Origin: Acholoe squamosa
Taxonomy: Eukaryota > Annelida > Polychaeta > Phyllodocida > Polynoidae
Reading direction: 5' to 3'
NCBI GenBank assembly: GCA_949317995.1
Contig: OX439040.1
Span: 73,815,972 to 73,879,971, forward strand
Length of the DNA: 64,000 bases
Made by a program: the position numbers and the translations under genes
Notes under the pieces: model-generated
What the model was told of the DNA's origin: nothing
Database searches by the model: none
The model's input: only the letters and a program-made list of their open reading frames with translations
Shown: piece by piece, positions 1-64,000 of the stretch
How positions within the stretch are numbered: the stretch's first letter is position 1
How the letters are laid out: each line of letters opens with the position of its first letter

Positions 1-1
1 T

Positions 2-238
2 TTTGCTAACTTATTTAAAGAACAGCTAGAACAGTGTAGGGCTAACTTAGAATCTTCTATTAAAGTATGTGATAGAATATATAAGCATTTAATTGTCTTA
101 CAAACTAATATGTTACCTGAAAATATAGAGAAATGTGCCAAATGTCCGCAACATTGTTCTGCAGCTATTCTCAGGTGTACTAAAGACAGAAGAGGTCCTA
201 AAAATTGTAAACCAAAAAAATTAAAAATAATGAAATAA
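2..238 (+). CDS. C-terminal part of an unknown cysteine-containing protein (starts outside the window)
   Basis: An open frame enters from the left edge and runs 78 residues to a TAA stop. Its tail is basic and contains several cysteines (KCAKCPQHC, then two more), which could bind zinc. I do not recognise a family. Strand and base composition match the virus-like genes that follow, so it is probably part of the same Polinton provirus, which therefore extends left of the window. The true start is unseen. Confidence 0.5.
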   Translation, partial: FANLFKEQLEQCRANLESSIKVCDRIYKHLIVLQTNMLPENIEKCAKCPQHCSAAILRCTKDRRGPKNCKPKKLKIMK

Positions 239-350
239 ATATTATATAAAAGTTGCTTAGCATAATGTTTGAGTGACATTTTATTTTTTTATACTTAACT
301 TTTTGACTTAAAATTTTAGTTATGAATTTTATTTTATTTATTACCTACAG

Positions 351-1307
351 ATGGAACGTGAAAAACAAGAGCCAGAACCTATTTTGTCCAAGTTAAACAA
401 CCAATTTTTTCAAGGAACAAAATTTGCTAAAAATGTTCATGATGTACAAGAAACATCTTCTCTTCAGAAGCCTGAAGAGGAAATGCCTCTTCTTGTAAGA
501 CCGAGTCGAGCTTATCCTACTAAAAGAATGATATCAAAAGAAGAAGATCTGGAGGTTATGCCTCCATTAGTAAAGAAAAAAAAACTTTCTGAGCTTTGCA
601 AAAGCGACTATGGTCCAGCTTCTTCAGATTTACTAGACGAAGCTATTCAGATTTCTGGACTTGAGTTGTCAAAAGATGACTATCAAGTTGTGAATGAAGT
701 TGTCTCCTTAGAAGATAACAATGAACTTCACGTTGACTATGAGGAAATTGGTGGTATTGAAGACAACAATGACCACTACAGTCATCGTGAAGTTGAAGTT
801 ATTCTCGAAGGGGACAAGGACGAAATCATTGACAGTAACGAAGTTAATGTTGCTGGTAAAGAAGTAGCTGTTCTCCAAGACAGTGACTTAGTTCCTAGTG
901 AAGTTGTCGTGAAAGACGACAACAACATCACTCTTCCTGATAAAAGTTCAGCCAAAGTTGTCCATGTCACTGAGCCTTTTTCTGATTCTATACAACAGGC
1001 TAATACGAGAGACTACCTTCAACGTTTAATTCTGTCTCGCTTGCCTGTTTCTGTCGTCTTCCCTCAAAAGAAAGACACAGAGACAGGATCTCTTTTCTTG
1101 AAGCTGATGACGAAAGTTCCTACAAAAACAAGAACAAAAATATGTAAAAAAATCACTTGTGAAACATGCACTGACGAGCTGTTCTTTGGAGGGGGAGTAT
1201 ATTTCACTGCACAGAAAAAGAGCATGATGTCATGCCGTTATTGCTTGAAACTTTTTGGCTCCCCTCTCCTTTTGATTCAGCATATTTCGTCAACACATTT
1301 GGATTAA
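351..1307 (+). CDS. Unknown acidic protein with C-terminal zinc finger
   Basis: This 318-residue frame has a charged N-terminus with a lysine-rich VKKKKL stretch near residue 75 that could be a nuclear signal. A long acidic middle (about residues 95-200) follows. The last 60 residues hold a CETC pair, then a C2H2-like finger (CRYC ... HISSTH). This suggests a DNA- or protein-binding regulator, but no family is recognised. The ATG directly follows a splice-acceptor-like TTACCTACAG, so a spliced leader or upstream exon is possible. It is less AT-rich than the genes downstream. Membership in the Polinton is inferred from position and strand. Confidence 0.6.
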   Translation: MEREKQEPEPILSKLNNQFFQGTKFAKNVHDVQETSSLQKPEEEMPLLVRPSRAYPTKRMISKEEDLEVMPPLVKKKKLSELCKSDYGPASSDLLDEAIQISGLELSKDDYQVVNEVVSLEDNNELHVDYEEIGGIEDNNDHYSHREVEVILEGDKDEIIDSNEVNVAGKEVAVLQDSDLVPSEVVVKDDNNITLPDKSSAKVVHVTEPFSDSIQQANTRDYLQRLILSRLPVSVVFPQKKDTETGSLFLKLMTKVPTKTRTKICKKITCETCTDELFFGGGVYFTAQKKSMMSCRYCLKLFGSPLLLIQHISSTHLD

Positions 1308-1485
1308 AAAATTCACAAGAAATAAAACATAAGCTTCAAGAAAAGTTACTTTAATGTTTATATGATGTTATATTTGAACATGTGTGCAGCCTATATCATA
1401 AATATGTAGTATGAAAATGTCATACAAGAATTTCAATGTTTGTTTTATATTTTAAAATAATCCGTCTTGTTTTTATAGGTTCAAG

Positions 1486-2331
1486 ATGGAAAAGCAACTC
1501 TACTTGAACTTTTTTTTACTTTCATTGAGAAGTTTATACTTTAAAAACTATTTCAATTTTTATCGTGAACCTTTGATGGAAAAATTAAACATTGAAATAC
1601 CTGCACATTCATTATTATCTGTATCGAAATGTTTTTTATACATTTCCTTCTTAAATATTTCATCAAAAAAAGCTTGTTATGAACGTTTTAATGAAATCAA
1701 AAACATAGAGTCCTTAGCATTTTTTGCTTCTTTTTTTCAGTCAGATTTTTTGTTTAATTATATATATCAAAGGACTACGAAAAAAATCAAAGAAATAGGG
1801 AAAGCATTGAAAGTTTATGTTTATTGCGGAACTATGTTTCATGTAAGCAGTAGAAAATTATTTTGGTTTGCTTCAGATCTTCTAAAAGTTAATCGTTCTG
1901 ACATATTAGACGATTTGCTTTGTACAAAACACAGCATATTTGCTTATTGTGATTATCATTGTTATTCGGATAATGAACTACAAAATAAAATAACTGATAT
2001 GTTACAAGATTTAGACCTTAATGCAGAAATTGTTAAGTTTCGCTGCGGAGGGTGTGGGAAATACCATACTTTTGATAAAAATAAAAAAATTAGAACATTA
2101 AAAGTAACATATATGCTGTGTTGTGCTTGTCCAGTTAATTATAAATGTTACAGTAGTTTTAAGTTTGCTTCATACAGTACTCATTATCGGAAAGGTATAG
2201 CATGTTATGATTGTGGCATGAAATGGAAAAAAGCAAAGCCAATATGTAGTCCTGAATTTTGTTCATGGCTAAGAAAAAAATTCAGAAGCTTAAGAAAAAA
2301 AACTATAAAAAATGCATTACATTATTATTAA
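1486..2331 (+). CDS. Unknown cysteine-rich zinc-binding-like protein, paralogue 1
   Basis: A 281-residue protein. Its first two thirds look helical and hydrophobic, with a recognisable FFxSFFQSxxL stretch near residue 80. The last third contains CGGCGKYH, a CC-x-C cluster, and YDCGMKWKKAKPI followed by a basic tail. Cysteine spacing resembles a RING- or treble-clef-like zinc fold, but I cannot name one. The next ORF pair repeats the same layout, so this is a tandem duplication. A splice-acceptor-like TTTTTATAG lies 7 bases before the ATG. Confidence 0.65.
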   Translation: MEKQLYLNFFLLSLRSLYFKNYFNFYREPLMEKLNIEIPAHSLLSVSKCFLYISFLNISSKKACYERFNEIKNIESLAFFASFFQSDFLFNYIYQRTTKKIKEIGKALKVYVYCGTMFHVSSRKLFWFASDLLKVNRSDILDDLLCTKHSIFAYCDYHCYSDNELQNKITDMLQDLDLNAEIVKFRCGGCGKYHTFDKNKKIRTLKVTYMLCCACPVNYKCYSSFKFASYSTHYRKGIACYDCGMKWKKAKPICSPEFCSWLRKKFRSLRKKTIKNALHYY

Positions 2332-2614
2332 AGTTTAAGAAATATAAGCATGTAAAAAAACTACTATGTGATAACTTCTAACAGGTATCCTTTATCACAT
2401 AAGAGTATATAACCTGTAAGTTCGGTGTTTAGTTAGGCACTGTGACATTTCAGGTTAAGAACCTTAAAACAGAACATTCTGTACCATATTTATCAAACAA
2501 GTTTTGATATATAAAGTCTATTGAAGATAATATGCCTTTACCATATTTGTTGTTGGATTGAAATAAAGAGGATTTATTGTAAGTTATTGAGAAGATATAA
2601 TAAAGTGTCAAGTT

Positions 2615-3524
2615 TTGAGAAGAGATTTCACAGTAAGTTATATCAGAAAAAAAATTGCTGATATAAAGATGATAATGAAAGTTAATGTTGGTTTGCTTTT
2701 AAGTCGTGTTTATTACTTAGAAGCTATGTTGACTTTCACTGGTGGTAAAATAGATGATTTAATAGATGTCAGTTTCCCTGTTCAGAATTATATGAGTGTA
2801 ACAGAAGCTAAACATATATTTACAGCGCTTTCTTTGATTCAGCCATTTTCATCTTTAAAAGAAATAAGAGTAGAAGCTTTATGCTTTTTCTCTGATTTCT
2901 TTCAGTCTTCATATCTTTTAGAAGAAATAATGAAGATTGTTTTATCTGATGTCATGTTATTGCCTAGAATTATTAAAATGTGCTGTATTTTTTTTAAAAT
3001 ATACAGATTTTTATTATAGAATAAAGGATTTTTCATGTTTTATTTTAGAAATTTCATATTTTGAAGATGTAATAGAATTGATGAAACCTGCTCACAAAAA
3101 ACATTACTTGAATGTTAATCCTAATGATTATGTTTTAAGTCCTTTAAAGAAAAAAATAAGAGATCAAATAAGAAAAAACGAACATAAAATGTCTATTCTT
3201 TATATGTTTTGTAAACTTTGTTCTTCAGAGCTGATAATTTCTTCTAACAGCACAAATGTTACTTACATTCATTGTTGTATGCAACCTGTTCATATAAAAT
3301 GTTTAGAATTTTTCTTTATGAAAACGAATCATAAAATAAAAAAGTGTAAATATTGTGATGTTAAATGGTTTGAAAAGAAGCCAATATATAGGTATGAAAA
3401 AGATATATTATTATGGTTATCAAAAAAATCAGAATCATGCTCTTCTTTGAAGAAAGACAAGTTACCTAAAATGGCTTTACTTGAAAATAAAAATGTTGAA
3501 AAATATAACAGTGTTATGTTATGA
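2615..3524 (+). pseudogene. Paralogue 2 of the cysteine-rich protein, frameshifted
   Basis: Two overlapping frames, 2615-3019 and 2937-3524, each match half of the gene at 1486. The first has the FFSDFFQS stretch. The second has CKLC, a CC pair, CKYCDVKWFEKKPI and a basic tail. The reading frame changes between about 2985 and 3020, next to a run of T residues, so a homopolymer indel (real or a sequencing error) is the simplest cause. A programmed shift or an intron cannot be excluded. The ATG of the first frame is uncertain; translation may begin at a later methionine. Confidence 0.6.
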
Positions 3525-3625
3525 TGTTATATAATGTTTTCAATTATGAAATTAATAAATATTTTTTTAAGTTTAATTTCTTTGAGATAATCAAAAAAGT
3601 ATATATCATATAAGTAAAAAAAGAA

Positions 3626-4555
3626 ATGTCAATTTCCTCTCCTTTTTACGTGAATTTACCTTCTAATACTATTCACCCTTCTAGGGAAAACAAAACAAGT
3701 TCTTATTATGTAAATTTACCTTCAACTATTACATTGAAAGGGGAATGGGAGGTTGGAGTGGTGGAAGTTAATATACCTATTTCTTGGTATAATTTTCCTG
3801 AAAGACCAGAACGAAATAGAACTATAATAGTGGAAAGAAATTTTTTTAAATTTAAAAAAAATGTGTTCATAGCAAATTCTGCAAGTGATGTTACCTTGGA
3901 GAAAAGGTTCATAGTAGAAAGAATTCCTTATGGAAATTATAATTCTATTAATAACCTTATTGGAACTATAAATTCTGTTTTAGAAAAAATTGATATTTAT
4001 CCTGATGATGTTTTCTTTAAAAAAGAGCGAAAACCTTTTATGAAAATAGAACCACAAAATTTAAAACCTATTCTTAAAGTAGGAAAAGGAGACGTAGTAA
4101 CTTTTTCTTCTGATTTGTCTTCTTTGTTAAGATTAGATTTACATGAAAAAGCTGAGAAAAAAGAAGGAAATACTGTGTCTTTCATGGGACCTCCTTTAGA
4201 AAATTTTGAAGAATATAAAAAAATAGCATCAAATTTAGGACCAAATGAATATGAAAATTTCATAGCGGGTGGGGTTCCTAATTTGCATTACATAGCATCT
4301 AATATTTATATTTATAGCAACATAGTTTGTAATGAAGTAGTAGGAAACAAACAAGTTCCACTTTTAAGAACAATAAGATGCACAGGAAGCTTTGGTGATG
4401 ACATAACAGAAGTTTTTGTTACTCCATATTACAAAAAACTTAAAAGAAATGAAATACAAGAAATTCAAATAACTGTCTGTGATGACTTAGGAGATCTTGT
4501 TAAATTTGAATACGGAACAGTGTTTTTGGTTTTACATTTCAGACCGATAGTCTAA
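3626..4555 (+). CDS. Polinton-type minor capsid (penton) protein candidate
   Basis: A 309-residue protein opening with FYVNLPSN, then YYVNLPSTITLKGEWEVGVV and NIPISWYNF. The pattern 'orderly strand, GEWEVG, hydrophobic, SWYN' is one I associate with a conserved protein of Polintons and adintoviruses, taken to be the single-jelly-roll penton/minor capsid protein. Beta-strand-rich sequence continues to the C-terminus. The stop and the start of the polymerase gene overlap in TAATG, so the genes are tightly packed. The penton role is inferred from family memory; structure prediction would decide it. Confidence 0.6.
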   Translation: MSISSPFYVNLPSNTIHPSRENKTSSYYVNLPSTITLKGEWEVGVVEVNIPISWYNFPERPERNRTIIVERNFFKFKKNVFIANSASDVTLEKRFIVERIPYGNYNSINNLIGTINSVLEKIDIYPDDVFFKKERKPFMKIEPQNLKPILKVGKGDVVTFSSDLSSLLRLDLHEKAEKKEGNTVSFMGPPLENFEEYKKIASNLGPNEYENFIAGGVPNLHYIASNIYIYSNIVCNEVVGNKQVPLLRTIRCTGSFGDDITEVFVTPYYKKLKRNEIQEIQITVCDDLGDLVKFEYGTVFLVLHFRPIV

Positions 4556-6510
4556 TGATTTATCGTCGTAGAGCATTAAAAAATCTTATCACAGAATATG
4601 ATATCATTCCTAATTCTTTAAAATATGATCCTGATTTATTTTTGTTCAAAAATTTAAAAAAAGTGAAGAAAAAAATATTAAAAGTAAAGAAAGAAGAAGG
4701 TGGAGTTAAATTTCAGATAGGACTTTGCGTTATTTTAGGAAAATATAACTTAGAAACTAATGAATATTTTCAAATAGAACCATGGTTTTTAAGTCCAGTT
4801 CAATTTGGGTTTGATTCTTTGAATTTAGAAGAAACAATTAGGTCTAGTTTTTCTATTATATTAGGATTTTTTGATTCTTTCCTTCACATGGGATCAGGAT
4901 GGTTTCTTAAAAAAATCAAAGTTCTTAGAATTTCAATTTTTAAATATAACCCTTTAGGAGGAAAAGAAAGACAAAAGACTAAAGACTTAATAGACAAAAA
5001 AAAATCAATTTTAAATATAAAAGGAACTGGTAATAAATGCTTTCTTTATTCTGTTTTAGCTGGTCTACATAAAGTAACAAATAATTCAAATTTAGCAAAA
5101 TCTTATGATATTTTTTTAAATGAATTGAATCTTTCTTTTATTACTTTTCCTGTGAAATTAAATGAAATATCACAATTTGAAAAAAAGAACAATCTAACAA
5201 TAAATGTATTTGGTATGTTAGAAACAGAGCAAAAGATTATTCAACCTTTCCCTATGTATATTTCTACTAATTCGACTACTGTTTCTGAAGGAAGACATGT
5301 TGATTTATTATTATATGATGATCACTACTATTTGATTAGGAATTTACATAAGTTTATAAGACCTTTTTTCTGGAAAAAAAATAGATATTTTTGTTACAAA
5401 TGCTTGATATCTTTTTGCTCAGAAAAAAAATATAAGTCCCACATAACTCAGAATTGCAATAAAAATCCTTACGTAGGACAAGGATACTATATGCCACCTA
5501 TAGGTTCACATCTTAATTTTTCAGATTTCAAAAATAAAGTAAAAAGTCCTTTTATCATTTATGCAGATTTTGAATGTTATAATTATAAAATGAAAGAACC
5601 AATTTATAAAGGTAAATCTTTATGTGAACGCGAACATAAATTAAATGCTTTCGGTGCTATAATGGTGTCAAAATATAAAGAATACAATCAAGATCCATTC
5701 ATATATGTAGGAAAAAATGTCATATCAAATTTTGTCTCTTATTTATATCAAAAAAGAGCTGAAATATCTTATATTTTACACCATAAAAGAGAACCTATGA
5801 AATTAACTCCTCAGGATATTTCTCATATAGCTAAGCAGAGAAAATGTTACGTTTGTGGGGTTTCATTGACTCGTAAAGGTATACGTAAAGTTTTAGATCA
5901 TTCTCATATAGGGCGAGAAGGTAAAGGGAGAGACATAAATTATGCTTGTAACAGATGTAATCTTACTTATACGTCTTTAAGGATGGATAAATTAAAAATA
6001 CCTATTGTTATTCATAATAGCATGAACTATGACACTCATTTTCTTATTCAAAAATTATATAAATATGTGGACGAGAAAAATATATCTGTTATAGCAAAAT
6101 CGTCAGAAAAATTTTTGACTTTAAGTTTTGAAAATTTTCGTTTCATAGATTCTTTTCAATTTCTTCCTACTTCTTTAGCTAAATTAGCAAATCTTATGAA
6201 TGAAAAAGGAACTGATGACTTCTATGAAACAAAGAAGCATTTAAAAGATAAAAAATTATTACCTTATGTTATCCGTAAAGGAGTTATGTGTTATGATTAT
6301 ATAAATTCATGGAGTGTTTTGAAAGAAAAAAAATTGCCTGCAAGAAAATATTTTTATTCTTCTTTAACAAAAGAAAACATTTCTGACGAAGATTACCAGC
6401 ATGCTCTTTTTATGTTCAAAGCTTTCAAATGCAAGAACCTAAAAGATTATTTGAAAGAATATTTAAAAATAGACGTTTTGCTTTTATGTGACGTTTTCGA
6501 ATCTTTTAGA

Positions 6511-9500
6511 AGTTTGAAGTTTCAACACTGTTTATTGGCTTCTCGAAACACTTAGACATAAGTTATTACAACAAGTCGCCATTTTGGATAATTAATACAA
6601 TAGTTATACACAGGTTCCATTGAGTCATAATTGAAGTTCAGGTAGTTTCCATGAAACTATCATATGAAATTTCACTAGTCACATATAAAGTTACTATAAA
6701 TCAGACATTGCCCAAGGTGTTTAGTACATCTCCTTTTAAACATGCTCTGAAGTTGTTTAGAGTGTCCTTCTGTTGTACTTCACTCGTCAGTGTATCCCAT
6801 AGACGATTACCTCTATATAATGGACTAACTCTGTATGATTCATAGACTGGCCTATTCACCTTTATCTTCTTTTTGTCATGTCCTCTTAATAACCTAGGAG
6901 GTACCAGTATATGATCAATATCTTGTGCATATTTATACATCAAGCATGTCAAGGACTTTCTTCTCCTTATATCTAGAGTGTCCACCTTACACTGCAGTAG
7001 TAAATCAGCTACATGCATATCCTGGGCATTTCTTACTTTTAGACAAGTCCTAAGGCAGTGATTTTGGATTACATCAATATGGTCTACAATGGTCTTAGGT
7101 CCACTATCTAGTATATAACTGCAATATTCTAAAGTTGGTACAATCATTTGTTTGTAGATACGCAGGGAATTTTCTCTATCAGTATACTTTACTATATTTC
7201 TCAATTGTTTCAGCTTAGTTGTACCCATCTTGTCTACTTTTTTGCAATGTGATTTAAAAGTTAAACCACTATCTATTAAGACACCGAGGTATGAAAAACT
7301 CTGTACAACAGCTAGTTTAGTACCTTGCATAAAGATATCCATGGATTTAATACGCTGTCTTGGTGAATGACACCATAATAATTTGGTCTTATTGACATTA
7401 ACTGTAAGTATATTTGTCTTACACCATTCACCTATCCTATCAACATCGGACTGTAACAAACTTGTCATTATTTCAACATCAGTCCCATTTACTACCAATG
7501 CTACATCATCGGCATACAGAAAATATTGACAGTGTTCAATAACTGACACTATAGAATTTAAATACAGATTAAACATCAAAGGTCCCAGAACTGTGCCCTG
7601 AGCTACTCCACAATCCATAACCTTTGTGTCAGAAAAATTGTTATTAACCCTTGTTGATTGGAGTCTATTACATAGAAAGCTTTCAAACCACTTCAGACAC
7701 ATATCATCACAATTTATATATTTCAATTTCTTTAACATTATATTTAAATTTACAGTATTAAATGCCTTTTTTAAATCCAAAAACAGAATAACAGAGTATT
7801 CATTCCGATTCCTAGCTTCAAACAAGTATTGAATTAGTCCAAAAGTTGCATCAACAGTAGATTTACCAGGGATGAAACCATATTGGTTTCTACTTATTAT
7901 ATTATTTTCTGTGATGAAATTCATTAGCTGTCTGTGTATGTATTTCTCAATAAGTTTTGAGAAAACATTAATCATAGTGATCGGTCTCCAATTAGATACA
8001 TCACTTAGTAACCCATCCTTGGGTAAAGGAACCACATAACCTATTTTCAACAAGTCTGGGAATTAAGCCTCAGTAATGGATCTATTTATAAAATTTTCAA
8101 GTAACTCAGGTTTCATTAAAAGACATTCCTTTACCATATTACAAGGTATATTTGTAATACAAGAATTCTTACTCCAATCTATGGATTTTACTATGTCAGT
8201 ACATATATCAATAGTACAATTTCTCAGTGTCATAATGTTCTCACACTGAGGTAATAAATCAGGATAGGGCTGGATAGTAAATGCCTTGGCGAGGTCACTA
8301 CCAATATTGATATAAAAATCGTTTACATAATTTGCAAGTTGACCCATTGGTACCACATTGCCTTCCTTATCCACTAGGTTCATTGTCGGGGTCACTGCCT
8401 TGCCTTGCCATACCAGCTTTAATATTTTCCAAAAACTTTTTGGGTCCTTTCTATATTTATTAAGTAGTTGTAGCATAATAGTACGCTTTTTATATACCAG
8501 GCGTTTGGTTATAGCCCTTTTTAGTACCTTTACCCGATCCAACAAATCATTTCTAAAACCAGTGATACAGCGTTTGGCCCTTCTAAAGAGTCTTTTTTTT
8601 TTGGAGATCATTCTGCCAACCCTTTCATCAAAGAATATGTCATTCTCTCGTACTTTAAATTTTATTACAGGGTGATATTCATCCAGGTATGACTTAATAC
8701 AATTGACTACTTTTCCATATATATTAACTGGGTTTGTGTCATTCTCTATGCAGTCTGTCCAGTCTTTACCGGATATGAACCTACAAAAGTTTTCTTTATT
8801 AAATGACTTCATGTTTCTAGTACTGATAATTTTAACTGGATTTTTAACAAGTTTCACTAATTTTCTAATTAGATAAACAGGTACATGATCACCACAGATG
8901 TCATTTAGTAGACCAACCTCCATTACATAGTCACAATTGGTATAATAGTGATCCAAGGTTGACTTCCCATAGGTATGGTAATATGTCTGGGCCGTTCTAT
9001 AATATTTGAGACCGGTATCCTTCAAAAATGTAGACATTCTTCTGAATTTTATACAATTTCGACTGCGACTGTTCACATTCATATCACCCATGATCCATAA
9101 CTCTTTCCCTCTACATTCAATATCATTTGCAATTAATCTTAGTTGATCATAGCACTCCAATACTTTACCCTTTGGGGGTCTGTAAACTACCACAATCACT
9201 TTCTCTCTATGTCCTGGGTATTTAAGTGATACACATAGTGTTTCAATGCTACGGTTCACCACTGTTAGGTCATTCAATATAGTTAAATACGGTACATATA
9301 CATCTCTCACGTAGCAGCCTACTCCACCTCTTTTACCTCTCCTTCTATCATTTCTGTAGAGTGACATATTGTGGATACTAATTTGACTGCTCGGGGTTGA
9401 TGGTTTTAACCAGGTTTCTGTTATACCAATAACATCAAAACCAACGAACTCCTTTGCCACATAGTTGTATTTATCATTTAAACTTTGTGCATTAAACAAT

Positions 9501-9923
9501 AAAAATTTGAAACCACTGCCATGTACTATATCTCTTGGGTGTTTACCCATTTCTTTCAATACGATAGCTCCACCTATCTCCATTGACTCCATCCGAGTGT
9601 AATGCTACATCATATTTAATACCAAACATATATACAGGTGCAAGAAAAGAATAGGCACTGAAACTTCCAGGGCCTTTTCTGAGAGTATCTGTTGCGGCTG
9701 ACACTCTATACAGTGTATCCGTAATGTAAGGCTTAGGTATAACAGAACCTAAATACACCAAACATTGGTACACATAGTGAGACATTGTGACACCCATTCC
9801 CCTTATACATATATTATATCTTATTAAATTGACACATAAATGACCTACACCAATATCACATCAATTCATTAGTATACCCGCTTACTATTAGATATGTCAA
9901 TTCAACTATACCCAATACACCAA
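6511..9923 (-). mobile_element. LINE (non-LTR retrotransposon) inserted in the Polinton polymerase
   Basis: About 3.4 kb lie between two TTAGA repeats (6506-6510 and 9924-9928) that mark a 5-bp target duplication. The element is on the - strand and carries an endonuclease/reverse transcriptase ORF. Its 3' end (near 6511) has an AATAAA on the - strand but no long poly(A), ending in a GAAACTTCAAACT-type tail. The endonuclease-RT layout and YADD motif suggest the CR1/L2/Rex-like group; clade not resolved. No clear ORF1 is visible; an 84-codon frame at 9543-9797 on the - strand may be 5' leader. Confidence 0.88.
6701..9592 (-). pseudogene. LINE endonuclease-reverse transcriptase ORF with one in-frame stop
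   Basis: The endonuclease part (9592 down to 8063) has LLFNAQSLNDK, GITETWL, VYRPPKG, MGDMNVNSR and GDHVPVY, typical of apurinic-type LINE endonucleases. The RT part (8053 down to 6701) has NWRPITMINVFSKLIEK, QYGFIPGKST, LFLDLKKAFNTV, AQGTVLGPL and YADD. Both parts share one frame, with only a TAA at 8063-8065 between them, so the copy is one substitution from an open ORF of about 960 codons. That indicates a young insertion. Confidence 0.9.
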
Positions 9924-11543
9924 TTAGAGAAAAGGCTTTAGATTATTATGGATTAGATCCATCACATTTTCTTACTTCACCAAGCTTAAGTTATCAAGCC
10001 ATGTTGAAATATACTGGGGTTAAATTAGATTTATTTTCGGACATAGAAATGTACAATTTCATAGAAACAGGTGTAAGAGGAGGGATAACTAATGTTTCGC
10101 ACAGGTATGCCATAGCAGAAGAGCCTGATGAACATATTTTTTATATTGATTGCAATAATTTATATGGAAAATGTTTAGCAGATTTTTTACCTATTTCTGA
10201 TTTCAAATGGTTAGAAAAAAAAGAAATAAATAAATTAGAAATATGTAACATTCCAGACGATAATGAAACAGGCTATATTATGGAAGTAACTCTATCTTAT
10301 CCTGCAAACCTTCATGATAGACATAATTCTTTTCCTTTAGCACCAGAAAAATTAGAAATAAAAAAGGAAGATTTATCCACTTATGCTGAACAAGTACTCA
10401 AAGACATAGGAATTTCATATAAAAAAGGAGGAAAAAAATTAATATGTAATTTAAATCAAAAGGAAAATTATGTTATACATTACCGTAACTTAAAGCTATA
10501 TCTAAACCTAGGAATGAAAATTAAAAAAATACATAGAGTTCTTTCATTTAAACAAAAAGATTGGATGAAACCATACATCGATTTTAATACAACAAAAAGA
10601 ACCTTAGCTACTTCTTCTTTTGACAAAGAATTTTTTAAACTTTTAATTAACAGCACTTTTGGGAAAACGTTAGAAAATGTTAAGAAAAGATCAACTATGA
10701 AATTAACTTCTAATCCTTTAGTAAGTGAAAAACTTATAAGAAAACCAAATTTTAAATCACTACATATCTTTCAAAAAGACTTCGTAGGTATACAATATAA
10801 CAAAGAACGAATTCTTTTAAATAAACCTATATACATAGGATTTACAGTATTAGAACTATCAAAATTATGGATGTTTAATTTTCATTATAATATCATGTTA
10901 CCTGCTTTTTCAGAAAGCATTATTCAATTGTTATACATGGATACAGACTCATTCATTTATTATATTAAAGATGAACATTTCTTAAAAAAGATAAAAAATA
11001 TTGAAAATTATTTTGATTTTTCTAATCTTAAAGAAAGTCATCCTTTATTTTCCTCTAAAAATATGAAAGTTTTAGGAAAATTCAAAGATGAAACAGGAGG
11101 GAAAAAAATAAAAGAATTTATAGCATTAAGACCTAAAATGTATTCTATTCTTTATGAAACTGGAGAAGAAGAGAAAAAAGTGAAAGGCATAAAAAAAAGT
11201 TGTATACAAGAAATAAAACATAGTAACTTTAAAAAAGTCTTATTTAAAAATAAAATAAGAGAAGATCAATTCTGTAATATAGTAAGTCTTAAACATAAAG
11301 TGTATACCATTTCCCTACATAAGATTTCTCTTTCTCCTTTTGAAGATAAAAGATATTTATGTGATAGCGGGATAAAATCTCTTGCTTATGGACACTATAG
11401 TATACCTAAAAGAAAGAAAAAAAGAAAAAGAAACGAAATACCTTTTCCAGAAATAAAAAAGAAAAAAAGATCATGAGATAGCTTGAAAAAACTTTAACCT
11501 TATTAACATTAGAAAGAAAGCCTAAGGCATAATAAAAGAAAAA

Positions 11544-11807
11544 ATGAACAAATCAGGAAAATACCCTACTTTGGCTTTTGGTCGGAGGAAAAGAATAGAT
11601 ATAAATAAATTTAAAGGAAATATATATTTACATTTTCATGACTTGACTAAAGATAAAAGTATATCTCTTCAAAAAGAAGAGTTTGACCTTCTTCTTCGAA
11701 TGAAAAATAAAATATATAAAAAAATTGAAAAAGTTAAGAAATTGAAGAAAGAAAACAAGCAAGAAAAAATAAAAAAAAAAGAAAGAAAAAGAAGAAAATT
11801 TAAGTAG
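11544..11807 (+). CDS. PC4-like single-stranded DNA binding protein candidate
   Basis: Eighty-seven residues: KRIDINKFKGNIYLHFHD, then SISLQKEEFDLLLRMKNKI, then a lysine-rich tail. The 'basic, FKG, strand, KGISL-x-xEQ, helix' order resembles the C-terminal ssDNA-binding domain of transcriptional coactivator PC4/p15. It could coat displaced strands during protein-primed replication or act in transcription. The tail is highly basic. The ATG is preceded by A-rich sequence, as in its neighbours. The match is by pattern only. Confidence 0.55.
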   Translation: MNKSGKYPTLAFGRRKRIDINKFKGNIYLHFHDLTKDKSISLQKEEFDLLLRMKNKIYKKIEKVKKLKKENKQEKIKKKERKRRKFK

Positions 11808-11860
11808 TGATAGCAACAGTGAAAGTGAAATGGAATTAAGTGAAAATGATAGCAGTGAAT

Positions 11861-11958
11861 AATATTATGAAAATATTAATGAGATAAATGAATGACTTAC
11901 CTTATTACCTTTAAAATAATATTATAAAAATATTATTGAGATAAATGAATAACTTAGC
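11861..11958 (+). repeat. Two copies of a 41-bp AT-rich intergenic repeat
   Basis: Positions 11861-11901 and 11918-11958 are near-identical, offset by 57 bp, and each contains TGAGATAAATGAAT. Related (T)GAGATAA or TGATAA strings recur between other genes of this element, so a shared control role is possible. The 196 bp between the flanking genes hold nothing else I can name. Confidence 0.7.
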
Positions 11959-12003
11959 TAATTAGCTTTATATATTTTCGTTTTCAATTTTTTATGATAA
12001 AAA

Positions 12004-12729
12004 ATGGTTTCTAAATGTGAATTTTGTGGTAAAAATGCTGATTTAGTAAAAAATAAAAAATATTGTTTAAAATGTGCAGAGTCAATGGTACAAGAATGTA
12101 TAAGGTGTCATAGACCTTTTCAATCTTATCATTTTTTTACGTCTGATGAAAATCACCTGAGATGTAATGCCTGTTACAATAAATACATGAAAGAAAAGCT
12201 AAGAAGCAAAGCTAAATCCGCACAAAATTTCAGTATAAAAGTCATGGAAGATATGAGCGAAAATGAAGACTCGAACAGCATATCTTCAGAAGAAGAAAAA
12301 AATGACTCCACCAAAAATATTGAATCAAACATTGTTCGTCCTATCAAGAAAGAAGAAAACTTGAAAAGAAGAAAAGAAGAGAGTGATGATAATGTAAGTC
12401 ATAACGAAAATGAATATGAAGAAAAAAAAGTAAAAATACAAGTCAAGAAAAAGAAAAAGATGAATAAGACTTCTAGCAGGGTGGAAAATAATACAAGTGA
12501 TGATGACTTAAGTCAAGATGAAAATGAAAAAGCAGGAAGAAAGGAAAAGGTGCAGGTTAAAAGAAAGAGAAATGTGAACAAGCAGCAATCTAATACCTCA
12601 CGAAATAAAACTAAAATTAATTCTAGTTCAAGGAAAACAAAAACAGGAAACAAAAGTCTGATATTTAACGTAGATGGAAACATGAAACCGAGTGGCTTCA
12701 TCCCAATTTACATGCCTGTTAATCAGTAA
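12004..12729 (+). CDS. Zinc-finger protein with long charged tail
   Basis: The first 60 residues hold CEFCGK ... YCLKC ... CIRCHRPF ... LRCNACYNKY, four CxxC pairs that fit two zinc ribbons. I associate this kind of N-terminus with Polinton zinc proteins. The rest of the 241 residues is low-complexity: acidic-serine blocks alternate with KKKKK and RKRN blocks, rich in nuclear-signal-like stretches. A nucleic-acid-binding regulatory or packaging role is plausible but unproven. The ATG follows an A tract. Confidence 0.65.
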   Translation: MVSKCEFCGKNADLVKNKKYCLKCAESMVQECIRCHRPFQSYHFFTSDENHLRCNACYNKYMKEKLRSKAKSAQNFSIKVMEDMSENEDSNSISSEEEKNDSTKNIESNIVRPIKKEENLKRRKEESDDNVSHNENEYEEKKVKIQVKKKKKMNKTSSRVENNTSDDDLSQDENEKAGRKEKVQVKRKRNVNKQQSNTSRNKTKINSSSRKTKTGNKSLIFNVDGNMKPSGFIPIYMPVNQ

Positions 12730-12955
12730 ACATTTTTTTATTGGATGAATAAAATTGAAAAAATTTCATGGATAACCGTGAAATCTGACAGTATAATATA
12801 TCGACACACTTTCTATTACATTGAGATGGTTTAAAATCACGTGATTATATGTATCGTTCTATTCATGTATAAAAATTATTTGATATATTAGAACGAAACC
12901 ATGCATATCGGATTTCCGTCTCTGTAATGTAATACAGGAAATATGTGTTAAAAAT
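12730..12955. other. Non-coding gap before the integrase gene
   Basis: About 225 bp of AT-rich DNA with no gene seen. It includes a CACGTG-containing stretch near 12840 and could hold the integrase promoter; nothing decisive is visible. Confidence 0.5.
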
Positions 12956-13908
12956 ATGAACCAACAAACTAAAAACAAAGAAAATATTTTAAAAGAAATA
13001 TTTTTCAATCCGTCTGATCCTGCCTCTTTCAGTTCTGCAAATAAATTATATGAAAGTGCAAAGAAAAAAAATAAAAATATAACTCATACGGATGTATCAG
13101 CTTTTCTTCATAACACTAGAACCTATACTTCTCACAAAAAAATAAAACATAGGTTTTTACGAAGAAAAACTATAGTGAAAGGTATAAATGATCAATGGCA
13201 AATAGATTTAATTAGTATATTTAATTTAAAAAATGAAAATGATGATATCAAATATTTACTTGCTTGTATAGATTGTTTTTCTCGTTATGCTTATATTTTT
13301 CCATTAAGAAACAAAACAGCTTCCGTCACTTTAGATGGCTTTAAAAATATATTAATGAAAAGCAAAGTTAAGCCTAGAATTATACAATTTGATGACGGAA
13401 GTGAATTTAAAGGTGTATTCAGAAAATATTTAAAAGAAAATAACATTAAATTTTTCAGTACATCACAAGACACTAAAAGTGCAATAGTAGAAAGATTCAA
13501 TCGTACTATACAAGATAAAATATATAAATATCTTACTTTCAAAAAGACTTTGAGATATATAGATGTACTTCAAAATTTAGTATATAGTTATAATCACAGT
13601 AAGCATAGAACTTTAGGTATAAGTCCTTCAGAAGTAACTAAAGCAAACGAAAAAAAAATATGGATAAAACAATACGGGAAATATTTATTCTCTAAAAAAC
13701 ATCATTTACCCTTTAAAGTTGGAGATAAAGTTAGAATTACTAAATATAAAACTACTTTTAGAAAAGGATATTCTTCTCATTGGAAAAAAAATATTTTTCA
13801 AGTAGCTTATGTTCTTAGAACTTGGCCTGCAACATATGTATTAATTGATAAAAACAATGAAATATTAAGTGGTAATTTTTATAAAGAAGAACTAGTTAAA
13901 ATTGAAGG

Positions 13909-13915
<7 letters not shown>
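12956..13915 (+). CDS. int: Retrovirus-type DDE integrase of the Polinton
   Basis: A 319-residue rve-family integrase. Catalytic residues fit D84 (QIDLISIF), D146 (IQFDDGSEF) and E179 (AIVERFNRT), with the D-to-E spacing of this fold. GISPSEV follows, then an SH3/chromo-like C-terminus (PFKVGDKVRITKYK). In Polintons this enzyme inserts the linear genome with a 6-bp target duplication. The N-terminal HHCC finger is not obvious. All catalytic residues look intact, so it might also have acted in trans on other elements with matching ends (inference). Confidence 0.93.

Positions 13916-13940
<25 letters not shown>
13914..13940 (+). repeat. A27 homopolymer joining integrase stop to ATPase start
   Basis: The last two bases of the integrase TAA begin an unbroken run of 27 A residues whose final A is the first base of the next ATG. 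Length may vary between assemblies because homopolymers are error-prone. Confidence 0.85.
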
Positions 13941-14602
13941 TGGAGCACATAGAATTTCCTATTTTCAATGCATGTATTAGAATACCTTTTTCTATGATAG
14001 TAGCAGGTCCTAGTAACAGTGGTAAAACTACTTTTGTTCATAATTTAATAGAAAACAGTGATCGCATATTAGACAAAAACATAGATTATTTTATTTGGTG
14101 TTATGGTCAAACACCTCCTAAAAAACCTTCTATAATGCAAGATAAAGACGTTATTTTCATTATTGGTATTCCTTCTTCTTTTGATAAATACATAAAACCG
14201 AACTTAAATGGACTTATTATATTAGATGACTTAATGAAAGAAAGCAGTAATAATGCAGAAATAGGAAAATTATTTACTCAAACTTGTCATCATGAAGGTT
14301 TAAATGTGATATATATATCTCAAAATTTTTTTTCTGAAGGGAAAGAAAGACAAACTGTGAACAGAAATGCTACTTACCTTGTTATATTTAATTCTCCTTT
14401 AGATCAAACAGTGCCTCAAATATTAGGAAGAAAATTATTACCAAAAAATCATAAAACTTTTATCAATATTTTTAATGAAGCAACTAGAAAACCACATTCT
14501 TATCTCTTAATAGACGGACATCAAAAAACTCCACAAGAATACAGATTAAGAGGAAATATTTTTGATGTAGGCCAAGATGTTTATATTCCAAATAAAACTT
14601 AA
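13940..14602 (+). CDS. A32/FtsK-like genome-packaging ATPase
   Basis: A 220-residue P-loop ATPase. Walker A is GPSNSGKTTF (about residues 23-32) and Walker B is GLIILDDLM (91-99). A conserved SQNFF stretch and NRNATYLVIF follow, where sensor residues lie in this family. Its usual job in Polintons and related DNA viruses is to pump the genome into the preformed capsid. It lies between integrase and core-protein genes, a normal Polinton neighbourhood. Confidence 0.92.
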
Positions 14603-14637
14603 AAAAATGTACGTGTGATAAATGAAATAAAGAATGA

Positions 14638-14645
14638 TATAAAAG
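14638..14645 (+). promoter_or_regulatory. TATA box of the small basic protein gene
   Basis: A perfect TATAAAAG lies 35 bp upstream of the ATG at 14680, in a short intergenic gap. Its position would give a leader of only a few bases, which is common in compact DNA viruses. Confidence 0.5.
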
Positions 14646-14679
14646 ACAAGAAATAGTTTTATTTATTACGTTTTAAAAA

Positions 14680-15111
14680 ATGCCTAAGAAAAGGAAATCT
14701 TTGTTATTAAAAAAAAGACCTATATTAAAAAGGAAAGGGAAAAAAAGAATTTTAAAGAAAAAGACTAAAAGAAACAAAAGGCCTAATTTGTCTAGGCAAT
14801 TAGCTTTCCTTACGGTCTTAAGTAACACTAAAAATAAAAAAAGAAGAAATCTTTTGATAGAATATGCAGGAAAAGAAGACATAGATGCTATATGTCAGTG
14901 CATATATAACGTACTGAAAGGAAACATTAAATTAAGTCCTTTTTCTTATGCTAAACTTAAAAAGCATAAAAAAATTTTAAGATTTTTAGTAAATAGACGT
15001 GTGAATAACAAAAAAAGGAAAGCAGTATTGAAACAAAAAGGTGGTTTTTTGTCTATGCTTATTCCTTTAGCCGTAACTTTACTAGGAGGTTTAGCAGGAA
15101 GTAGACAATAA
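14680..15111 (+). CDS. Small basic virion-core-like protein
   Basis: A 143-residue protein. About 40 residues are mostly K and R, followed by RRNLLIEYAGKEDIDAI, NVLKGNIKLSPFSYAKLKKH, and a C-terminus with QKGGFLSMLIPLAVTLLGG. This layout recurs in Polintons and adintoviruses, where it is treated as a core or DNA-condensing protein. KGG-F resembles a substrate site for the adenain-type protease encoded downstream, although the upstream position lacks the usual hydrophobic residue. The final hydrophobic stretch could touch a membrane. Confidence 0.75.
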   Translation: MPKKRKSLLLKKRPILKRKGKKRILKKKTKRNKRPNLSRQLAFLTVLSNTKNKKRRNLLIEYAGKEDIDAICQCIYNVLKGNIKLSPFSYAKLKKHKKILRFLVNRRVNNKKRKAVLKQKGGFLSMLIPLAVTLLGGLAGSRQ

Positions 15112-15112
15112 T

Positions 15113-16153
15113 ATGACTGCTTCTTTCAAAAAAAGTATTGTCATTCCTTTAGTTACATATAAAAAACTTAGAGCTATAGAAGAAATTAAGACGAAAGAAA
15201 CTAAAAATGAAAAAAATCCTATTCTTGAAAGACAAAAAGAAATATTAGCAGAAAAAATGTATAACATTCAACCATATAAAGTTTTAAGTACTAATCAAGA
15301 TATATCTAAACAAAATCCTACTTTTTTTTCTTATTTTCAAGAAAATCAATCTGAAAAATCTTTTCATACAGGTATATCTATAGAAGAAATATTATCACAT
15401 ATAAGACAAGCACAAATACCTTACATAAAAGAAATTTTAAAAAAAATGTTAGCTTTACAATTTTTTTGGAATGATCAGGGTGAAATAATAATGAACGGAA
15501 AACTGCTAAAAAATTCTAATGTGATAGACATAATGAAATTTTTTTCTAATACTAGCATAAAAAAAGAACCTCTTGGCATTAATGAACTTTGGTATAATTT
15601 ATCTCCACATATACCTAAATCTTGGTTTCTCAATAAACCAGGAAAAAGCAAGCAGGATGCTGACGCTTATAAAATAAAAAAATATCCTATAGAAGATCAA
15701 AATATAGACATTATAAAAAAACGACAACGACAAATACATAAAAAAATTGAAAAAGGAAAGATAGAATCCATAGAAGCAACAGATGATGAATATTCAGAAA
15801 ATGATTACGATGATCCAATTGAAAAATCATTATTTAAAGATTCTGACAGCGTGGACGACGATAATTTAAATTATCCTCCAGAATATGGTAAACAAAAATT
15901 ATTTATTCCTTCAGGAGAAGAAAAAACCTTCCTAGAATCTGAAGAAAATAAAAAAGATGAAGCAAGTGGAGGAATAGGAGAAGAAATAAAAATTAAGAAA
16001 ATAAAACCAACTTCTTTTGAACAAAAATTCGATGAAGAAAGTGAAATAGAACCTATGTCCTCTACCCCTCCTTCTGAAGATATTTTTGGAGAAATAAAAA
16101 AGAAAAAAAGTTCGTCTAAAGCATCACCACGTAAAACACGATATGGGAGATAA
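15113..16153 (+). CDS. Conserved Polinton protein of unknown role
   Basis: A 346-residue protein. The N-terminus is a lysine-rich helix with YKKLRAIEE. The middle has FFWNDQGEIIMNGKLLKNSN, then a WYNLSPHIPKSW stretch. The C-terminus is a long acidic, serine-rich tail ending in a basic RKTRYGR. I have seen the 'F-x-WN-x-G-E-x-x-NG' block in Polinton gene sets without an assigned function. It sits between two core-like protein genes and starts one base after the previous stop, so a structural or scaffolding role is likely but unproven. Confidence 0.65.
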   Translation: MTASFKKSIVIPLVTYKKLRAIEEIKTKETKNEKNPILERQKEILAEKMYNIQPYKVLSTNQDISKQNPTFFSYFQENQSEKSFHTGISIEEILSHIRQAQIPYIKEILKKMLALQFFWNDQGEIIMNGKLLKNSNVIDIMKFFSNTSIKKEPLGINELWYNLSPHIPKSWFLNKPGKSKQDADAYKIKKYPIEDQNIDIIKKRQRQIHKKIEKGKIESIEATDDEYSENDYDDPIEKSLFKDSDSVDDDNLNYPPEYGKQKLFIPSGEEKTFLESEENKKDEASGGIGEEIKIKKIKPTSFEQKFDEESEIEPMSSTPPSEDIFGEIKKKKSSSKASPRKTRYGR

Positions 16154-16271
16154 AAAAAAACCAACCCTAAATATTATGGGAAAGATTGGGACACGAAATG
16201 GAAAAAATAGTAATAAATAAAGAAAAAGCATTTGAGATAAAGAAGAAAAAATCCTAGGAAAATAAATAAAA

Positions 16272-16718
16272 ATGTATTCGAATTGTGCTCATAAAAAACT
16301 TCTTTACAGGCAATTTTTACGAGAAAATAAAAATCCATTATTTTACAATCAATATGGAAGTGGATATAATACACTAACTCCTTTCATAGGAAGCAGAAAT
16401 CAAAGAGGATATGGTATAGGTGGCATACTAAAAGGTTTATTTAAAACAGTCGTACCTCTCATTACTCCTGCGGTGAAAAGTGCAGGTAAAGCAATAGGAA
16501 AACGAGCTCTTAAAGGAGGAATAAAAATTGCAAAAAATGTTTTAAAAGGTGAAAATATAAAAAAGGCTATAAAAAGAAAAGCTGAAGAAAGTTTGTCTGA
16601 TTTCGGTTCTCAAGTTATTTCAAACTTTTCAAATCAAAAGAAATTATCTCCTCAGCCAAAAATTATAAAAAAGAGAAACAGAAAAAAGAAAGGAAGGCAT
16701 GGTGATATTTTCGGATAG
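16272..16718 (+). CDS. Adenovirus pVI/pX-like minor core protein
   Basis: A 148-residue protein with NQYGSGYNTLTPFIGSRNQ, GYGIGGILKGLFKTVVPL, an alanine/lysine amphipathic helix (VKSAGKAIGKRALKGGIKIA), and a C-terminus of RKKKGRHGDIFG. Glycine pairs near the N-terminus could be processed by the adenain-like protease, and the helix resembles membrane-lytic minor capsid peptides. The DIFG end is one I link with Polinton proteins of this class. The start is the first ATG; cleavage sites are inferred. Confidence 0.7.
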   Translation: MYSNCAHKKLLYRQFLRENKNPLFYNQYGSGYNTLTPFIGSRNQRGYGIGGILKGLFKTVVPLITPAVKSAGKAIGKRALKGGIKIAKNVLKGENIKKAIKRKAEESLSDFGSQVISNFSNQKKLSPQPKIIKKRNRKKKGRHGDIFG

Positions 16719-16801
16719 AATAAATAGCTTGAGATAAACCGATAACTTGATCTTTTTATATTATCTAATTAAAAATAAAAAGATACACCTGAACAAAAAA
16801 T

Positions 16802-18169
16802 ATGTCTTTTTTAAATGAAAATTTACATCATTGTATAAGCTCGGAATTGGATTATAAATATATACCTCCTACTGATACTACAAGAATAAAAACATACTAT
16901 GAAAAAATAGATCCTACAGCTTCACCAAACAGCAACACTGTTCAATTTACATTAAAATCTAACAAAAAAGATTATGTTTCTTTACATAACAGTTACCTTT
17001 ACATAAAAGCAAAAATATTTAAAGCAGATAAAACAGCACCTGACGCTCCAGCTAACGATGGAACTATAAATGATAATGCTAAAGTTTTTCCTGTTAATTA
17101 TTTTGGTGCTACTATGTTTAAGAATGTAAAAGTATTCGTAGGAGGAATAAGAATATCAGACAGCAATGATTTATATGGTTACAAATCAATAATAGAATTT
17201 ACTTTAAGTTATGATCCTCTTACAGCTAAATGTTTAGGACCATTAAGTTTTTACATAAAAGACAATAAAGATTTCAATGAAGTTAACACTTTAACAGGTA
17301 CAGCTCACAATGCAGGAGCTAAAAAAAGATATGAAAAAACAAAAAACGGAACATTGTTTGAAGTGCATGTAAGAATACATGACAGTCTTTTTTCACAGTC
17401 TAAATTATTACCTGGGGACTTGCCTCTTTCTATTGAATTAGATAGAGCAGATGAAACTTTTTGTTTAATGTCAAAAGTAGAAGCTCAAAAATATATTATA
17501 GATGTACAAGAAATAAACTTGTACGTGAAAAGAGTTAGATTAACAGATGATTTTCATCAAGAATTAGAAGAAGCAAGAGCTACTAATTTACCTATATGGG
17601 ATATTCCTATCCATAAAATAGACATGAAATATGTCACTTTCGGTCCTCAAAAAGCTATTCTTCAAGCTTCACATGTTGTGAATAACACACTTTTACCTAA
17701 AAGAGTCATAATTGGTCTCGTGCATTTAGATGGCTTCACAGGCACACATAATCGTAATCCATTTAAATTTGAAAACTTTAAAGTTAAAGAAATAGAACTT
17801 AAAGTAAACGATGGAGGAACTCCTTTTTATCATTATGAATTAGATTTTCCAAATAATATGTATAACATGGCTTATCTTGCTCTCCTTAAATCTACAGGAG
17901 ATATATTCAGAAATGAAGCACAAAATGTAACCATAGACGAATTTAAAGAGGGAACAACATTATTTTGCTTTGATATTTCTAAAGACGGAGCAACATCAGA
18001 AACTTTTGAATTAACTGAAACTGGTACTTTAGGTTTTGTAATAAAATTAGAAGAAGAATTAGATCATGGAGTAGCGGCCATTGTATATTTAGAATATGAT
18101 GAGATCATGAGATTAGACTCAAGTAATATGCTAAAATTTAAGTCTGAATTAACTAACCTAACAAAATGA
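16802..18169 (+). CDS. Major capsid protein, double jelly-roll (hexon-like)
   Basis: A 455-residue protein with SELDYKYIPPTDT near the start, then VQFTLKSNKKDYVSLHNSYLYIKAKIF. I recognise this as the N-terminus of Polinton/adintovirus major capsid proteins. Beta-rich sequence continues, with a second half around KIDMKYVTFGPQKAIL. It would form the trimeric hexon of an icosahedral shell. Its stop overlaps the protease start in ATGA. The gene is intact, with no frame breaks. Confidence 0.88.
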   Translation: MSFLNENLHHCISSELDYKYIPPTDTTRIKTYYEKIDPTASPNSNTVQFTLKSNKKDYVSLHNSYLYIKAKIFKADKTAPDAPANDGTINDNAKVFPVNYFGATMFKNVKVFVGGIRISDSNDLYGYKSIIEFTLSYDPLTAKCLGPLSFYIKDNKDFNEVNTLTGTAHNAGAKKRYEKTKNGTLFEVHVRIHDSLFSQSKLLPGDLPLSIELDRADETFCLMSKVEAQKYIIDVQEINLYVKRVRLTDDFHQELEEARATNLPIWDIPIHKIDMKYVTFGPQKAILQASHVVNNTLLPKRVIIGLVHLDGFTGTHNRNPFKFENFKVKEIELKVNDGGTPFYHYELDFPNNMYNMAYLALLKSTGDIFRNEAQNVTIDEFKEGTTLFCFDISKDGATSETFELTETGTLGFVIKLEEELDHGVAAIVYLEYDEIMRLDSSNMLKFKSELTNLTK

Positions 18170-18714
18170 ATGGAAAAGAAATAAATTTTTATCTAAATCT
18201 CATAAAAGAAGAAAAAAAAGGAGAATATGGAGTGTTTTCAGCAGATACCATACCTGAAGTGACGTATTACCCTACTAGTTACATAGTTAACACTGACAAC
18301 AGTGATTCTCCTGGTGAGCATTGGGTAGCTTTATATTATGAAAAACCTAATAAATTAGCTGAATATTTTGATTCATATGGATTTCTACCTCTTCGTGAAA
18401 GTTTTCTTAAAGCATTACCTGAAAAATATAAATATTCAACTCATGCTATACAAGGTTTATTTTCTACAACTTGTGGACAATATTGTTTATATTATCTTGA
18501 GAAAAGAGCTAACAACATGTCCATGCAAGATATAATATCTAGTTTCACGACTGATACAGACTGGAACGATAATAAAATAATAAATCATTTCAAAAAGAAA
18601 AAAATACCTGTGATAAAAGAAGCTCATTTCCCATATCAAATTTGTCAAAGCTGCTTACCTAAAAACGATTTTTTAAATAACAATTACACTTTAAAATCCA
18701 AAAAATTGAAATGA
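18166..18714 (+). CDS. Adenain/Ulp1-like cysteine protease
   Basis: A 182-residue C5/C48-type protease. The catalytic set is visible: His52 in GEHWVAL, Asp69 in EYFDSYG, Gln96 in AIQGLFS and Cys103 in TTCGQYC. It matures capsid and core proteins in adenoviruses and, by inference, here. It overlaps the capsid gene by four bases and the next gene by four (ATGA at both ends). All key residues are present. Confidence 0.92.
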   Translation: MNGKEINFYLNLIKEEKKGEYGVFSADTIPEVTYYPTSYIVNTDNSDSPGEHWVALYYEKPNKLAEYFDSYGFLPLRESFLKALPEKYKYSTHAIQGLFSTTCGQYCLYYLEKRANNMSMQDIISSFTTDTDWNDNKIINHFKKKKIPVIKEAHFPYQICQSCLPKNDFLNNNYTLKSKKLK

Positions 18715-19163
18715 CGGAATCAAACCTTTTAAGTAAAATCAATAATGCAACTAAAAAAAAACTACCAGCTATACAAGCAAGTAGTATTTTAGTTATGTTT
18801 GTCTTAGCTATAACAGGTATCATATATAATGAAACACAAAAAAAATATTCTTCTCCTTTACAAAAAGGAGATGAAATATTCCTATGTTGTACCGAAACTG
18901 GCAACATTTTTCGAAATGGAGAAAAAACACAAAGTTTTTTAACTTGTTACATAACAAACATAAATGAGAGAAAAAGCTGGTCCTATCCTTACTTAGGACA
19001 GTCTGTTTCAAATAATTCTCAAACAAACCAAAGCTCAAGAGTAAATCAGTTTACTGATATAATAACCATAAATTCCTCTCTTAAAAATAGATATGTTGTA
19101 ATACATATACCTAAACAAAGAAAAATCACTGAGATAAATACCACATCTCCAACTTACAACTGA
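18711..19163 (+). CDS. Unknown single-pass membrane protein
   Basis: One hydrophobic segment (SSILVMFVLAITGIIY, about residues 23-38) follows a basic N-terminus. It is followed by about 110 polar residues rich in serine and asparagine, with potential N-glycosylation sites and two cysteines that might pair. This is a signal-anchor layout. No family is recognised. It overlaps the protease stop by four bases, so it may be made late with structural proteins. Confidence 0.55.
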   Translation: MTESNLLSKINNATKKKLPAIQASSILVMFVLAITGIIYNETQKKYSSPLQKGDEIFLCCTETGNIFRNGEKTQSFLTCYITNINERKSWSYPYLGQSVSNNSQTNQSSRVNQFTDIITINSSLKNRYVVIHIPKQRKITEINTTSPTYN

Positions 19164-19211
19164 TTAAAAAATATCACGCTGATCCTATAAACAATAACTT
19201 ATATTTTAAAT

Positions 19212-19634
19212 ATGGATTATTTAAAGATTCAATTAAACTATGAAAAAGAACGTAATGAAATCCTAGAAAAAATTTGTCACCATCAACACTCATACATTTG
19301 CTCGTTAGAAAAAGAGAAAACTGAATATCAAAACAAAATAAAAGAAGAAGAAGAAAAAAATTCTTCTCTCTCTTATAAAATAAAAGAGACAGAAAAAGAA
19401 GTCATGAGTATGTTAGCACATAGAAAAGCCTATGGCATAGCTAAAATGGAGAGAGAATACAGGAAAAGAAAAGGTCCGATTTACATAAACACTATAGTAT
19501 CAGACAGTAATGATGAGGATGAAGAAGCTGCTGAAGATATAGATATAGTAGATCTCCCTCGTGAGAGTTTATTAAACATATATAGAAGTATACCTGATGA
19601 AGTGTTTTATGAAGAAAAACATGAATGTGATTAG
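19212..19634 (+). CDS. Unknown coiled-coil protein with acidic tail
   Basis: A 140-residue protein. Residues 1-75 are heptad-like with E/K runs (KTEYQNKIKEEEEKN), fitting a coiled coil. Residues 95-115 are acidic (DSNDEDEEAAEDIDI). No family recognised; it may be an oligomeric structural or regulatory protein. Confidence 0.5.
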   Translation: MDYLKIQLNYEKERNEILEKICHHQHSYICSLEKEKTEYQNKIKEEEEKNSSLSYKIKETEKEVMSMLAHRKAYGIAKMEREYRKRKGPIYINTIVSDSNDEDEEAAEDIDIVDLPRESLLNIYRSIPDEVFYEEKHECD

Positions 19635-19664
19635 GTATACTTAATCACTGCTATATAATTCAAA

Positions 19665-20306
19665 ATGAGTTTTCAAACATACAGCATAAGAAATCTTTTA
19701 AAAAATAAGAACATCAGTGACGAAATAGCAATCAAATATGTTAATGCTAAAAAAGAAAAAATTATATGCAATTCTGCTTTCTTAAATATACTCCTTGAAC
19801 ACTATAAACAAGTATTCAAGCATAGGCAAATAATATCTGCAGCCTTTTTCGTTATAGGAGAAACAGTTTTTAATTATGCAGAAAAAATATGTCTTATAAA
19901 ACGATTAAATATGCATGATTTATCAAAATTATCAGTTAAAGAAGCTATAGGTTATACCTTAAAATTCTTTTCTACTGAAGGTCTTAAAGATGAAAAAGAC
20001 AAAAAAATTTGGGAAAATGCATTAGATCATCATTATAAAAATAATGATCATCACCCTGAATACTATTCGGGTAAAAACATGGAAAAATATGCTTTAATTG
20101 AAAGTGTATTTGATATGATAGCCTGTCATATAGAAAAAGATTTGAAAATTAAAAATATAACTGTGAATGATATTTTAAACGGAGAAATTACCTTTCATGA
20201 AATGTTAAACATTAATCCAAATTTCTTTAGTAGATACACTATCGAAGACAGAGAAAAAGTAAATTTTTATCTTGCTTCGTGGAAAAGTATTCTAAGTCAG
20301 CAATAA
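19665..20306 (+). CDS. HD-like / DUF5662-type protein
   Basis: A 213-residue protein with MHDLSKLS (about residue 84), ALDHHYKNNDHHPEYY (about 124-140) and ALIESVFDMIACHIEK. The HDLSK ... HHxxNxHHxxYW ... D-M order matches what I recall of DUF5662, an HD-like group seen in phages and bacteria. The His/Asp residues could bind metals for a phosphohydrolase reaction, perhaps on nucleotides, which would suit the dUTPase genes nearby. The assignment is by motif order. Confidence 0.6.
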   Translation: MSFQTYSIRNLLKNKNISDEIAIKYVNAKKEKIICNSAFLNILLEHYKQVFKHRQIISAAFFVIGETVFNYAEKICLIKRLNMHDLSKLSVKEAIGYTLKFFSTEGLKDEKDKKIWENALDHHYKNNDHHPEYYSGKNMEKYALIESVFDMIACHIEKDLKIKNITVNDILNGEITFHEMLNINPNFFSRYTIEDREKVNFYLASWKSILSQQ

Positions 20307-20309
20307 AAA

Positions 20310-20564
20310 ATGCTTAAAATAAAAAAATATATTATTACAAATTCTGTAAATAAAAAAACAAAAACACAAATCACAAACATTAAATATACAAGTTTTACGA
20401 TATCTTTACTGGCTATATATTTGTTTTTTACTTACTGTATCATATATGAACTTATGCATATTGTAATATTATGTCCTTTTTTATATATCATATATAACCT
20501 TATGCATATTATATTATTTCTGTTTTTGCATCATAGTATACTTGTTTCCGATACTACTTTGTGA
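20310..20564 (+). CDS. Possible small membrane protein
   Basis: An 84-codon frame starting three bases after the previous stop, with an AAAAAATG start context like its neighbours. The C-terminal half is hydrophobic with a repeated YxLMHI element, giving two possible membrane segments. The repetition is also visible in the DNA (CTTATGCATATT twice), so it may be chance in AT-rich DNA. The frame's end overlaps the 38-bp tandem repeat. Confidence 0.3.
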   Translation: MLKIKKYIITNSVNKKTKTQITNIKYTSFTISLLAIYLFFTYCIIYELMHIVILCPFLYIIYNLMHIILFLFLHHSILVSDTTL

Positions 20565-20619
20565 TACAGCTAACATAACCAGTTTCCGATACTACTTTGT
20601 GATACAGCTAACATAACCA
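20544..20619 (+). repeat. 38-bp perfect tandem duplication
   Basis: Positions 20544-20581 and 20582-20619 are identical (unit begins GTTTCCGATACTACTTTGTG). It lies directly upstream of the death-domain gene and may be part of its promoter or a replication slippage product. Confidence 0.9.
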
Positions 20620-20654
20620 ATCTTAATTTACATCTGATTACATATAACTTCAAA

Positions 20655-21275
20655 ATGCCTTTGCCATCCTATTATTTCAATCAAGACTTAGGTTATTCTG
20701 ATCAAGTCTTACAACAAATATCTGTACTGTTAGGTACAGACTGGATGAAACTAGGTATTTATCTAGGCATACCTGATCACCGTTTAGAAAATATTTTTAA
20801 GTCTAAAAAACCATGCGAAATGGCATTAGAAATGTTAAAAAAATGGTGGAGAAATGTTCCTCCATACAAGAGATGGGAGGAACTAGAAACAAGTTTTCTA
20901 GAAACTAGCAGAAGAGACTTAATAGAATTCACTCAAAAATATTTTGGCGAAAAATTATTGGAAAATTACCATACTGATTCCACTGCTATATATCTTTTCT
21001 TGAGCAAATTGAGCGAAAAAATACCATCAGACTGGAAATATATCGCTATTTATTTAAATATATCATATAAAGATATAAAAAATATTTCTTATGAACCTGA
21101 ACGTGACTTAACTCAATATGCCTTCCAAGTGCTAAAAATGTGGCAAACATCTAAATACAGTGCAACTCACCATCTCATAAAAGCTCTGTCTGACATGAAC
21201 AGAAAAGATGGTTTGAAAATTATCTTCGATGAATTCGATAAAAGAACAGGAAGTGAACAAGCAGGCTTTAATTAA
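20655..21275 (+). CDS. Protein with two death-like domains
   Basis: A 206-residue protein made of two repeats of about 85-90 residues. Repeat 1 has DWMKLGIYLGIPDHRLENI, then ALEMLKKWW ... RRDLIEF. Repeat 2 has DWKYIAIYLNISYKDIKNI, then AFQVLKMWQ ... RKDGLKII. The W-K-x-(I/L)-A-x-x-L-x-(I/L) start, middle LxxW and closing R/N-x-DL helix are the signature of death-fold domains. In a virus such a protein would most simply interfere with host death-domain signalling. A gene of the same two-repeat build occurs in the other element family at 54567. Confidence 0.72.
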   Translation: MPLPSYYFNQDLGYSDQVLQQISVLLGTDWMKLGIYLGIPDHRLENIFKSKKPCEMALEMLKKWWRNVPPYKRWEELETSFLETSRRDLIEFTQKYFGEKLLENYHTDSTAIYLFLSKLSEKIPSDWKYIAIYLNISYKDIKNISYEPERDLTQYAFQVLKMWQTSKYSATHHLIKALSDMNRKDGLKIIFDEFDKRTGSEQAGFN

Positions 21276-22075
21276 AATGTTAAATATCTTTGTGATAAGC
21301 TTTAATAACTACAATACAGTTAGTCATAACAATTTATTAGTTATAATATATTATCATGTTATCTGATTATAAGATTGCTTTAAATATCTTGTGATAAGCT
21401 TAAATAACTAAATATTATAATAAATAATACAGCAACAATAGTAACAACTGTCATAGTTATAATTTTTTATCATATTGTCATCTAATCATAAGATTGCTTA
21501 AAATATCTTTATGATAACCTTAGATAACTGTATATCATAACTAGTGATATAACAGTTGTAACAACTTACTATTATCATAATATAATATTGTTAACTGTTT
21601 ATAACTGCTTTTAATATAGTTGTGATAAGCTGAGATTGTAATAACTTGATATAGTTATAATTTTTTATCACATTGTCATCTAATCATAAGATTGCTTATG
21701 ATGATCTTAAATAACTATATATCATAACTAGTGATATAACAATTGTAACAACTTACTATTATCATAACATAATATTGTTATCTGTTTATAACTGCTTTTA
21801 ATATAGTTGTGATAAGCTGAGAACTAAATAACTATATATCATATAACAAGTAGTATAGCAATAATCATAAGTACTTAGTATTATACATACTATAGTTATA
21901 ACATTATATTGTATTATCGCTTTAAATATCGCTGAAATAAGCTTAGATAACTATATCATAACAAGTCATTAAGCAAGTCATAAGTACTTAGTATAGTTAT
22001 AACTTCATATTATTACTGATATTAGTTATAACTTCATATTATTACTGATATCTTTATATATCAATATCAACAAAA
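21276..22075. repeat. Gene-free AT-rich array of imperfect repeats with TGATAAGC motifs
   Basis: About 800 bp without a gene. A block starting TCATAACTAGTGATATAAC occurs near 21536 and 21723 (offset 187). A block with TGTCATCTAATCATAAGATT occurs twice about 199 bp apart. A motif like TGTGATAAGCTTAAATAACT recurs about every 100 bp. A 29-bp unit is duplicated at 21994-22022 and 22023-22051. The layout recalls homologous-repeat origins/enhancers of large DNA viruses; function is inferred. Confidence 0.75.
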
Positions 22076-22744
22076 ATGGCATATTCACACGAGTCTTATT
22101 ATGTAACACTTACGGATAACAGAAATACAGCATTAATAACACCATGCAAAACTCCTGTTACCACGCCTGATATAAATCCTATAAGTAAACCTGTGATATA
22201 TTATATAAAAAATACAGAAAGAGCGATTGAACCAACAAGATCAACTAAAGAATCTGCAGGATTTGATTTATACAGTGCTTATGATTATATTATTCCTGCT
22301 AAAGAAAGAATGTTGGTGAAAACTGATTTAACGCTTGCTATACCTCCAGGATGCTATGGTCGCATAGCACCTAAATCAGGTCTTGCAGTTCATCATTTTA
22401 TTGATGTTGGTGCAGGAGTAATAGATGGAGACTATAGAGGCACTGTTGCCGTCCTACTGTTCAATTTCTTTGAAATAAAACATGGAGATCAAATAGCTCA
22501 AATCATCATAGAAAGAATTTGCAACCCTCACCTTGAAGAAGTGTCTGTTCTTAATGTAACTGAAAGAAACAAAAGAGGATTCGGATCAGGGAAAGAAAAA
22601 ACAACTAATGAAACTGAAGAAAAACCAGTTGAAAAAATGGATGAAGAACCATCAAGAGAAAACCCTGTCAATGAAGAGGCTGCAGATGAAGAACAATTCT
22701 TTGATGCAGTTGAAGAACAAGCCTATGAAGAAAAATCAAATTAA
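22076..22744 (+). CDS. dut: dUTPase with acidic C-terminal extension
   Basis: A 222-residue trimeric-type dUTPase that would hydrolyse dUTP to dUMP to keep uracil out of viral DNA. All five motifs are visible: AGFDLYSAYD (61-70), PKSG (99-102), GVIDGDYRG (114-122), GDQIAQIII (137-145) and RGFGSG (167-172). About 45 extra N-terminal residues and about 50 glutamate-rich C-terminal residues exceed the usual length of about 150. Just past the stop, the DNA for DAVEEQAYE is repeated (about 22767-22795), so the tail may once have been longer. Confidence 0.92.
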   Translation: MAYSHESYYVTLTDNRNTALITPCKTPVTTPDINPISKPVIYYIKNTERAIEPTRSTKESAGFDLYSAYDYIIPAKERMLVKTDLTLAIPPGCYGRIAPKSGLAVHHFIDVGAGVIDGDYRGTVAVLLFNFFEIKHGDQIAQIIIERICNPHLEEVSVLNVTERNKRGFGSGKEKTTNETEEKPVEKMDEEPSRENPVNEEAADEEQFFDAVEEQAYEEKSN

Positions 22745-23021
22745 GAATCAGCAAAAGAAAAAACGAGTCGATGCAGTTAAAGAACAAGCCTATGATGGAA
22801 AAGCATTAAAAATAAAAAAATCAACATCATATAAACCATTAATAAAATCAATGAAATGCCCTCCATCTCTCGATGTGAAATTATCCCTAATAAAAAAATT
22901 AAATAAAATCGAGTTATGTTTTTTATGCATACAATATAACAAACAAAATATCCTTGGGATAAACTAAAAAATCACACAATCTCTATGATAAACTAAAAAA
23001 TCATACAACCAAAAAAACATA
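22745..23021. other. Intergenic stretch with repeated TGATAAACT units
   Basis: Contains the decayed second copy of the dUTPase tail coding repeat, then two near-identical GATAAACTAAAAAATCA units (about 22955-23005). The 119-codon frame across it is read out of frame with the dUTPase gene and is probably not real. Confidence 0.5.
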
Positions 23022-23618
23022 ATGGACAACAAAGCAAAAGTAGATGAATGCTTGCTTTATATTTTACAAGATTCTGATTACAATGATCATTCACCTCGAA
23101 ATAATATTTTTCCATATGAAAACACTAAAATAATTACTTTTTTTTTAAAAATTGAAATAGCAGAACTTTTTTTGAATAAATGGAAAAACGATGAAGTTCA
23201 AACTTCTTCACTTTTAAATGAAGTAATAAAAAACTTAAAAAAATTAATCAATGTCATGTATTACGCAGATCACTTTGGAGTTAAATGGCAAACCCGAGAT
23301 AATTCAAGATACAGCAAGATTTCAATAATATTCCATGGAAATAGTCGTATCAATGAAACTACTACAGTACTTAAGTCTAAAGAATATAAAAATTTTATCC
23401 AGTCATTGAAATCTGCGAATATACTATTTTTAGATCAAACAATCACTTTCAGAAGTCAATTTCAAAGTATACTAGAACACATATGTAACTCATTCTCTGC
23501 CACTCTGTTCATAAATGATGACTTAATTCTTTATTTTCCCGGCTGGAGACATATAAATGAATCAATACCAGCAGAAATTTATGATTTAGATCGTCTTTGG
23601 TATCCACTCTCTGTGTAA
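23022..23618 (+). CDS. Unknown protein, 198 residues
   Basis: A mixed alpha/beta sequence with no signal peptide, no membrane segment and few cysteines. The last part (ADHFGVKW, then SKISIIFHGNSR and DDLILYFPGW) looks like alternating strands and helices of a compact domain. I do not recognise it. It is flanked by the two dUTPase-family genes. Confidence 0.5.
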   Translation: MDNKAKVDECLLYILQDSDYNDHSPRNNIFPYENTKIITFFLKIEIAELFLNKWKNDEVQTSSLLNEVIKNLKKLINVMYYADHFGVKWQTRDNSRYSKISIIFHGNSRINETTTVLKSKEYKNFIQSLKSANILFLDQTITFRSQFQSILEHICNSFSATLFINDDLILYFPGWRHINESIPAEIYDLDRLWYPLSV

Positions 23619-23717
23619 CACGGTTGCTAAGGTATGCGCTACAAATCGAGTAAACACTCGTTACTAAGTGTAGCTATGACAACATAACGTAGCAACATAA
23701 TTCATTGCGTCAAAAAA

Positions 23718-24257
23718 ATGGCTGACAACGAAACTATAATGAATAACATTGAATCATCAACCTCAGAAGATGAAACAAGTTCAGAAGAAAGTCATCATCG
23801 GTATGAAACCAATTTCACAGTGCGAGCACATAGTTACACGGATCAAGGTGAAGTGAAAACGTGTTTGCGAGGATGTTATAACATTTCCTACAATCTCGAT
23901 TTAGTTGTTATGTACGATGACGTGCCGCACGAAGACAACACACTCGTATACTTGGATGTAAAAGAAGAACAAAAGATCGAAATTTTCGAAGAAGAATGGA
24001 CAGAACTCTCATCTAAAATGGATCAAATAAAACATCTGTTTAGTTCGAACGTTAACATGAACTCTAAAATTGAAATAGAAGGTTTCACTGTCACCAAATT
24101 AAACTGGGATACGTTACTGTTCGCATCAAAGAACATTGAAAGCCACTTCATGTTAAAACCAAATCAGTTAGATAAACTGAATACTGCGATGGAAGACATT
24201 CAAGACAAAGAACTTTTTGACTATCTTGATATACTGTACATTTTAGAAGAAGAATAA
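23718..24257 (+). CDS. Unknown acidic protein, 179 residues
   Basis: The N-terminus is serine/glutamate-rich (about residues 10-28), followed by a region of possible beta strands (NFTVRAHSYTDQGEVKTCL) and a helical acidic C-terminus. Less AT-biased than its neighbours. No family recognised. The ATG sits in an A-tract context typical of this element. Confidence 0.5.
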   Translation: MADNETIMNNIESSTSEDETSSEESHHRYETNFTVRAHSYTDQGEVKTCLRGCYNISYNLDLVVMYDDVPHEDNTLVYLDVKEEQKIEIFEEEWTELSSKMDQIKHLFSSNVNMNSKIEIEGFTVTKLNWDTLLFASKNIESHFMLKPNQLDKLNTAMEDIQDKELFDYLDILYILEEE

Positions 24258-24367
24258 GAAAAACAGAATCCTAAAGGTAAAACACACTTCTTAATGTCTC
24301 TGAATGATATAAATGTCTCTGTGAATGCACACTTCTTAATAGTCTTAAAGTACAGTCAATAAAAAAA

Positions 24368-24838
24368 ATGGGAAACAAACCTGTTTTAGGATATACTAGA
24401 TATGATTCCAATACATTTCCTCTAAGCAAAGAAAAAACTAACGCTGTAGGATTTAATTTATATAGTGCTTTCAGTTATATAATTCCAGCCAAAGAAAAAT
24501 GTTTAATTGAAACAGGCATCAAAGTTGCTGTCCCTACTGGGTATTATGCACGTATAGCACCATTAAGTGGGCATAGGTTTAAGTATACAGATGTTAAGGC
24601 AGGAATCATAGACAATGATTACAGAGGACAAATTCATATCCTTTTTTTAAATTTTGGTGAAAAAGAATATAAAATAAATTGTGGAGATCCGATTGCACAA
24701 CTTGTGTTGGAAAAAATATATAATATTACATTAAAAGAATCTAACAAACTCAAAGATACTCCTTATTCGAAAATATGTTTCCAATTAAGACACAGCAAAA
24801 TATATGAACAATGGCGTAAAGAAACACATATGTCCTAA
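24368..24838 (+). CDS. Degenerate dUTPase paralogue, probably inactive
   Basis: A 156-residue protein clearly related to the dUTPase at 22076: GFNLYSAFSYIIPAKEK, then PLSGH, GIIDNDYRG and GDPIAQLVLEKI. Motif 1 has Asn for the usual Asp (position 30), motif 2 has Leu for Arg/Lys and His for the following residue, and the glycine-rich motif 5 is missing. The motif 3 Asp is kept. Loss of motif 5 and changes in motifs 1 and 2 predict no dUTP hydrolysis; a signalling or decoy role, as in herpesvirus dUTPase-related proteins, is an inference. Confidence 0.75.
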   Translation: MGNKPVLGYTRYDSNTFPLSKEKTNAVGFNLYSAFSYIIPAKEKCLIETGIKVAVPTGYYARIAPLSGHRFKYTDVKAGIIDNDYRGQIHILFLNFGEKEYKINCGDPIAQLVLEKIYNITLKESNKLKDTPYSKICFQLRHSKIYEQWRKETHMS

Positions 24839-25632
24839 TGATATGATTTTAGAATAATACTTAACTCTGTTCTATTACATTATTATAATAAAATGTATTA
24901 TATCCAAACAACTTGTTTCACTTCATTTTTATTTTCACTTATAGACAGCATAATACTTCAATCAAAGTGTCAAATGATCTGTACATCACATATTTTATTT
25001 ATCATCGTAATACAAGAATTGCTTTAAATCCAATGAAAATGAAAATCTATCGTTTCAATTGTAAACTAACGCTGTAAATTCCTCTAATAACTCAGCAAAT
25101 GTTCTTTGCTGATATCAATGAAACATAACAAAAAATAAAGGAGAAAAAACTCTGTCCCTAAATCACTAAAACTGTTGAAAAAAATCTATATCCTCTTAAA
25201 CTGAATGTCTATTTGTTCATAGACTTAAAGGTGTAACACCACATTTATGATTTCACTGCTGAGGTGGAGTATATAAGGAACGCAATGTCTGGGGTTAATT
25301 GAAGAGGTCTAGCCCTCATGTCACGAACCTCCACGCCTGTAGCTCCAGGTACTAGCTTCAGTGTGAACAAAATCACGACTATTCGTGCGAGCTTGTTAAC
25401 TTAGAACGGCTGATGCTCCCATTGTTGGTTGATGCGTGTATGCTCCCATCAGTTGGTTGAAGCACCATACATAATAGTCCTCCTGTTTCAGTAACGTCAT
25501 TCCTTAGAGAGCTGATCTGAAATTGAATGTATCTCTCAATCCTCCTCCTTCAATCCTCCTTCAATCCTCCTTTACTATTTCCAAAATAATCCTATTATCC
25601 AAAATAATAGGTATTTTCTGGATATTCAAAAA
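24839..25632. other. Gene-free stretch between the Polinton genes and the Gypsy element
   Basis: No gene seen. It may include the right end of the Polinton, but I found no inverted terminal repeat because the left end is off the window. A good TATATAAGG lies at 25270-25278, followed by a pyrimidine-rich stretch with repeated CAATCCTCCTT (about 25538-25575). This could be a promoter or part of an old LTR. Confidence 0.4.
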
Positions 25633-25684
25633 ATATAGGTCTTCTTTGGATATTTTTTTAGAAATATCCAAAGAAGACCTATAT
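25633..25684. repeat. Perfect 23-bp inverted repeat (hairpin) at the broken end of the Gypsy pol
   Basis: Arms 25633-25655 and 25662-25684 are perfect complements around a 6-base loop. Arm core: GGTCTTCTTTGGATAT. It coincides with the point where the integrase frame of the retroelement ends prematurely. Confidence 0.9.
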
Positions 25685-28600
25685 ATATACTACTGCTGTG
25701 ATCAGTGCTAATGCAGCCTCTGTGGGTAGATGGGTTTGTTTTCCAAATACCAGGAGATTGGGTGAGTAACCCAAGACGCTGGAGACTGTGTTGTTCATGC
25801 TAAAAATCACAGCTTGGAGGAAGGTTGACCAATGTTTTTGTGATTTAGACACAAAGGCTCTGAGGGACGATTCTATTGTCTGGTGTTGGCGTTCACATAG
25901 GCCTTGAGATCTGGACCAGTGTGCGCTCCCTGTGACATGCTTAATGCCAAACTTATTGCAGAAGAGGGCAAAGAATTTTGAAGTGTATTGTTTAGCATTG
26001 TCAGTGTTTAAAACTGAGGGAGTGCCATGGATGCAGATCACTCTCTGAAAGAAACCAAGGGCTACCTCAGCGCTTGTGTTGTCTTCTGTGCACCATGCTG
26101 TTACATGTCTAGTGGCATGATCTGTGACCACATGTATGTGGTGGGATCCATTAACGGCTTTGTTAAATGGTCCTATTGTGTCCATGGTGACGTGAGAGTA
26201 GGCTGTGAGTACAGGTTCACGGAGTGTCATTGGTGGTTTTAGGTTTTTCGGCCTCTTTTTGGTGGTAAGGCATGTGTGACATGTGCCACAGTAATCAAAT
26301 ACCTGTTTGAACATTGAGCGCCAATAGTACCGTGACCTGATAGCTGCATATGTTTTCATTGAACCCAAGTGCCCTCCTAATGGGGAGCAGTGTGTGGATT
26401 CAATTAATGATTCTGCCCACTTTTCTGGAATCACAATTTGAAGGGAGGGGTCTAGGGATTTACCCATGACTGTGTCGGTGATTCTGAAAAGTACCTCATC
26501 TAGTATGATGAACTGATCATGATTGGCTAAAATCTGATTTGTCAAGCCTTGATCTGGTGGCAACTTTCCATCCTGAATGTAATTTAGCATTGATGAAGCA
26601 AAAAGATCTTCTTTTTGTGCTTTTATCAATACTTCTCTAGAGGGTGTGAGTGAGGGGTGCCTGCAAATTTTGGTGATGGCCCTCTCAGCCAAAGGTAACA
26701 CTTTGTGTGACAGCTTGGCGCGTCTGGCATTGGCTGCCTTAACTGATACCCTGGGTGACCTAGACTTGGGAGGTCGACCTCTTGGCCTTGAACCAGCTGG
26801 TTTGACCTTTGTGGGTCGGCCTTGTTTGTTTACAGTGGTTCTGGGCCGTGATTGGCTGGGGGCTGGGGGTGTGTCTTCCTGGGAGTTCTGTGACTGTGCC
26901 CTGGTCAAGACGCACAGCTCTGTTGGTGCTGCTAGTGAAGCTAAGTGATTTCTTTTAGAGCTATTTTTCTTTGCAATTACGCCCTTGGGTGGTTTGCCTG
27001 TGCTTCCCCAGATTTTACCTCCTTTTAGAATTGATCTAGGGGGTCCCATCTGGATTGGGTTCTTGGGTACCGGCTCGTTGGACCTAAAGACTTTGGTCAT
27101 GGAGATATCAGAGAAGGTTAATTTCTTGGGGGGAAGAATAATTTTCCCCTGGGATCTAATTGGCACTGGGTCATCAGAGCTGGGTGGGTAGGATCTCCTG
27201 GATAGGAAATCTGCCACAAAATTTGCTCTGCCTTGCAGATACTTCACCTCAAAGTCGTAAGACATGACTGTGTCTACCCACCTGGCTAGTCTCCCATTAG
27301 TAATGTTCTCTTTTTTATTAAAAAGGGAGACCAGGGCAGTGTGGTCTGAGTACACTTTGAAGTGGGCTCCATCCACATAATGGTGGAACTTTTTAACTGC
27401 AAAGACGATGCCTAGAAGTTCTTTGTCTGTTATTCCATATCTCGTCTCTTGTGGTGTCAAACCTCTACCTGCAAATTCAATTGGTCTATAGAAACCATTT
27501 TCATCTACCTGTGTGATCACAGCTCCCAAGCTATAGTTGCTTGAGTCTGTAAATATGACAAATGGCTTGCTGTAGTCAGGGAATTTGAGGACAGCTTCAG
27601 TGCAAATTGAAGCTTTGATTTTCTCAAAGGCGCGCTGGCAACTAGTGGTCCATTTAAAGGTCCCTTTGGTGGCTTCATATAGAGGTGCCATTATGTGGGC
27701 GAAACCTTTAATAAACCTTTTGTAGAATTGTGCCATGCCATTGAAACATCTAAGGTCGTGGATGTTTTTAGGTGGAGGGAAGGTTTTGACTGGCCAGATT
27801 TTGTCTGGGGAAGGTGACACACCGTGTTGATCTAGAGAAAATCCCAAGAAATCCATCTTGGTTGTGCCAAATTCACATTTTTCTGATTTCAGTTTGATAT
27901 TTCCTTTGATGAAAAGTTTGAGCACCTCATCTAGGTCCTGCAGGTGTCTTTCCCAGGTGGGGCTATAAATAGCCACATCGTCAACATATGCTACTGCATT
28001 TCTGTATTTGCATTTCATGAGCAATTGCTCCATGACATTCATGAAAGACAAACCTGAGGTTTTGAGTCCCATTGGGAGAACTTTGGCCATATATCTGGTT
28101 CCATTGGCTGAAAAGGTGGTAATAGGCCTAGATTCTTCCGCCAGGGGAATTTGATGATAGGCACTATACACATCTAATTTTGAGAAGTATTTTGCACCTG
28201 TTCTGCCAACTTGTTGCATGAGGTCGTCTGCTCTGGGGAATTGGTAGGAAAAAGATTTGAGGTTTTGATTAACCCATCTGTAATCCACTACCACTCTCCA
28301 GCCTGAGGCTACAGATCTGTCTCCCTGAGGTTTGGGTACTAAGAAAGCTGGTGAATTCCATTCACAGGGCTTGGTACATTCCTCAATGATTCCCTGTTTT
28401 AAATGTTTATTTAGGAGCTCTCTTTGGAAAATTTCTTTATGAGGGGACATTCTGTATGAGGGCCTGTTGCAGGGCTTGAAATCTGGAATTAATTCCAGCT
28501 TGACCTCATTCTCAGTGTTGGAGCCAATGGCGCTGTCATCAATCACAAAAGCCTGCCTATTCTGTTCAACAATTTTACGTACCTGCGTCTTTTGAGTCTC

Positions 28601-29671
28601 AGTGAGCTGCTCACAGATTTTGTATTGTAGGGGTTCATTACCCTTGGGAAATTGCTCCAGGGGGTCTTCACCACAATTTATTGGAAAAAGCTCGCTGGCA
28701 GGTGAGACATGGTTCAGTGAATGATGAGTGTCCAGGGGGCCTATTGGTATAGCCTTTTTCATGTTGAAAGGTTTGAAAATACCTAGAGGTGTGTGTTTCT
28801 TTTTTAAATGCAAAGGAAAATCATTTGGATTTGCCACAGTTACCGGTATTAATTTTGCACTAGTCTTGGGTTTAACCAAGGCGTGCTTAATCAAGAAAGG
28901 TAGGGCTGGTTTGATATTTTCAGTGATGCCTGTCAATTTATTTAATTTTTCTGAACCATTGACAATAGCATTGAGAGTGGTTTCAGAGTTTGGTGGTATT
29001 GTGATATTTTCAGCAGGCCTGATTGTGTTTATGGAGGGAAGCTTGGGGCCAAAACTAAGCTTAGCTTTGTACTTGGTCATGAAGTTTACTCCAAGAATGA
29101 TGGGGTGATTTAATTTTGGTACAACATGTAATCTTGTAACAAATTCTTTGCCTTCAATTAGGAAGCTGAGTGTAATGGCATGGTTTACCTGTACTGTGGA
29201 TCTGTCTGCTAGGAGGACATTCATACGTGAGCGTCTTCCATGTTTAAAGTTTGGGGTGTGTATTACCTTATCTGCCATTTTTTGACTGATAAAAGATAAG
29301 GATGCTCCAGAGTCTACCAAAGCTCTATAGGGGTGGTCATTTATGTCGACAAAGACTGCACCTTTAGTTAACTCGGTATTAATGCGAGAGACCTTACCTT
29401 GCTGCCTATACTTATCTGACTTGATTCTCAGTTGAAGCCGTGCCACTCTGCTACTGCTGTCCTCGTAACAGTCTTCGCTGTCTGAAGAGGAGCTGTCACC
29501 AAAATCCAGGTTGTTGTCCTTGGAAAAATCCATTTTTGGCCGCTGTAGGGAGTTGATTTCTGCATCACTTTGAATATCAGTTGGGTGGTGGCTGGCGGGG
29601 GGCGTTCCAGATTTCATATCCACTGTGGTGGGGGCGGGGTGGTTTGGTGCTTTGCATCCTTCCCCTGAAAC
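25679..29671 (-). pseudogene. pol: Gypsy pol: protease, RT, RNase H, integrase (C-terminus lost)
   Basis: Domains in order: aspartic protease (ALVDSGASLSFIS), RT (VVDYRWVNQNL, KLDVYSAYHQI, AYVDDVAIYS) and RNase H (FVIFTDSSNYSLGAV ... DKELLGIVFA ... YSDHTALV). A linker with AT-hook-like GRPPK follows, then integrase with an HHCC finger (H ... CGTCHTC) and a DDE set (MDTIGPF, LNTDNAKQYT, LCERQHQT). The frame is open from the gag TAG onward. It stops just after the NLLVFG region, so the C-terminal DNA-binding part is gone. The polyprotein reaches pol only by passing the TAG at 29672-29674. Confidence 0.9.
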
Positions 29672-32600
29672 CTATTCTTCGTCATCATAGTCTGTGTCTT
29701 CATCAATGAAGTCTTCATCACCATCGTTGTGATCATGATTGTCTTCATCAATGTTATGTAGGTCAGCGTTGCCCTCAGGTTCCGTCGGATCACTTTCATT
29801 GTTATTCCTGGGGAATCTGCTGGGTGTGGGGTCTCTGGTCCTCCTATTCTGGTAAGGGGGACTATTGCTGTTTATGATATCAGCCTCATGTGTGACCTTT
29901 TTAAAGGAAACCTGTTTATTGTTTGCTGGGGCTGTGGCCACTGTGATGACTATTTTGTTGTCATCTTTGGAGGTGGGATTCCTGGAGGCGCTCTGTGATC
30001 TAGCTCTTTGCTGAGGTGGTTTGTTTCTTCCTCCAGAAGCATCCTGAGACCTTGACCTTCTGAACCTTCTGTAATTGGGGTCAGATTGGTTGCTGGAGCC
30101 GTTTTGGGTCCTGGTCTCATACTGCCTGTTGTAGTTGCCACTGGGGTACCTGTCATACTTTTTATTGTTGGAGTATTGGTTTTCCTTTCTGGGTGTGCCA
30201 CTATTGTTTTTGTTACTGTTCATGGCACAGAGGTCTGCTTGTTGGGTCCCAGCCATGGCCATTTTATGTGCTTCTATGCGCAATTCCTGTGTAAGGGCCA
30301 TTTTTTCTGCATCAGCTATGGTTTTGGGCATGTCAGGGAGGATTACTGATTTAATTTGAGGCTTAAGCCCATTAATCAGGTAATCCACTTGAACTGACTC
30401 CTCCAGGTTGCTGTTTGCCAAGAGCAGGGTCATGTCTTCTAAGTACTGTTCCACTGTCTCATCTGGCTGTTGTGTCCTGTTTCTATAACCTTTGCTGATG
30501 GTTGCAGGGTCAGGGGTGCCAAAACGCTTCAGGAAGGCTGCATATACTGCCTCATTGTCATACATGATGGGCTTCTCAAAAATATTGGCGAAGAACCATT
30601 GAGCTGCCCTGCCCTTTAGGAAGGTGTATAGGCAGGAGGTGTGCAGGTGTTGGTGGCGGGGGTATACATTCCTGATCCAGAACTTAAATTCTGTGATGAA
30701 TTTGGCGGCAGACCTGTACTCAGTTGGTTTGTCAAATGTCTCAGGCTTATTAAAAGAGCTGAGTTGGGCTGAGGAGAGTTTGTCATCACTCAAAGTCATT
30801 TGACCCAAACCACTGGCGATGTGAGATTGGCCTATCATTGGTATCATAGGGGTGGAGTGGTCGTATGCCTGGCGGTGTCCTGTTGGATGTGCACCTGTGC
30901 TTTGAGAATACAGGGTTTGCATGGGTATAGGCATGTTGCTGGGTGTACGAGCATGAGCAGGGATATAGATACTACCTGCCACTGTACCTAATGTGTTAGC
31001 ATTGGCCTGCACTGGGGTGGTGGCTGGAGCTGCCATCTGGCGAGTAGCGGAGACACTAGGAATATCGTCTCGGGTTGACCTGTGTGAGGTGGGCGTGGCA
31101 CCCAATAAACCAGCTGGAGTGTTGTTCTGGAAGGCGCTGGGTGGGCTTAACCTTATGTCATTGCCAGCATGTTGGTAACCTGGCATGGTAGGTGCACTGG
31201 GGGTCTGTGAGGCGTGAGGTATACCCAAGTTTGCCGGTGAGGAGTGGGCAGGAGGGGGCTGGAGTGGGGGCCTGTGGCCATAAACTGAGCAAATCTCTCT
31301 CCTAACATCATCCATGTTCCTGTTGATGCGCTCAGAGATATCTGCTGCCATCATTTCAGATCTTCTCAGGACATCTGCATTATCTTCTGCAGCTCTCCTG
31401 TGTGATTGTATCAAGTCGCGCTCCATCTGAGCCCTCCAGGTGTCCATGTTGTCTAACCTGTCGTTGACTCTGTTTAGATGGCTGGTGTGCTCCTGGCCTA
31501 CCCTTTGGATTTCAGCTGATAGGAGATTAATCTGGCCAGTCAGTAAATTGCTTAAGGAATCACTGACTGCCTGTGTACATTCTCTTACCAGATTCCTGGC
31601 CAGGTCGTCCTGATCATACCTGGGAGGATGTGTAGTGGGTGTCCTGCTGTCCATCCTGCCTCTGCGTAGGTGAGGGAAGGTGATTTCAGGATCGTCCTCC
31701 GAGGTTAGGCTGTCTTCTGAGGTGCAGTATGGAGTGGCTCTTCTCCTAAAGATCTGAGAGGTGGCTCCTATAGCACCTGTTACTGCTGAGTCTATGCTCC
31801 TCAATACCCTATAGTAGGGGGGTGTCTGCCTTCTAAGAGGTGAGGTAGACTGTGCCCTCCTTCTCCTGGGGCTAGGTAGGGGTGTATAGTCTGAAGAGGT
31901 GGCCCCTGTGTCCAGGTTTGGGGTATTGAGAGTGTTTGGTGGTGTTGGGGTAGCCTCAGGGGTCGGGGTATTTAGATATGACCTGAAGGGGTCACTAGAT
32001 GTGGTGGCGTCAGGCCACTGCTCCTCTAGTATTCTATTAATGCGACCTAAAAATGCTGAGGGACTTTCACCACGCTGTGTACTGTGAGTGTTGGGGGCTG
32101 GTGCCTCCTGAGCTCTATTTGTCCTTACTGATCTCCACCTATTGATAGCTGATCTTATCCTTTGTCTCCAGAGATCAGATTCAGGTGGTAATGTAGGGTC
32201 AGGGGGAATATAACTGTCCCAGGTGAGTTCAGAAGGGTTGGGGTGTGTAAAACCAGCTGGGGGTGAGGTGGTGTCTGTACCGGTAGCAGGCTGCCGAGGT
32301 AATGTAGGTATGCTTTCTAAGGCGGCCTGTAATCGTGGTGACCTGGGCTCTAGGTGTGAGTCCAGGTCTAAGTGGCTTGGTGAAGCTACAGGTGTAGATG
32401 ATGTTTCACCTGGTAGACCAGCAAGTCTTAGGACTGGGGATTCAGCACTTGAAAAACCAGGTAAAGTCAGATTAAGTCCTGGTGCCTGTGATGTGAGTGG
32501 GGTGCTGGTCTGTGTACCGGTATTATTGTCATCAATTGTTGATGAAAAAGTTTTGTTTCTACTCACAGGTGTTGGCTTGGGTGTTAGAAATGATGGTGGT

Positions 32601-32782
32601 AGGATTGGATCCAACAGAAAGGCGTCAGGTGACGAGTCAGATGACGGAACAGTCTGCTGCTGGTCTGGGGCTGCTGCTGGTGCTGCTGCTGCTGCTGCTG
32701 CTGGTGGGGGCGCGTCTAGCCCTGGGGATGTAACGGCATCTTCTGTAAATGGCTCTTTGGTTGTTGTCTCACTTTGATTCAT
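29672..32782 (-). CDS. gag: Gypsy Gag polyprotein
   Basis: A 1,036-residue Gag. The long N-terminal half is proline/serine/threonine-rich and includes a polyalanine run encoded by GCT/GCA-type repeats. A coiled-coil-like region follows (ESMM-type helices around residues 400-490). The capsid-like core has AAKFITEFKFWIRNVYPRH, AAQWFFANIF and EQYLEDMTLLLANSNLEE. The C-terminus is arginine/serine-rich and then strongly acidic. There is no CCHC zinc knuckle; the arginine-rich part may replace it in RNA binding. It ends in TAG, in frame with pol. Confidence 0.85.
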   Translation of the reverse strand: MNQSETTTKEPFTEDAVTSPGLDAPPPAAAAAAAPAAAPDQQQTVPSSDSSPDAFLLDPILPPSFLTPKPTPVSRNKTFSSTIDDNNTGTQTSTPLTSQAPGLNLTLPGFSSAESPVLRLAGLPGETSSTPVASPSHLDLDSHLEPRSPRLQAALESIPTLPRQPATGTDTTSPPAGFTHPNPSELTWDSYIPPDPTLPPESDLWRQRIRSAINRWRSVRTNRAQEAPAPNTHSTQRGESPSAFLGRINRILEEQWPDATTSSDPFRSYLNTPTPEATPTPPNTLNTPNLDTGATSSDYTPLPSPRRRRAQSTSPLRRQTPPYYRVLRSIDSAVTGAIGATSQIFRRRATPYCTSEDSLTSEDDPEITFPHLRRGRMDSRTPTTHPPRYDQDDLARNLVRECTQAVSDSLSNLLTGQINLLSAEIQRVGQEHTSHLNRVNDRLDNMDTWRAQMERDLIQSHRRAAEDNADVLRRSEMMAADISERINRNMDDVRREICSVYGHRPPLQPPPAHSSPANLGIPHASQTPSAPTMPGYQHAGNDIRLSPPSAFQNNTPAGLLGATPTSHRSTRDDIPSVSATRQMAAPATTPVQANANTLGTVAGSIYIPAHARTPSNMPIPMQTLYSQSTGAHPTGHRQAYDHSTPMIPMIGQSHIASGLGQMTLSDDKLSSAQLSSFNKPETFDKPTEYRSAAKFITEFKFWIRNVYPRHQHLHTSCLYTFLKGRAAQWFFANIFEKPIMYDNEAVYAAFLKRFGTPDPATISKGYRNRTQQPDETVEQYLEDMTLLLANSNLEESVQVDYLINGLKPQIKSVILPDMPKTIADAEKMALTQELRIEAHKMAMAGTQQADLCAMNSNKNNSGTPRKENQYSNNKKYDRYPSGNYNRQYETRTQNGSSNQSDPNYRRFRRSRSQDASGGRNKPPQQRARSQSASRNPTSKDDNKIVITVATAPANNKQVSFKKVTHEADIINSNSPPYQNRRTRDPTPSRFPRNNNESDPTEPEGNADLHNIDEDNHDHNDGDEDFIDEDTDYDDEE

Positions 32783-32836
32783 GGCTCATGAGAGGTGAAA
32801 ACAATGGGACGTTACAAATAGGGTTCTCCACCATTG

Positions 32837-33370
32837 TCAATGTCTCGTTACATGTCATGAAGTGAGGTAACAGGAGTCCAGACAATTCAGTTGATGATCC
32901 AGCTTTATTGTAAGATTGGCATGATGAGTAACTGATACAGTGTACAATATAGTACTCGCCAGTCTGACCAAGCTATATCCTAAGCCAAGGCACCTGAGTG
33001 TCGTAGGGTCTAGGTTGGAGAAGAATAAGATGCTGAGGCTTGATCCTGACTAGGTTATATAGTCAGGAGCAAGCCCAGATGACGTCGTGTCTATTTCTGT
33101 ACTTTCTATTTTTAGTATAGGGAGCGACTCAAATATGCTGAGTCGGTGGTTCTGCTCAGTCCCAATCTGTGGTAGGAGGGGTGAGCTGCTCCTATTGGCT
33201 AGGTGAATCTAAAAATAGTTGAGTTCTCCAGTGGGGGATCCACAGGAGGGAGCCTGGGGATTTCCCACTGGAGGAGGGCAGGTGTGAACTCTTCACCCTG
33301 CTAAGCTAAAAATAGGTTGACCTTGGTTTGAACTAGGGGGTAGCTTGGCCAGTTTGGTTTGAGTATGTCG
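32837..33370 (-). repeat. Candidate 5' LTR of the Gypsy element
   Basis: Upstream of gag on the - strand lie a TATA-like CTATATAAC (about 33053-33064 on +), then an AATAAA (32904-32909 on +), then a CA end at about 32837. This is the order U3-R-U5. A TGGTGGAGAACC string directly inside could be the primer-binding site. The outer boundary is not fixed because the partner LTR is lost. Confidence 0.5.
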
Positions 33371-33377
33371 TTCATAA

Positions 33378-34793
33378 TTATAATACATAGAATAGTCCAT
33401 TGACATTACGGTTAATATATACAAACTGATCAGTGAAATTGGCTATTTTGATCCACCAGTTGTTGTCAATATAATTATGGGCATATTCCACTGCTACTAT
33501 AGTGCAATGGTATTTGCCTTGTTGATATCCTTGTTGATATACAGGAATGCCGTTAAACACCCTCACTTTATGCTGGTCAGCATTGATCTCGGCCTTCAGG
33601 TCACTGGAACGCAATTTGATGGTTTCTTGTATAGCACATTGATTCTTGTTTCCCATGCGTACAGTTTGTTGATTTCCATCCATAATATCCTAGATAGCGT
33701 CAAGGGGTAGACCGTTCCTCAGTTTACAACAATCAAAAGCTCCTGTATTTACCAACCCTTGATACTCTTCTCCCTTGACGATAATCTCCAAAAAGTAAAC
33801 ATTTTGCGTGTTGTTATCATAGCCAGCCGACCTGTCCCCCTTAATCAACTGTAATTCAATAATAGGAGCAGGGTGGCCCACTAGTTTCCCTGACCATTGC
33901 CAGAGTGACCAGTGGGTCCCTTGATATCTGGGGCAGACCGAGTCCGAGCACCCAGATTTCTGTGATAGTCTGCCAAGAGAGCACACTCTTCAGTGCTATG
34001 ACTCGTGTATATTACAATACTGAGCATTGCCATTCTGTCCTCCCGCCTTGATTTTTGGATCACTGGTAGGTGCCTGTCCATAAAGACGATCCATGGTTCA
34101 TTTGTAAGCAGCAGCTCACTGCACTGACCTCTTCTGATAGTCATCAGTGCTCAAATTTCCTCCTCTTCCACCAGAATTTCCCTACATGCGATTGTTATAG
34201 AATCCTTGATTGGCATACCTTCCTCCTCGGCCGAATCCATTGCCCCCTCGTCCAGGATTGTATGGAGGTCATCACATGCCATATCCTCCTTGGCTGTAAT
34301 TACCATTGGATCCCTGCATGACATAGTTTTCCAACACTCGAGTGAATTCAGGGTCGACCTCGTCCTCTTTGGTCTTTTGAAAAGGTGGTGTTCTTTCCAG
34401 CAAAACCAATTCACTTTTCTTGTCGGGATTTTTCTTCTCCACCGACTCCAAACACATGGCCATAGCTACCGCATCATGAAAGGATTTCAACTCGGCCTTG
34501 GCCAGTTCATTCCCTATCCCTCGATGTAGTCCACTTACAAAGACGGAAATAAATTCTTCGTCCTCTATTCCGGGTTTTATGTAACCTTTCCGATGTTTAA
34601 GCCATGGGGGCCCGTTTGTCCCCAAAAGTTTCTTTCTTTTAATATGGTTTTAACCTTTTCTATGGTGTCCTTCTCCCCATTGGGAATAGATTTTAACCAC
34701 GTGGCTGCACCTGCTTTTATATGAAACTTCACGATGTTCAGGAAAACCTGGTCGTCCCATCCATTGATTTCTTTCAAGATGTTCATTTCATAG
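33378..34793 (-). pseudogene. Degraded retroelement gag-protease remnant
   Basis: Several - strand frames succeed each other with frameshifts. There is a gag-like helix block with AGAATWLKSIPNGEK (34801 to 34577) and EEFISVFVSGLHRGIGNEL (34625 to 34272). Next come a STEEC motif resembling the end of a zinc knuckle, and an aspartic-protease-like VNTGAFDC (33986 to 33690). No RT is visible. Likely the decayed front half of a second LTR element, in the same orientation as the Gypsy next to it. Confidence 0.5.
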
Positions 34794-36103
34794 ATGGTCA
34801 ATTCTCACGAAAATGGAGCACAGTGCTTGGGAAGGGGAAAATCGTGAACTTCTTGTATCATTCCAATTTTCTTTTGGCTAAAAGCTATTGGGCAATACAG
34901 ATTCCTGACAAAATTGGGAACACTAATCTTGTTAATTGAACATTCTATGCCATTTTTTTATTGTGTTTGAAAGTGGACCTACGTATGGTGATGCATCCTA
35001 GGCATGAGCAGACTAAATAATTAGCCTAAGTGTCAAATAATTAGCATGATATTGAATATTATTAGTCAATATAGCCTAAATAATAGTTGACATATGATAT
35101 CTTTGATTTCTATTGATCATGATTGGTGATATGTTCACTTTGATCATACCCACTCTGGTAAGGGATCTACCCATAGCCATGTACCTACATACGGTGATGG
35201 ACCATGGTTTCTGCTTGCCATGAGTAGAATGCTTTAGGGAAGTGATATTTTTTCCTGCACAAATTGAATGACTGGTCATCTGGCTATATTGAAAAAACAT
35301 TACACCTTCACCATTTTTATTATTACATCCATTTTTAGCCTGAAATTAATCCATGGTGATGTACCAAGTACGGTGATGTTTCCATAGATTTGCTGTATCA
35401 AATGAAGGGAAAGCACCCTTCATGTATAATAATTTGCACATATATTCACAAAACAAGCTACACTTTTGTGCTAAAAAATGTTTCATTAAATATCAACAGA
35501 CTTTCTCTTATAACAGATTTAGTGGACCTACGTACGGTGATGCCAGTAGGTACACCACATGCTTGTCATTGCTATAGATTATTTATGTGCATGTGTTGTG
35601 GAATTTTATGTTTGACTCTATGTTCCCCTTATTAAAACCTACAAAATGAGGTATTCATTTATTCCAAAGGAGTATTCTCCCTGATGTTATATCTAATTTA
35701 ATGTACCTATGTACGGTGATGCAAAAGTTACACAACTACTTATTTCCTTTCAAACCCCCAAAAATTATTGAAAAATGAATTTGAAGTCATCAAAATTTTC
35801 CTTTTGTGATTCTACAATTGTGCATACAAATGATTTTATTCTCTACCTTGTATTTATCTTAGATATGACATCTTATGTATTTCATCTTTTTTTTCCTCAC
35901 CTTGAAACATTCAAAATACACACATTTCACCCTATATTGGGATAGATACTGATGGTAGACATGCAAAAGTATGTGCCCACAGCAAGATATTACTGACAGT
36001 AATGTAAAAGTATGCACAACAAAGCCATCCCCCCCTTATTAAGTGTTTGTGACACAAGAACGTTATGGTGACCCTGTGCTCCATTTTCGTGAGAATTGAC
36101 CAT
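34794..36103. mobile_element. 1.3 kb inverted-repeat element with periodic internal motif
   Basis: Perfect 30-bp inverted ends (34794-34823 and 36074-36103; ends ATGGTCAATTCTCACG...) bound 1,310 bp with no convincing ORF. Inside, variants of ACCTACGTACGGTGATG occur at about 34975, 35181, 35361, 35524 and 35703, spaced 163-206 bp. This is a non-autonomous DNA transposon by structure. A target duplication is not clear. It interrupts a - strand retroelement remnant. Confidence 0.75.
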
Positions 36104-36123
36104 TATGCTTCCCCGTCAAAAAT

Positions 36124-38918
36124 TCACGCGGAGGTCACCTCGATAGAGTCTCCTCTATCTCCAAGGGCTACTTCCTCACGCCCCTCAGATTGGGCATCGT
36201 CAACCGATACACACCTTACCTTAACCTGGGCCACAGGGACCCTTTCAGAAAACAAAGTAAAGTCAGAATAAGCTCTCTTCAAACTTAAATCTTGGATCTG
36301 AGCTCCTCCTCGACTTGGTTGCTCACCCTCTTGTTGCACTCCTTCTAAAGGGGTTGTCTGCAACTCACTCTCTCTTCGCTCGGAGTTCCTTCTAGATTCT
36401 TCTGAGTCCACCAGACAGGTTTCATCCCTGTTCTCAACAAAACGAGTCCCCACCAAACTTCCCTGACTTCTTGACTGTACAAGGAGTGTGAAATTTTTAT
36501 CTGCTGCAATAAGGCCTCAGTTGCATTTCGCAAAGCAGTTCTAAATTCACTTAGTTCCTCCTGCCGTCTGTTGGACCGTTCAGTAACCTCCTCAATAAAC
36601 CCCACAGTCCGATCCAAAGACGCCCAAGTGTCTCTTCCGGCATCAAAAGTAAGATCGCTAGTATGATCTGTCCTCACAGAATCGTGGTTGAGCGCATTAT
36701 CAGTCTCAGAGACCTCTTCCTCACTCGATCCACTTGCCTCAGCGGAGACAGTACTAATAATTTCTAGACTCGGGTGCGAAATAGTTCCGTTACCTTCCAA
36801 AGATCCAGGGTAGGCGCAGGTTCCGGAGGCCACCTGTGACTCACCTCAGCTTTTACTGCTCACCTGTTCCCCAGTATCCCCGGAGGTAGAGCTAAGATCT
36901 ATCAAATTAGTTCCCCTTTCGGAGACTAAAAACAGATGACCATCAGACAAAGTCTGCAGTGTTCTCCCTGTTGCAACTCGAAGGGAGATCTCTCTATCGT
37001 CTGCGGCACCACTGGAGGGCGGGCCATACACTATCGCCACAAATTCTTGTTGTCTGTCACGGTCGCTGTGGCCACAATATTAGGAGTGAGTGAGTAATGG
37101 TTGTTTAACACCAAGCCGACAGCTAAGGTCATATTCATGGCGGAAAAAGTACATTAGACATCACGTCACAAAGGAATACATGTGCCTGTGCCCGTGCATA
37201 TGGACACCAGACATATGTAAGAAAGAGGGGACAGGAAAGAGGAGATTCAAGGAACGAATATGTGCCAGTGCCCGCGCATATGGACACCACCCACACTCAG
37301 AGAGGATAGAAAAGCAAGACATAGCCCCCTTTTAAAGATGGCCTGGGGCTGGGGAGGCCCGCCACAATATTAGGACCTATTTCTGTGTTCCCCTGAGGTG
37401 ATATAAGGGTCCAATCATTTAGAGTGTTAGAAAGGTGCTCTTCTCTTTGTGTATCATCTGAGAGTTGGTCAAACGCCCTCACCTGGCGTCCTACATGCGA
37501 CCCAAAAGTCCGAGATATACGTTCAAATCGCACTCCTGAAAACTCTTGTCCCATTTGTCCCCAATGGGGTCTCAATTTAGCACCGGTATATGCCCACCTT
37601 GCTGCCAAAGGTTGTGCTGACAAGTTGCTATAACCCCACACAGGGGTGTCGGGGGAACCTATCCCCGATGGTAATGGAGTATCGTGCGGAATTCCACTAT
37701 TTGGATTCAATCCACCTTCCAATCTAGTCAGATTAGGGTTACCTATAGACAAATAATCAGTGGAATCACCACTGTCAGATACAGAGTATTGTTCAATACT
37801 ACCTGTTGCCTCTTCAATCAAATCAAGATAACTTCCTCCAAGGTTATCAATGTTTTGTCTTAAATTGTCTTGTCCTCCAGTTTCGACCACTTGGTTTGTT
37901 TGATACTGAAGATCTTCGTCCCCCTCAGTGAGCTGAGTATTTTCCTGACTAACACGATAGCTCTGTATTTGTTCAGCCTCATTAGAAGCCGAAATTTCCA
38001 CAAAATCACTTTCTTGTTGTTCCCCTAGATGACGGTCCCGGTACTGAGCATCTGTTTGCAGCTCAGTTTCATTACCCTCTCTTCTACTGGAATTCCCAAA
38101 AGCAGCACCAATATGAGACGTCACCTGACTTTCTTCTTCTATATTTAGTGATGTCTCTTGATGCATTTCCAAAGTCCCAGAGTGTATACTACTACCTTCT
38201 CTAGGATCCAAGGATTGCCTTCGGGCAGCAGCACCGCTAGTCCCGGTCGAATCCGCCGGTTTACGCCGACCCAACTCCGTTGATGACGGGGTGGATGTGA
38301 AGAGTTGTCTTCGTTCTTCACCCCTTGTTTTCAACAACTCCTCATCCGGATGGAGACTCTTTTGACTCAAAAGGCCGTGGCCGTAACTGCCACCTGGGTG
38401 TCCCTGGGTCCCAACTGTATAGGATCTGCAGGTCTTCTAGATTGGAGGTTCCGCTGAGCAGGTTGATCAGGTCTGCTCGAGTTCACTCCCCGATTTTCTG
38501 AGACGCTCCTTTCCTGGTACATGCTATTGTCAGCACCTTCACTCCTCGAGGGTGCTGTAAATTGTTCAGGTCCTCCCTGGTTTCCACCACCTGTCTCACT
38601 TTGCTGAACTTGAGTATTACTCACACTACTAATCGTACTATTAATATTCTCCCCTCAAGAGTCTATAGCAGGATTTTGTTCCTCCCCATTGCCATGATTA
38701 TCCTGATCACTCGCATTGTCACCACTAGAGTCATTTGATAATATATCACTTCCTGCAGGCTTCCCCCCAGAGGTGTAGTACCCTGAGGCTCCGGGAATGG
38801 ACATGACACAGGCATTGTTCTCCACTACCTGGGCTATCACAGGCGGAGGGGAAAGAGGGGTTTTAGGTGCTAAAGTTCTCAAAGGGAAGCTATAATACAG
38901 TCCAACTCGGGTTTCCAC
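36124..38918 (-). pseudogene. Decayed Ser/Glu-rich gag-like coding region
   Basis: A chain of - strand frames (38918-38655, 38624-38367, 38370-37297, 37040-36846, 36833-36345, 36456-36124) has the same low-complexity, S/T/E/Q-rich style. Near the end is a helical stretch (VGFIEEVTERSNRRQEELSE). It resembles the non-conserved N-terminal half of a large retroelement Gag and may belong with the remnant at 33378-34793, now separated by the 1.3 kb element. I cannot prove the family; a decayed host gene is the alternative. Confidence 0.4.
37086..37375. mobile_element. 290-bp insertion flanked by a 15-bp direct repeat
   Basis: GCCACAATATTAGGA occurs at 37071-37085 and again at 37361-37375. The unit between contains two copies, 80 bp apart, of a GTGCATATGGACACCA-type segment. 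The flanking gag-like frames read on across the site, so this looks like a SINE-like insertion with its target duplication, or a local duplication. Confidence 0.5.
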
Positions 38919-40109
38919 CAGTTATTATATATCTCCTCCCAATCTCCACTCGCTGATTTAAACTGTCTATTTGGGGAATGTTAGCAAGGCTAGTGTCAAG
39001 TGATAGAACCGTGTTTAAATCTCCCAGCCCATTTGAAAAGAAAACACAATTGGGTAATTAATCTCCAGAGGTTTTATTAAATATATATATGCCAATCCAA
39101 AGGTCGAAAAAACAATTCAGACTCCAGAGGTGATTTCACATTTCAATTTGACAATCATAACGCCTTTAACTGTGAAGATACCAATAAAATAGGCCCAGTC
39201 AATTTTCAAATCAATCATATCCAAGTGCTTAAGTCACAAATAATAACGCTACCACATTTCATCAATAACATCCCATAACCAATCACGTACGTGAGTGATT
39301 TCCATCGTTGTCGAATATCTTTAAACTCACACAATCATAAAACATTTATAAATTCAATAACCATCAAGTGTCTCCAAACAGTTATAAGTTCCATAATAAA
39401 ATCACAAGTTGTTATCAGATTTCACAATCATAAACTGCAGGTGTCTTCAAATTCAATCAAGGCATAATTCCAAATTAAATCAATCACTCCATGTTGAGAT
39501 GTTAAGTGAGCATTAAGAAAATAATAATGGGTAGTGAGAGACCAAGGGAAAAGCAAATCAAATCTAAATCCTTCTGATGTGTTTGTTTGTTTGTTTGTTT
39601 ATTATGTGTGGTTCCTCTATGTAATAATCAGATCCTCTATGGTAGGCCTAGGCCTCCAATTGAATGAAGTCAATACTCCAGGAAGCACCCTAGACAGTGG
39701 CCAAAAGCTCCTGTAAATGCTATTCAGAATTTCAATTGATTCCTACTTGTGGGCTGCCGAATATAAATATCTTCCCCTCTAATTCCAGGTCAAACTGTGG
39801 ATCCCTGAAGTTCCGAGCACAATTCGGGCCCCTACCCTTCAGTTCCATGCTTATATACCCCCAGACTACCGGTGGTTTTGGTCTTTTGCCACCCTACACC
39901 TTTTGGACTTTATGCCTGGTGAGATTCTAACAGATCCATCTATAGAGGACACACCCATCAACTCATAAGGACATAATCTCCACTGTCGCCACTGGGACCC
40001 CCAGACCTTCATGGGCAAAGTCCACCACACTGACCCAGCCTTCACAGCCGCTCCTGGCATCCTATAGGACCATAACATGCTGCGCCCACTCTTTATCGGG
40101 TCTAAAGAC
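38919..40109. other. Gene-free stretch left of element copy A
   Basis: About 1.2 kb with no supportable gene. It contains a TATATATATG and an AATAAAA (- strand) near 39080, which might belong to the LTR of the - strand remnant. A (TTTG)n microsatellite lies at about 39580-39601. No inverted end for copy A was found here. Confidence 0.4.
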
Positions 40110-42053
40110 TATAGTGACAATACTTGGCGATTTACACTTGGCACACCGTTTTCTTGGACGTAGTAAACTATTTGGCACCTGGTTATAACTACGCCAATTA
40201 TCTACTAGCTTTCACCAGAAATCAGCACAAAGGTCACTTTCCTTACGAATGGATGACATCTACCAGGAAACTGGAAAACAGAACATTACCACCAATATCT
40301 GCATTTGACAGCAAACTGACTGGCACCAAGATGCCTGAATCTGACTACACCGAATGTGAAAAAGTTTGGTCTGAACAGAACATGCAAACTTTCAGAGATT
40401 ACTTGATCTACTACAACAACAAAGACGTGAAACCCTTCATAGAGGCACTTAATAATCATCCTAAATTTTTCAGCACCCGCAACATTGACATGTTTAAAGA
40501 CGGAATCTCTCTTCCGGGTGCCATGCTGATAAGGGAACACAAGTACGGCAAAGAAGTGAGAATGTGCGAGCACATTCTGGGTGTAGACGCTAACTCTCTG
40601 TACTTGCGCTGCATGAGCGAAGCATACTGCCCAGGTGAGACGACCCGAGGCCGAGTTCAAACTGAAAATTAGGCAAAGACACTCTAAGTCCGCTTTAGAG
40701 TGGTTACATTACGTGGAGCACACCCACAGCGTGAAACTTCGCCACGCTTTCATCAGAGGGGAGGTATCTCTAGGTTGCCGAAAAATTCGCGTAGATGGTT
40801 TTCACCCGTCCTCTAATACCGTTTTCCAATTTCACGGGTGTTGGTTCCATGCTCATGAGTGCATACCGCTGCACAGATATCCGTGTGCTTCAGACAGGGA
40901 CGAGAAACTTGACAGCTAGAGTAACCGCTTACTTAAAAGCTCTAGGTCACAAGTTGATCGTCGTATGGGAGTGTGAATGGAGAAAGATGAAACGTCAGGA
41001 TCCATAGGTTCCGAACAACACTGGAAGGTCGACGACTTGAAAGTGGTTCGAAATCCCATGACAGAGAGTGACATCATATCCTCCATGAAAGACGGGAAAA
41101 TGTTCGGTTTGATTCAGGTGGACATTACTACTCCTCCTCACCTACGTGAAATTCGTTTTCAAGAAAGTGACCATTTCAAAATCTGACATAGGAACTCACA
41201 TGTCAGACTTTGCGAACAACGAAAACCTGACGAACGCACCTCAGAGATCCTTGATAGGAAGTTACCACGGAAAAAAGATTCTCTTGAGAACACCTCTTCT
41301 TAAGTGGTATTTGGATCATGGTTTAATAGTCACCAAAGTGCAGATGTTCATAGAATACAACCCTTCGCCGGTTTCGCAGACGAAGTAACTGCGGCGCGAA
41401 GACGTGGTGATGTAAACGCGAACGAGAAAATTCTGTCAGACTGTTACAAGTTGATGGGAAACACCACATAAGGTAAAACAATTTGCAACAAAGAAAAACA
41501 CACCACTGTTAAATACGCTAGAGGTCGAACCTTCGAATTTTTGACCAATTCGTGGTGGTTCAAAGAGGGTACAGATTTGAGCACAGATCTCTTTGAAGTT
41601 GAACTGCAACCGAAAACAGTCAGGAACAATCTTCCTATTTAAATAGGCTTCATGGGGTACCAGTACGCCAAGTTGAAAATGTTAGATTTCACGTTCGACT
41701 TTTTGGATAAATTTATCGATCGACGCGATTACGCTCTTTGTCAAATGGACACTGACAGTCTTTACATGGCTCTCAGCGGTGAATCGTTAGCACTTAGAGC
41801 TTTTCGTAAAGTGAAAACCGAAGGTGTCAAAGAATGGATCCCCCTCACTTGTCAGAAACGATATGTTCACGATCAGAGAACTCCGGGTCTTTTCAAATCT
41901 GAGTGGGAGGGTGATGGAATTCTAAGTCTCAACTCCAAGACTTACATTTACTACGATAAAGACTTGATAGGTGAAAGAAAATCAAAGAAGGGTGTGATAA
42001 AAAAACAAAACGTTCAAGAACCCAAAGACTTCTTGGATGTTCTTTTGAAATGA
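40110..42053 (+). pseudogene. polB: Compact-element copy A: C-terminal half of protein-primed DNA polymerase B
   Basis: Fragments in changing frames read as one polymerase. They include a thumb/TPR-like start (VVNYLAPGYNYANYL), motif A (VDANSLYLRCMSEAYC), a motif B region with an internal TAA just before GKTIC (about 41470), and motif C (QMDTDSLYMAL). The last reads to KDFLDVLLK and a stop. The N-terminal half is missing at the left. It parallels the - strand copy B, so it is the same family in opposite orientation. Dead by several frameshifts and stops. Confidence 0.8.
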
Positions 42054-42249
42054 GTGACGACGAGTCCTTTAGAGTTATGAAAATTAAAAATAATAAAATT
42101 TTTTTTTTTTTAAATAACTGTAAAGGGAAAAAAAGAAAAATGTAGATGTAGATAAGCCGGTGAGATAATATCCTTTGTTGTTGTATTAACTTCATCTACT
42201 ACATCCACCGACTTACCTCGTGTATCAGTGTTGAAAAAAAACAAGACAA

Positions 42250-42649
42250 TGTGTACTTGCGACCCCATTTTCACTTGGGAAATAATGGATGCATCAGATA
42301 TTTTGTTCTTTAAGGCCCCTCTGTTAAACCAAGGTGTTCATAAACTGTTCATTTCTAATGCTGTATTTGATTCATTGAGTGTGTGTTTCAAAGATTTATT
42401 TCAAAGAGTGGTTGGTACTAGCACAGATAGAGCTATAGGAGTATATCAATTACATAACGAGAACACATGTGCTTGAGTCAAAAGGCGATATACAATAGAA
42501 TCGATCAACATGTTGCTTTCTCTTTTGGAAGAGAACTCAGACTTCTTGAGTCATTGCTCAAAGAATTCGACTCTTTTTGTCAAAAGTGTGTCGACCGAAT
42601 GTTGTGTAGCAAAGTTCCTTATCCCGGTGTACCAGCTGCTCAACTGAGA
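42250..42649 (+). pseudogene. Copy A: cysteine-containing ORF after the polymerase
   Basis: Begins CTCDPIFTWEIMDASDILFFKAPLL-like, passes a stop near 42475, and continues in another frame to a cysteine block (CQKCVDRMLCSKVPYPGVPA). Copy B has the same order at 45027-45660 on its own - strand. Repetition in two copies argues it is a real gene of this family, of unknown function. In copy A the frame runs directly into the terminal repeat, so the 3' end was lost in a deletion. Confidence 0.5.
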
Positions 42650-42894
42650 AGCCAATCAGAGGGCGCCATTTTGGCAGCACACCACAGGGGGTTTGCATCA
42701 CATGACCATTTTGAATTTCCCGCCAAAAGGGAGGGTTCTGATTGGTCCATTTTGACGCCACACCACGGGGGTCTAGGTCACGTGACCCCCCATTTGAATT
42801 TCCTGCCAAAAGGGAGGCCTCTGATTGGCTGCATCCCCAGTGAGTAATATCCTTAGATTAGCTATAGTCCCGTTCTGATACATTATATACTACT
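42650..42894. repeat. Right terminal repeat of copy A (distal part)
   Basis: Matches the outer about 245 bp of the copy B terminal repeats. It has CCAAT/ATTGG boxes, GCCAAAAGGGAGG blocks (one CCCGCCAAAA), CACGTG, and the terminal 50-60 bp motif ending ...ACTACT at 42894. No second end of copy A was found in the window. Confidence 0.8.
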
Positions 42895-44167
42895 AATATC
42901 AACTTAATTCAAAAAGCATTTGAATACAAATATTAAGCTCTTTCATTTGATATATAGATTGTGGAGCTCCCTTCAGGTCCTGATTTTTGGCTGTCATCGC
43001 TATGCCTTGTTTACTGCTGGTTGACCTCAATATTACCGGAAGCAACAGGTGGAATGGTTTTAATGCAGACCTGTGGTGGCGCTGCAGTCAGGTATGAAAC
43101 AATCTCCAGCACCGCACACCAATGGTGGTGGGAGATTGATACCGTCGGCAGAGACACCCGCGCCTTGGTATCTGCTGAGGTCGGCAAAACTGCGGACATA
43201 TGCAGTGGTGCCTACATTCAGAAAAGCAAAGATGTCTGTACATCTAGTATGTTGCTAGGACCTGGTGAGTAGGCTTGTAGGCAGAGCTCTGGATAAGCCT
43301 AGTGGTGAAAAAGTAAATATATATTGAATAATTGTAATACCCAGAATCATCCATTGACACTATTGTCATTATTCATGATTTCAGACAATAGCACTTGAAA
43401 AATCAATCGCATGCCATTGTTGTGCATGGTAGACTCAGCATTCAAAAATTGATAAGTGAAGTAGGCCAACTGTCATATGAATGTTAAATACCAGCAGTCT
43501 TTCATGATCTATAACAGGTCAAATGGAAAAGATGCATTTCACTATGTAATTGACAAGTAATCCCTCAAACAAAGCACTGGTGGAGTTGGCTGCCTTTGTG
43601 CTCAGTTGCTCTCTTTAGACTATACCTCACATCTTTTCTGAAATTTATGCTCCTCCAAATGATCATTATTTATGCCTCTGTATTTGGTACACTGTCATTG
43701 AAATAACGGTACAGTCCTCATCTAAAAGTTGTCAGAGGTTTGTCGTTAGTTTCACAGAGATTCCTTGTACATTTGCATACCACCATACTACCACTTTTGG
43801 CTTCTTGTAAAAACCAAACTTGTTCAATGCTATACAATTACGGTGTTCCAGCGTTCACATGGTTTTACGATGATCCCAGGTAGAGTCAACAGTTATTTTT
43901 AGAGTGTAGTCTTGTATGCAATCAGGACATTGCAGTGGCAGATTTAGAGGGGGCATGTAGCGCGCACCCACTCTTTTTTGCCAGTACTTAAGAGTTTAGG
44001 CCGTGCCCCCTCCTTTTCAAAATCCTGGATCCGCAACTACGATTGTCTGATTTCTCTGCATACAAAGCTTTGACTCACATGGCCTTCCAAACTTGACATT
44101 TCCAAAGTCACTCATATGTTTGTTTATTTAGTTTTACGTGTGAGGTCCATCGAGGAACTCAGATATT
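42895..44167. other. Presumed host DNA between copies A and B
   Basis: About 1.27 kb with no convincing gene. A short reading frame starting at about 43003 meets a splice-donor-like CAG/GTATGA near 43091, so part of a host exon is possible. A dispersed repeat starting TTTGTTTATTTAGTTTTACG (about 44120-44167) ends next to the insertion site of copy B. Confidence 0.35.
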
Positions 44168-44173
44168 CACACT

Positions 44174-44906
44174 AGTAGTATAGTAGGTATCGGAACGGGA
44201 CTATAGCTAATCTAAGGATATTACTGACTGGGCATGCAGCCAATCAGAGGCCTCCCTTTTGGCGGGAAATTCAAATGTGGGGTCACGTGACCTAGACCCA
44301 CCCCCCCAAAATGGACCAATCAGAGCCTTCCCTTTTGGCGGGAAATTCACGTGACTCAAACCCCCTGTGGTGTGCCGCCCTCTGATTGGCTGGCTGTTTA
44401 GGTCACGTGACCTCTGTTATGTAAATAAGGTCACGTGACCCTAATTTGAATGGACCAATCAGAGGTCGTCATTTTCGTGGGAAATTTGAAAAATTTGGTA
44501 ACATCACTTTATTTTTTTTTTAAATTTTGCCAAAAAAAAAGAAAAAAAAGGAGACCTCTGATTTGTTGGCTGACCTGCTGTCTGGCAGGCTGCCTGTCCA
44601 CACGTCATACCGTCAGTCAGCTGTATGCAGCAAGCAAGTAGTTACGTGGTGACCTTATTAGCATAAACAGGTGTGGTTTATCATGTAGATGAGGGTGCGA
44701 GAATAGTGAGATATCTTTTATATGAATTAAAAAAAAGGCAAGCTGAAAGCTTGCCAAGAAAAAAAACAAAAAAAAAGCCGGGAAATATTTGGGGAGGGGG
44801 GCCCTTGGGGTAGGGGGGCCTTTGGGGGAACCATTGGGTTGGGGGGGGCCTTTGGAATGGGTGGGGCCCCTTTTTCTTTAGTATACCTGCCCCTTTGTAG
44901 GGGTGG
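44174..44906. repeat. Left inverted terminal repeat of copy B, promoter-like
   Basis: From the tip inward: the 50-60 bp terminal motif, then a cluster of CCAAT boxes (44240, 44316, inverted 44385, 44455), E2F-like TTTTGGCGGGAAA (44257-44269, 44333-44345, weaker at about 44472) and CACGTG (about 44284, 44348, 44404, 44431). A GGCAAGCT/AGCTTGCC hairpin (44737-44755) and a G-rich stretch complete it. The right end at 55772-56356 is its inverted, shorter match. Such sites drive S-phase genes in animals; use here is inferred. Confidence 0.85.
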
Positions 44907-45026
44907 GTTTAGTAAAACTAAAGACAAATTTATTTCATTTTTTTATTTTGATAAATAATATTTACACTCCATTATTCACAAGTTGCTAAATGCAAGTTCA
45001 CACTCTCTACATAATATAGACGAATA

Positions 45027-45660
45027 TCAGAGAGAAACATGACAGAACTCACACATTGAGATGTACACATTCGACTTTTGTTTGTCATAATTCAGACTGT
45101 ACATGGTGTAATCTTGGTGTACAACTTTGGAGCAAGTACCCTCTTGAAATGAAGGACAGGTGTTAGCCATATTTCCCATCCACATCTCATCGATATCACA
45201 AGTGAAATCCACTGAGGAGCTATACCAAGTACTCCATTCAGTTTGTCTGGACATGATACTTCTCAGTTGAGCAGCTGGTACACCGGGGTAAGGAACTTTG
45301 CTACACAACATTCGGTCGACACACTTTTGACAATGACACATTTTTCTCCAGAAGTCTGGGCTCTCTTGCAAAAGAGAAACTAACGTGTTGATCGATTCTA
45401 TCGTATATCGCCTTTTGACGAAAGCACATGTGTTCTTGTCATTGAATTGATATACTCCTATAACTCAATCTGTGATGCTACCAACCACTCTTTGAAACAC
45501 ATCTTTGAAACACACACTCAAAGAACCAAATTATATACATCATTAGAAAAGAACACTTTATGAACACCTTGGTTTAACACCGGAGCCTTAAAGAACAAAA
45601 CATCTGATGCATCTATTATTTCCAAAGTGAAAATGGGATTGCAAGTTCTTGAACTTTTTT
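45027..45660 (-). pseudogene. Copy B: cysteine-containing ORF after the polymerase
   Basis: Two - strand frames carry IFTLEIIDASDVLFFKAPVL and then CHCQKCVDRMLCSKVPYPG ... MCEFCHVSL. The first is fused to the polymerase end by a small deletion near an A-rich tract at about 45655-45670. A frame break falls near 45480. Cysteine pairs suggest a zinc-binding protein; function unknown. It runs the same way as PolB and faces the left terminal repeat. Confidence 0.55.
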
Positions 45661-46037
45661 TTTTTTTTATGACACCCTTCGCACTCCATTTCTTTGATTT
45701 TCTTTCACCTGTCCAGTCTTTATCGTAGCAAATGTAAGTCTTGGAGTTGAGACTTAGAATTCCATCGCCCTCCCACTCAGATTTGAAAAGACAGGGAGTT
45801 CTCTGATCGTGAACGTAGCGTTTCTGACAACAAGCGAGGGGGATCCATTCTTTGACACCTTGGGTTTTTATCTTTATGAAAAGCTCTAACTGGTCATCGC
45901 ACACCGCTGTAGAAATCCAGTTTCGTTTCTCTCTGAAGTACGATTCTCTCAGGTCGGGTTTCACGAGTTTGTCCAACGATTCGCCGCTGAGAGCCATGTA
46001 AAGACTGTCAGTGTCCATTTGACAAAGAGCGTAATCG

Positions 46038-49000
46038 TGCTGGCTAGAATTTAGCCAGGGGCTCCTTTATTTTAATTCTTTATTTTTTGTAAATAAATTA
46101 TTGTCTACTTGTATTTGTTTATGTAATGGCAACAACTACACGATTAAACGATTTTCTAAATATGAAGGGCTTGAAAATGGAACATCTAAATACACGAAGC
46201 ATGTTTAACAAAAGGCAGGAAATATTTGACCATTTAGATGGTGCTGATATAGTCGGAATGCGTGAAACTTGGTTACATGAAGACTATGATGATGACTTAA
46301 TAAACTGGGAAGGCATGAATTTGTTCAGGCTGGACCGAAAAAGAAAGAAAGGCGGAGGTTTAGCAGTTTACATTCGAGATGACATTAATCTTGATGTTAA
46401 GATACGCAATGACATTAGTTGTAGTAACAAGGATATTGAATGTCTAGTATTAGATCTAGTCTTGAAGACACATACTTTACAATTGGTCACTCTATATAGA
46501 CCTCCTTCTGGCAAGATAGATAAGTTTCTTCTACATTTGTCTCGTGTTATGGAAATTGCAGATAAAGAAGGGCTTGAACAATGGATTATGGGGGACATAA
46601 ATATAAATACTTTGCGTGAAAAACTACCTAGTACTGTAAAGCTAATCGATGCTTGCCGATTTAACAGTTATCATAAACTCATTAATCAGTGCACTAGACC
46701 CTATAAGATTATTGTATCATGTTTAGATAATATATTGTTTAATTACAATGAGTCTATTACATCTGGTGTCTTGAATTTTTTAGTAAGTGATCATCTGCCT
46801 GTGTTTGCTGTAAAAACAAGAGAGAAGATTGACTATATCAAAAAGAAAGTTTGGGTGAGAAAGTACAAAGGTTATGATGAAGAAACTTTCAAAGAGTGGC
46901 TAATAATGGCAGACTGGGATGTTTTTTATGAACTGCACAACCCCGATGGTGCTTGGTCATTCATTGAAAACTTGATAATTGAATACTTAGATGAGTACTG
47001 TCCTTGGTCTGAAATTGAGATTGTGGACAGATGAAATAAATGGATGACACATGACATCTTGTCAATGATAAATGAGCGTGAGGACAATGTGGAAATGTTT
47101 TCGAAAATTAAAGATGATTATTATCTCAATAAAGCCAGGCAGCTACATTGTAAAATTAATAAGGCTATCAGGTACTCAAAGGCCAACCAGGTCAAGTCTG
47201 CACTGGAGGAGGCTAAGTCTGACCCAAAGGGATTCTGGAGAGTTTTAAATGGAGTTTTGAAACCAGAGGTGCAAATTGACCCTCCAGAATTGATAGGTGA
47301 TGATGGTTTTATCAAGTCAGAGCACGAATCTGTAAATCATTTAAATGATTATTTCTCAAATATTGGTGCTAAACTATCTTCAGTTTTCACAGATAATGGT
47401 TAATGGAAAAAATAATGTATTGCCATTTAAATGAAATTCTAAATAAGAAAAATGTTCTTTCTGCAAAACAATTTGGTTATCGATCAGGACTGGGGACTGC
47501 AGTCTTCAGACTCCTGAGTGATATCTATGAAAATAGAGATAGAGGCCATTTGACTGGAGTTTGTTATCTTGACCTACGTAAGGCATTCGATTGTGTTAAG
47601 CACGCCTATCTTGTTGAAATTTTAGGACAACTTGGTTTACATGACACAACACTCAATTGGCTAATGAGTTACTTAACTGGGAGAAGCCAGTATACTAAAA
47701 TTGGTTCCTTTGTTTCTAATGAAGCCCCAGTACGATTTGGTGTCCCGCAAGAGTCTGTATTGGGACCGCTCTTATTCATACTATATATAAATGATGTCAG
47801 TGATGTTCTTGCTGATTGCAAACATTATCTTTATGCAGACGACTTGGTAATATACAGCTCAAACAACAAAATTGAAACTATAACCAATAGGTTACAAACG
47901 GCATTAAATCGATTACAATCCTGGTTTGTAACCAAGAGGCTTACTGCTAACACGGATAAATCCAAAGTTGTGTGGTATGGTTCATGCAAAAAGTTACCAA
48001 AGTCCAGGGGCCAAAAACTATATTTGTATAACAAAGAACTTGAAACCCTGAATAACTACTGCTACTTAGGACTAAAGTTAGACAGTCTATTGAGTTTTGA
48101 ACCTGCGCTAAAGGATTTAAATAGTAAAATTAACTACCGTCTTTTTAGATTCAGTAAATTCAGAAACATCTGAAAAAGTTGCTGTAACAGTCTATAAAAC
48201 CACCATATTGTCTGTTTTTGATTACGCTTGTTTTGCCTTCGAGGGTGCTAATGAAGGCCTGCTAAAAAAGTTGGACAGAATGCAGAAGAGAGGCCTTAAA
48301 ACTTGTTTCAGAGGTTTGGATCTTAATGAAGAAGAGCTCCATGTACGGGCTAATATTCCACTCCTGATGAGGAGACGACAAGAATTATTGCTTAGCTTCA
48401 TGTATAAATTATCAAGAAATCCAGATTGGGTTGATGAGGAAGTCAGAAGGCCAGGTATGAGGTCCGAATCAAAGATCAAGATAGTCATTCCCAGAGCACG
48501 TAACATGGGATTCAACAACTCGCCGCTATATAGATGAGTTGAGTTAAGGAACAATCTCTGAGCTGATGTTCAACACAGTGAAAGTAAACTTAAATTTAAA
48601 GCAAGAATTAGGCAGATACAAGACTTGTCCAAGATGATGTCAATGGGTGATGAGCTGAATGAGCTGGATGAGTAAAATGAAAAAGATACAGTTTAGGGAG
48701 CTGTTGAAAGACTACACCTTATCCTGATTGAGTAGAGGGAGCTGTTGTTTGCTGACTACACCCTCTACTAGACTTTATTCATGTGGAGCTGTTGAAAGAC
48801 TACACTGCATGAATTTCATCCATGAGCTCACAGTGACTATACTCTCATGCTGTATATCTGCTGATCATCTGTTTAAGATATGTTTTGTACCTACTGATCT
48901 GTCCATATATATCCTGTTGGTATAGTGTAATACATGCTAGTATAAAACTTGTTGATAGTAACAAACTGGTGTACCATGCCTGCTGCCCTTCTTTTTGAAA

Positions 49001-49253
49001 TTTTATTGTAAGATTATGGAGGTTGCTATTTGTGTACATAGTATATACTGTTTGTTATATAGATTTCATTTTTTTGTTTATGTTATTGTTCTCATCCTTC
49101 ATTGTATAAATTCCCATCTTTATTCATTGAACTATGTGCAAACAACCACTTAATGTAATAACTGAACGAGGATTGACATTATTGTCTAATTTTACCACTT
49201 TCTGTATGAATAGTGACTTGACAATAAAACATTTTCAAACCTCAAAAAAAAAA
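46038..49253 (+). mobile_element. LINE inserted in copy B polymerase, with internal deletion
   Basis: Starts with a small hairpin (CTGGCTA ... TAGCCAG, 46040-46058) and ends with AATAAA (49223-49228) and a 10-A tail (49244-49253). Comparison with polymerase copy A fixes both edges to within a few bases; a clean target duplication is not evident. It differs from the LINE at 6.5 kb in sequence and tail type. Confidence 0.85.
46126..48537 (+). pseudogene. LINE endonuclease and reverse transcriptase, fragmented
   Basis: Endonuclease part (46126-47034): MRETWL, LYRPPSGKID, MGDININTL, SDHLPVF. A linker frame (47044-47403) ends after SNIGAKLSS. RT frame (47403-48173): EKIMYCHLNEIL, GVCYLDLRKAFDCV, PQESVLGPLL, YADDLVIYS. 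Further C-terminal sequence lies at 48208-48537 after a shift. The first RT segment (the usual NYRPIS region) is absent between the linker and RT frames, so an internal deletion of roughly a hundred or more codons is inferred. Confidence 0.85.
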
Positions 49254-50160
49254 TATCGATAAATTTATCCAAAAAGTCAAACGTGAACTCTAACATTTTC
49301 AACTTGGTGTACTGGTACACCATGAATCCTATTTGAATAGGAAGATTGTTCCTGACTGTTTTCGGTTGCAGTTCGACTTCAAAGAGATCTGTGCTCAACT
49401 CTGTACCCTTTTTGAACCGCCATGAATTGGTCAATAATTCAAGGGTTCAACCTCTAGTGTATTTCACAGTGGTATGTTTTACTTTGTTGCAAATTGTTTT
49501 ACCGTACATGGTGTTTCCCATCAACTTGTAACAGTCTGACAGAATTTTTTCGTTCGCGTTTACGTCACAGCGTCTTCGCGCCGCGGTTACTTTGTCTGCG
49601 AAACTGGCGAAGGGACTTCTAGGAAAGTATTCTATGAACAGGTGCACTTCGCTGACTGTTAAGCCGTTATCGAAATACCACTTAAGTTAAGAAGAGGTGT
49701 TCCCAAAAGAATCTTTTTTCCGTGGTAACTACCTATCAAGGACCTTTGAGGGGTATTCATCAGGTTTTCGTTGTATGCAAAGTCTGTCATGTGAGGTCCT
49801 ACATCGGATTTCGAAATGGTCACGTTCTTGAAAACAGGAGTCATTTCTTTGAAGTATTCTCTTAGGTGAGGAGGAGTAGTAATGTCCACCTGAATCAAAC
49901 CGAACATTTTCCCGTCTTTCACAGAGGATATGATATTGCTCTCTGTCATGGGATTTCGAGCTGCTTTCAAGTAGTCAACCTTCCAGTCAGATCCTTCCTG
50001 CGGATCCTGGTGTTTCATCTCTCTCCATTCACACTCCCATACGATGATCAACTTGTGACCTAGAGCTTTTAAGTAAGCGCTTACTCTAGCTGTTCTGTCA
50101 CGTTTCTCGTCCCTGTCTGAAGCACACGGATATCTGCGCAGCGGTATGCACTCGTGAGCG

Positions 50161-50217
50161 TTTGTTTGTTTGTTTAGTTTTACGTCTGGGAGCCATCGAG
50201 GAACTCAGACATTCAAC
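50161..50217. repeat. Short dispersed repeat inserted in copy B polymerase
   Basis: TTTGTTTGTTTAGTTTTACG... through CCATCGAGGAACTCAG is absent from polymerase copy A at the same point. It closely matches the sequence at about 44120-44167 beside the copy B insertion site. Probably a fragment of an abundant SINE-like family. Confidence 0.6.
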
Positions 50218-50474
50218 TGGGACCAACACCCGTGAAATTGGAAAACAGTGTCTGGGCGGATTTTTCGGCAACCTAGAGATACCTCCCCCGTTAAAAGCGT
50301 GGCGAATTTTTCACGCTGTGGGAATGCTCCACGTAGCGCAACCACTCTAAAGCGCTCTTAGAGTGTCTCTGCCTGATTTTCGGTTTGAACTTGGTCTTGG
50401 GTCGTCTCAACAGTCTGTGCAGTGTGCTTCGCTCATGCAGCGCAAGTACAGAGAGTTAGCATCGACACCTAGAA

Positions 50475-50990
50475 TGTGCTCTCACGTTCTCGCTTCTTTG
50501 TCGTACTTGTGTTCCCTTATTATGGAAGAACCCCCGACCAGATTTTTTTTTATCAGAGAGTGGAGGTGGGAGTCGAACTGGTGGAAGGTCACGAACAGTG
50601 TCTCTGTGGTTTGAAAAAGGAACTGTAAAGTCAAACCCGGAAGGGAGATTCCGTCTTTAAACATGTCAATGTTGCGGTCCCTGAAAAATTTAGCGTGTTC
50701 TCGCTTCTTCGCCGTACTTGTGTTCCCTTATCAGCATGGTACCCTTCTCGTGAAATCTGTGGAAGATTATGGAAGGACCCGCCGTACTTGTGTTCCCTTA
50801 TCAGCTTGGTACCCTTCTCGTGAAATCTATGGAATATTATGGAAGGATCCCCGACCAGATTTTTTTTGATTAAAGAGTAGAAGTGGGAGTCGAACTAGTG
50901 GAAGGTCACGAACAGGGTCTCTGTGGTTTGAAAAAGGAACCGTAAAGTCAAACCCGGAAGAGAGATGCCGTCTTTGAACATGTCGATGTT
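50475..50990. repeat. Tandem internal duplication in copy B polymerase
   Basis: The segment containing CGTACTTGTGTTCCCTTAT ... CCCGACCAGATTTTTTTT ... GTCAAACCCGGAAG occurs twice, with a further short repeat (TACCCTTCTCGTGAAATCT twice) between. The duplication lies in coding sequence and adds to its decay. Confidence 0.75.
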
Positions 50991-53238
50991 GCGCTCCCTG
51001 AAAACCTGAAAAATTTAGCGTGATTATTCAGTGCCTCTATGAAGGGTTTCATGTTTTTGTTGTTGTAGTGGATCAAGTAATCTCTGAAAGTTTGCATGTT
51101 CTGTTCGGACCAAACTTTTTCACATTCGGCGTAGTCAGTTTCAGACATCTTGGTACCAGTAAGTTTGCTGTCAAATGCAGATCTTGGTGGTAGTGTTCTG
51201 ATTTCCAGTTTCCTGGTAGACGTCATCCATTCGTAAGGAAAGTGTCCTTTGTGCTGATTTCTGGTGAAAACTAGTACATAATTCGCATAGTTATAACCAG
51301 GTGCCAAATAGTTTACTACATCCAAGAAAACAATATGTCGAGTGTAAATCGCCAAGTATTGGTTACTTCTCTTTATGACGCTGAATTCTTCATTCTCTCG
51401 CTCTTTGGAGGAGAAGAACGAGTGAAGCTGTACTTTGATCAGATTTAAGTTATAACGCCCCAAGTTGAAACCTACAACCGGAACACATGTCTTAAAAGCC
51501 TCTTCTTCAGTTCAACTAAAGGGTGTCTTGTTCGAGTTTCATTGAAGTCGACACCAGGAGGACTGAATGCCTCCTCCAGGTGGAGAGCTTCAGCCATCAT
51601 CTCATCTAACTTCACTAACGTCGGTCGGTAAAGTTCTAGCACTGCTTCCCCGATGATTTTGGCGGTGTCGTTTATGTAATTCAAAACTTTATCCAACAAG
51701 TCTGAGTCTGTGTCGGATTGTCTCAGGAAGCAGACCGGACCTTCGCGACCTGGAAAGTCGATGCGATGCTAGCTGACAGAGGGATGTGTTCCCACAGGAC
51801 TGACTCGTGTTCGGTCGACAGTTCTTTGGGTGGTCTGAAGAAAGCTTCGAAATTGAAGGTAATTTTGTAAGGGTATATTTTGAATTTTCGTCGGGAGGAA
51901 AAATGGAAAAATCTGCTAGTGCTTCGAAAACCGTTTTCGAATTTTGCGTAGATTCCACCTACGTATTTCAAGGTGACTTGTCTGCAAGGGGAAAGTTGGT
52001 TCCTGTGTCTTTTCAGTAAGAAATTAGTCATGAACGCTGACTTACACTCAGGACATTCGTATATGGCAGCGTATTCATTGAAATCCATAACGATGGACAC
52101 ATGCAAACCGTGTGTCTTGGACAGGTGTAGGTTGACTTTACCTCGGGCAGCCGATGTTTTGGAAGGCGGCCTGATCAGGGTAACTCGGTTTTTCACGTTC
52201 TGACCCCTCACTTTACGGGTGGTGTAAACCGCTATTTGTATGTGGAACAAGTTCTCTAACGCGGGTAAGTCGCTGATGACCAAACCTGGAAAGGTTTCAG
52301 GATTGGCAGTGGAATCGAACTGATGCAACAATTTTGAAAAGTGTTTGCCAGTCTTGTATAAGTGAAAGGATATGCAGTGAAAGACACATAACTTGTCCCT
52401 GTTGGGAAAATCTAACACACCTCCTCTCTTTTTAAGTCGACCCGAATGGGTAACCCTACCTCCTATGGGAAATTCTCTGGGTCCCATGTAAATGCAAACG
52501 TTCAAATTGGTTGGAAAAAGAACTTTCAACTTGGTGTCAGAGTCGCAAAGTTTTCTGTACTTCTTCGGAAGTGACAGTGTTTTCCATGAGGGAGAGAAAC
52601 TCTTCCAAAGTTTCTAAATTAGTTATGGTGGGGAGGGGTTGTAAAAGAGATGCATTGTTTTGGGAGGCGTGAAAGTAGCGTAGCTTGTTTCTGTTTTCTT
52701 GTGTTGTAAAATTAAGACTACTGACAAACACACTTTGTATCTGAATCTTTGTGTGATGTGAATTTGACGCAGGGTATCTACAGCGTCACTCAACTCACTG
52801 GTTGGTAGTCTTAAGTTTGTTACACTCACGCGACTCCTGTGCGCCCTGACTCCTGTTTGTATTGCGGGTCAATTCCTGGTGAACATTTCCTTACCCTCCG
52901 GTACAGTGCGTATTATCGGAGGAATAGTTACTCCGTCGAGAGATTCGCATCGACAGGTGATTTTTTTTGCAATTTCCTTTGCCGCAAAGAGGACAAAATT
53001 TAGGTATTACCCTACATTTTTTTCACATGTCTGTTGTAATTGTACACCCTTTTAAATTTTTTGAAACACTTTTTCGCAGATATGATAATCCATTTTCACT
53101 GAGTTACTTATATGTGAAGAGAGTTTTTTTTTCAATATTTTTCATTTATCTAGCTATCTATTTACCTCTACACCTATATACGCAACATACCTACACAAAG
53201 TTTATACATCTACATTCACGTCATATAAAGCATATGTC

Positions 53239-53378
53239 AGTACTAGCTCACACATGTTTCAATCAAAATTTATCAAGAAATTCAAGAATAATCTCTTTTT
53301 TGTCACCCAGTACTAGCTCACACATGTTTCAATCAAAATTTATCAAGAAATTCAAGAATAATCTCCTTTTTGTCACCC
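53239..53378 (+). repeat. 70-bp tandem duplication upstream of the endonuclease-only LINE
   Basis: Units 53239-53308 and 53309-53378 are almost identical (unit starts AGTACTAGCTCACACATG). The start of the unit matches copy C near 63305, so it is partly element sequence duplicated when or before the LINE inserted. Confidence 0.85.
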
Positions 53379-54416
53379 AGTTCAGAAATGTACAAATCTA
53401 AGTTTGAGAGAGGCTTCTCAGTTTTACATATGAACACTCATAGTATAAGAAACAAAATCTCAGGTTTAAAAGAAAAATTAACTGATAGCAACATAGATAT
53501 TATACTTTTCTCTGAAACTTGGTTAAACTCATTAGATAGTTCAGAAATGTACACTTTTCCTAGGTATAACTTTTTTAGACTTGACAGGATTAGTATTTTT
53601 AGGGGTGGAGGACTTTGTGCACACGTCGATGAAGCCATATCATGTACTAATGAAAAATGTGGTTTTCTAAATCGAACAAACAAGGATATTGAAATCCAAT
53701 GGTTATTCTCTATAAAAGGTTCTAGTAAAAAAGTAATAATATGCAATGTATATAGACCTCCTTCAGGAGATCTGACTAATTTTTGTAATATGATACAAGC
53801 ACTGTTTCTACAAATAGAGAATCTTGACTCATATGAAATATATGTATTAGGTGATTTTAATATTAATGTAATAGGAAACTCTAGAGAAAAAAGACAATTG
53901 TATGAGGCATTTGATAATTTTCATTTAACCCAACTAGTAAATCAGGTTACCACGTCTTCTGGAGCTAACACTTGTATTGACTTAATTTTCACAAATTGTA
54001 CCGGTATTACAACGTCTGGTCGATTGAACATTCACCTATCTGACCATCTACCTGTTTACGTATTAAAAAGTAATCTATATGTAAAACATGGATTTAGAAG
54101 TTTTCTAGGAAGATCCTATAGGAATTTTGATAAGGAAAAGTATTTACAAGATTTGTCAAACTGTAATTGGACACACTTTGATAATAGCACTGACCCTACT
54201 GAATGTTGGAATATTCTGGTAAATCAAATGAAATATATGCTCCATATTCAATGTCCAGTAAAGAAATTCAAAATAAAAAATAAATGACAATCTTTCTGAA
54301 ATCCATGTATTATGCTCACCTGTTTTTATATAAGGAAACCTTGTGTATGTATATCAAATTATAATGGATCAAATTTCTATGGCTAATAAAAGTTTAAATT
54401 GTTTCAAAAAAAAAAA
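53370..54416 (+). mobile_element. Endonuclease-only LINE derivative
   Basis: A 305-codon frame (53370-54287) encodes only an apurinic-type endonuclease: HMNTHSIRNKISGLKE, SETWLNS, VYRPPSGD, LGDFNINV, CIDLIFTN, SDHLPVYVL. A stop follows, then about 120 bp of 3' sequence with AATAAA (54385-54390) and an 11-A tail. There is no RT. The endonuclease frame is open and could still be translated. The domain order shows it came from an endonuclease-RT LINE by loss of RT. Confidence 0.8.
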
Positions 54417-54566
54417 GTTCGTCTAAATAGGATTAGAAAAACTTCAAAGAGTAGTCGGTAGCAATTACACACCCCTGTTAACAAAAGGAGTAGTAAAAAT
54501 TAAGAAATCTCATAATACCTTAACGAGCGAGCCTCCCTCCCACCTGTGGATTATGTCACGTGTGAA

Positions 54567-55162
54567 ATGAAATTTGTATATAGCAATCATTTGCTTCATC
54601 AAATAGGAAGGCTGTTAGTTGCATCTTGGAAGAAATTGGGAATCTACTTAGACATCCCCTATGAGCGTCTACAGGAGATGGTCGTTATCAGGATGGTGCA
54701 GGATATGTGTATGGAGATGTTCCAAACTTGGTGGTCTAAAACTACCAATCATGCCAGATGGGGAGAACTCCACCACGCCTTCATGAGTGTTCATCGACAA
54801 GATATGTTACTTCAGTCGCAGAGCTTTTTCAAGATGCACAAATTTGATTACAACAACCCCGACCAGTGTTTAATGGAGAGGTATTTTGTCACCATGTCTG
54901 GATCTCTATTCAGGGAGTGGAAAGATATGGGAACGCATTTAGGTTTGTCGTCTGAAAAGCTAAATAGAATCGCTCAACAACCGGAACACAAGATATGTCT
55001 CTCCACACCTTCAAAGTGTTGAAAATGTGGCAAGCTATACCCGACAGTACACATCATCAGCTCATCCGAGTGCTGATGGATGACATGCAGAGGTTTGACA
55101 TGGTCAGATATATATTGCTTCACTTTGAAAACATAGAAAAAGAGATGATACATGGAGAGTAA
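54567..55162 (+). pseudogene. Copy B: gene for a protein with two death-like domains, one frameshift
   Basis: The ATG at 54567 opens a frame with SWKKLGIYLDIPYERLQEM ... MFQTWWSK ... HRQDMLLQSQ (repeat 1), then EWKDMGTHLGLSSEKLNRI (repeat 2). Near 54985-54993 a one-base shift moves the rest (VLKMWQ ... FDMVRYILLHF) into another frame that ends at 55162. Layout and residues parallel the Polinton protein at 20655, including GIYL and VLKMWQ. It would act on host death signalling by analogy. It lies head-to-head with PolB and just before the BIR gene. Confidence 0.7.
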
Positions 55163-55406
55163 TTGTGGAAGGGCATGGTGACTTATGTAAAGGAGGCAGA
55201 GGTGTGCACCACGGGAATCCCATCTTAAGTCGCTACACAGGAACGTGGTGGTGGAGATAAAAAGTATGCAGCTGGAAAGGGGATTAAGCACATCTATATA
55301 GATCACTCTCATTTGCCACCTCGCCTACCACTGATACATCCACATTCGACACAGCTACTACCACTGTCGTCACTGCTCGCACCACGTTACCTACCTACCT
55401 AAGAGA

Positions 55407-55724
55407 ATGGTCAAGTACATACGGTTCGTCGATTTATCAAGGAGACTCAACACTTTCGACACAACTATGTGGAATAAACCCCGTCCTTTCACAGAGAAAC
55501 TCGCCGCCCACGGATTCTTTTACATTGGAGGTAAGGACCATGTTCAATGCTACCAATGTGGTGCCGCTATACACACATGGTTAGAAAGTGATGACATCAC
55601 CGTGGAGTATTTCAGACATTCTCCTACCTGTCCGTTGGCCTCGGAAGTTATGAATTTAAGTCCACAGAGCAAAATTTTGCTGACGGCTATGTTTTCTAAC
55701 GCTGTAACGTATTCCAGTGAATAA
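55407..55724 (+). CDS. Copy B: single-BIR (IAP-like) protein
   Basis: A 105-residue protein. One BIR domain spans about residues 12-77: RLNTFDTTMW, LAAHGFFYIGGKDHVQCYQCGAAIHTW and EYFRHSPTCPLA give the C-x2-C-x16-H-x6-C zinc set. There is no RING or CARD. Such small BIR proteins occur in insect and mollusc DNA viruses and can bind caspases or IAP antagonists; the target here is unknown. The frame is intact and ends inside a copy of the element's terminal motif, which supplies the stop codon. Confidence 0.85.
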   Translation: MVKYIRFVDLSRRLNTFDTTMWNKPRPFTEKLAAHGFFYIGGKDHVQCYQCGAAIHTWLESDDITVEYFRHSPTCPLASEVMNLSPQSKILLTAMFSNAVTYSSE

Positions 55725-55771
55725 TATCCTTAGATTAGCTATAGTCCCGTTCCGATACATACTATACTACT
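55714..55771. repeat. Extra copy of the terminal motif inside copy B
   Basis: Nearly identical to the outermost 55-60 bp of the family (GTAATATCC-type core, TTAGATTAGCTATAGTCCC, ending ACTACT). It sits exactly between the BIR gene and the inner edge of the right terminal repeat. Confidence 0.85.
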
Positions 55772-56356
55772 CGCTCCTACCAAGGGGCGGGTTTACTAAA
55801 GAAAAACGGCCCCACCCACCCCAAAGGCTCCCCCAACCCAATGGTACCCCCAAAGGCCCCCCCACCCCAAGGGCCCCCCTCCGCAAATATTTCCCGGCTT
55901 TTTTTTTTTTTTTTTTGGCAAGCTTTCAGCTTGCCTTTTTTTATTCATATAAAAAATATCTCACTATACTCGCACCCTCATCTACACAATGAACCACACC
56001 TCTTTATGCTAATAAGGTCACCACGTAACTACTTGCTTGCTTGCTGCACACAGCTGACTGACGCTATGATGTGTGGACAGCCAGCCAGCCAACCAATCAG
56101 AGGTATCTATTATTAAAAAATAAAGTGACGTCACCAAATTTTTTAAATTTCCCACCAAAATGACCTCTGATTGGTCCATTCAAATTAAGGGAGGGCTCTG
56201 ATTGGTCCATTTTGGCACCACACCTAGGGGGGGTTTAGGTCACGTGACCCCACATTTGAATTGCCCGCCAAAAGGGAGGCCTCTGATTGGCTGCTTGCCC
56301 AGTGAGTAATATCCTTAGATTAGCTATAGTCCCATTCCAATACATACTATACTACT
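55772..56356. repeat. Right inverted terminal repeat of copy B, promoter-like
   Basis: Inverted match to 44174-44906. From the inner edge: C-rich stretch, the GGCAAGCT/AGCTTGCC hairpin (55917-55935), CCAAT boxes near 56090, ATTGG near 56172 and 56205, a CACGTG near 56241, a CCCGCCAAAAGGGAGG block near 56265, then the terminal motif. Shorter than the left repeat by about 150 bp because some promoter modules are missing. Confidence 0.85.
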
Positions 56357-56704
56357 CACACTCATATGTAAATTATTAACATATGAGTGTTCAACTCATA
56401 TGTTAATCATTTTTTTGCTAATCACCATGCGACAGTGATACAGTACAGCAAAAATACACAGCAACAATACAGTAAGGGTTCAGAACAGCATTCGTCCGAC
56501 TTAATCACATACCACAAATGAGGATGTAAGGAAGTTTTGATTTTGGACAGCAGAGACGCATTGATCCTACAGCATTGAACCTACAGTCTCTCCAGTTTAT
56601 CGGGTTTTAGAAAGCAAGGAGGCTTAGCTGTAATGTGGAAGTTCATCTAAGAGAGATTGAACCTCCCATGTTTACCAGTTTTTACATACAGTGACTAATA
56701 CAGA

Positions 56705-58472
56705 ATGAAGTTACACATGTTTCTCCTCCTGGTGATAGCTTATACAACAGGTGAGGTTCCAATATTATGCCAAGTAAATTATCAGATGTCATTTAGTTGA
56801 TTAGACATATCTCATCATCATTATAGAATTTATAAATGCATTATTTATACCGGATAGATATTGATACTTTAGCAATTGTATATCCTACTTCCACAAAATA
56901 CATTCTCTATTTGTATGGTTCAATCACAGGGGTCAATCACTTGTGCATCATCATAATTAAGTGCCCTCATTCTGCTTGCAAGATTTTCTTATTACCCCTA
57001 ACCCTCATACAAACCCCAGATTTGCATATGGCTATTGGGTACAGCATTGAATACTTGTATACCTTATATATATATATTCAGTTTTTTTTTCCAGTTCTGA
57101 ACAATCTTCATTTTAGACATTCAACATGAACATGACCTAAGCTATAGAAATTGCATTATACATTCAATACATACACATTCTTACTCGACTTTTGATTTCT
57201 TAGGGATGAATCAAGGATATTGATATTGCTGCAACATTTACTTCTGGGTTTGGCCTATTTTGATTTATACCTGGTATCTTGTAATAAAAAAAATTGAATT
57301 CCTCTGATGTTCATTTCTACAGTGTGTAATCATTTTTTATCAAGAAGGAATTATCCTCTCTAAAAAGAGTCTAGTAAAAATGTCTTTCTCTGGGCAAAAC
57401 ACTATAGCTAATCGAAAGCCATGATATGTCCCTGGTCCCTTGATTAAGATACAATTTAGGATACTCCTACCATTATGAGACTTGTGCTTTGTGACAGTGA
57501 CAATATTGTATATTATTTTTTAGATTGCCACTGAAATTATTTCCCAAAACTATCTTCACCATGATTACATTAAATATTCAATACACATGCACTCTCACTC
57601 AAGATCTGTAAGAGATAGCATTTAATATCAGGGTTTGGTCTAAGTTAATCTATAATTGATGTCTTCTGTTGGCAGCCTTATTGCAAAAAATCAATGCCTA
57701 TGTAATTCTAGAATAACAAGTGAAACAGATTTCCTTGGAAATAATTTGGCAGAATATTTTCAGTCCCAGGGTCTGCTTCTGAGAGAGGTTGACTTCTGAG
57801 GGCTGCTTTGATAACTTATATGTCTATTCCTAATTTACAGATGCTGATCATCTAACCTGTTTTGAATTCAACACTTGCTGCTCCAATGCACAAATTACTC
57901 ACATCAGTAAGGTGTATGGTTATGAATACTATGACTATCAATGTAGTGATGGTGTTACTACATTTAGACGCAACTGTATTGCCAGGAATACAACCACAAA
58001 TGAAAATCCAGATACCTACTGGGAAGACTGTCAGCCATGTACCCCTCAATTGTACATCAAGGGTATGTCCTACCCAGACTACATTGTATCGCTTACTGAT
58101 GGAGACCCAACAACATGTGTCGATTTTGGAGCTGGCACTGCACATACAACATATGGAAGGACGATCCTCCAGGTGAAAGACCCCAGCGCTTGCCTAAAAT
58201 TTACATACAAACTAGTTTATGATTCGGTGCTGGATAGTCCTGGTATGTCAATAGTACTGTACACATCTCCGGTGGAGGATCAGACACCAGGCATTAGACA
58301 GGTGATCCTGTGTGAGAAGGATTCTGAAACTACAGACATCGATGATAATCTTGTATCAAGGAGTTTGACCTGTACCTGCCCTTCTGGATGGTTTCTGTAC
58401 ATAATGCTAAGTCCTAAAGGACAACAACAGGCTCAGAACAGCTTCAGACTGTGTGAAATCGGTATCGCATGA
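56705..58472 (+). CDS. Host-like two-exon gene for a small secreted protein
   Basis: Exon 1 (56705-56750) encodes a signal peptide (MKLHMFLLLVIAYTT) and ends in CAG/GTGAGG, phase 1. Exon 2 (57841-58472) follows TTTACAG and joins in frame to give DADHLTCFEFNTCC and onward, about 226 residues in total. The mature part has a cysteine-rich start, then SLTDGDPTTCVDF, which recalls discoidin/fucolectin-like domains, and a C-terminal TCPSGW ... CEIGI. AATAAA appears about 360 bp after the stop. It lies just 350 bp outside copy B. Function is unknown; a lectin-like extracellular role is a guess. Confidence 0.65.
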
Positions 58473-59560
58473 AGTTTGGCTTGTGCTGCAATATCAACTA
58501 AAGCTGTAAAAATGGAAAAGTGACTTGAATAATTTAAAATGGCACAAAAGGACATTTATAAACACATGCAAGAGCACATATAGACTGCAAATTCTGCTCT
58601 CACCATAATATCAATGAAAAGCTTAACAAAATTTAATGTAACACATCACATAAATTTGCAGATATGATGTGGACAATGCCCAATCGCTATCAACCTACAC
58701 CTATTTAGAAATCTCTTAAAAGATATGCAACACTGCTCACCAGCTAATTTCAACATGATATTGTAATTGTCATGATAATGGCAATGTCCTTAGTTTCCTT
58801 TTCACAAGAGATATCCACTTTCAGCTTAATAAAAGAAATACAGCTTGAAAAAAAAATAGCAAAGCTTTTTTACCAAACATCAATCAACCAATCAAATCAG
58901 GTTGTCAGTTGACTTTGGCAGTGCAGAAGAAAGCATTTAGAAGAAAGCAAACCACTTTTGTGCATGGTACACCCTACATGATAAAGTATTTATTTAGATG
59001 GCTCTTAGTGAGTTAGGCCCAAGGCCAGATGAAAAGCAAATAGTACTGGCATAGAGGCTAAAGAAGGTGTGATACTATGACAGGTCAAATAGGAAGGGGG
59101 ATTTCATTTTTGAATTAATGTTCAAAAGAGCAGTGAGCACAGCAGATGACAATGAGTAGATGTGGCCAGCCCTAACACCTGGGTATTGCAGGTAAATGAG
59201 GAAGTTCATTGGTGCTGTAGCCTGTATTATACATATTCATGAGCAGGGTATCTATCAGACATTTGCAAGATTCATGTGAAACCATCGTTGGCTTGGTACA
59301 TTTTATACTCTATATTGGTTTATTTACACTAAGATAAGTGATCATAGACCATAGTTATAAACATCAAACAGCACAGTGACAGTGATATATTTGTACTGTA
59401 ATGGTCAAGTATTCCAAGTTAGTATGTCTCATGCGGAAAGAACTACCTAATGACAGTCTGCGGTTACATAAGAGGCAACAAGGTTTTATTCAGAATTCCT
59501 AATTACAGATCAACTAAAGGTTTTCGAGTTCCGAATCAATTGTACCAAAGCGTTAGCTAC
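58473..59560. other. 3' region of the secreted-protein gene and unassigned DNA
   Basis: About 1.1 kb without a gene. It includes the AATAAA near 58828 and ordinary-looking AT-rich sequence up to the edge of polymerase copy C. No terminal repeat of the compact family is seen here, so copy C is truncated on its left. Confidence 0.45.
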
Positions 59561-61571
59561 CTATAGTATATAAGTTCTCAGAGTGAGAGGAAAGAAAGCA
59601 CCCCTGTTCGTACAGAGTCCGTAAGGGTAAAGATTTAAGTCATAACGCCCCAAGTTGAAACCTATGACTGGAACTTGGCGGAGATATCTCAAAAGTCTCT
59701 TCTTCAGTTCAGTTCTTGTCCCAGTTTCATTGAAGTCGATGCCGGGAGGACTGAAAGCCTCCTCTAGGAGGAGAGCTTTAGCTATCCTCTCATCTAACTT
59801 CACTAACGTTGGCCAGTAAAGTTCTAGCACTGCTTCCCCGATGATCTTGGCGGTGTTGTTTATGTAATTCAAAACTTTATCCAAAAAGGGGTCTGAATCT
59901 GTGTCGGATTGTCTCAGGAAGCAGACCGGACCTTTGCGACCTGGAAAGTCGGATGCGACCCTAGCCGACAGAGGGACGTGTTCCCACAGGACTGACATGT
60001 GTTAGGTTGACGGTTCTTTGGCCGGTCTGAAGAAAGCTTCGAAATCGAAGGTAATTTTGTAAGGGTACCGCGAAGCGGTACGGGAGTGCGCTATGATGAT
60101 TGCATTTGCCCCATGTGATGAGGTCTCACAATACAAAATTAGTGAATACTGACATTAACGGCGGGAGGCGTTTTTTTACGCGGTCACAACTGCATTTCTT
60201 GTTGAATTTTCGTCGGGAGGAAAAATGGAAAAATCTGCTAGTGCTTCGAAAACCGTTTTCGAATTTTGGTAGATTCCACCTACGTGTAGGGGTTCGTTCC
60301 CCCGTCGGTTGCGCAGAGCCTTCAGAGGGACTGTTCACTTGGTTGTGTCACTCCCCCTATGTATAACATACCGATCCAGGGTAGTTGGAAGGTGGAAATG
60401 TCAGTGGGGCCGTGAGTTTGAATCCCGGTGTCTCCAGAGACGTTTTCACTGACCACTACATACGTATTTCAAGGCAAGGGGAAAGTTGGTTCCTGTGTCT
60501 TTTCAGTAAGAACTTAGTCGTGAACGCTGACTTACACTCGGGGCATTCGTAGATGCCAGCGTATTCATTGAAATCTGTTATGAGGGACACATGCAAACCG
60601 TGTGTTGCGGACAGGTGTAGGTTGACTTTACCTTGGGTGGTCGATGTTTTGGAAGGTGGACTGATCAGAGTAAGTCGGTTTTTCAGGTTCTGACCTCTCA
60701 CTTTACGGGTGGTGTAAACCGCTATTTGTATATCGAACAAGTTTTCTAACATGGGTAAGTCGCTGATGATCAAACCTGGAAAGGTTTCAGGCTTCGCAGT
60801 GGAATCGGACTGACGCAACAATTTTGAAGCATGTTTGCCGGTCTTGTATAAGTGAAAGAGTATGTAGCGAAAGACGCATAACTTGTCCCTGTTGGGAAAA
60901 TCTAACACACCTCCTCTCTTTTTAAGTCGACCTGAATGGGTAACCCTACCCCCTATGGGGAATTCTCTGGGTCCCATGTAAACGCAAACGTTCAAATTGG
61001 TGGGAAAAAGAACTTTCCACTTGGTGTCAGAGTCGCAAGGTTTTTGTACTTCTGCGGAAGTGACAGTGTTTTCCATAAGGGAGAGAAGCTCTTCCAAAGT
61101 TTCTGAATTATTTAAGGTGGGGAGGGGTCGTAAAAGAGACGCATTGTTTTGGGAGGCGTAAAAGTAGCATAGCTTGTTTCTGTTTTCTCTGGGTTGTAAA
61201 ATTAACCCTACTGACAAACCCACTTTGTATCTGAATCTTTGCATGATGTGAATCTGACGCATAGTATCTACAGCGTCACTCAACTCACAGGTTGGTAGTC
61301 TTAAGTTTGTTACACTTACGCGACTCCCGTGTGACCTAACTCCTGTTTGTATTGCAGGCCAATTCCTGGTGAACATTTCCTCAGCCTCCTGTATAGTGCG
61401 TATTATAGTCACTCCGTCCAGAGATTCGCGTCGACAGGTGATTTTTTTGCAATTTCCTTCGCCACATAGAGGACAAAATTTAGGTATTACCCTACATTTT
61501 TCCATGTGTCTGTCATAATTGAACACCCTTTTAAATTTTTTGAAACACTTTTCACAGATATGATGATCCAT
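59561..61571 (-). pseudogene. polB: Compact-element copy C: N-terminal half of DNA polymerase B
   Basis: Read right to left from about 61571: N-terminal fingers (CEKCFKKF ... HMEKC, CPLCGEGNCKKITC), an OTU-like region (GGVLDFPNRDKLCVF), finger CPECKSAFTTKFLLKRH, then exo I region FDFEAFF near 60040 (Asp intact, unlike copy B) and exo II (FNLGRYDLNL). A 386-codon frame (61616 to 60456) remains open, making this the best-kept N-terminus of the family. Two insertions (about 60066-60202 and 60286-60460) break it, and everything after exo II is lost. Confidence 0.82.
60286..60460 (+). mobile_element. tRNA-related SINE-like insertion in copy C
   Basis: A 175-bp segment absent from copy B at the same point, flanked by TACGT (60281-60285 and 60461-60465). 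It contains an A-box-like GGGTAGTTGGAAGG (about 60379) and a B-box-like GAGTTTGAATCC (60414-60425) at tRNA-like spacing, the internal RNA polymerase III promoter of SINEs. No poly(A) tail is obvious. Confidence 0.6.
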
Positions 61572-61650
61572 TTTCTTATATGTGAAGAGAAAATGTTTTA
61601 TTTCAATATTTTTCATTTATCTATCTATCCAACTAGCTTTCCTTCTATTA

Positions 61651-61688
<38 letters not shown>
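61651..61688. repeat. (CTAT)n microsatellite
   Basis: About nine tandem CTAT units just upstream of the polymerase N-terminus in copy C. Copy B has only a short version (about 53150), so the expansion is specific to this copy. Confidence 0.9.
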
Positions 61689-61708
61689 TTACTTGTACAT
61701 CTATATAC

Positions 61709-63239
61709 GGTCAATGGGCACCACTTGTCGTGATTCGGTCATTTTGAGTTCTATGATGGATAAATCGTTCAGTATGGATCATAGATATGCTATTATCATA
61801 TATTCTGATTGCCCTGGGTTAGAGCTACACGGGGAACCCTAGTTTTACCTATGTCTTAGGCATATTATGGGATAGAGAGGCCTCAAACCACCCTAAAAGA
61901 ATCGTTTTTCATCAATAAAATCTAAACCGGCAATTATGGAGTTAATTAATAATTTTTAAAAAGGTTAGGGGGGTAGATATATAATTCTAGCTTTGTTATA
62001 TATAACTTCCGGATTTTTTAAGACCATTTGGAGATGTATAGAATGGTTTATTATTTTGCTCTTAGCAAAAACGTCTTTGTGTAATTTTCAAGGAGATTCG
62101 TCTCACTCCCTAAAATGGGGCTGTACCTCTAATATAGATATACTACATGGACTAATAAAATATAGTGTGTCATTCTTTAACATCTACCTGTGTATGCATA
62201 AAACAATTGGGAGCCTAGGTACTACACATAAGTGTCCAGAAGGATTGATGTATGCTGGGGTAGGTTTAGAGGGAGATTCGTCTCACATCCTGTTTGGACA
62301 TATAGGCATGAATAATTACCAGGCCTTTCATATTTAACCATCGCCTTTATGACTTCTAAGTACCTACATATCCAAGGAATAATGCATATGAATAGCAATT
62401 CCCTGCTACGTACTAGGCCAGAGATATCACTATCATATGGGTGAAGGGGAATCGTCCCACTCCCAGGAGATTTGTCTCACGCCCTGCATGGGCAGGCATG
62501 AATAACTACCAAGCCCTTCATATTTAACTATCCTCTTTATGGCCTCTAAGTGCCTACATATCAAGAGAATTAGGCGTGTGAATATCATTTCCCTACTACC
62601 TCCCAGACCACAGATATCACTATCATATGAGTCTCACGCCCGGGAGATTCTTCTCACAGCCAGGAGATTCATCTCACACCCAGCAGGATATGACAGAACT
62701 ACATAATGAGCAGCCTCTTCACCCTCATATGTGAATTAATCTATGTATCGAAATACCTGTTTCTCTCAATATATTTTCACCTTACTATCAATATGAAATC
62801 GTTATATTTAAGACAAGAAGGTGATGAAGACATTTCAGGTATTTTCAATGTAGCACCAATTTACACCATTTTCTGTCAAACTAAAATATAAAGGAAATCA
62901 GAGAAAATGTGGGTGTTCTATGGTTCATATCAGAGGGAAAGGTGTCTATTTTGATTACAAGTCAGAACATTTAGGCTTCATATAATGTTGTATGATGCAA
63001 AGGGATCGCTTTATGCACATGGCTAGGGCGTGAGATGAATCTCCCCCTCATTTTAGAGCCTGTTAAACCCTTCTTTGCCCCTGTGCTGTGCCTTCAGTTT
63101 TCATATTTAACCTACCCCCATATATGGATGTTATGAGCCAACCCATGCAGTATAAGCCCAAATAATATTTTACAGATGCTATGATATTAGTTTTTAGGTC
63201 CCAGCCTGCCCAAATGACGACAAGTGGTGCCTATTGTCC
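61709..63239. mobile_element. 1.5 kb inverted-repeat element inserted in copy C
   Basis: Inverted ends 61709-61731 and 63217-63239 match at 21 of 23 positions (core GGCACCACTTGTCGT). The flanking octamers CTATATAC and ATAGATAC match at 6 of 8, and copy B shows the unoccupied site, so an old 8-bp target duplication (as in hAT elements) is plausible. There is no transposase. The interior has at least six copies of a GGAGATTCNTCTCAC motif between about 62090 and 63050. Confidence 0.7.
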
Positions 63240-64000
63240 ATAGATACGCAACATACCTACACAAAGTATATACATCTACATACACATCATATAAAACATA
63301 CGTCAGCACTAGCTCACACACGTCTTCACTCCATTATTAGATCATCAAAGGGTAGGTGGAAGAAAAAAAAAAGTTCCAGCAGGATCAAAGTCGGCTTTTG
63401 ATAGCTTTTAGAAAAGAGCTCTAATCCCTATGATCACAGAGATCCTCACTTGGTAGGGTATCTATAAATCTGATTTCACCTGCCCTCCTCAGGTAAACCA
63501 AACACGCAATTACACACCCCCTGTTAGCAAGGGGAGAAGTAAAAATTAAGGAATCTCATAATACCTTAACGAGAGAGCCTACCTCACACCTGTAAAGTGG
63601 ATTAAGCTAATTATCACAGTTTTAACTCTATTTAATCCCACCAAAATACAGTTATCACAACACCTTTCCACCTGTTTTATGTCGACAGATCTAAAAGATA
63701 AGTCGCTACACAGAATGAAAGCAAACACCCCTAATTTCACCAAATACACTTGTCACAGCGCCTTTCCTCCTGTTTGATGTTAACAAATTCATAAGGCTCA
63801 TGCTGATAAGGCTCTACACAGAAAGGAAAAGGTGGTGGTAAGTATCCAGCTGGAAATATGCTTAGATCTCCCTATATAAAGCAGCCCAATTTCTCTTGGA
63901 AGGATATATCACTGCTGACCACTACAACTACCGCGCCTACCACCACTGCCTTTACCATCACCAGCACCACCTACCCGCCGGCTGCCTGCCTACCTGCCCG
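63240..64000 (+). other. Copy C right arm: control region leading towards a BIR gene position
   Basis: Sequence matching copy B's region between PolB and the BIR gene resumes here (CATACCTACACAAAGT, GCAATTACACACCCC, CATAATACCTTAACGAG, AAGTCGCTACACAG). The death-domain gene of copy B is absent. A good TATATAAAG lies at 63873-63881 in the position upstream of copy B's BIR gene, so the copy C BIR gene, if kept, would start just beyond the window. Confidence 0.6.

What the first reader, a model, noticed from the sequence alone, without database searches (positions are those of the whole stretch)
44174..56356. Compact capsid-less Polinton-type element bounded end to end
Copy B has the Polinton integration signature (6-bp duplication CACACT, AG/CT termini, long inverted repeats). 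After setting aside two LINEs, it contains only PolB, a cysteine ORF, a death-like-domain gene and a BIR gene. Copies A and C are collinear with its two arms. Copy C independently shows no capsid genes between PolB and the BIR promoter region. A self-replicating, non-virion element carrying apoptosis genes, probably integrated in trans, would be a new lifestyle between Polinton and plasmid, and recalls how bidnaviruses kept only PolB from Polintons.
Basis: partly seen in the sequence, partly recalled or inferred. Interest (0 to 1): 0.88.

Follow-up and report, generated by a model that had tools for sequence, protein, structure and literature searches.

The report
Split Polinton: polymerase and capsid apart
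In a large, probably animal genome, a virus-like transposon group seems to exist as two complementary multi-copy elements with nearly identical ends, one carrying the DNA polymerase plus two cell-death genes and no capsid genes, the other carrying capsid and integrase genes but no detectable polymerase in the copies read.

Summary
Copy B (44174-56356) has TIRs with AGTAGT/ACTACT ends and a CACACT duplication, and holds only broken PolB, a tail ORF, a Death gene and a BIR gene around two LINE pieces. Ten kb fetched beyond the window completes copy C's right arm: Death, a BIR ORF, clean TIR, no capsid. Genome-wide (1.48 Gb) a 25-nt end motif has 1167 places. Of 8 end-to-end spans read, 5 hold PolB-Death-BIR without capsid, ATPase or protease match, 1 holds capsid genes, 2 neither. 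One has a perfect 6-bp duplication. PolB shows purifying selection between copies.

The outer 86 nt are as alike between the two families (93.5%) as within them (94.6-94.9%), while the neighbouring tail-ORF DNA is 66-77% between and 83-87% within.

Best reading: two complementary families with common ends, the small one integrated (perhaps packaged) in trans. Trans-supply is inferred; sampling is small. A plasmid-like, non-virion lifestyle is not supported.

The parts
44168..44173 (.). left copy of the 6-bp target-site duplication CACACT (copy B)
   Evidence: matches 56357-56362
44174..44901 (+). left TIR of copy B; its outer 86 nt recur in the other element types with these ends
45518..46066 (-). 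PolB piece with motif C (MDTDS); its last part already belongs to the tail ORF stretch
46038..49254 (+). LINE inserted in PolB (nuclease and reverse transcriptase)
49192..51511 (-). PolB pieces (palm and exonuclease region; locally duplicated and frameshifted)
51472..53145 (-). PolB N-terminal pieces
53264..54461 (+). LINE nuclease fragment between PolB and Death; copy C has only about 175 nt at this point
54516..55162 (+). tandem Death-domain gene (two frames, broken in B)
   Evidence: relative in the window's ordinary Polinton, E 2.9e-24
55335..55724 (+). BIR (inhibitor of apoptosis domain) ORF, altered at its 3' end in B
   Evidence: longer ORF in copy C
55714..55771 (-). misplaced extra copy of the 58-nt terminal motif, not present in copy C
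55776..56356 (-). right TIR of copy B
56357..56362 (.). right copy of target-site duplication CACACT
40118..42053 (+). copy A: PolB pieces
42156..42651 (+). copy A: tail ORF stretch, cut off directly by the TIR
42650..42894 (-). copy A: terminal 245 nt (one end only)
59561..61616 (-). copy C: PolB pieces, with an open 386-aa N-terminal ORF (60456-61616); left half of the copy not found
63241..63593 (+). copy C: PolB-Death intergenic region; Death, BIR and right TIR follow outside the window (L009 19-2291)

Best explanation
Copy B belongs to an old, multi-copy family of 8.5-9-kb elements built as TIR - tail ORF - PolB (reading outward) - short divergent region - Death gene - BIR gene - TIR, without integrase, packaging ATPase, protease or capsid genes. 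Such an element would prime and copy its own linear DNA from its ends with its PolB. It would be inserted (6-bp duplication) by the integrase of a second, capsid-bearing family that has the same outer 86 nt and, in the copies read, no detectable PolB. That family may in turn depend on this PolB, and may package both. Death and BIR proteins would blunt the cell-death response. Shown: the architecture in several copies, the absences in the copies read, the shared ends, PolB constraint. Inferred: protein priming, trans-integration, mutual dependence, co-packaging, the role of Death and BIR.
For: PolB-Death-BIR between two ends in 5 of 8 spans fetched (8 of 15 spans seen among the 100 listed of 1167 motif places), without capsid, ATPase or protease match at E 1e-4; C1:20.13 Mb copy with perfect TSD GGGATG. 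Copy C's right arm agrees. PolB N-terminal query: 114 matches, 107 of 2048 first-look candidates scored. More synonymous changes than neutral: B-C 49 vs 33.5 expected, p 0.003 (0.013 with stronger transition bias); A-B 51 vs 31.4, 0 of 2000 simulations (0.001). Sister copies: protease, MCP, penton, ATPase; integrase in two of three read at the tail-ORF side (E 1.8e-48, 3.2e-32), no PolB core in these three nor at three protease-side ends; one copy covered end to end. 0 of 114 PolB places lie within 25 kb of one of 150 MCP places, 1 within 40 kb. Outer 86 nt: 94.9% (78 pairs) within small, 94.6% (10) within capsid, 93.5% (65) between; tail-ORF DNA 83-87% within vs 66-77% between.
Against: No activity was observed and the window's copies have broken PolB. 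The PolB and MCP lists are partial, so a complete element could have been missed. Few capsid copies were read, and the only one covered end to end lacks the Polinton integrase seen in two others. Shared ends could reflect recombination between families: composite ends exist in B and L043. PolB constraint could predate the loss of the capsid genes. The capsid family might use the PolB of other complete Polintons in the genome. A weak integrase match (E 8e-8) lies in the unidentified middle (L038) of one PolB-Death-BIR copy.
Confidence: 0.55

Rival explanations
1. One-way satellite: the PolB-Death-BIR element uses the integrase (and perhaps capsid) of the sister family, but the capsid family is copied by the PolB of some other complete Polinton and does not need the small element.
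For: Other PolB families with long open frames exist (206 PF03175 matches), and the 3 of 3 such loci read over 30 kb carry ATPase, integrase and MCP.
Against: The outer 86 nt of the capsid family match the small family nearly as well as either matches itself; blastn of the window against the 3 other-family loci gave no match to the TIRs, though their ends may lie outside the stretches read.
Confidence: 0.2
2. Both families are dead internal-deletion derivatives of one complete Polinton that amplified them in trans and is now lost, rare or missed here.
For: Both share the ends and the tail ORF; they look like two complementary deletions of one layout; the PolB copies examined in detail have damaged genes; vertebrate Mavericks are reported to be 96% degraded (PMC8097293, passage).
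Against: PolB was constrained while copies diverged; both types are numerous (at least 107 and 150 scored places); 0 of 114 PolB places are within 25 kb of an MCP place (partial lists).
Confidence: 0.2
3. One reading: a plasmid-like, virion-free self-replicating element that integrates by an unrelated host or retroelement integrase.
For: No capsid gene match in any PolB-Death-BIR copy read; cytoplasmic linear plasmids are reported to derive from (proto)polintons by loss of the morphogenetic module (PMC11071308, passages).
Against: A capsid- and integrase-bearing family with the same ends is abundant in the same genome.
Confidence: 0.05

Closest known systems
Polinton/Maverick (Eupolintoviridae, adintoviruses)
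   Same: 6-bp TSD, AGT-type ends, TIRs of similar length, PolB that matches Polinton PolB; Death gene related to one in the ordinary Polinton of this window
   Different: integrase, ATPase, protease, MCP and penton missing from the element; about 8.5-9 kb instead of the 12.7-24.6 kb reported for intact vertebrate Mavericks (PMC8097293, section 7 read)
Cytoplasmic linear plasmids derived from polintons (PMC11071308, passages)
   Same: would keep PolB and lose the morphogenetic module
   Different: the present element is chromosomally integrated with TSDs and coexists with a capsid-bearing family with the same ends
Multipartite or segmented viruses (bipartite parvovirus AdSDV, PMC10267136, seen only as listing with start of abstract; cheating theory PMC10159356, abstract and outline seen)
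   Same: complementary gene sets on pieces with common ends
   Different: no virion or co-transmission shown; pieces are integrated, multi-copy genome residents
Bidnaviridae
   Same: PolB of Polinton descent on a small element (PMC11071308, passages)
   Different: bidnaviruses are parvovirus-like viruses with their own capsid gene (PMC11071296, passage); no capsid gene here

Membership tests
Polinton/Maverick | 6-bp target-site duplication | tested here: met
   B CACACT; C1:20.13 GGGATG
Polinton/Maverick | TIRs with (AGT)n / (ACT)n type ends | tested here: met
Polinton/Maverick | protein-primed family-B polymerase | tested here: inconclusive
   Homology to Polinton PolB and motif C shown in pieces; protein priming not testable; structure model too poor
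Polinton/Maverick | RVE integrase | tested here: not met
   no match inside PolB-Death-BIR copies, except one weak match in L038, the unidentified middle of the C1:3.10 copy
Polinton/Maverick | packaging ATPase, C5 protease, DJR MCP, penton | tested here: not met
   no clear match in B/A/C, L009 or the 5 further copies
Multipartite virus | complementary gene sets on elements with common ends | tested here: inconclusive
   seen in the copies read, but few capsid copies were read and one of three lacks the integrase
Multipartite virus | both parts packaged and both needed | not testable with these tools
   no expression or particle data
Cytoplasmic linear plasmid | extrachromosomal, non-integrating replication | tested here: not met
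   integrated copies with TSDs

The most novel reading that the evidence does not exclude
A bipartite Polinton: two integrated, multi-copy elements kept compatible by common ends, one supplying PolB and anti-death genes, the other integrase and capsid, each unable to complete a cycle alone; a genome-resident multipartite DNA virus that arose from complementary deletions.
Probability: 0.38. Interest if true: 0.92.

Novelty: new variant of a known kind. Interest (0 to 1): 0.8.

Why it matters
If the two families really complement each other, this is a multipartite double-stranded DNA virus caught as genome residents, with its parts countable and datable. It would make the origin of multipartite genomes by complementary cheating (a theory paper is PMC10159356) directly testable in a sequenced genome. 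Even in the weaker reading it documents a capsid-less, PolB-bearing Polinton lineage that carries apoptosis-related genes and spread to at least about a hundred places in one genome.

Tried and rejected
Simple deletion derivative in B only: rejected, since copy C's right arm and further copies have the same layout. A lost capsid module after BIR: rejected for copy C, where the TIR follows BIR within about 120 nt. My script labels PolB_Ct and PolB_Cterm are misleading: that stretch lies beyond a stop of PolB and is better called a tail ORF. AlphaFold model of copy C's PolB N-terminus: useless, pLDDT 31.5; no fold search made. IMG/VR scans with PolB and Death queries and with the end motif, and GTDB scans with the motif and Death: nothing confirmed. 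Protein database: 1 PolB N-terminal relative, 3 then 18 Death relatives, without genomic context. Death and BIR constraint between B and C: weak (p 0.17, 0.056; pooled 0.029); an earlier run used a wrong frame for part of Death. Paper searches listed nothing that I recognised as a bipartite Polinton; only the listed best papers were seen. Starrett 2021 and Jeong 2023 were not held.

Full report
What is in the window. Copy B (44174-56356) is flanked by CACACT, has TIRs ending AGTAGT/ACTACT, and the 25-nt end motif is found four times in the window against none expected. Its PolB is in pieces on the - strand. Pfam DNA_pol_B_2 touches only one piece, weakly (E 0.0066); stronger evidence is the match of copy A's homologous piece to the PolB of the ordinary Polinton at the left of the window (tblastn 8.5e-11; blastp of several pieces) and the aligned MDTDS motif. 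I call the left-hand gene PolB from recalled motifs and these matches; Pfam did not name it. Death (E 3.5e-8) and BIR (1.3e-16) follow on the + strand. Copies A and C are collinear with B over the parts they keep, 82-98% identical by segment for A and 87-99% for C.

Copy C completed. I fetched the next 10 kb (L009). It continues copy C with Death, a 145-aa BIR ORF and a clean TIR that begins about 120 nt after BIR and ends in ACTACT followed by GTAAGT. So the right arm PolB-Death-BIR-TIR is seen in B and C at different sites. B's extra terminal motif at the end of BIR (55714-55771) is not in C. No clear match to integrase, ATPase, protease, MCP or penton of the window's ordinary Polinton was found in 38.3-64 kb (E up to 1) or in L009 (E up to 1e-3). 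As a yardstick, the same search finds PolB (about 28-30% identity) and Death (29%).

Genome-wide copies. The end motif with up to 2 mismatches has 592 + and 575 - places, none for the reversed control; 100 were listed. Among them 15 neighbouring +/- pairs span under 40 kb. I fetched 8 of these 15 in pieces. Five hold PolB, Death and BIR and no capsid, ATPase or protease match at E 1e-4: C1:20.13 Mb (9.1 kb), C1:123.04 (8.9), C2:104.02 (8.5), C1:15.78 (21.5, with a Ty3-type retroelement in the middle) and C1:3.10 (25.3, its middle not identified; one integrase match, 26%, E 8e-8, in L038, not resolved between retroelement and Polinton). One holds capsid genes (C1:96.57). Two hold neither: C2:19.41, 8.0 kb, no recognised gene, and C1:19.32, retroelement ORFs. 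TSD: C1:20.13 GGGATG on both sides; C1:123.04 3 of 3 bases read, C1:15.78 2 of 2, C2:104.02 1 of 1, C1:96.57 3 of 3, C2:19.41 5 of 6; not readable for C1:3.10 and not found for C1:19.32, whose right end I did not place exactly. TIR divergence of the five PolB copies is 0.042-0.119 (JC, over 244-516 columns), so these look like old insertions. A 386-aa PolB N-terminal query gave 114 matches from 107 scored of 2048 candidates, among them copies B and C, the others at 62-88% identity.

Selection. Between B and C, 131 changes in 490 PolB codons give 49 synonymous against 33.5 expected under neutrality (p 0.003; 0.013 with kappa 4); between A and B 51 against 31.4 in 468 codons (0 of 2000 simulations; 0.001 with kappa 4). 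Pieces give dN/dS 0.29-0.58. The numbers of stops did not depart from neutrality. PolB was thus of use while copies diverged, although neutral decay after insertion dilutes the signal, and the constraint may in part predate the loss of other genes. Death plus BIR together are only suggestive (p 0.029).

The sister family. C1:96.57 carries protease, MCP, penton and ATPase with the same outer 86-88 nt at both ends. Its MCP piece has 151 matches in the genome, 150 scored of 2444 candidates. Of 18 MCP places in the stretch covered by the listed motifs, 5 have the end motif within 10 kb (random mean 0.11, maximum 3 in 1000 draws); of 13 PolB places, 5 (0.07, maximum 2). Two more copies read at the same side show integrase (E 1.8e-48 and 3.2e-32), ATPase and, in one, penton. 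In all three the tail ORF stretch lies next to the TIR, but no exonuclease or palm region of PolB was found with queries from the small family, the window's ordinary Polinton and other Polinton families of this genome; the stretch between ATPase and tail ORF is conserved among the three at about 80-90% in aligned segments. Three protease-side ends gave no PolB core either; in L043 there was one 15-residue match to a PolB-frame piece, which is a 56-nt sequence that also recurs in unrelated loci. C1:96.57 is covered end to end; it lacks the Polinton integrase seen in the other two, and the integrase-like match in it lies in an inserted Ty3-type element. 0 of 114 PolB places lie within 25 kb of one of 150 MCP places, 1 within 40 kb, both lists being partial.

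Ends. The outer 86 nt are 94.9% alike within the small family (13 ends, 78 pairs), 94.6% within the capsid family (5 ends, 10 pairs) and 93.5% between them (65 pairs). The tail-ORF DNA is 83-87% in five small copies against B and 66-77% in three capsid copies, one of these in fragments. Ends therefore stay uniform across families while the neighbouring gene has diverged, as expected if the same priming and integration proteins act on both, or if ends are exchanged by recombination. Composite ends do occur: in L043 a capsid-type end is followed directly by a small-type TIR, BIR and TIR.

Other Polintons. Three further PolB loci of the genome, read over 30 kb each, carry ATPase, integrase and MCP. 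One small-family PolB piece (copy A, 40617-40919) is 43-49% identical to their PolB, while no other small-family PolB piece matched their PolB at E 1e-3, so they are not close parents.

Comparison. Vertebrate Mavericks have two gene modules, TIRs of 46-1447 bp and sizes of 12.7-24.6 kb (PMC8097293, section 7 and passages read). Loss of the capsid module is reported for linear plasmids derived from polintons (PMC11071308, passages). [quoted passage not shown] Splitting by cheating is theory for multipartite viruses (PMC10159356, abstract and outline). I saw no paper on a bipartite Polinton in the searches listed under Tried and rejected; most subscription papers are not held.

Verdict. The most likely account is two complementary element families with common ends. 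The small one is a PolB-Death-BIR element moved, and perhaps packaged, in trans. Mutual dependence is unproven.

Noticed in passing
window 351-24838: Ordinary Polinton with penton-like ORF (named from recalled sequence features), PolB split by a LINE, integrase, ATPase, MCP, protease, its own tandem Death gene (20655-21275) and two dUTPase-like ORFs (Pfam for 22076-22744; 24368-24838 by eye); its left end was not identified, and L010 shows no match to the window.
   Followed up: partly
G000: 206 PF03175 matches, many of those listed in PolB frames of about 1426-1497 aa without stops; three loci read (L011-L019) carry ATPase, integrase and MCP.
   Followed up: partly
L043 1032-4131; window 55714-56356: Composite ends: a terminal motif followed directly by a second TIR, in a capsid copy and in copy B, suggesting end fusion or template switching.
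   Followed up: partly
G000 C1:87105761-87107610, C2:60792630-60793483: End-motif pairs only 1.85 and 0.85 kb apart, perhaps miniature derivatives.
   Followed up: no
G000 C2:19407512-19415526 (L024, L025): 8.0-kb element with the same ends, no recognised gene, TSD 5 of 6.
   Followed up: partly
P0002-P0019: Family of Death-domain proteins in unnamed public contigs, related to the Polinton Death genes (18 proteins).
   Followed up: partly
window 25679-32782: Ty3-type retroelement with gag-like and pol ORFs of 1036 and 1314 aa.
   Followed up: no
window 40118-64000 plus L009 1-2291: Three copies of the small family within about 26 kb, with spacers that do not match each other; an insertion cluster.
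   Followed up: no
window 44117-44169, 50161-50216; L013, L033, L034, L043: A short sequence of about 56 nt recurs in unrelated loci, once inside B's PolB region.
   Followed up: no
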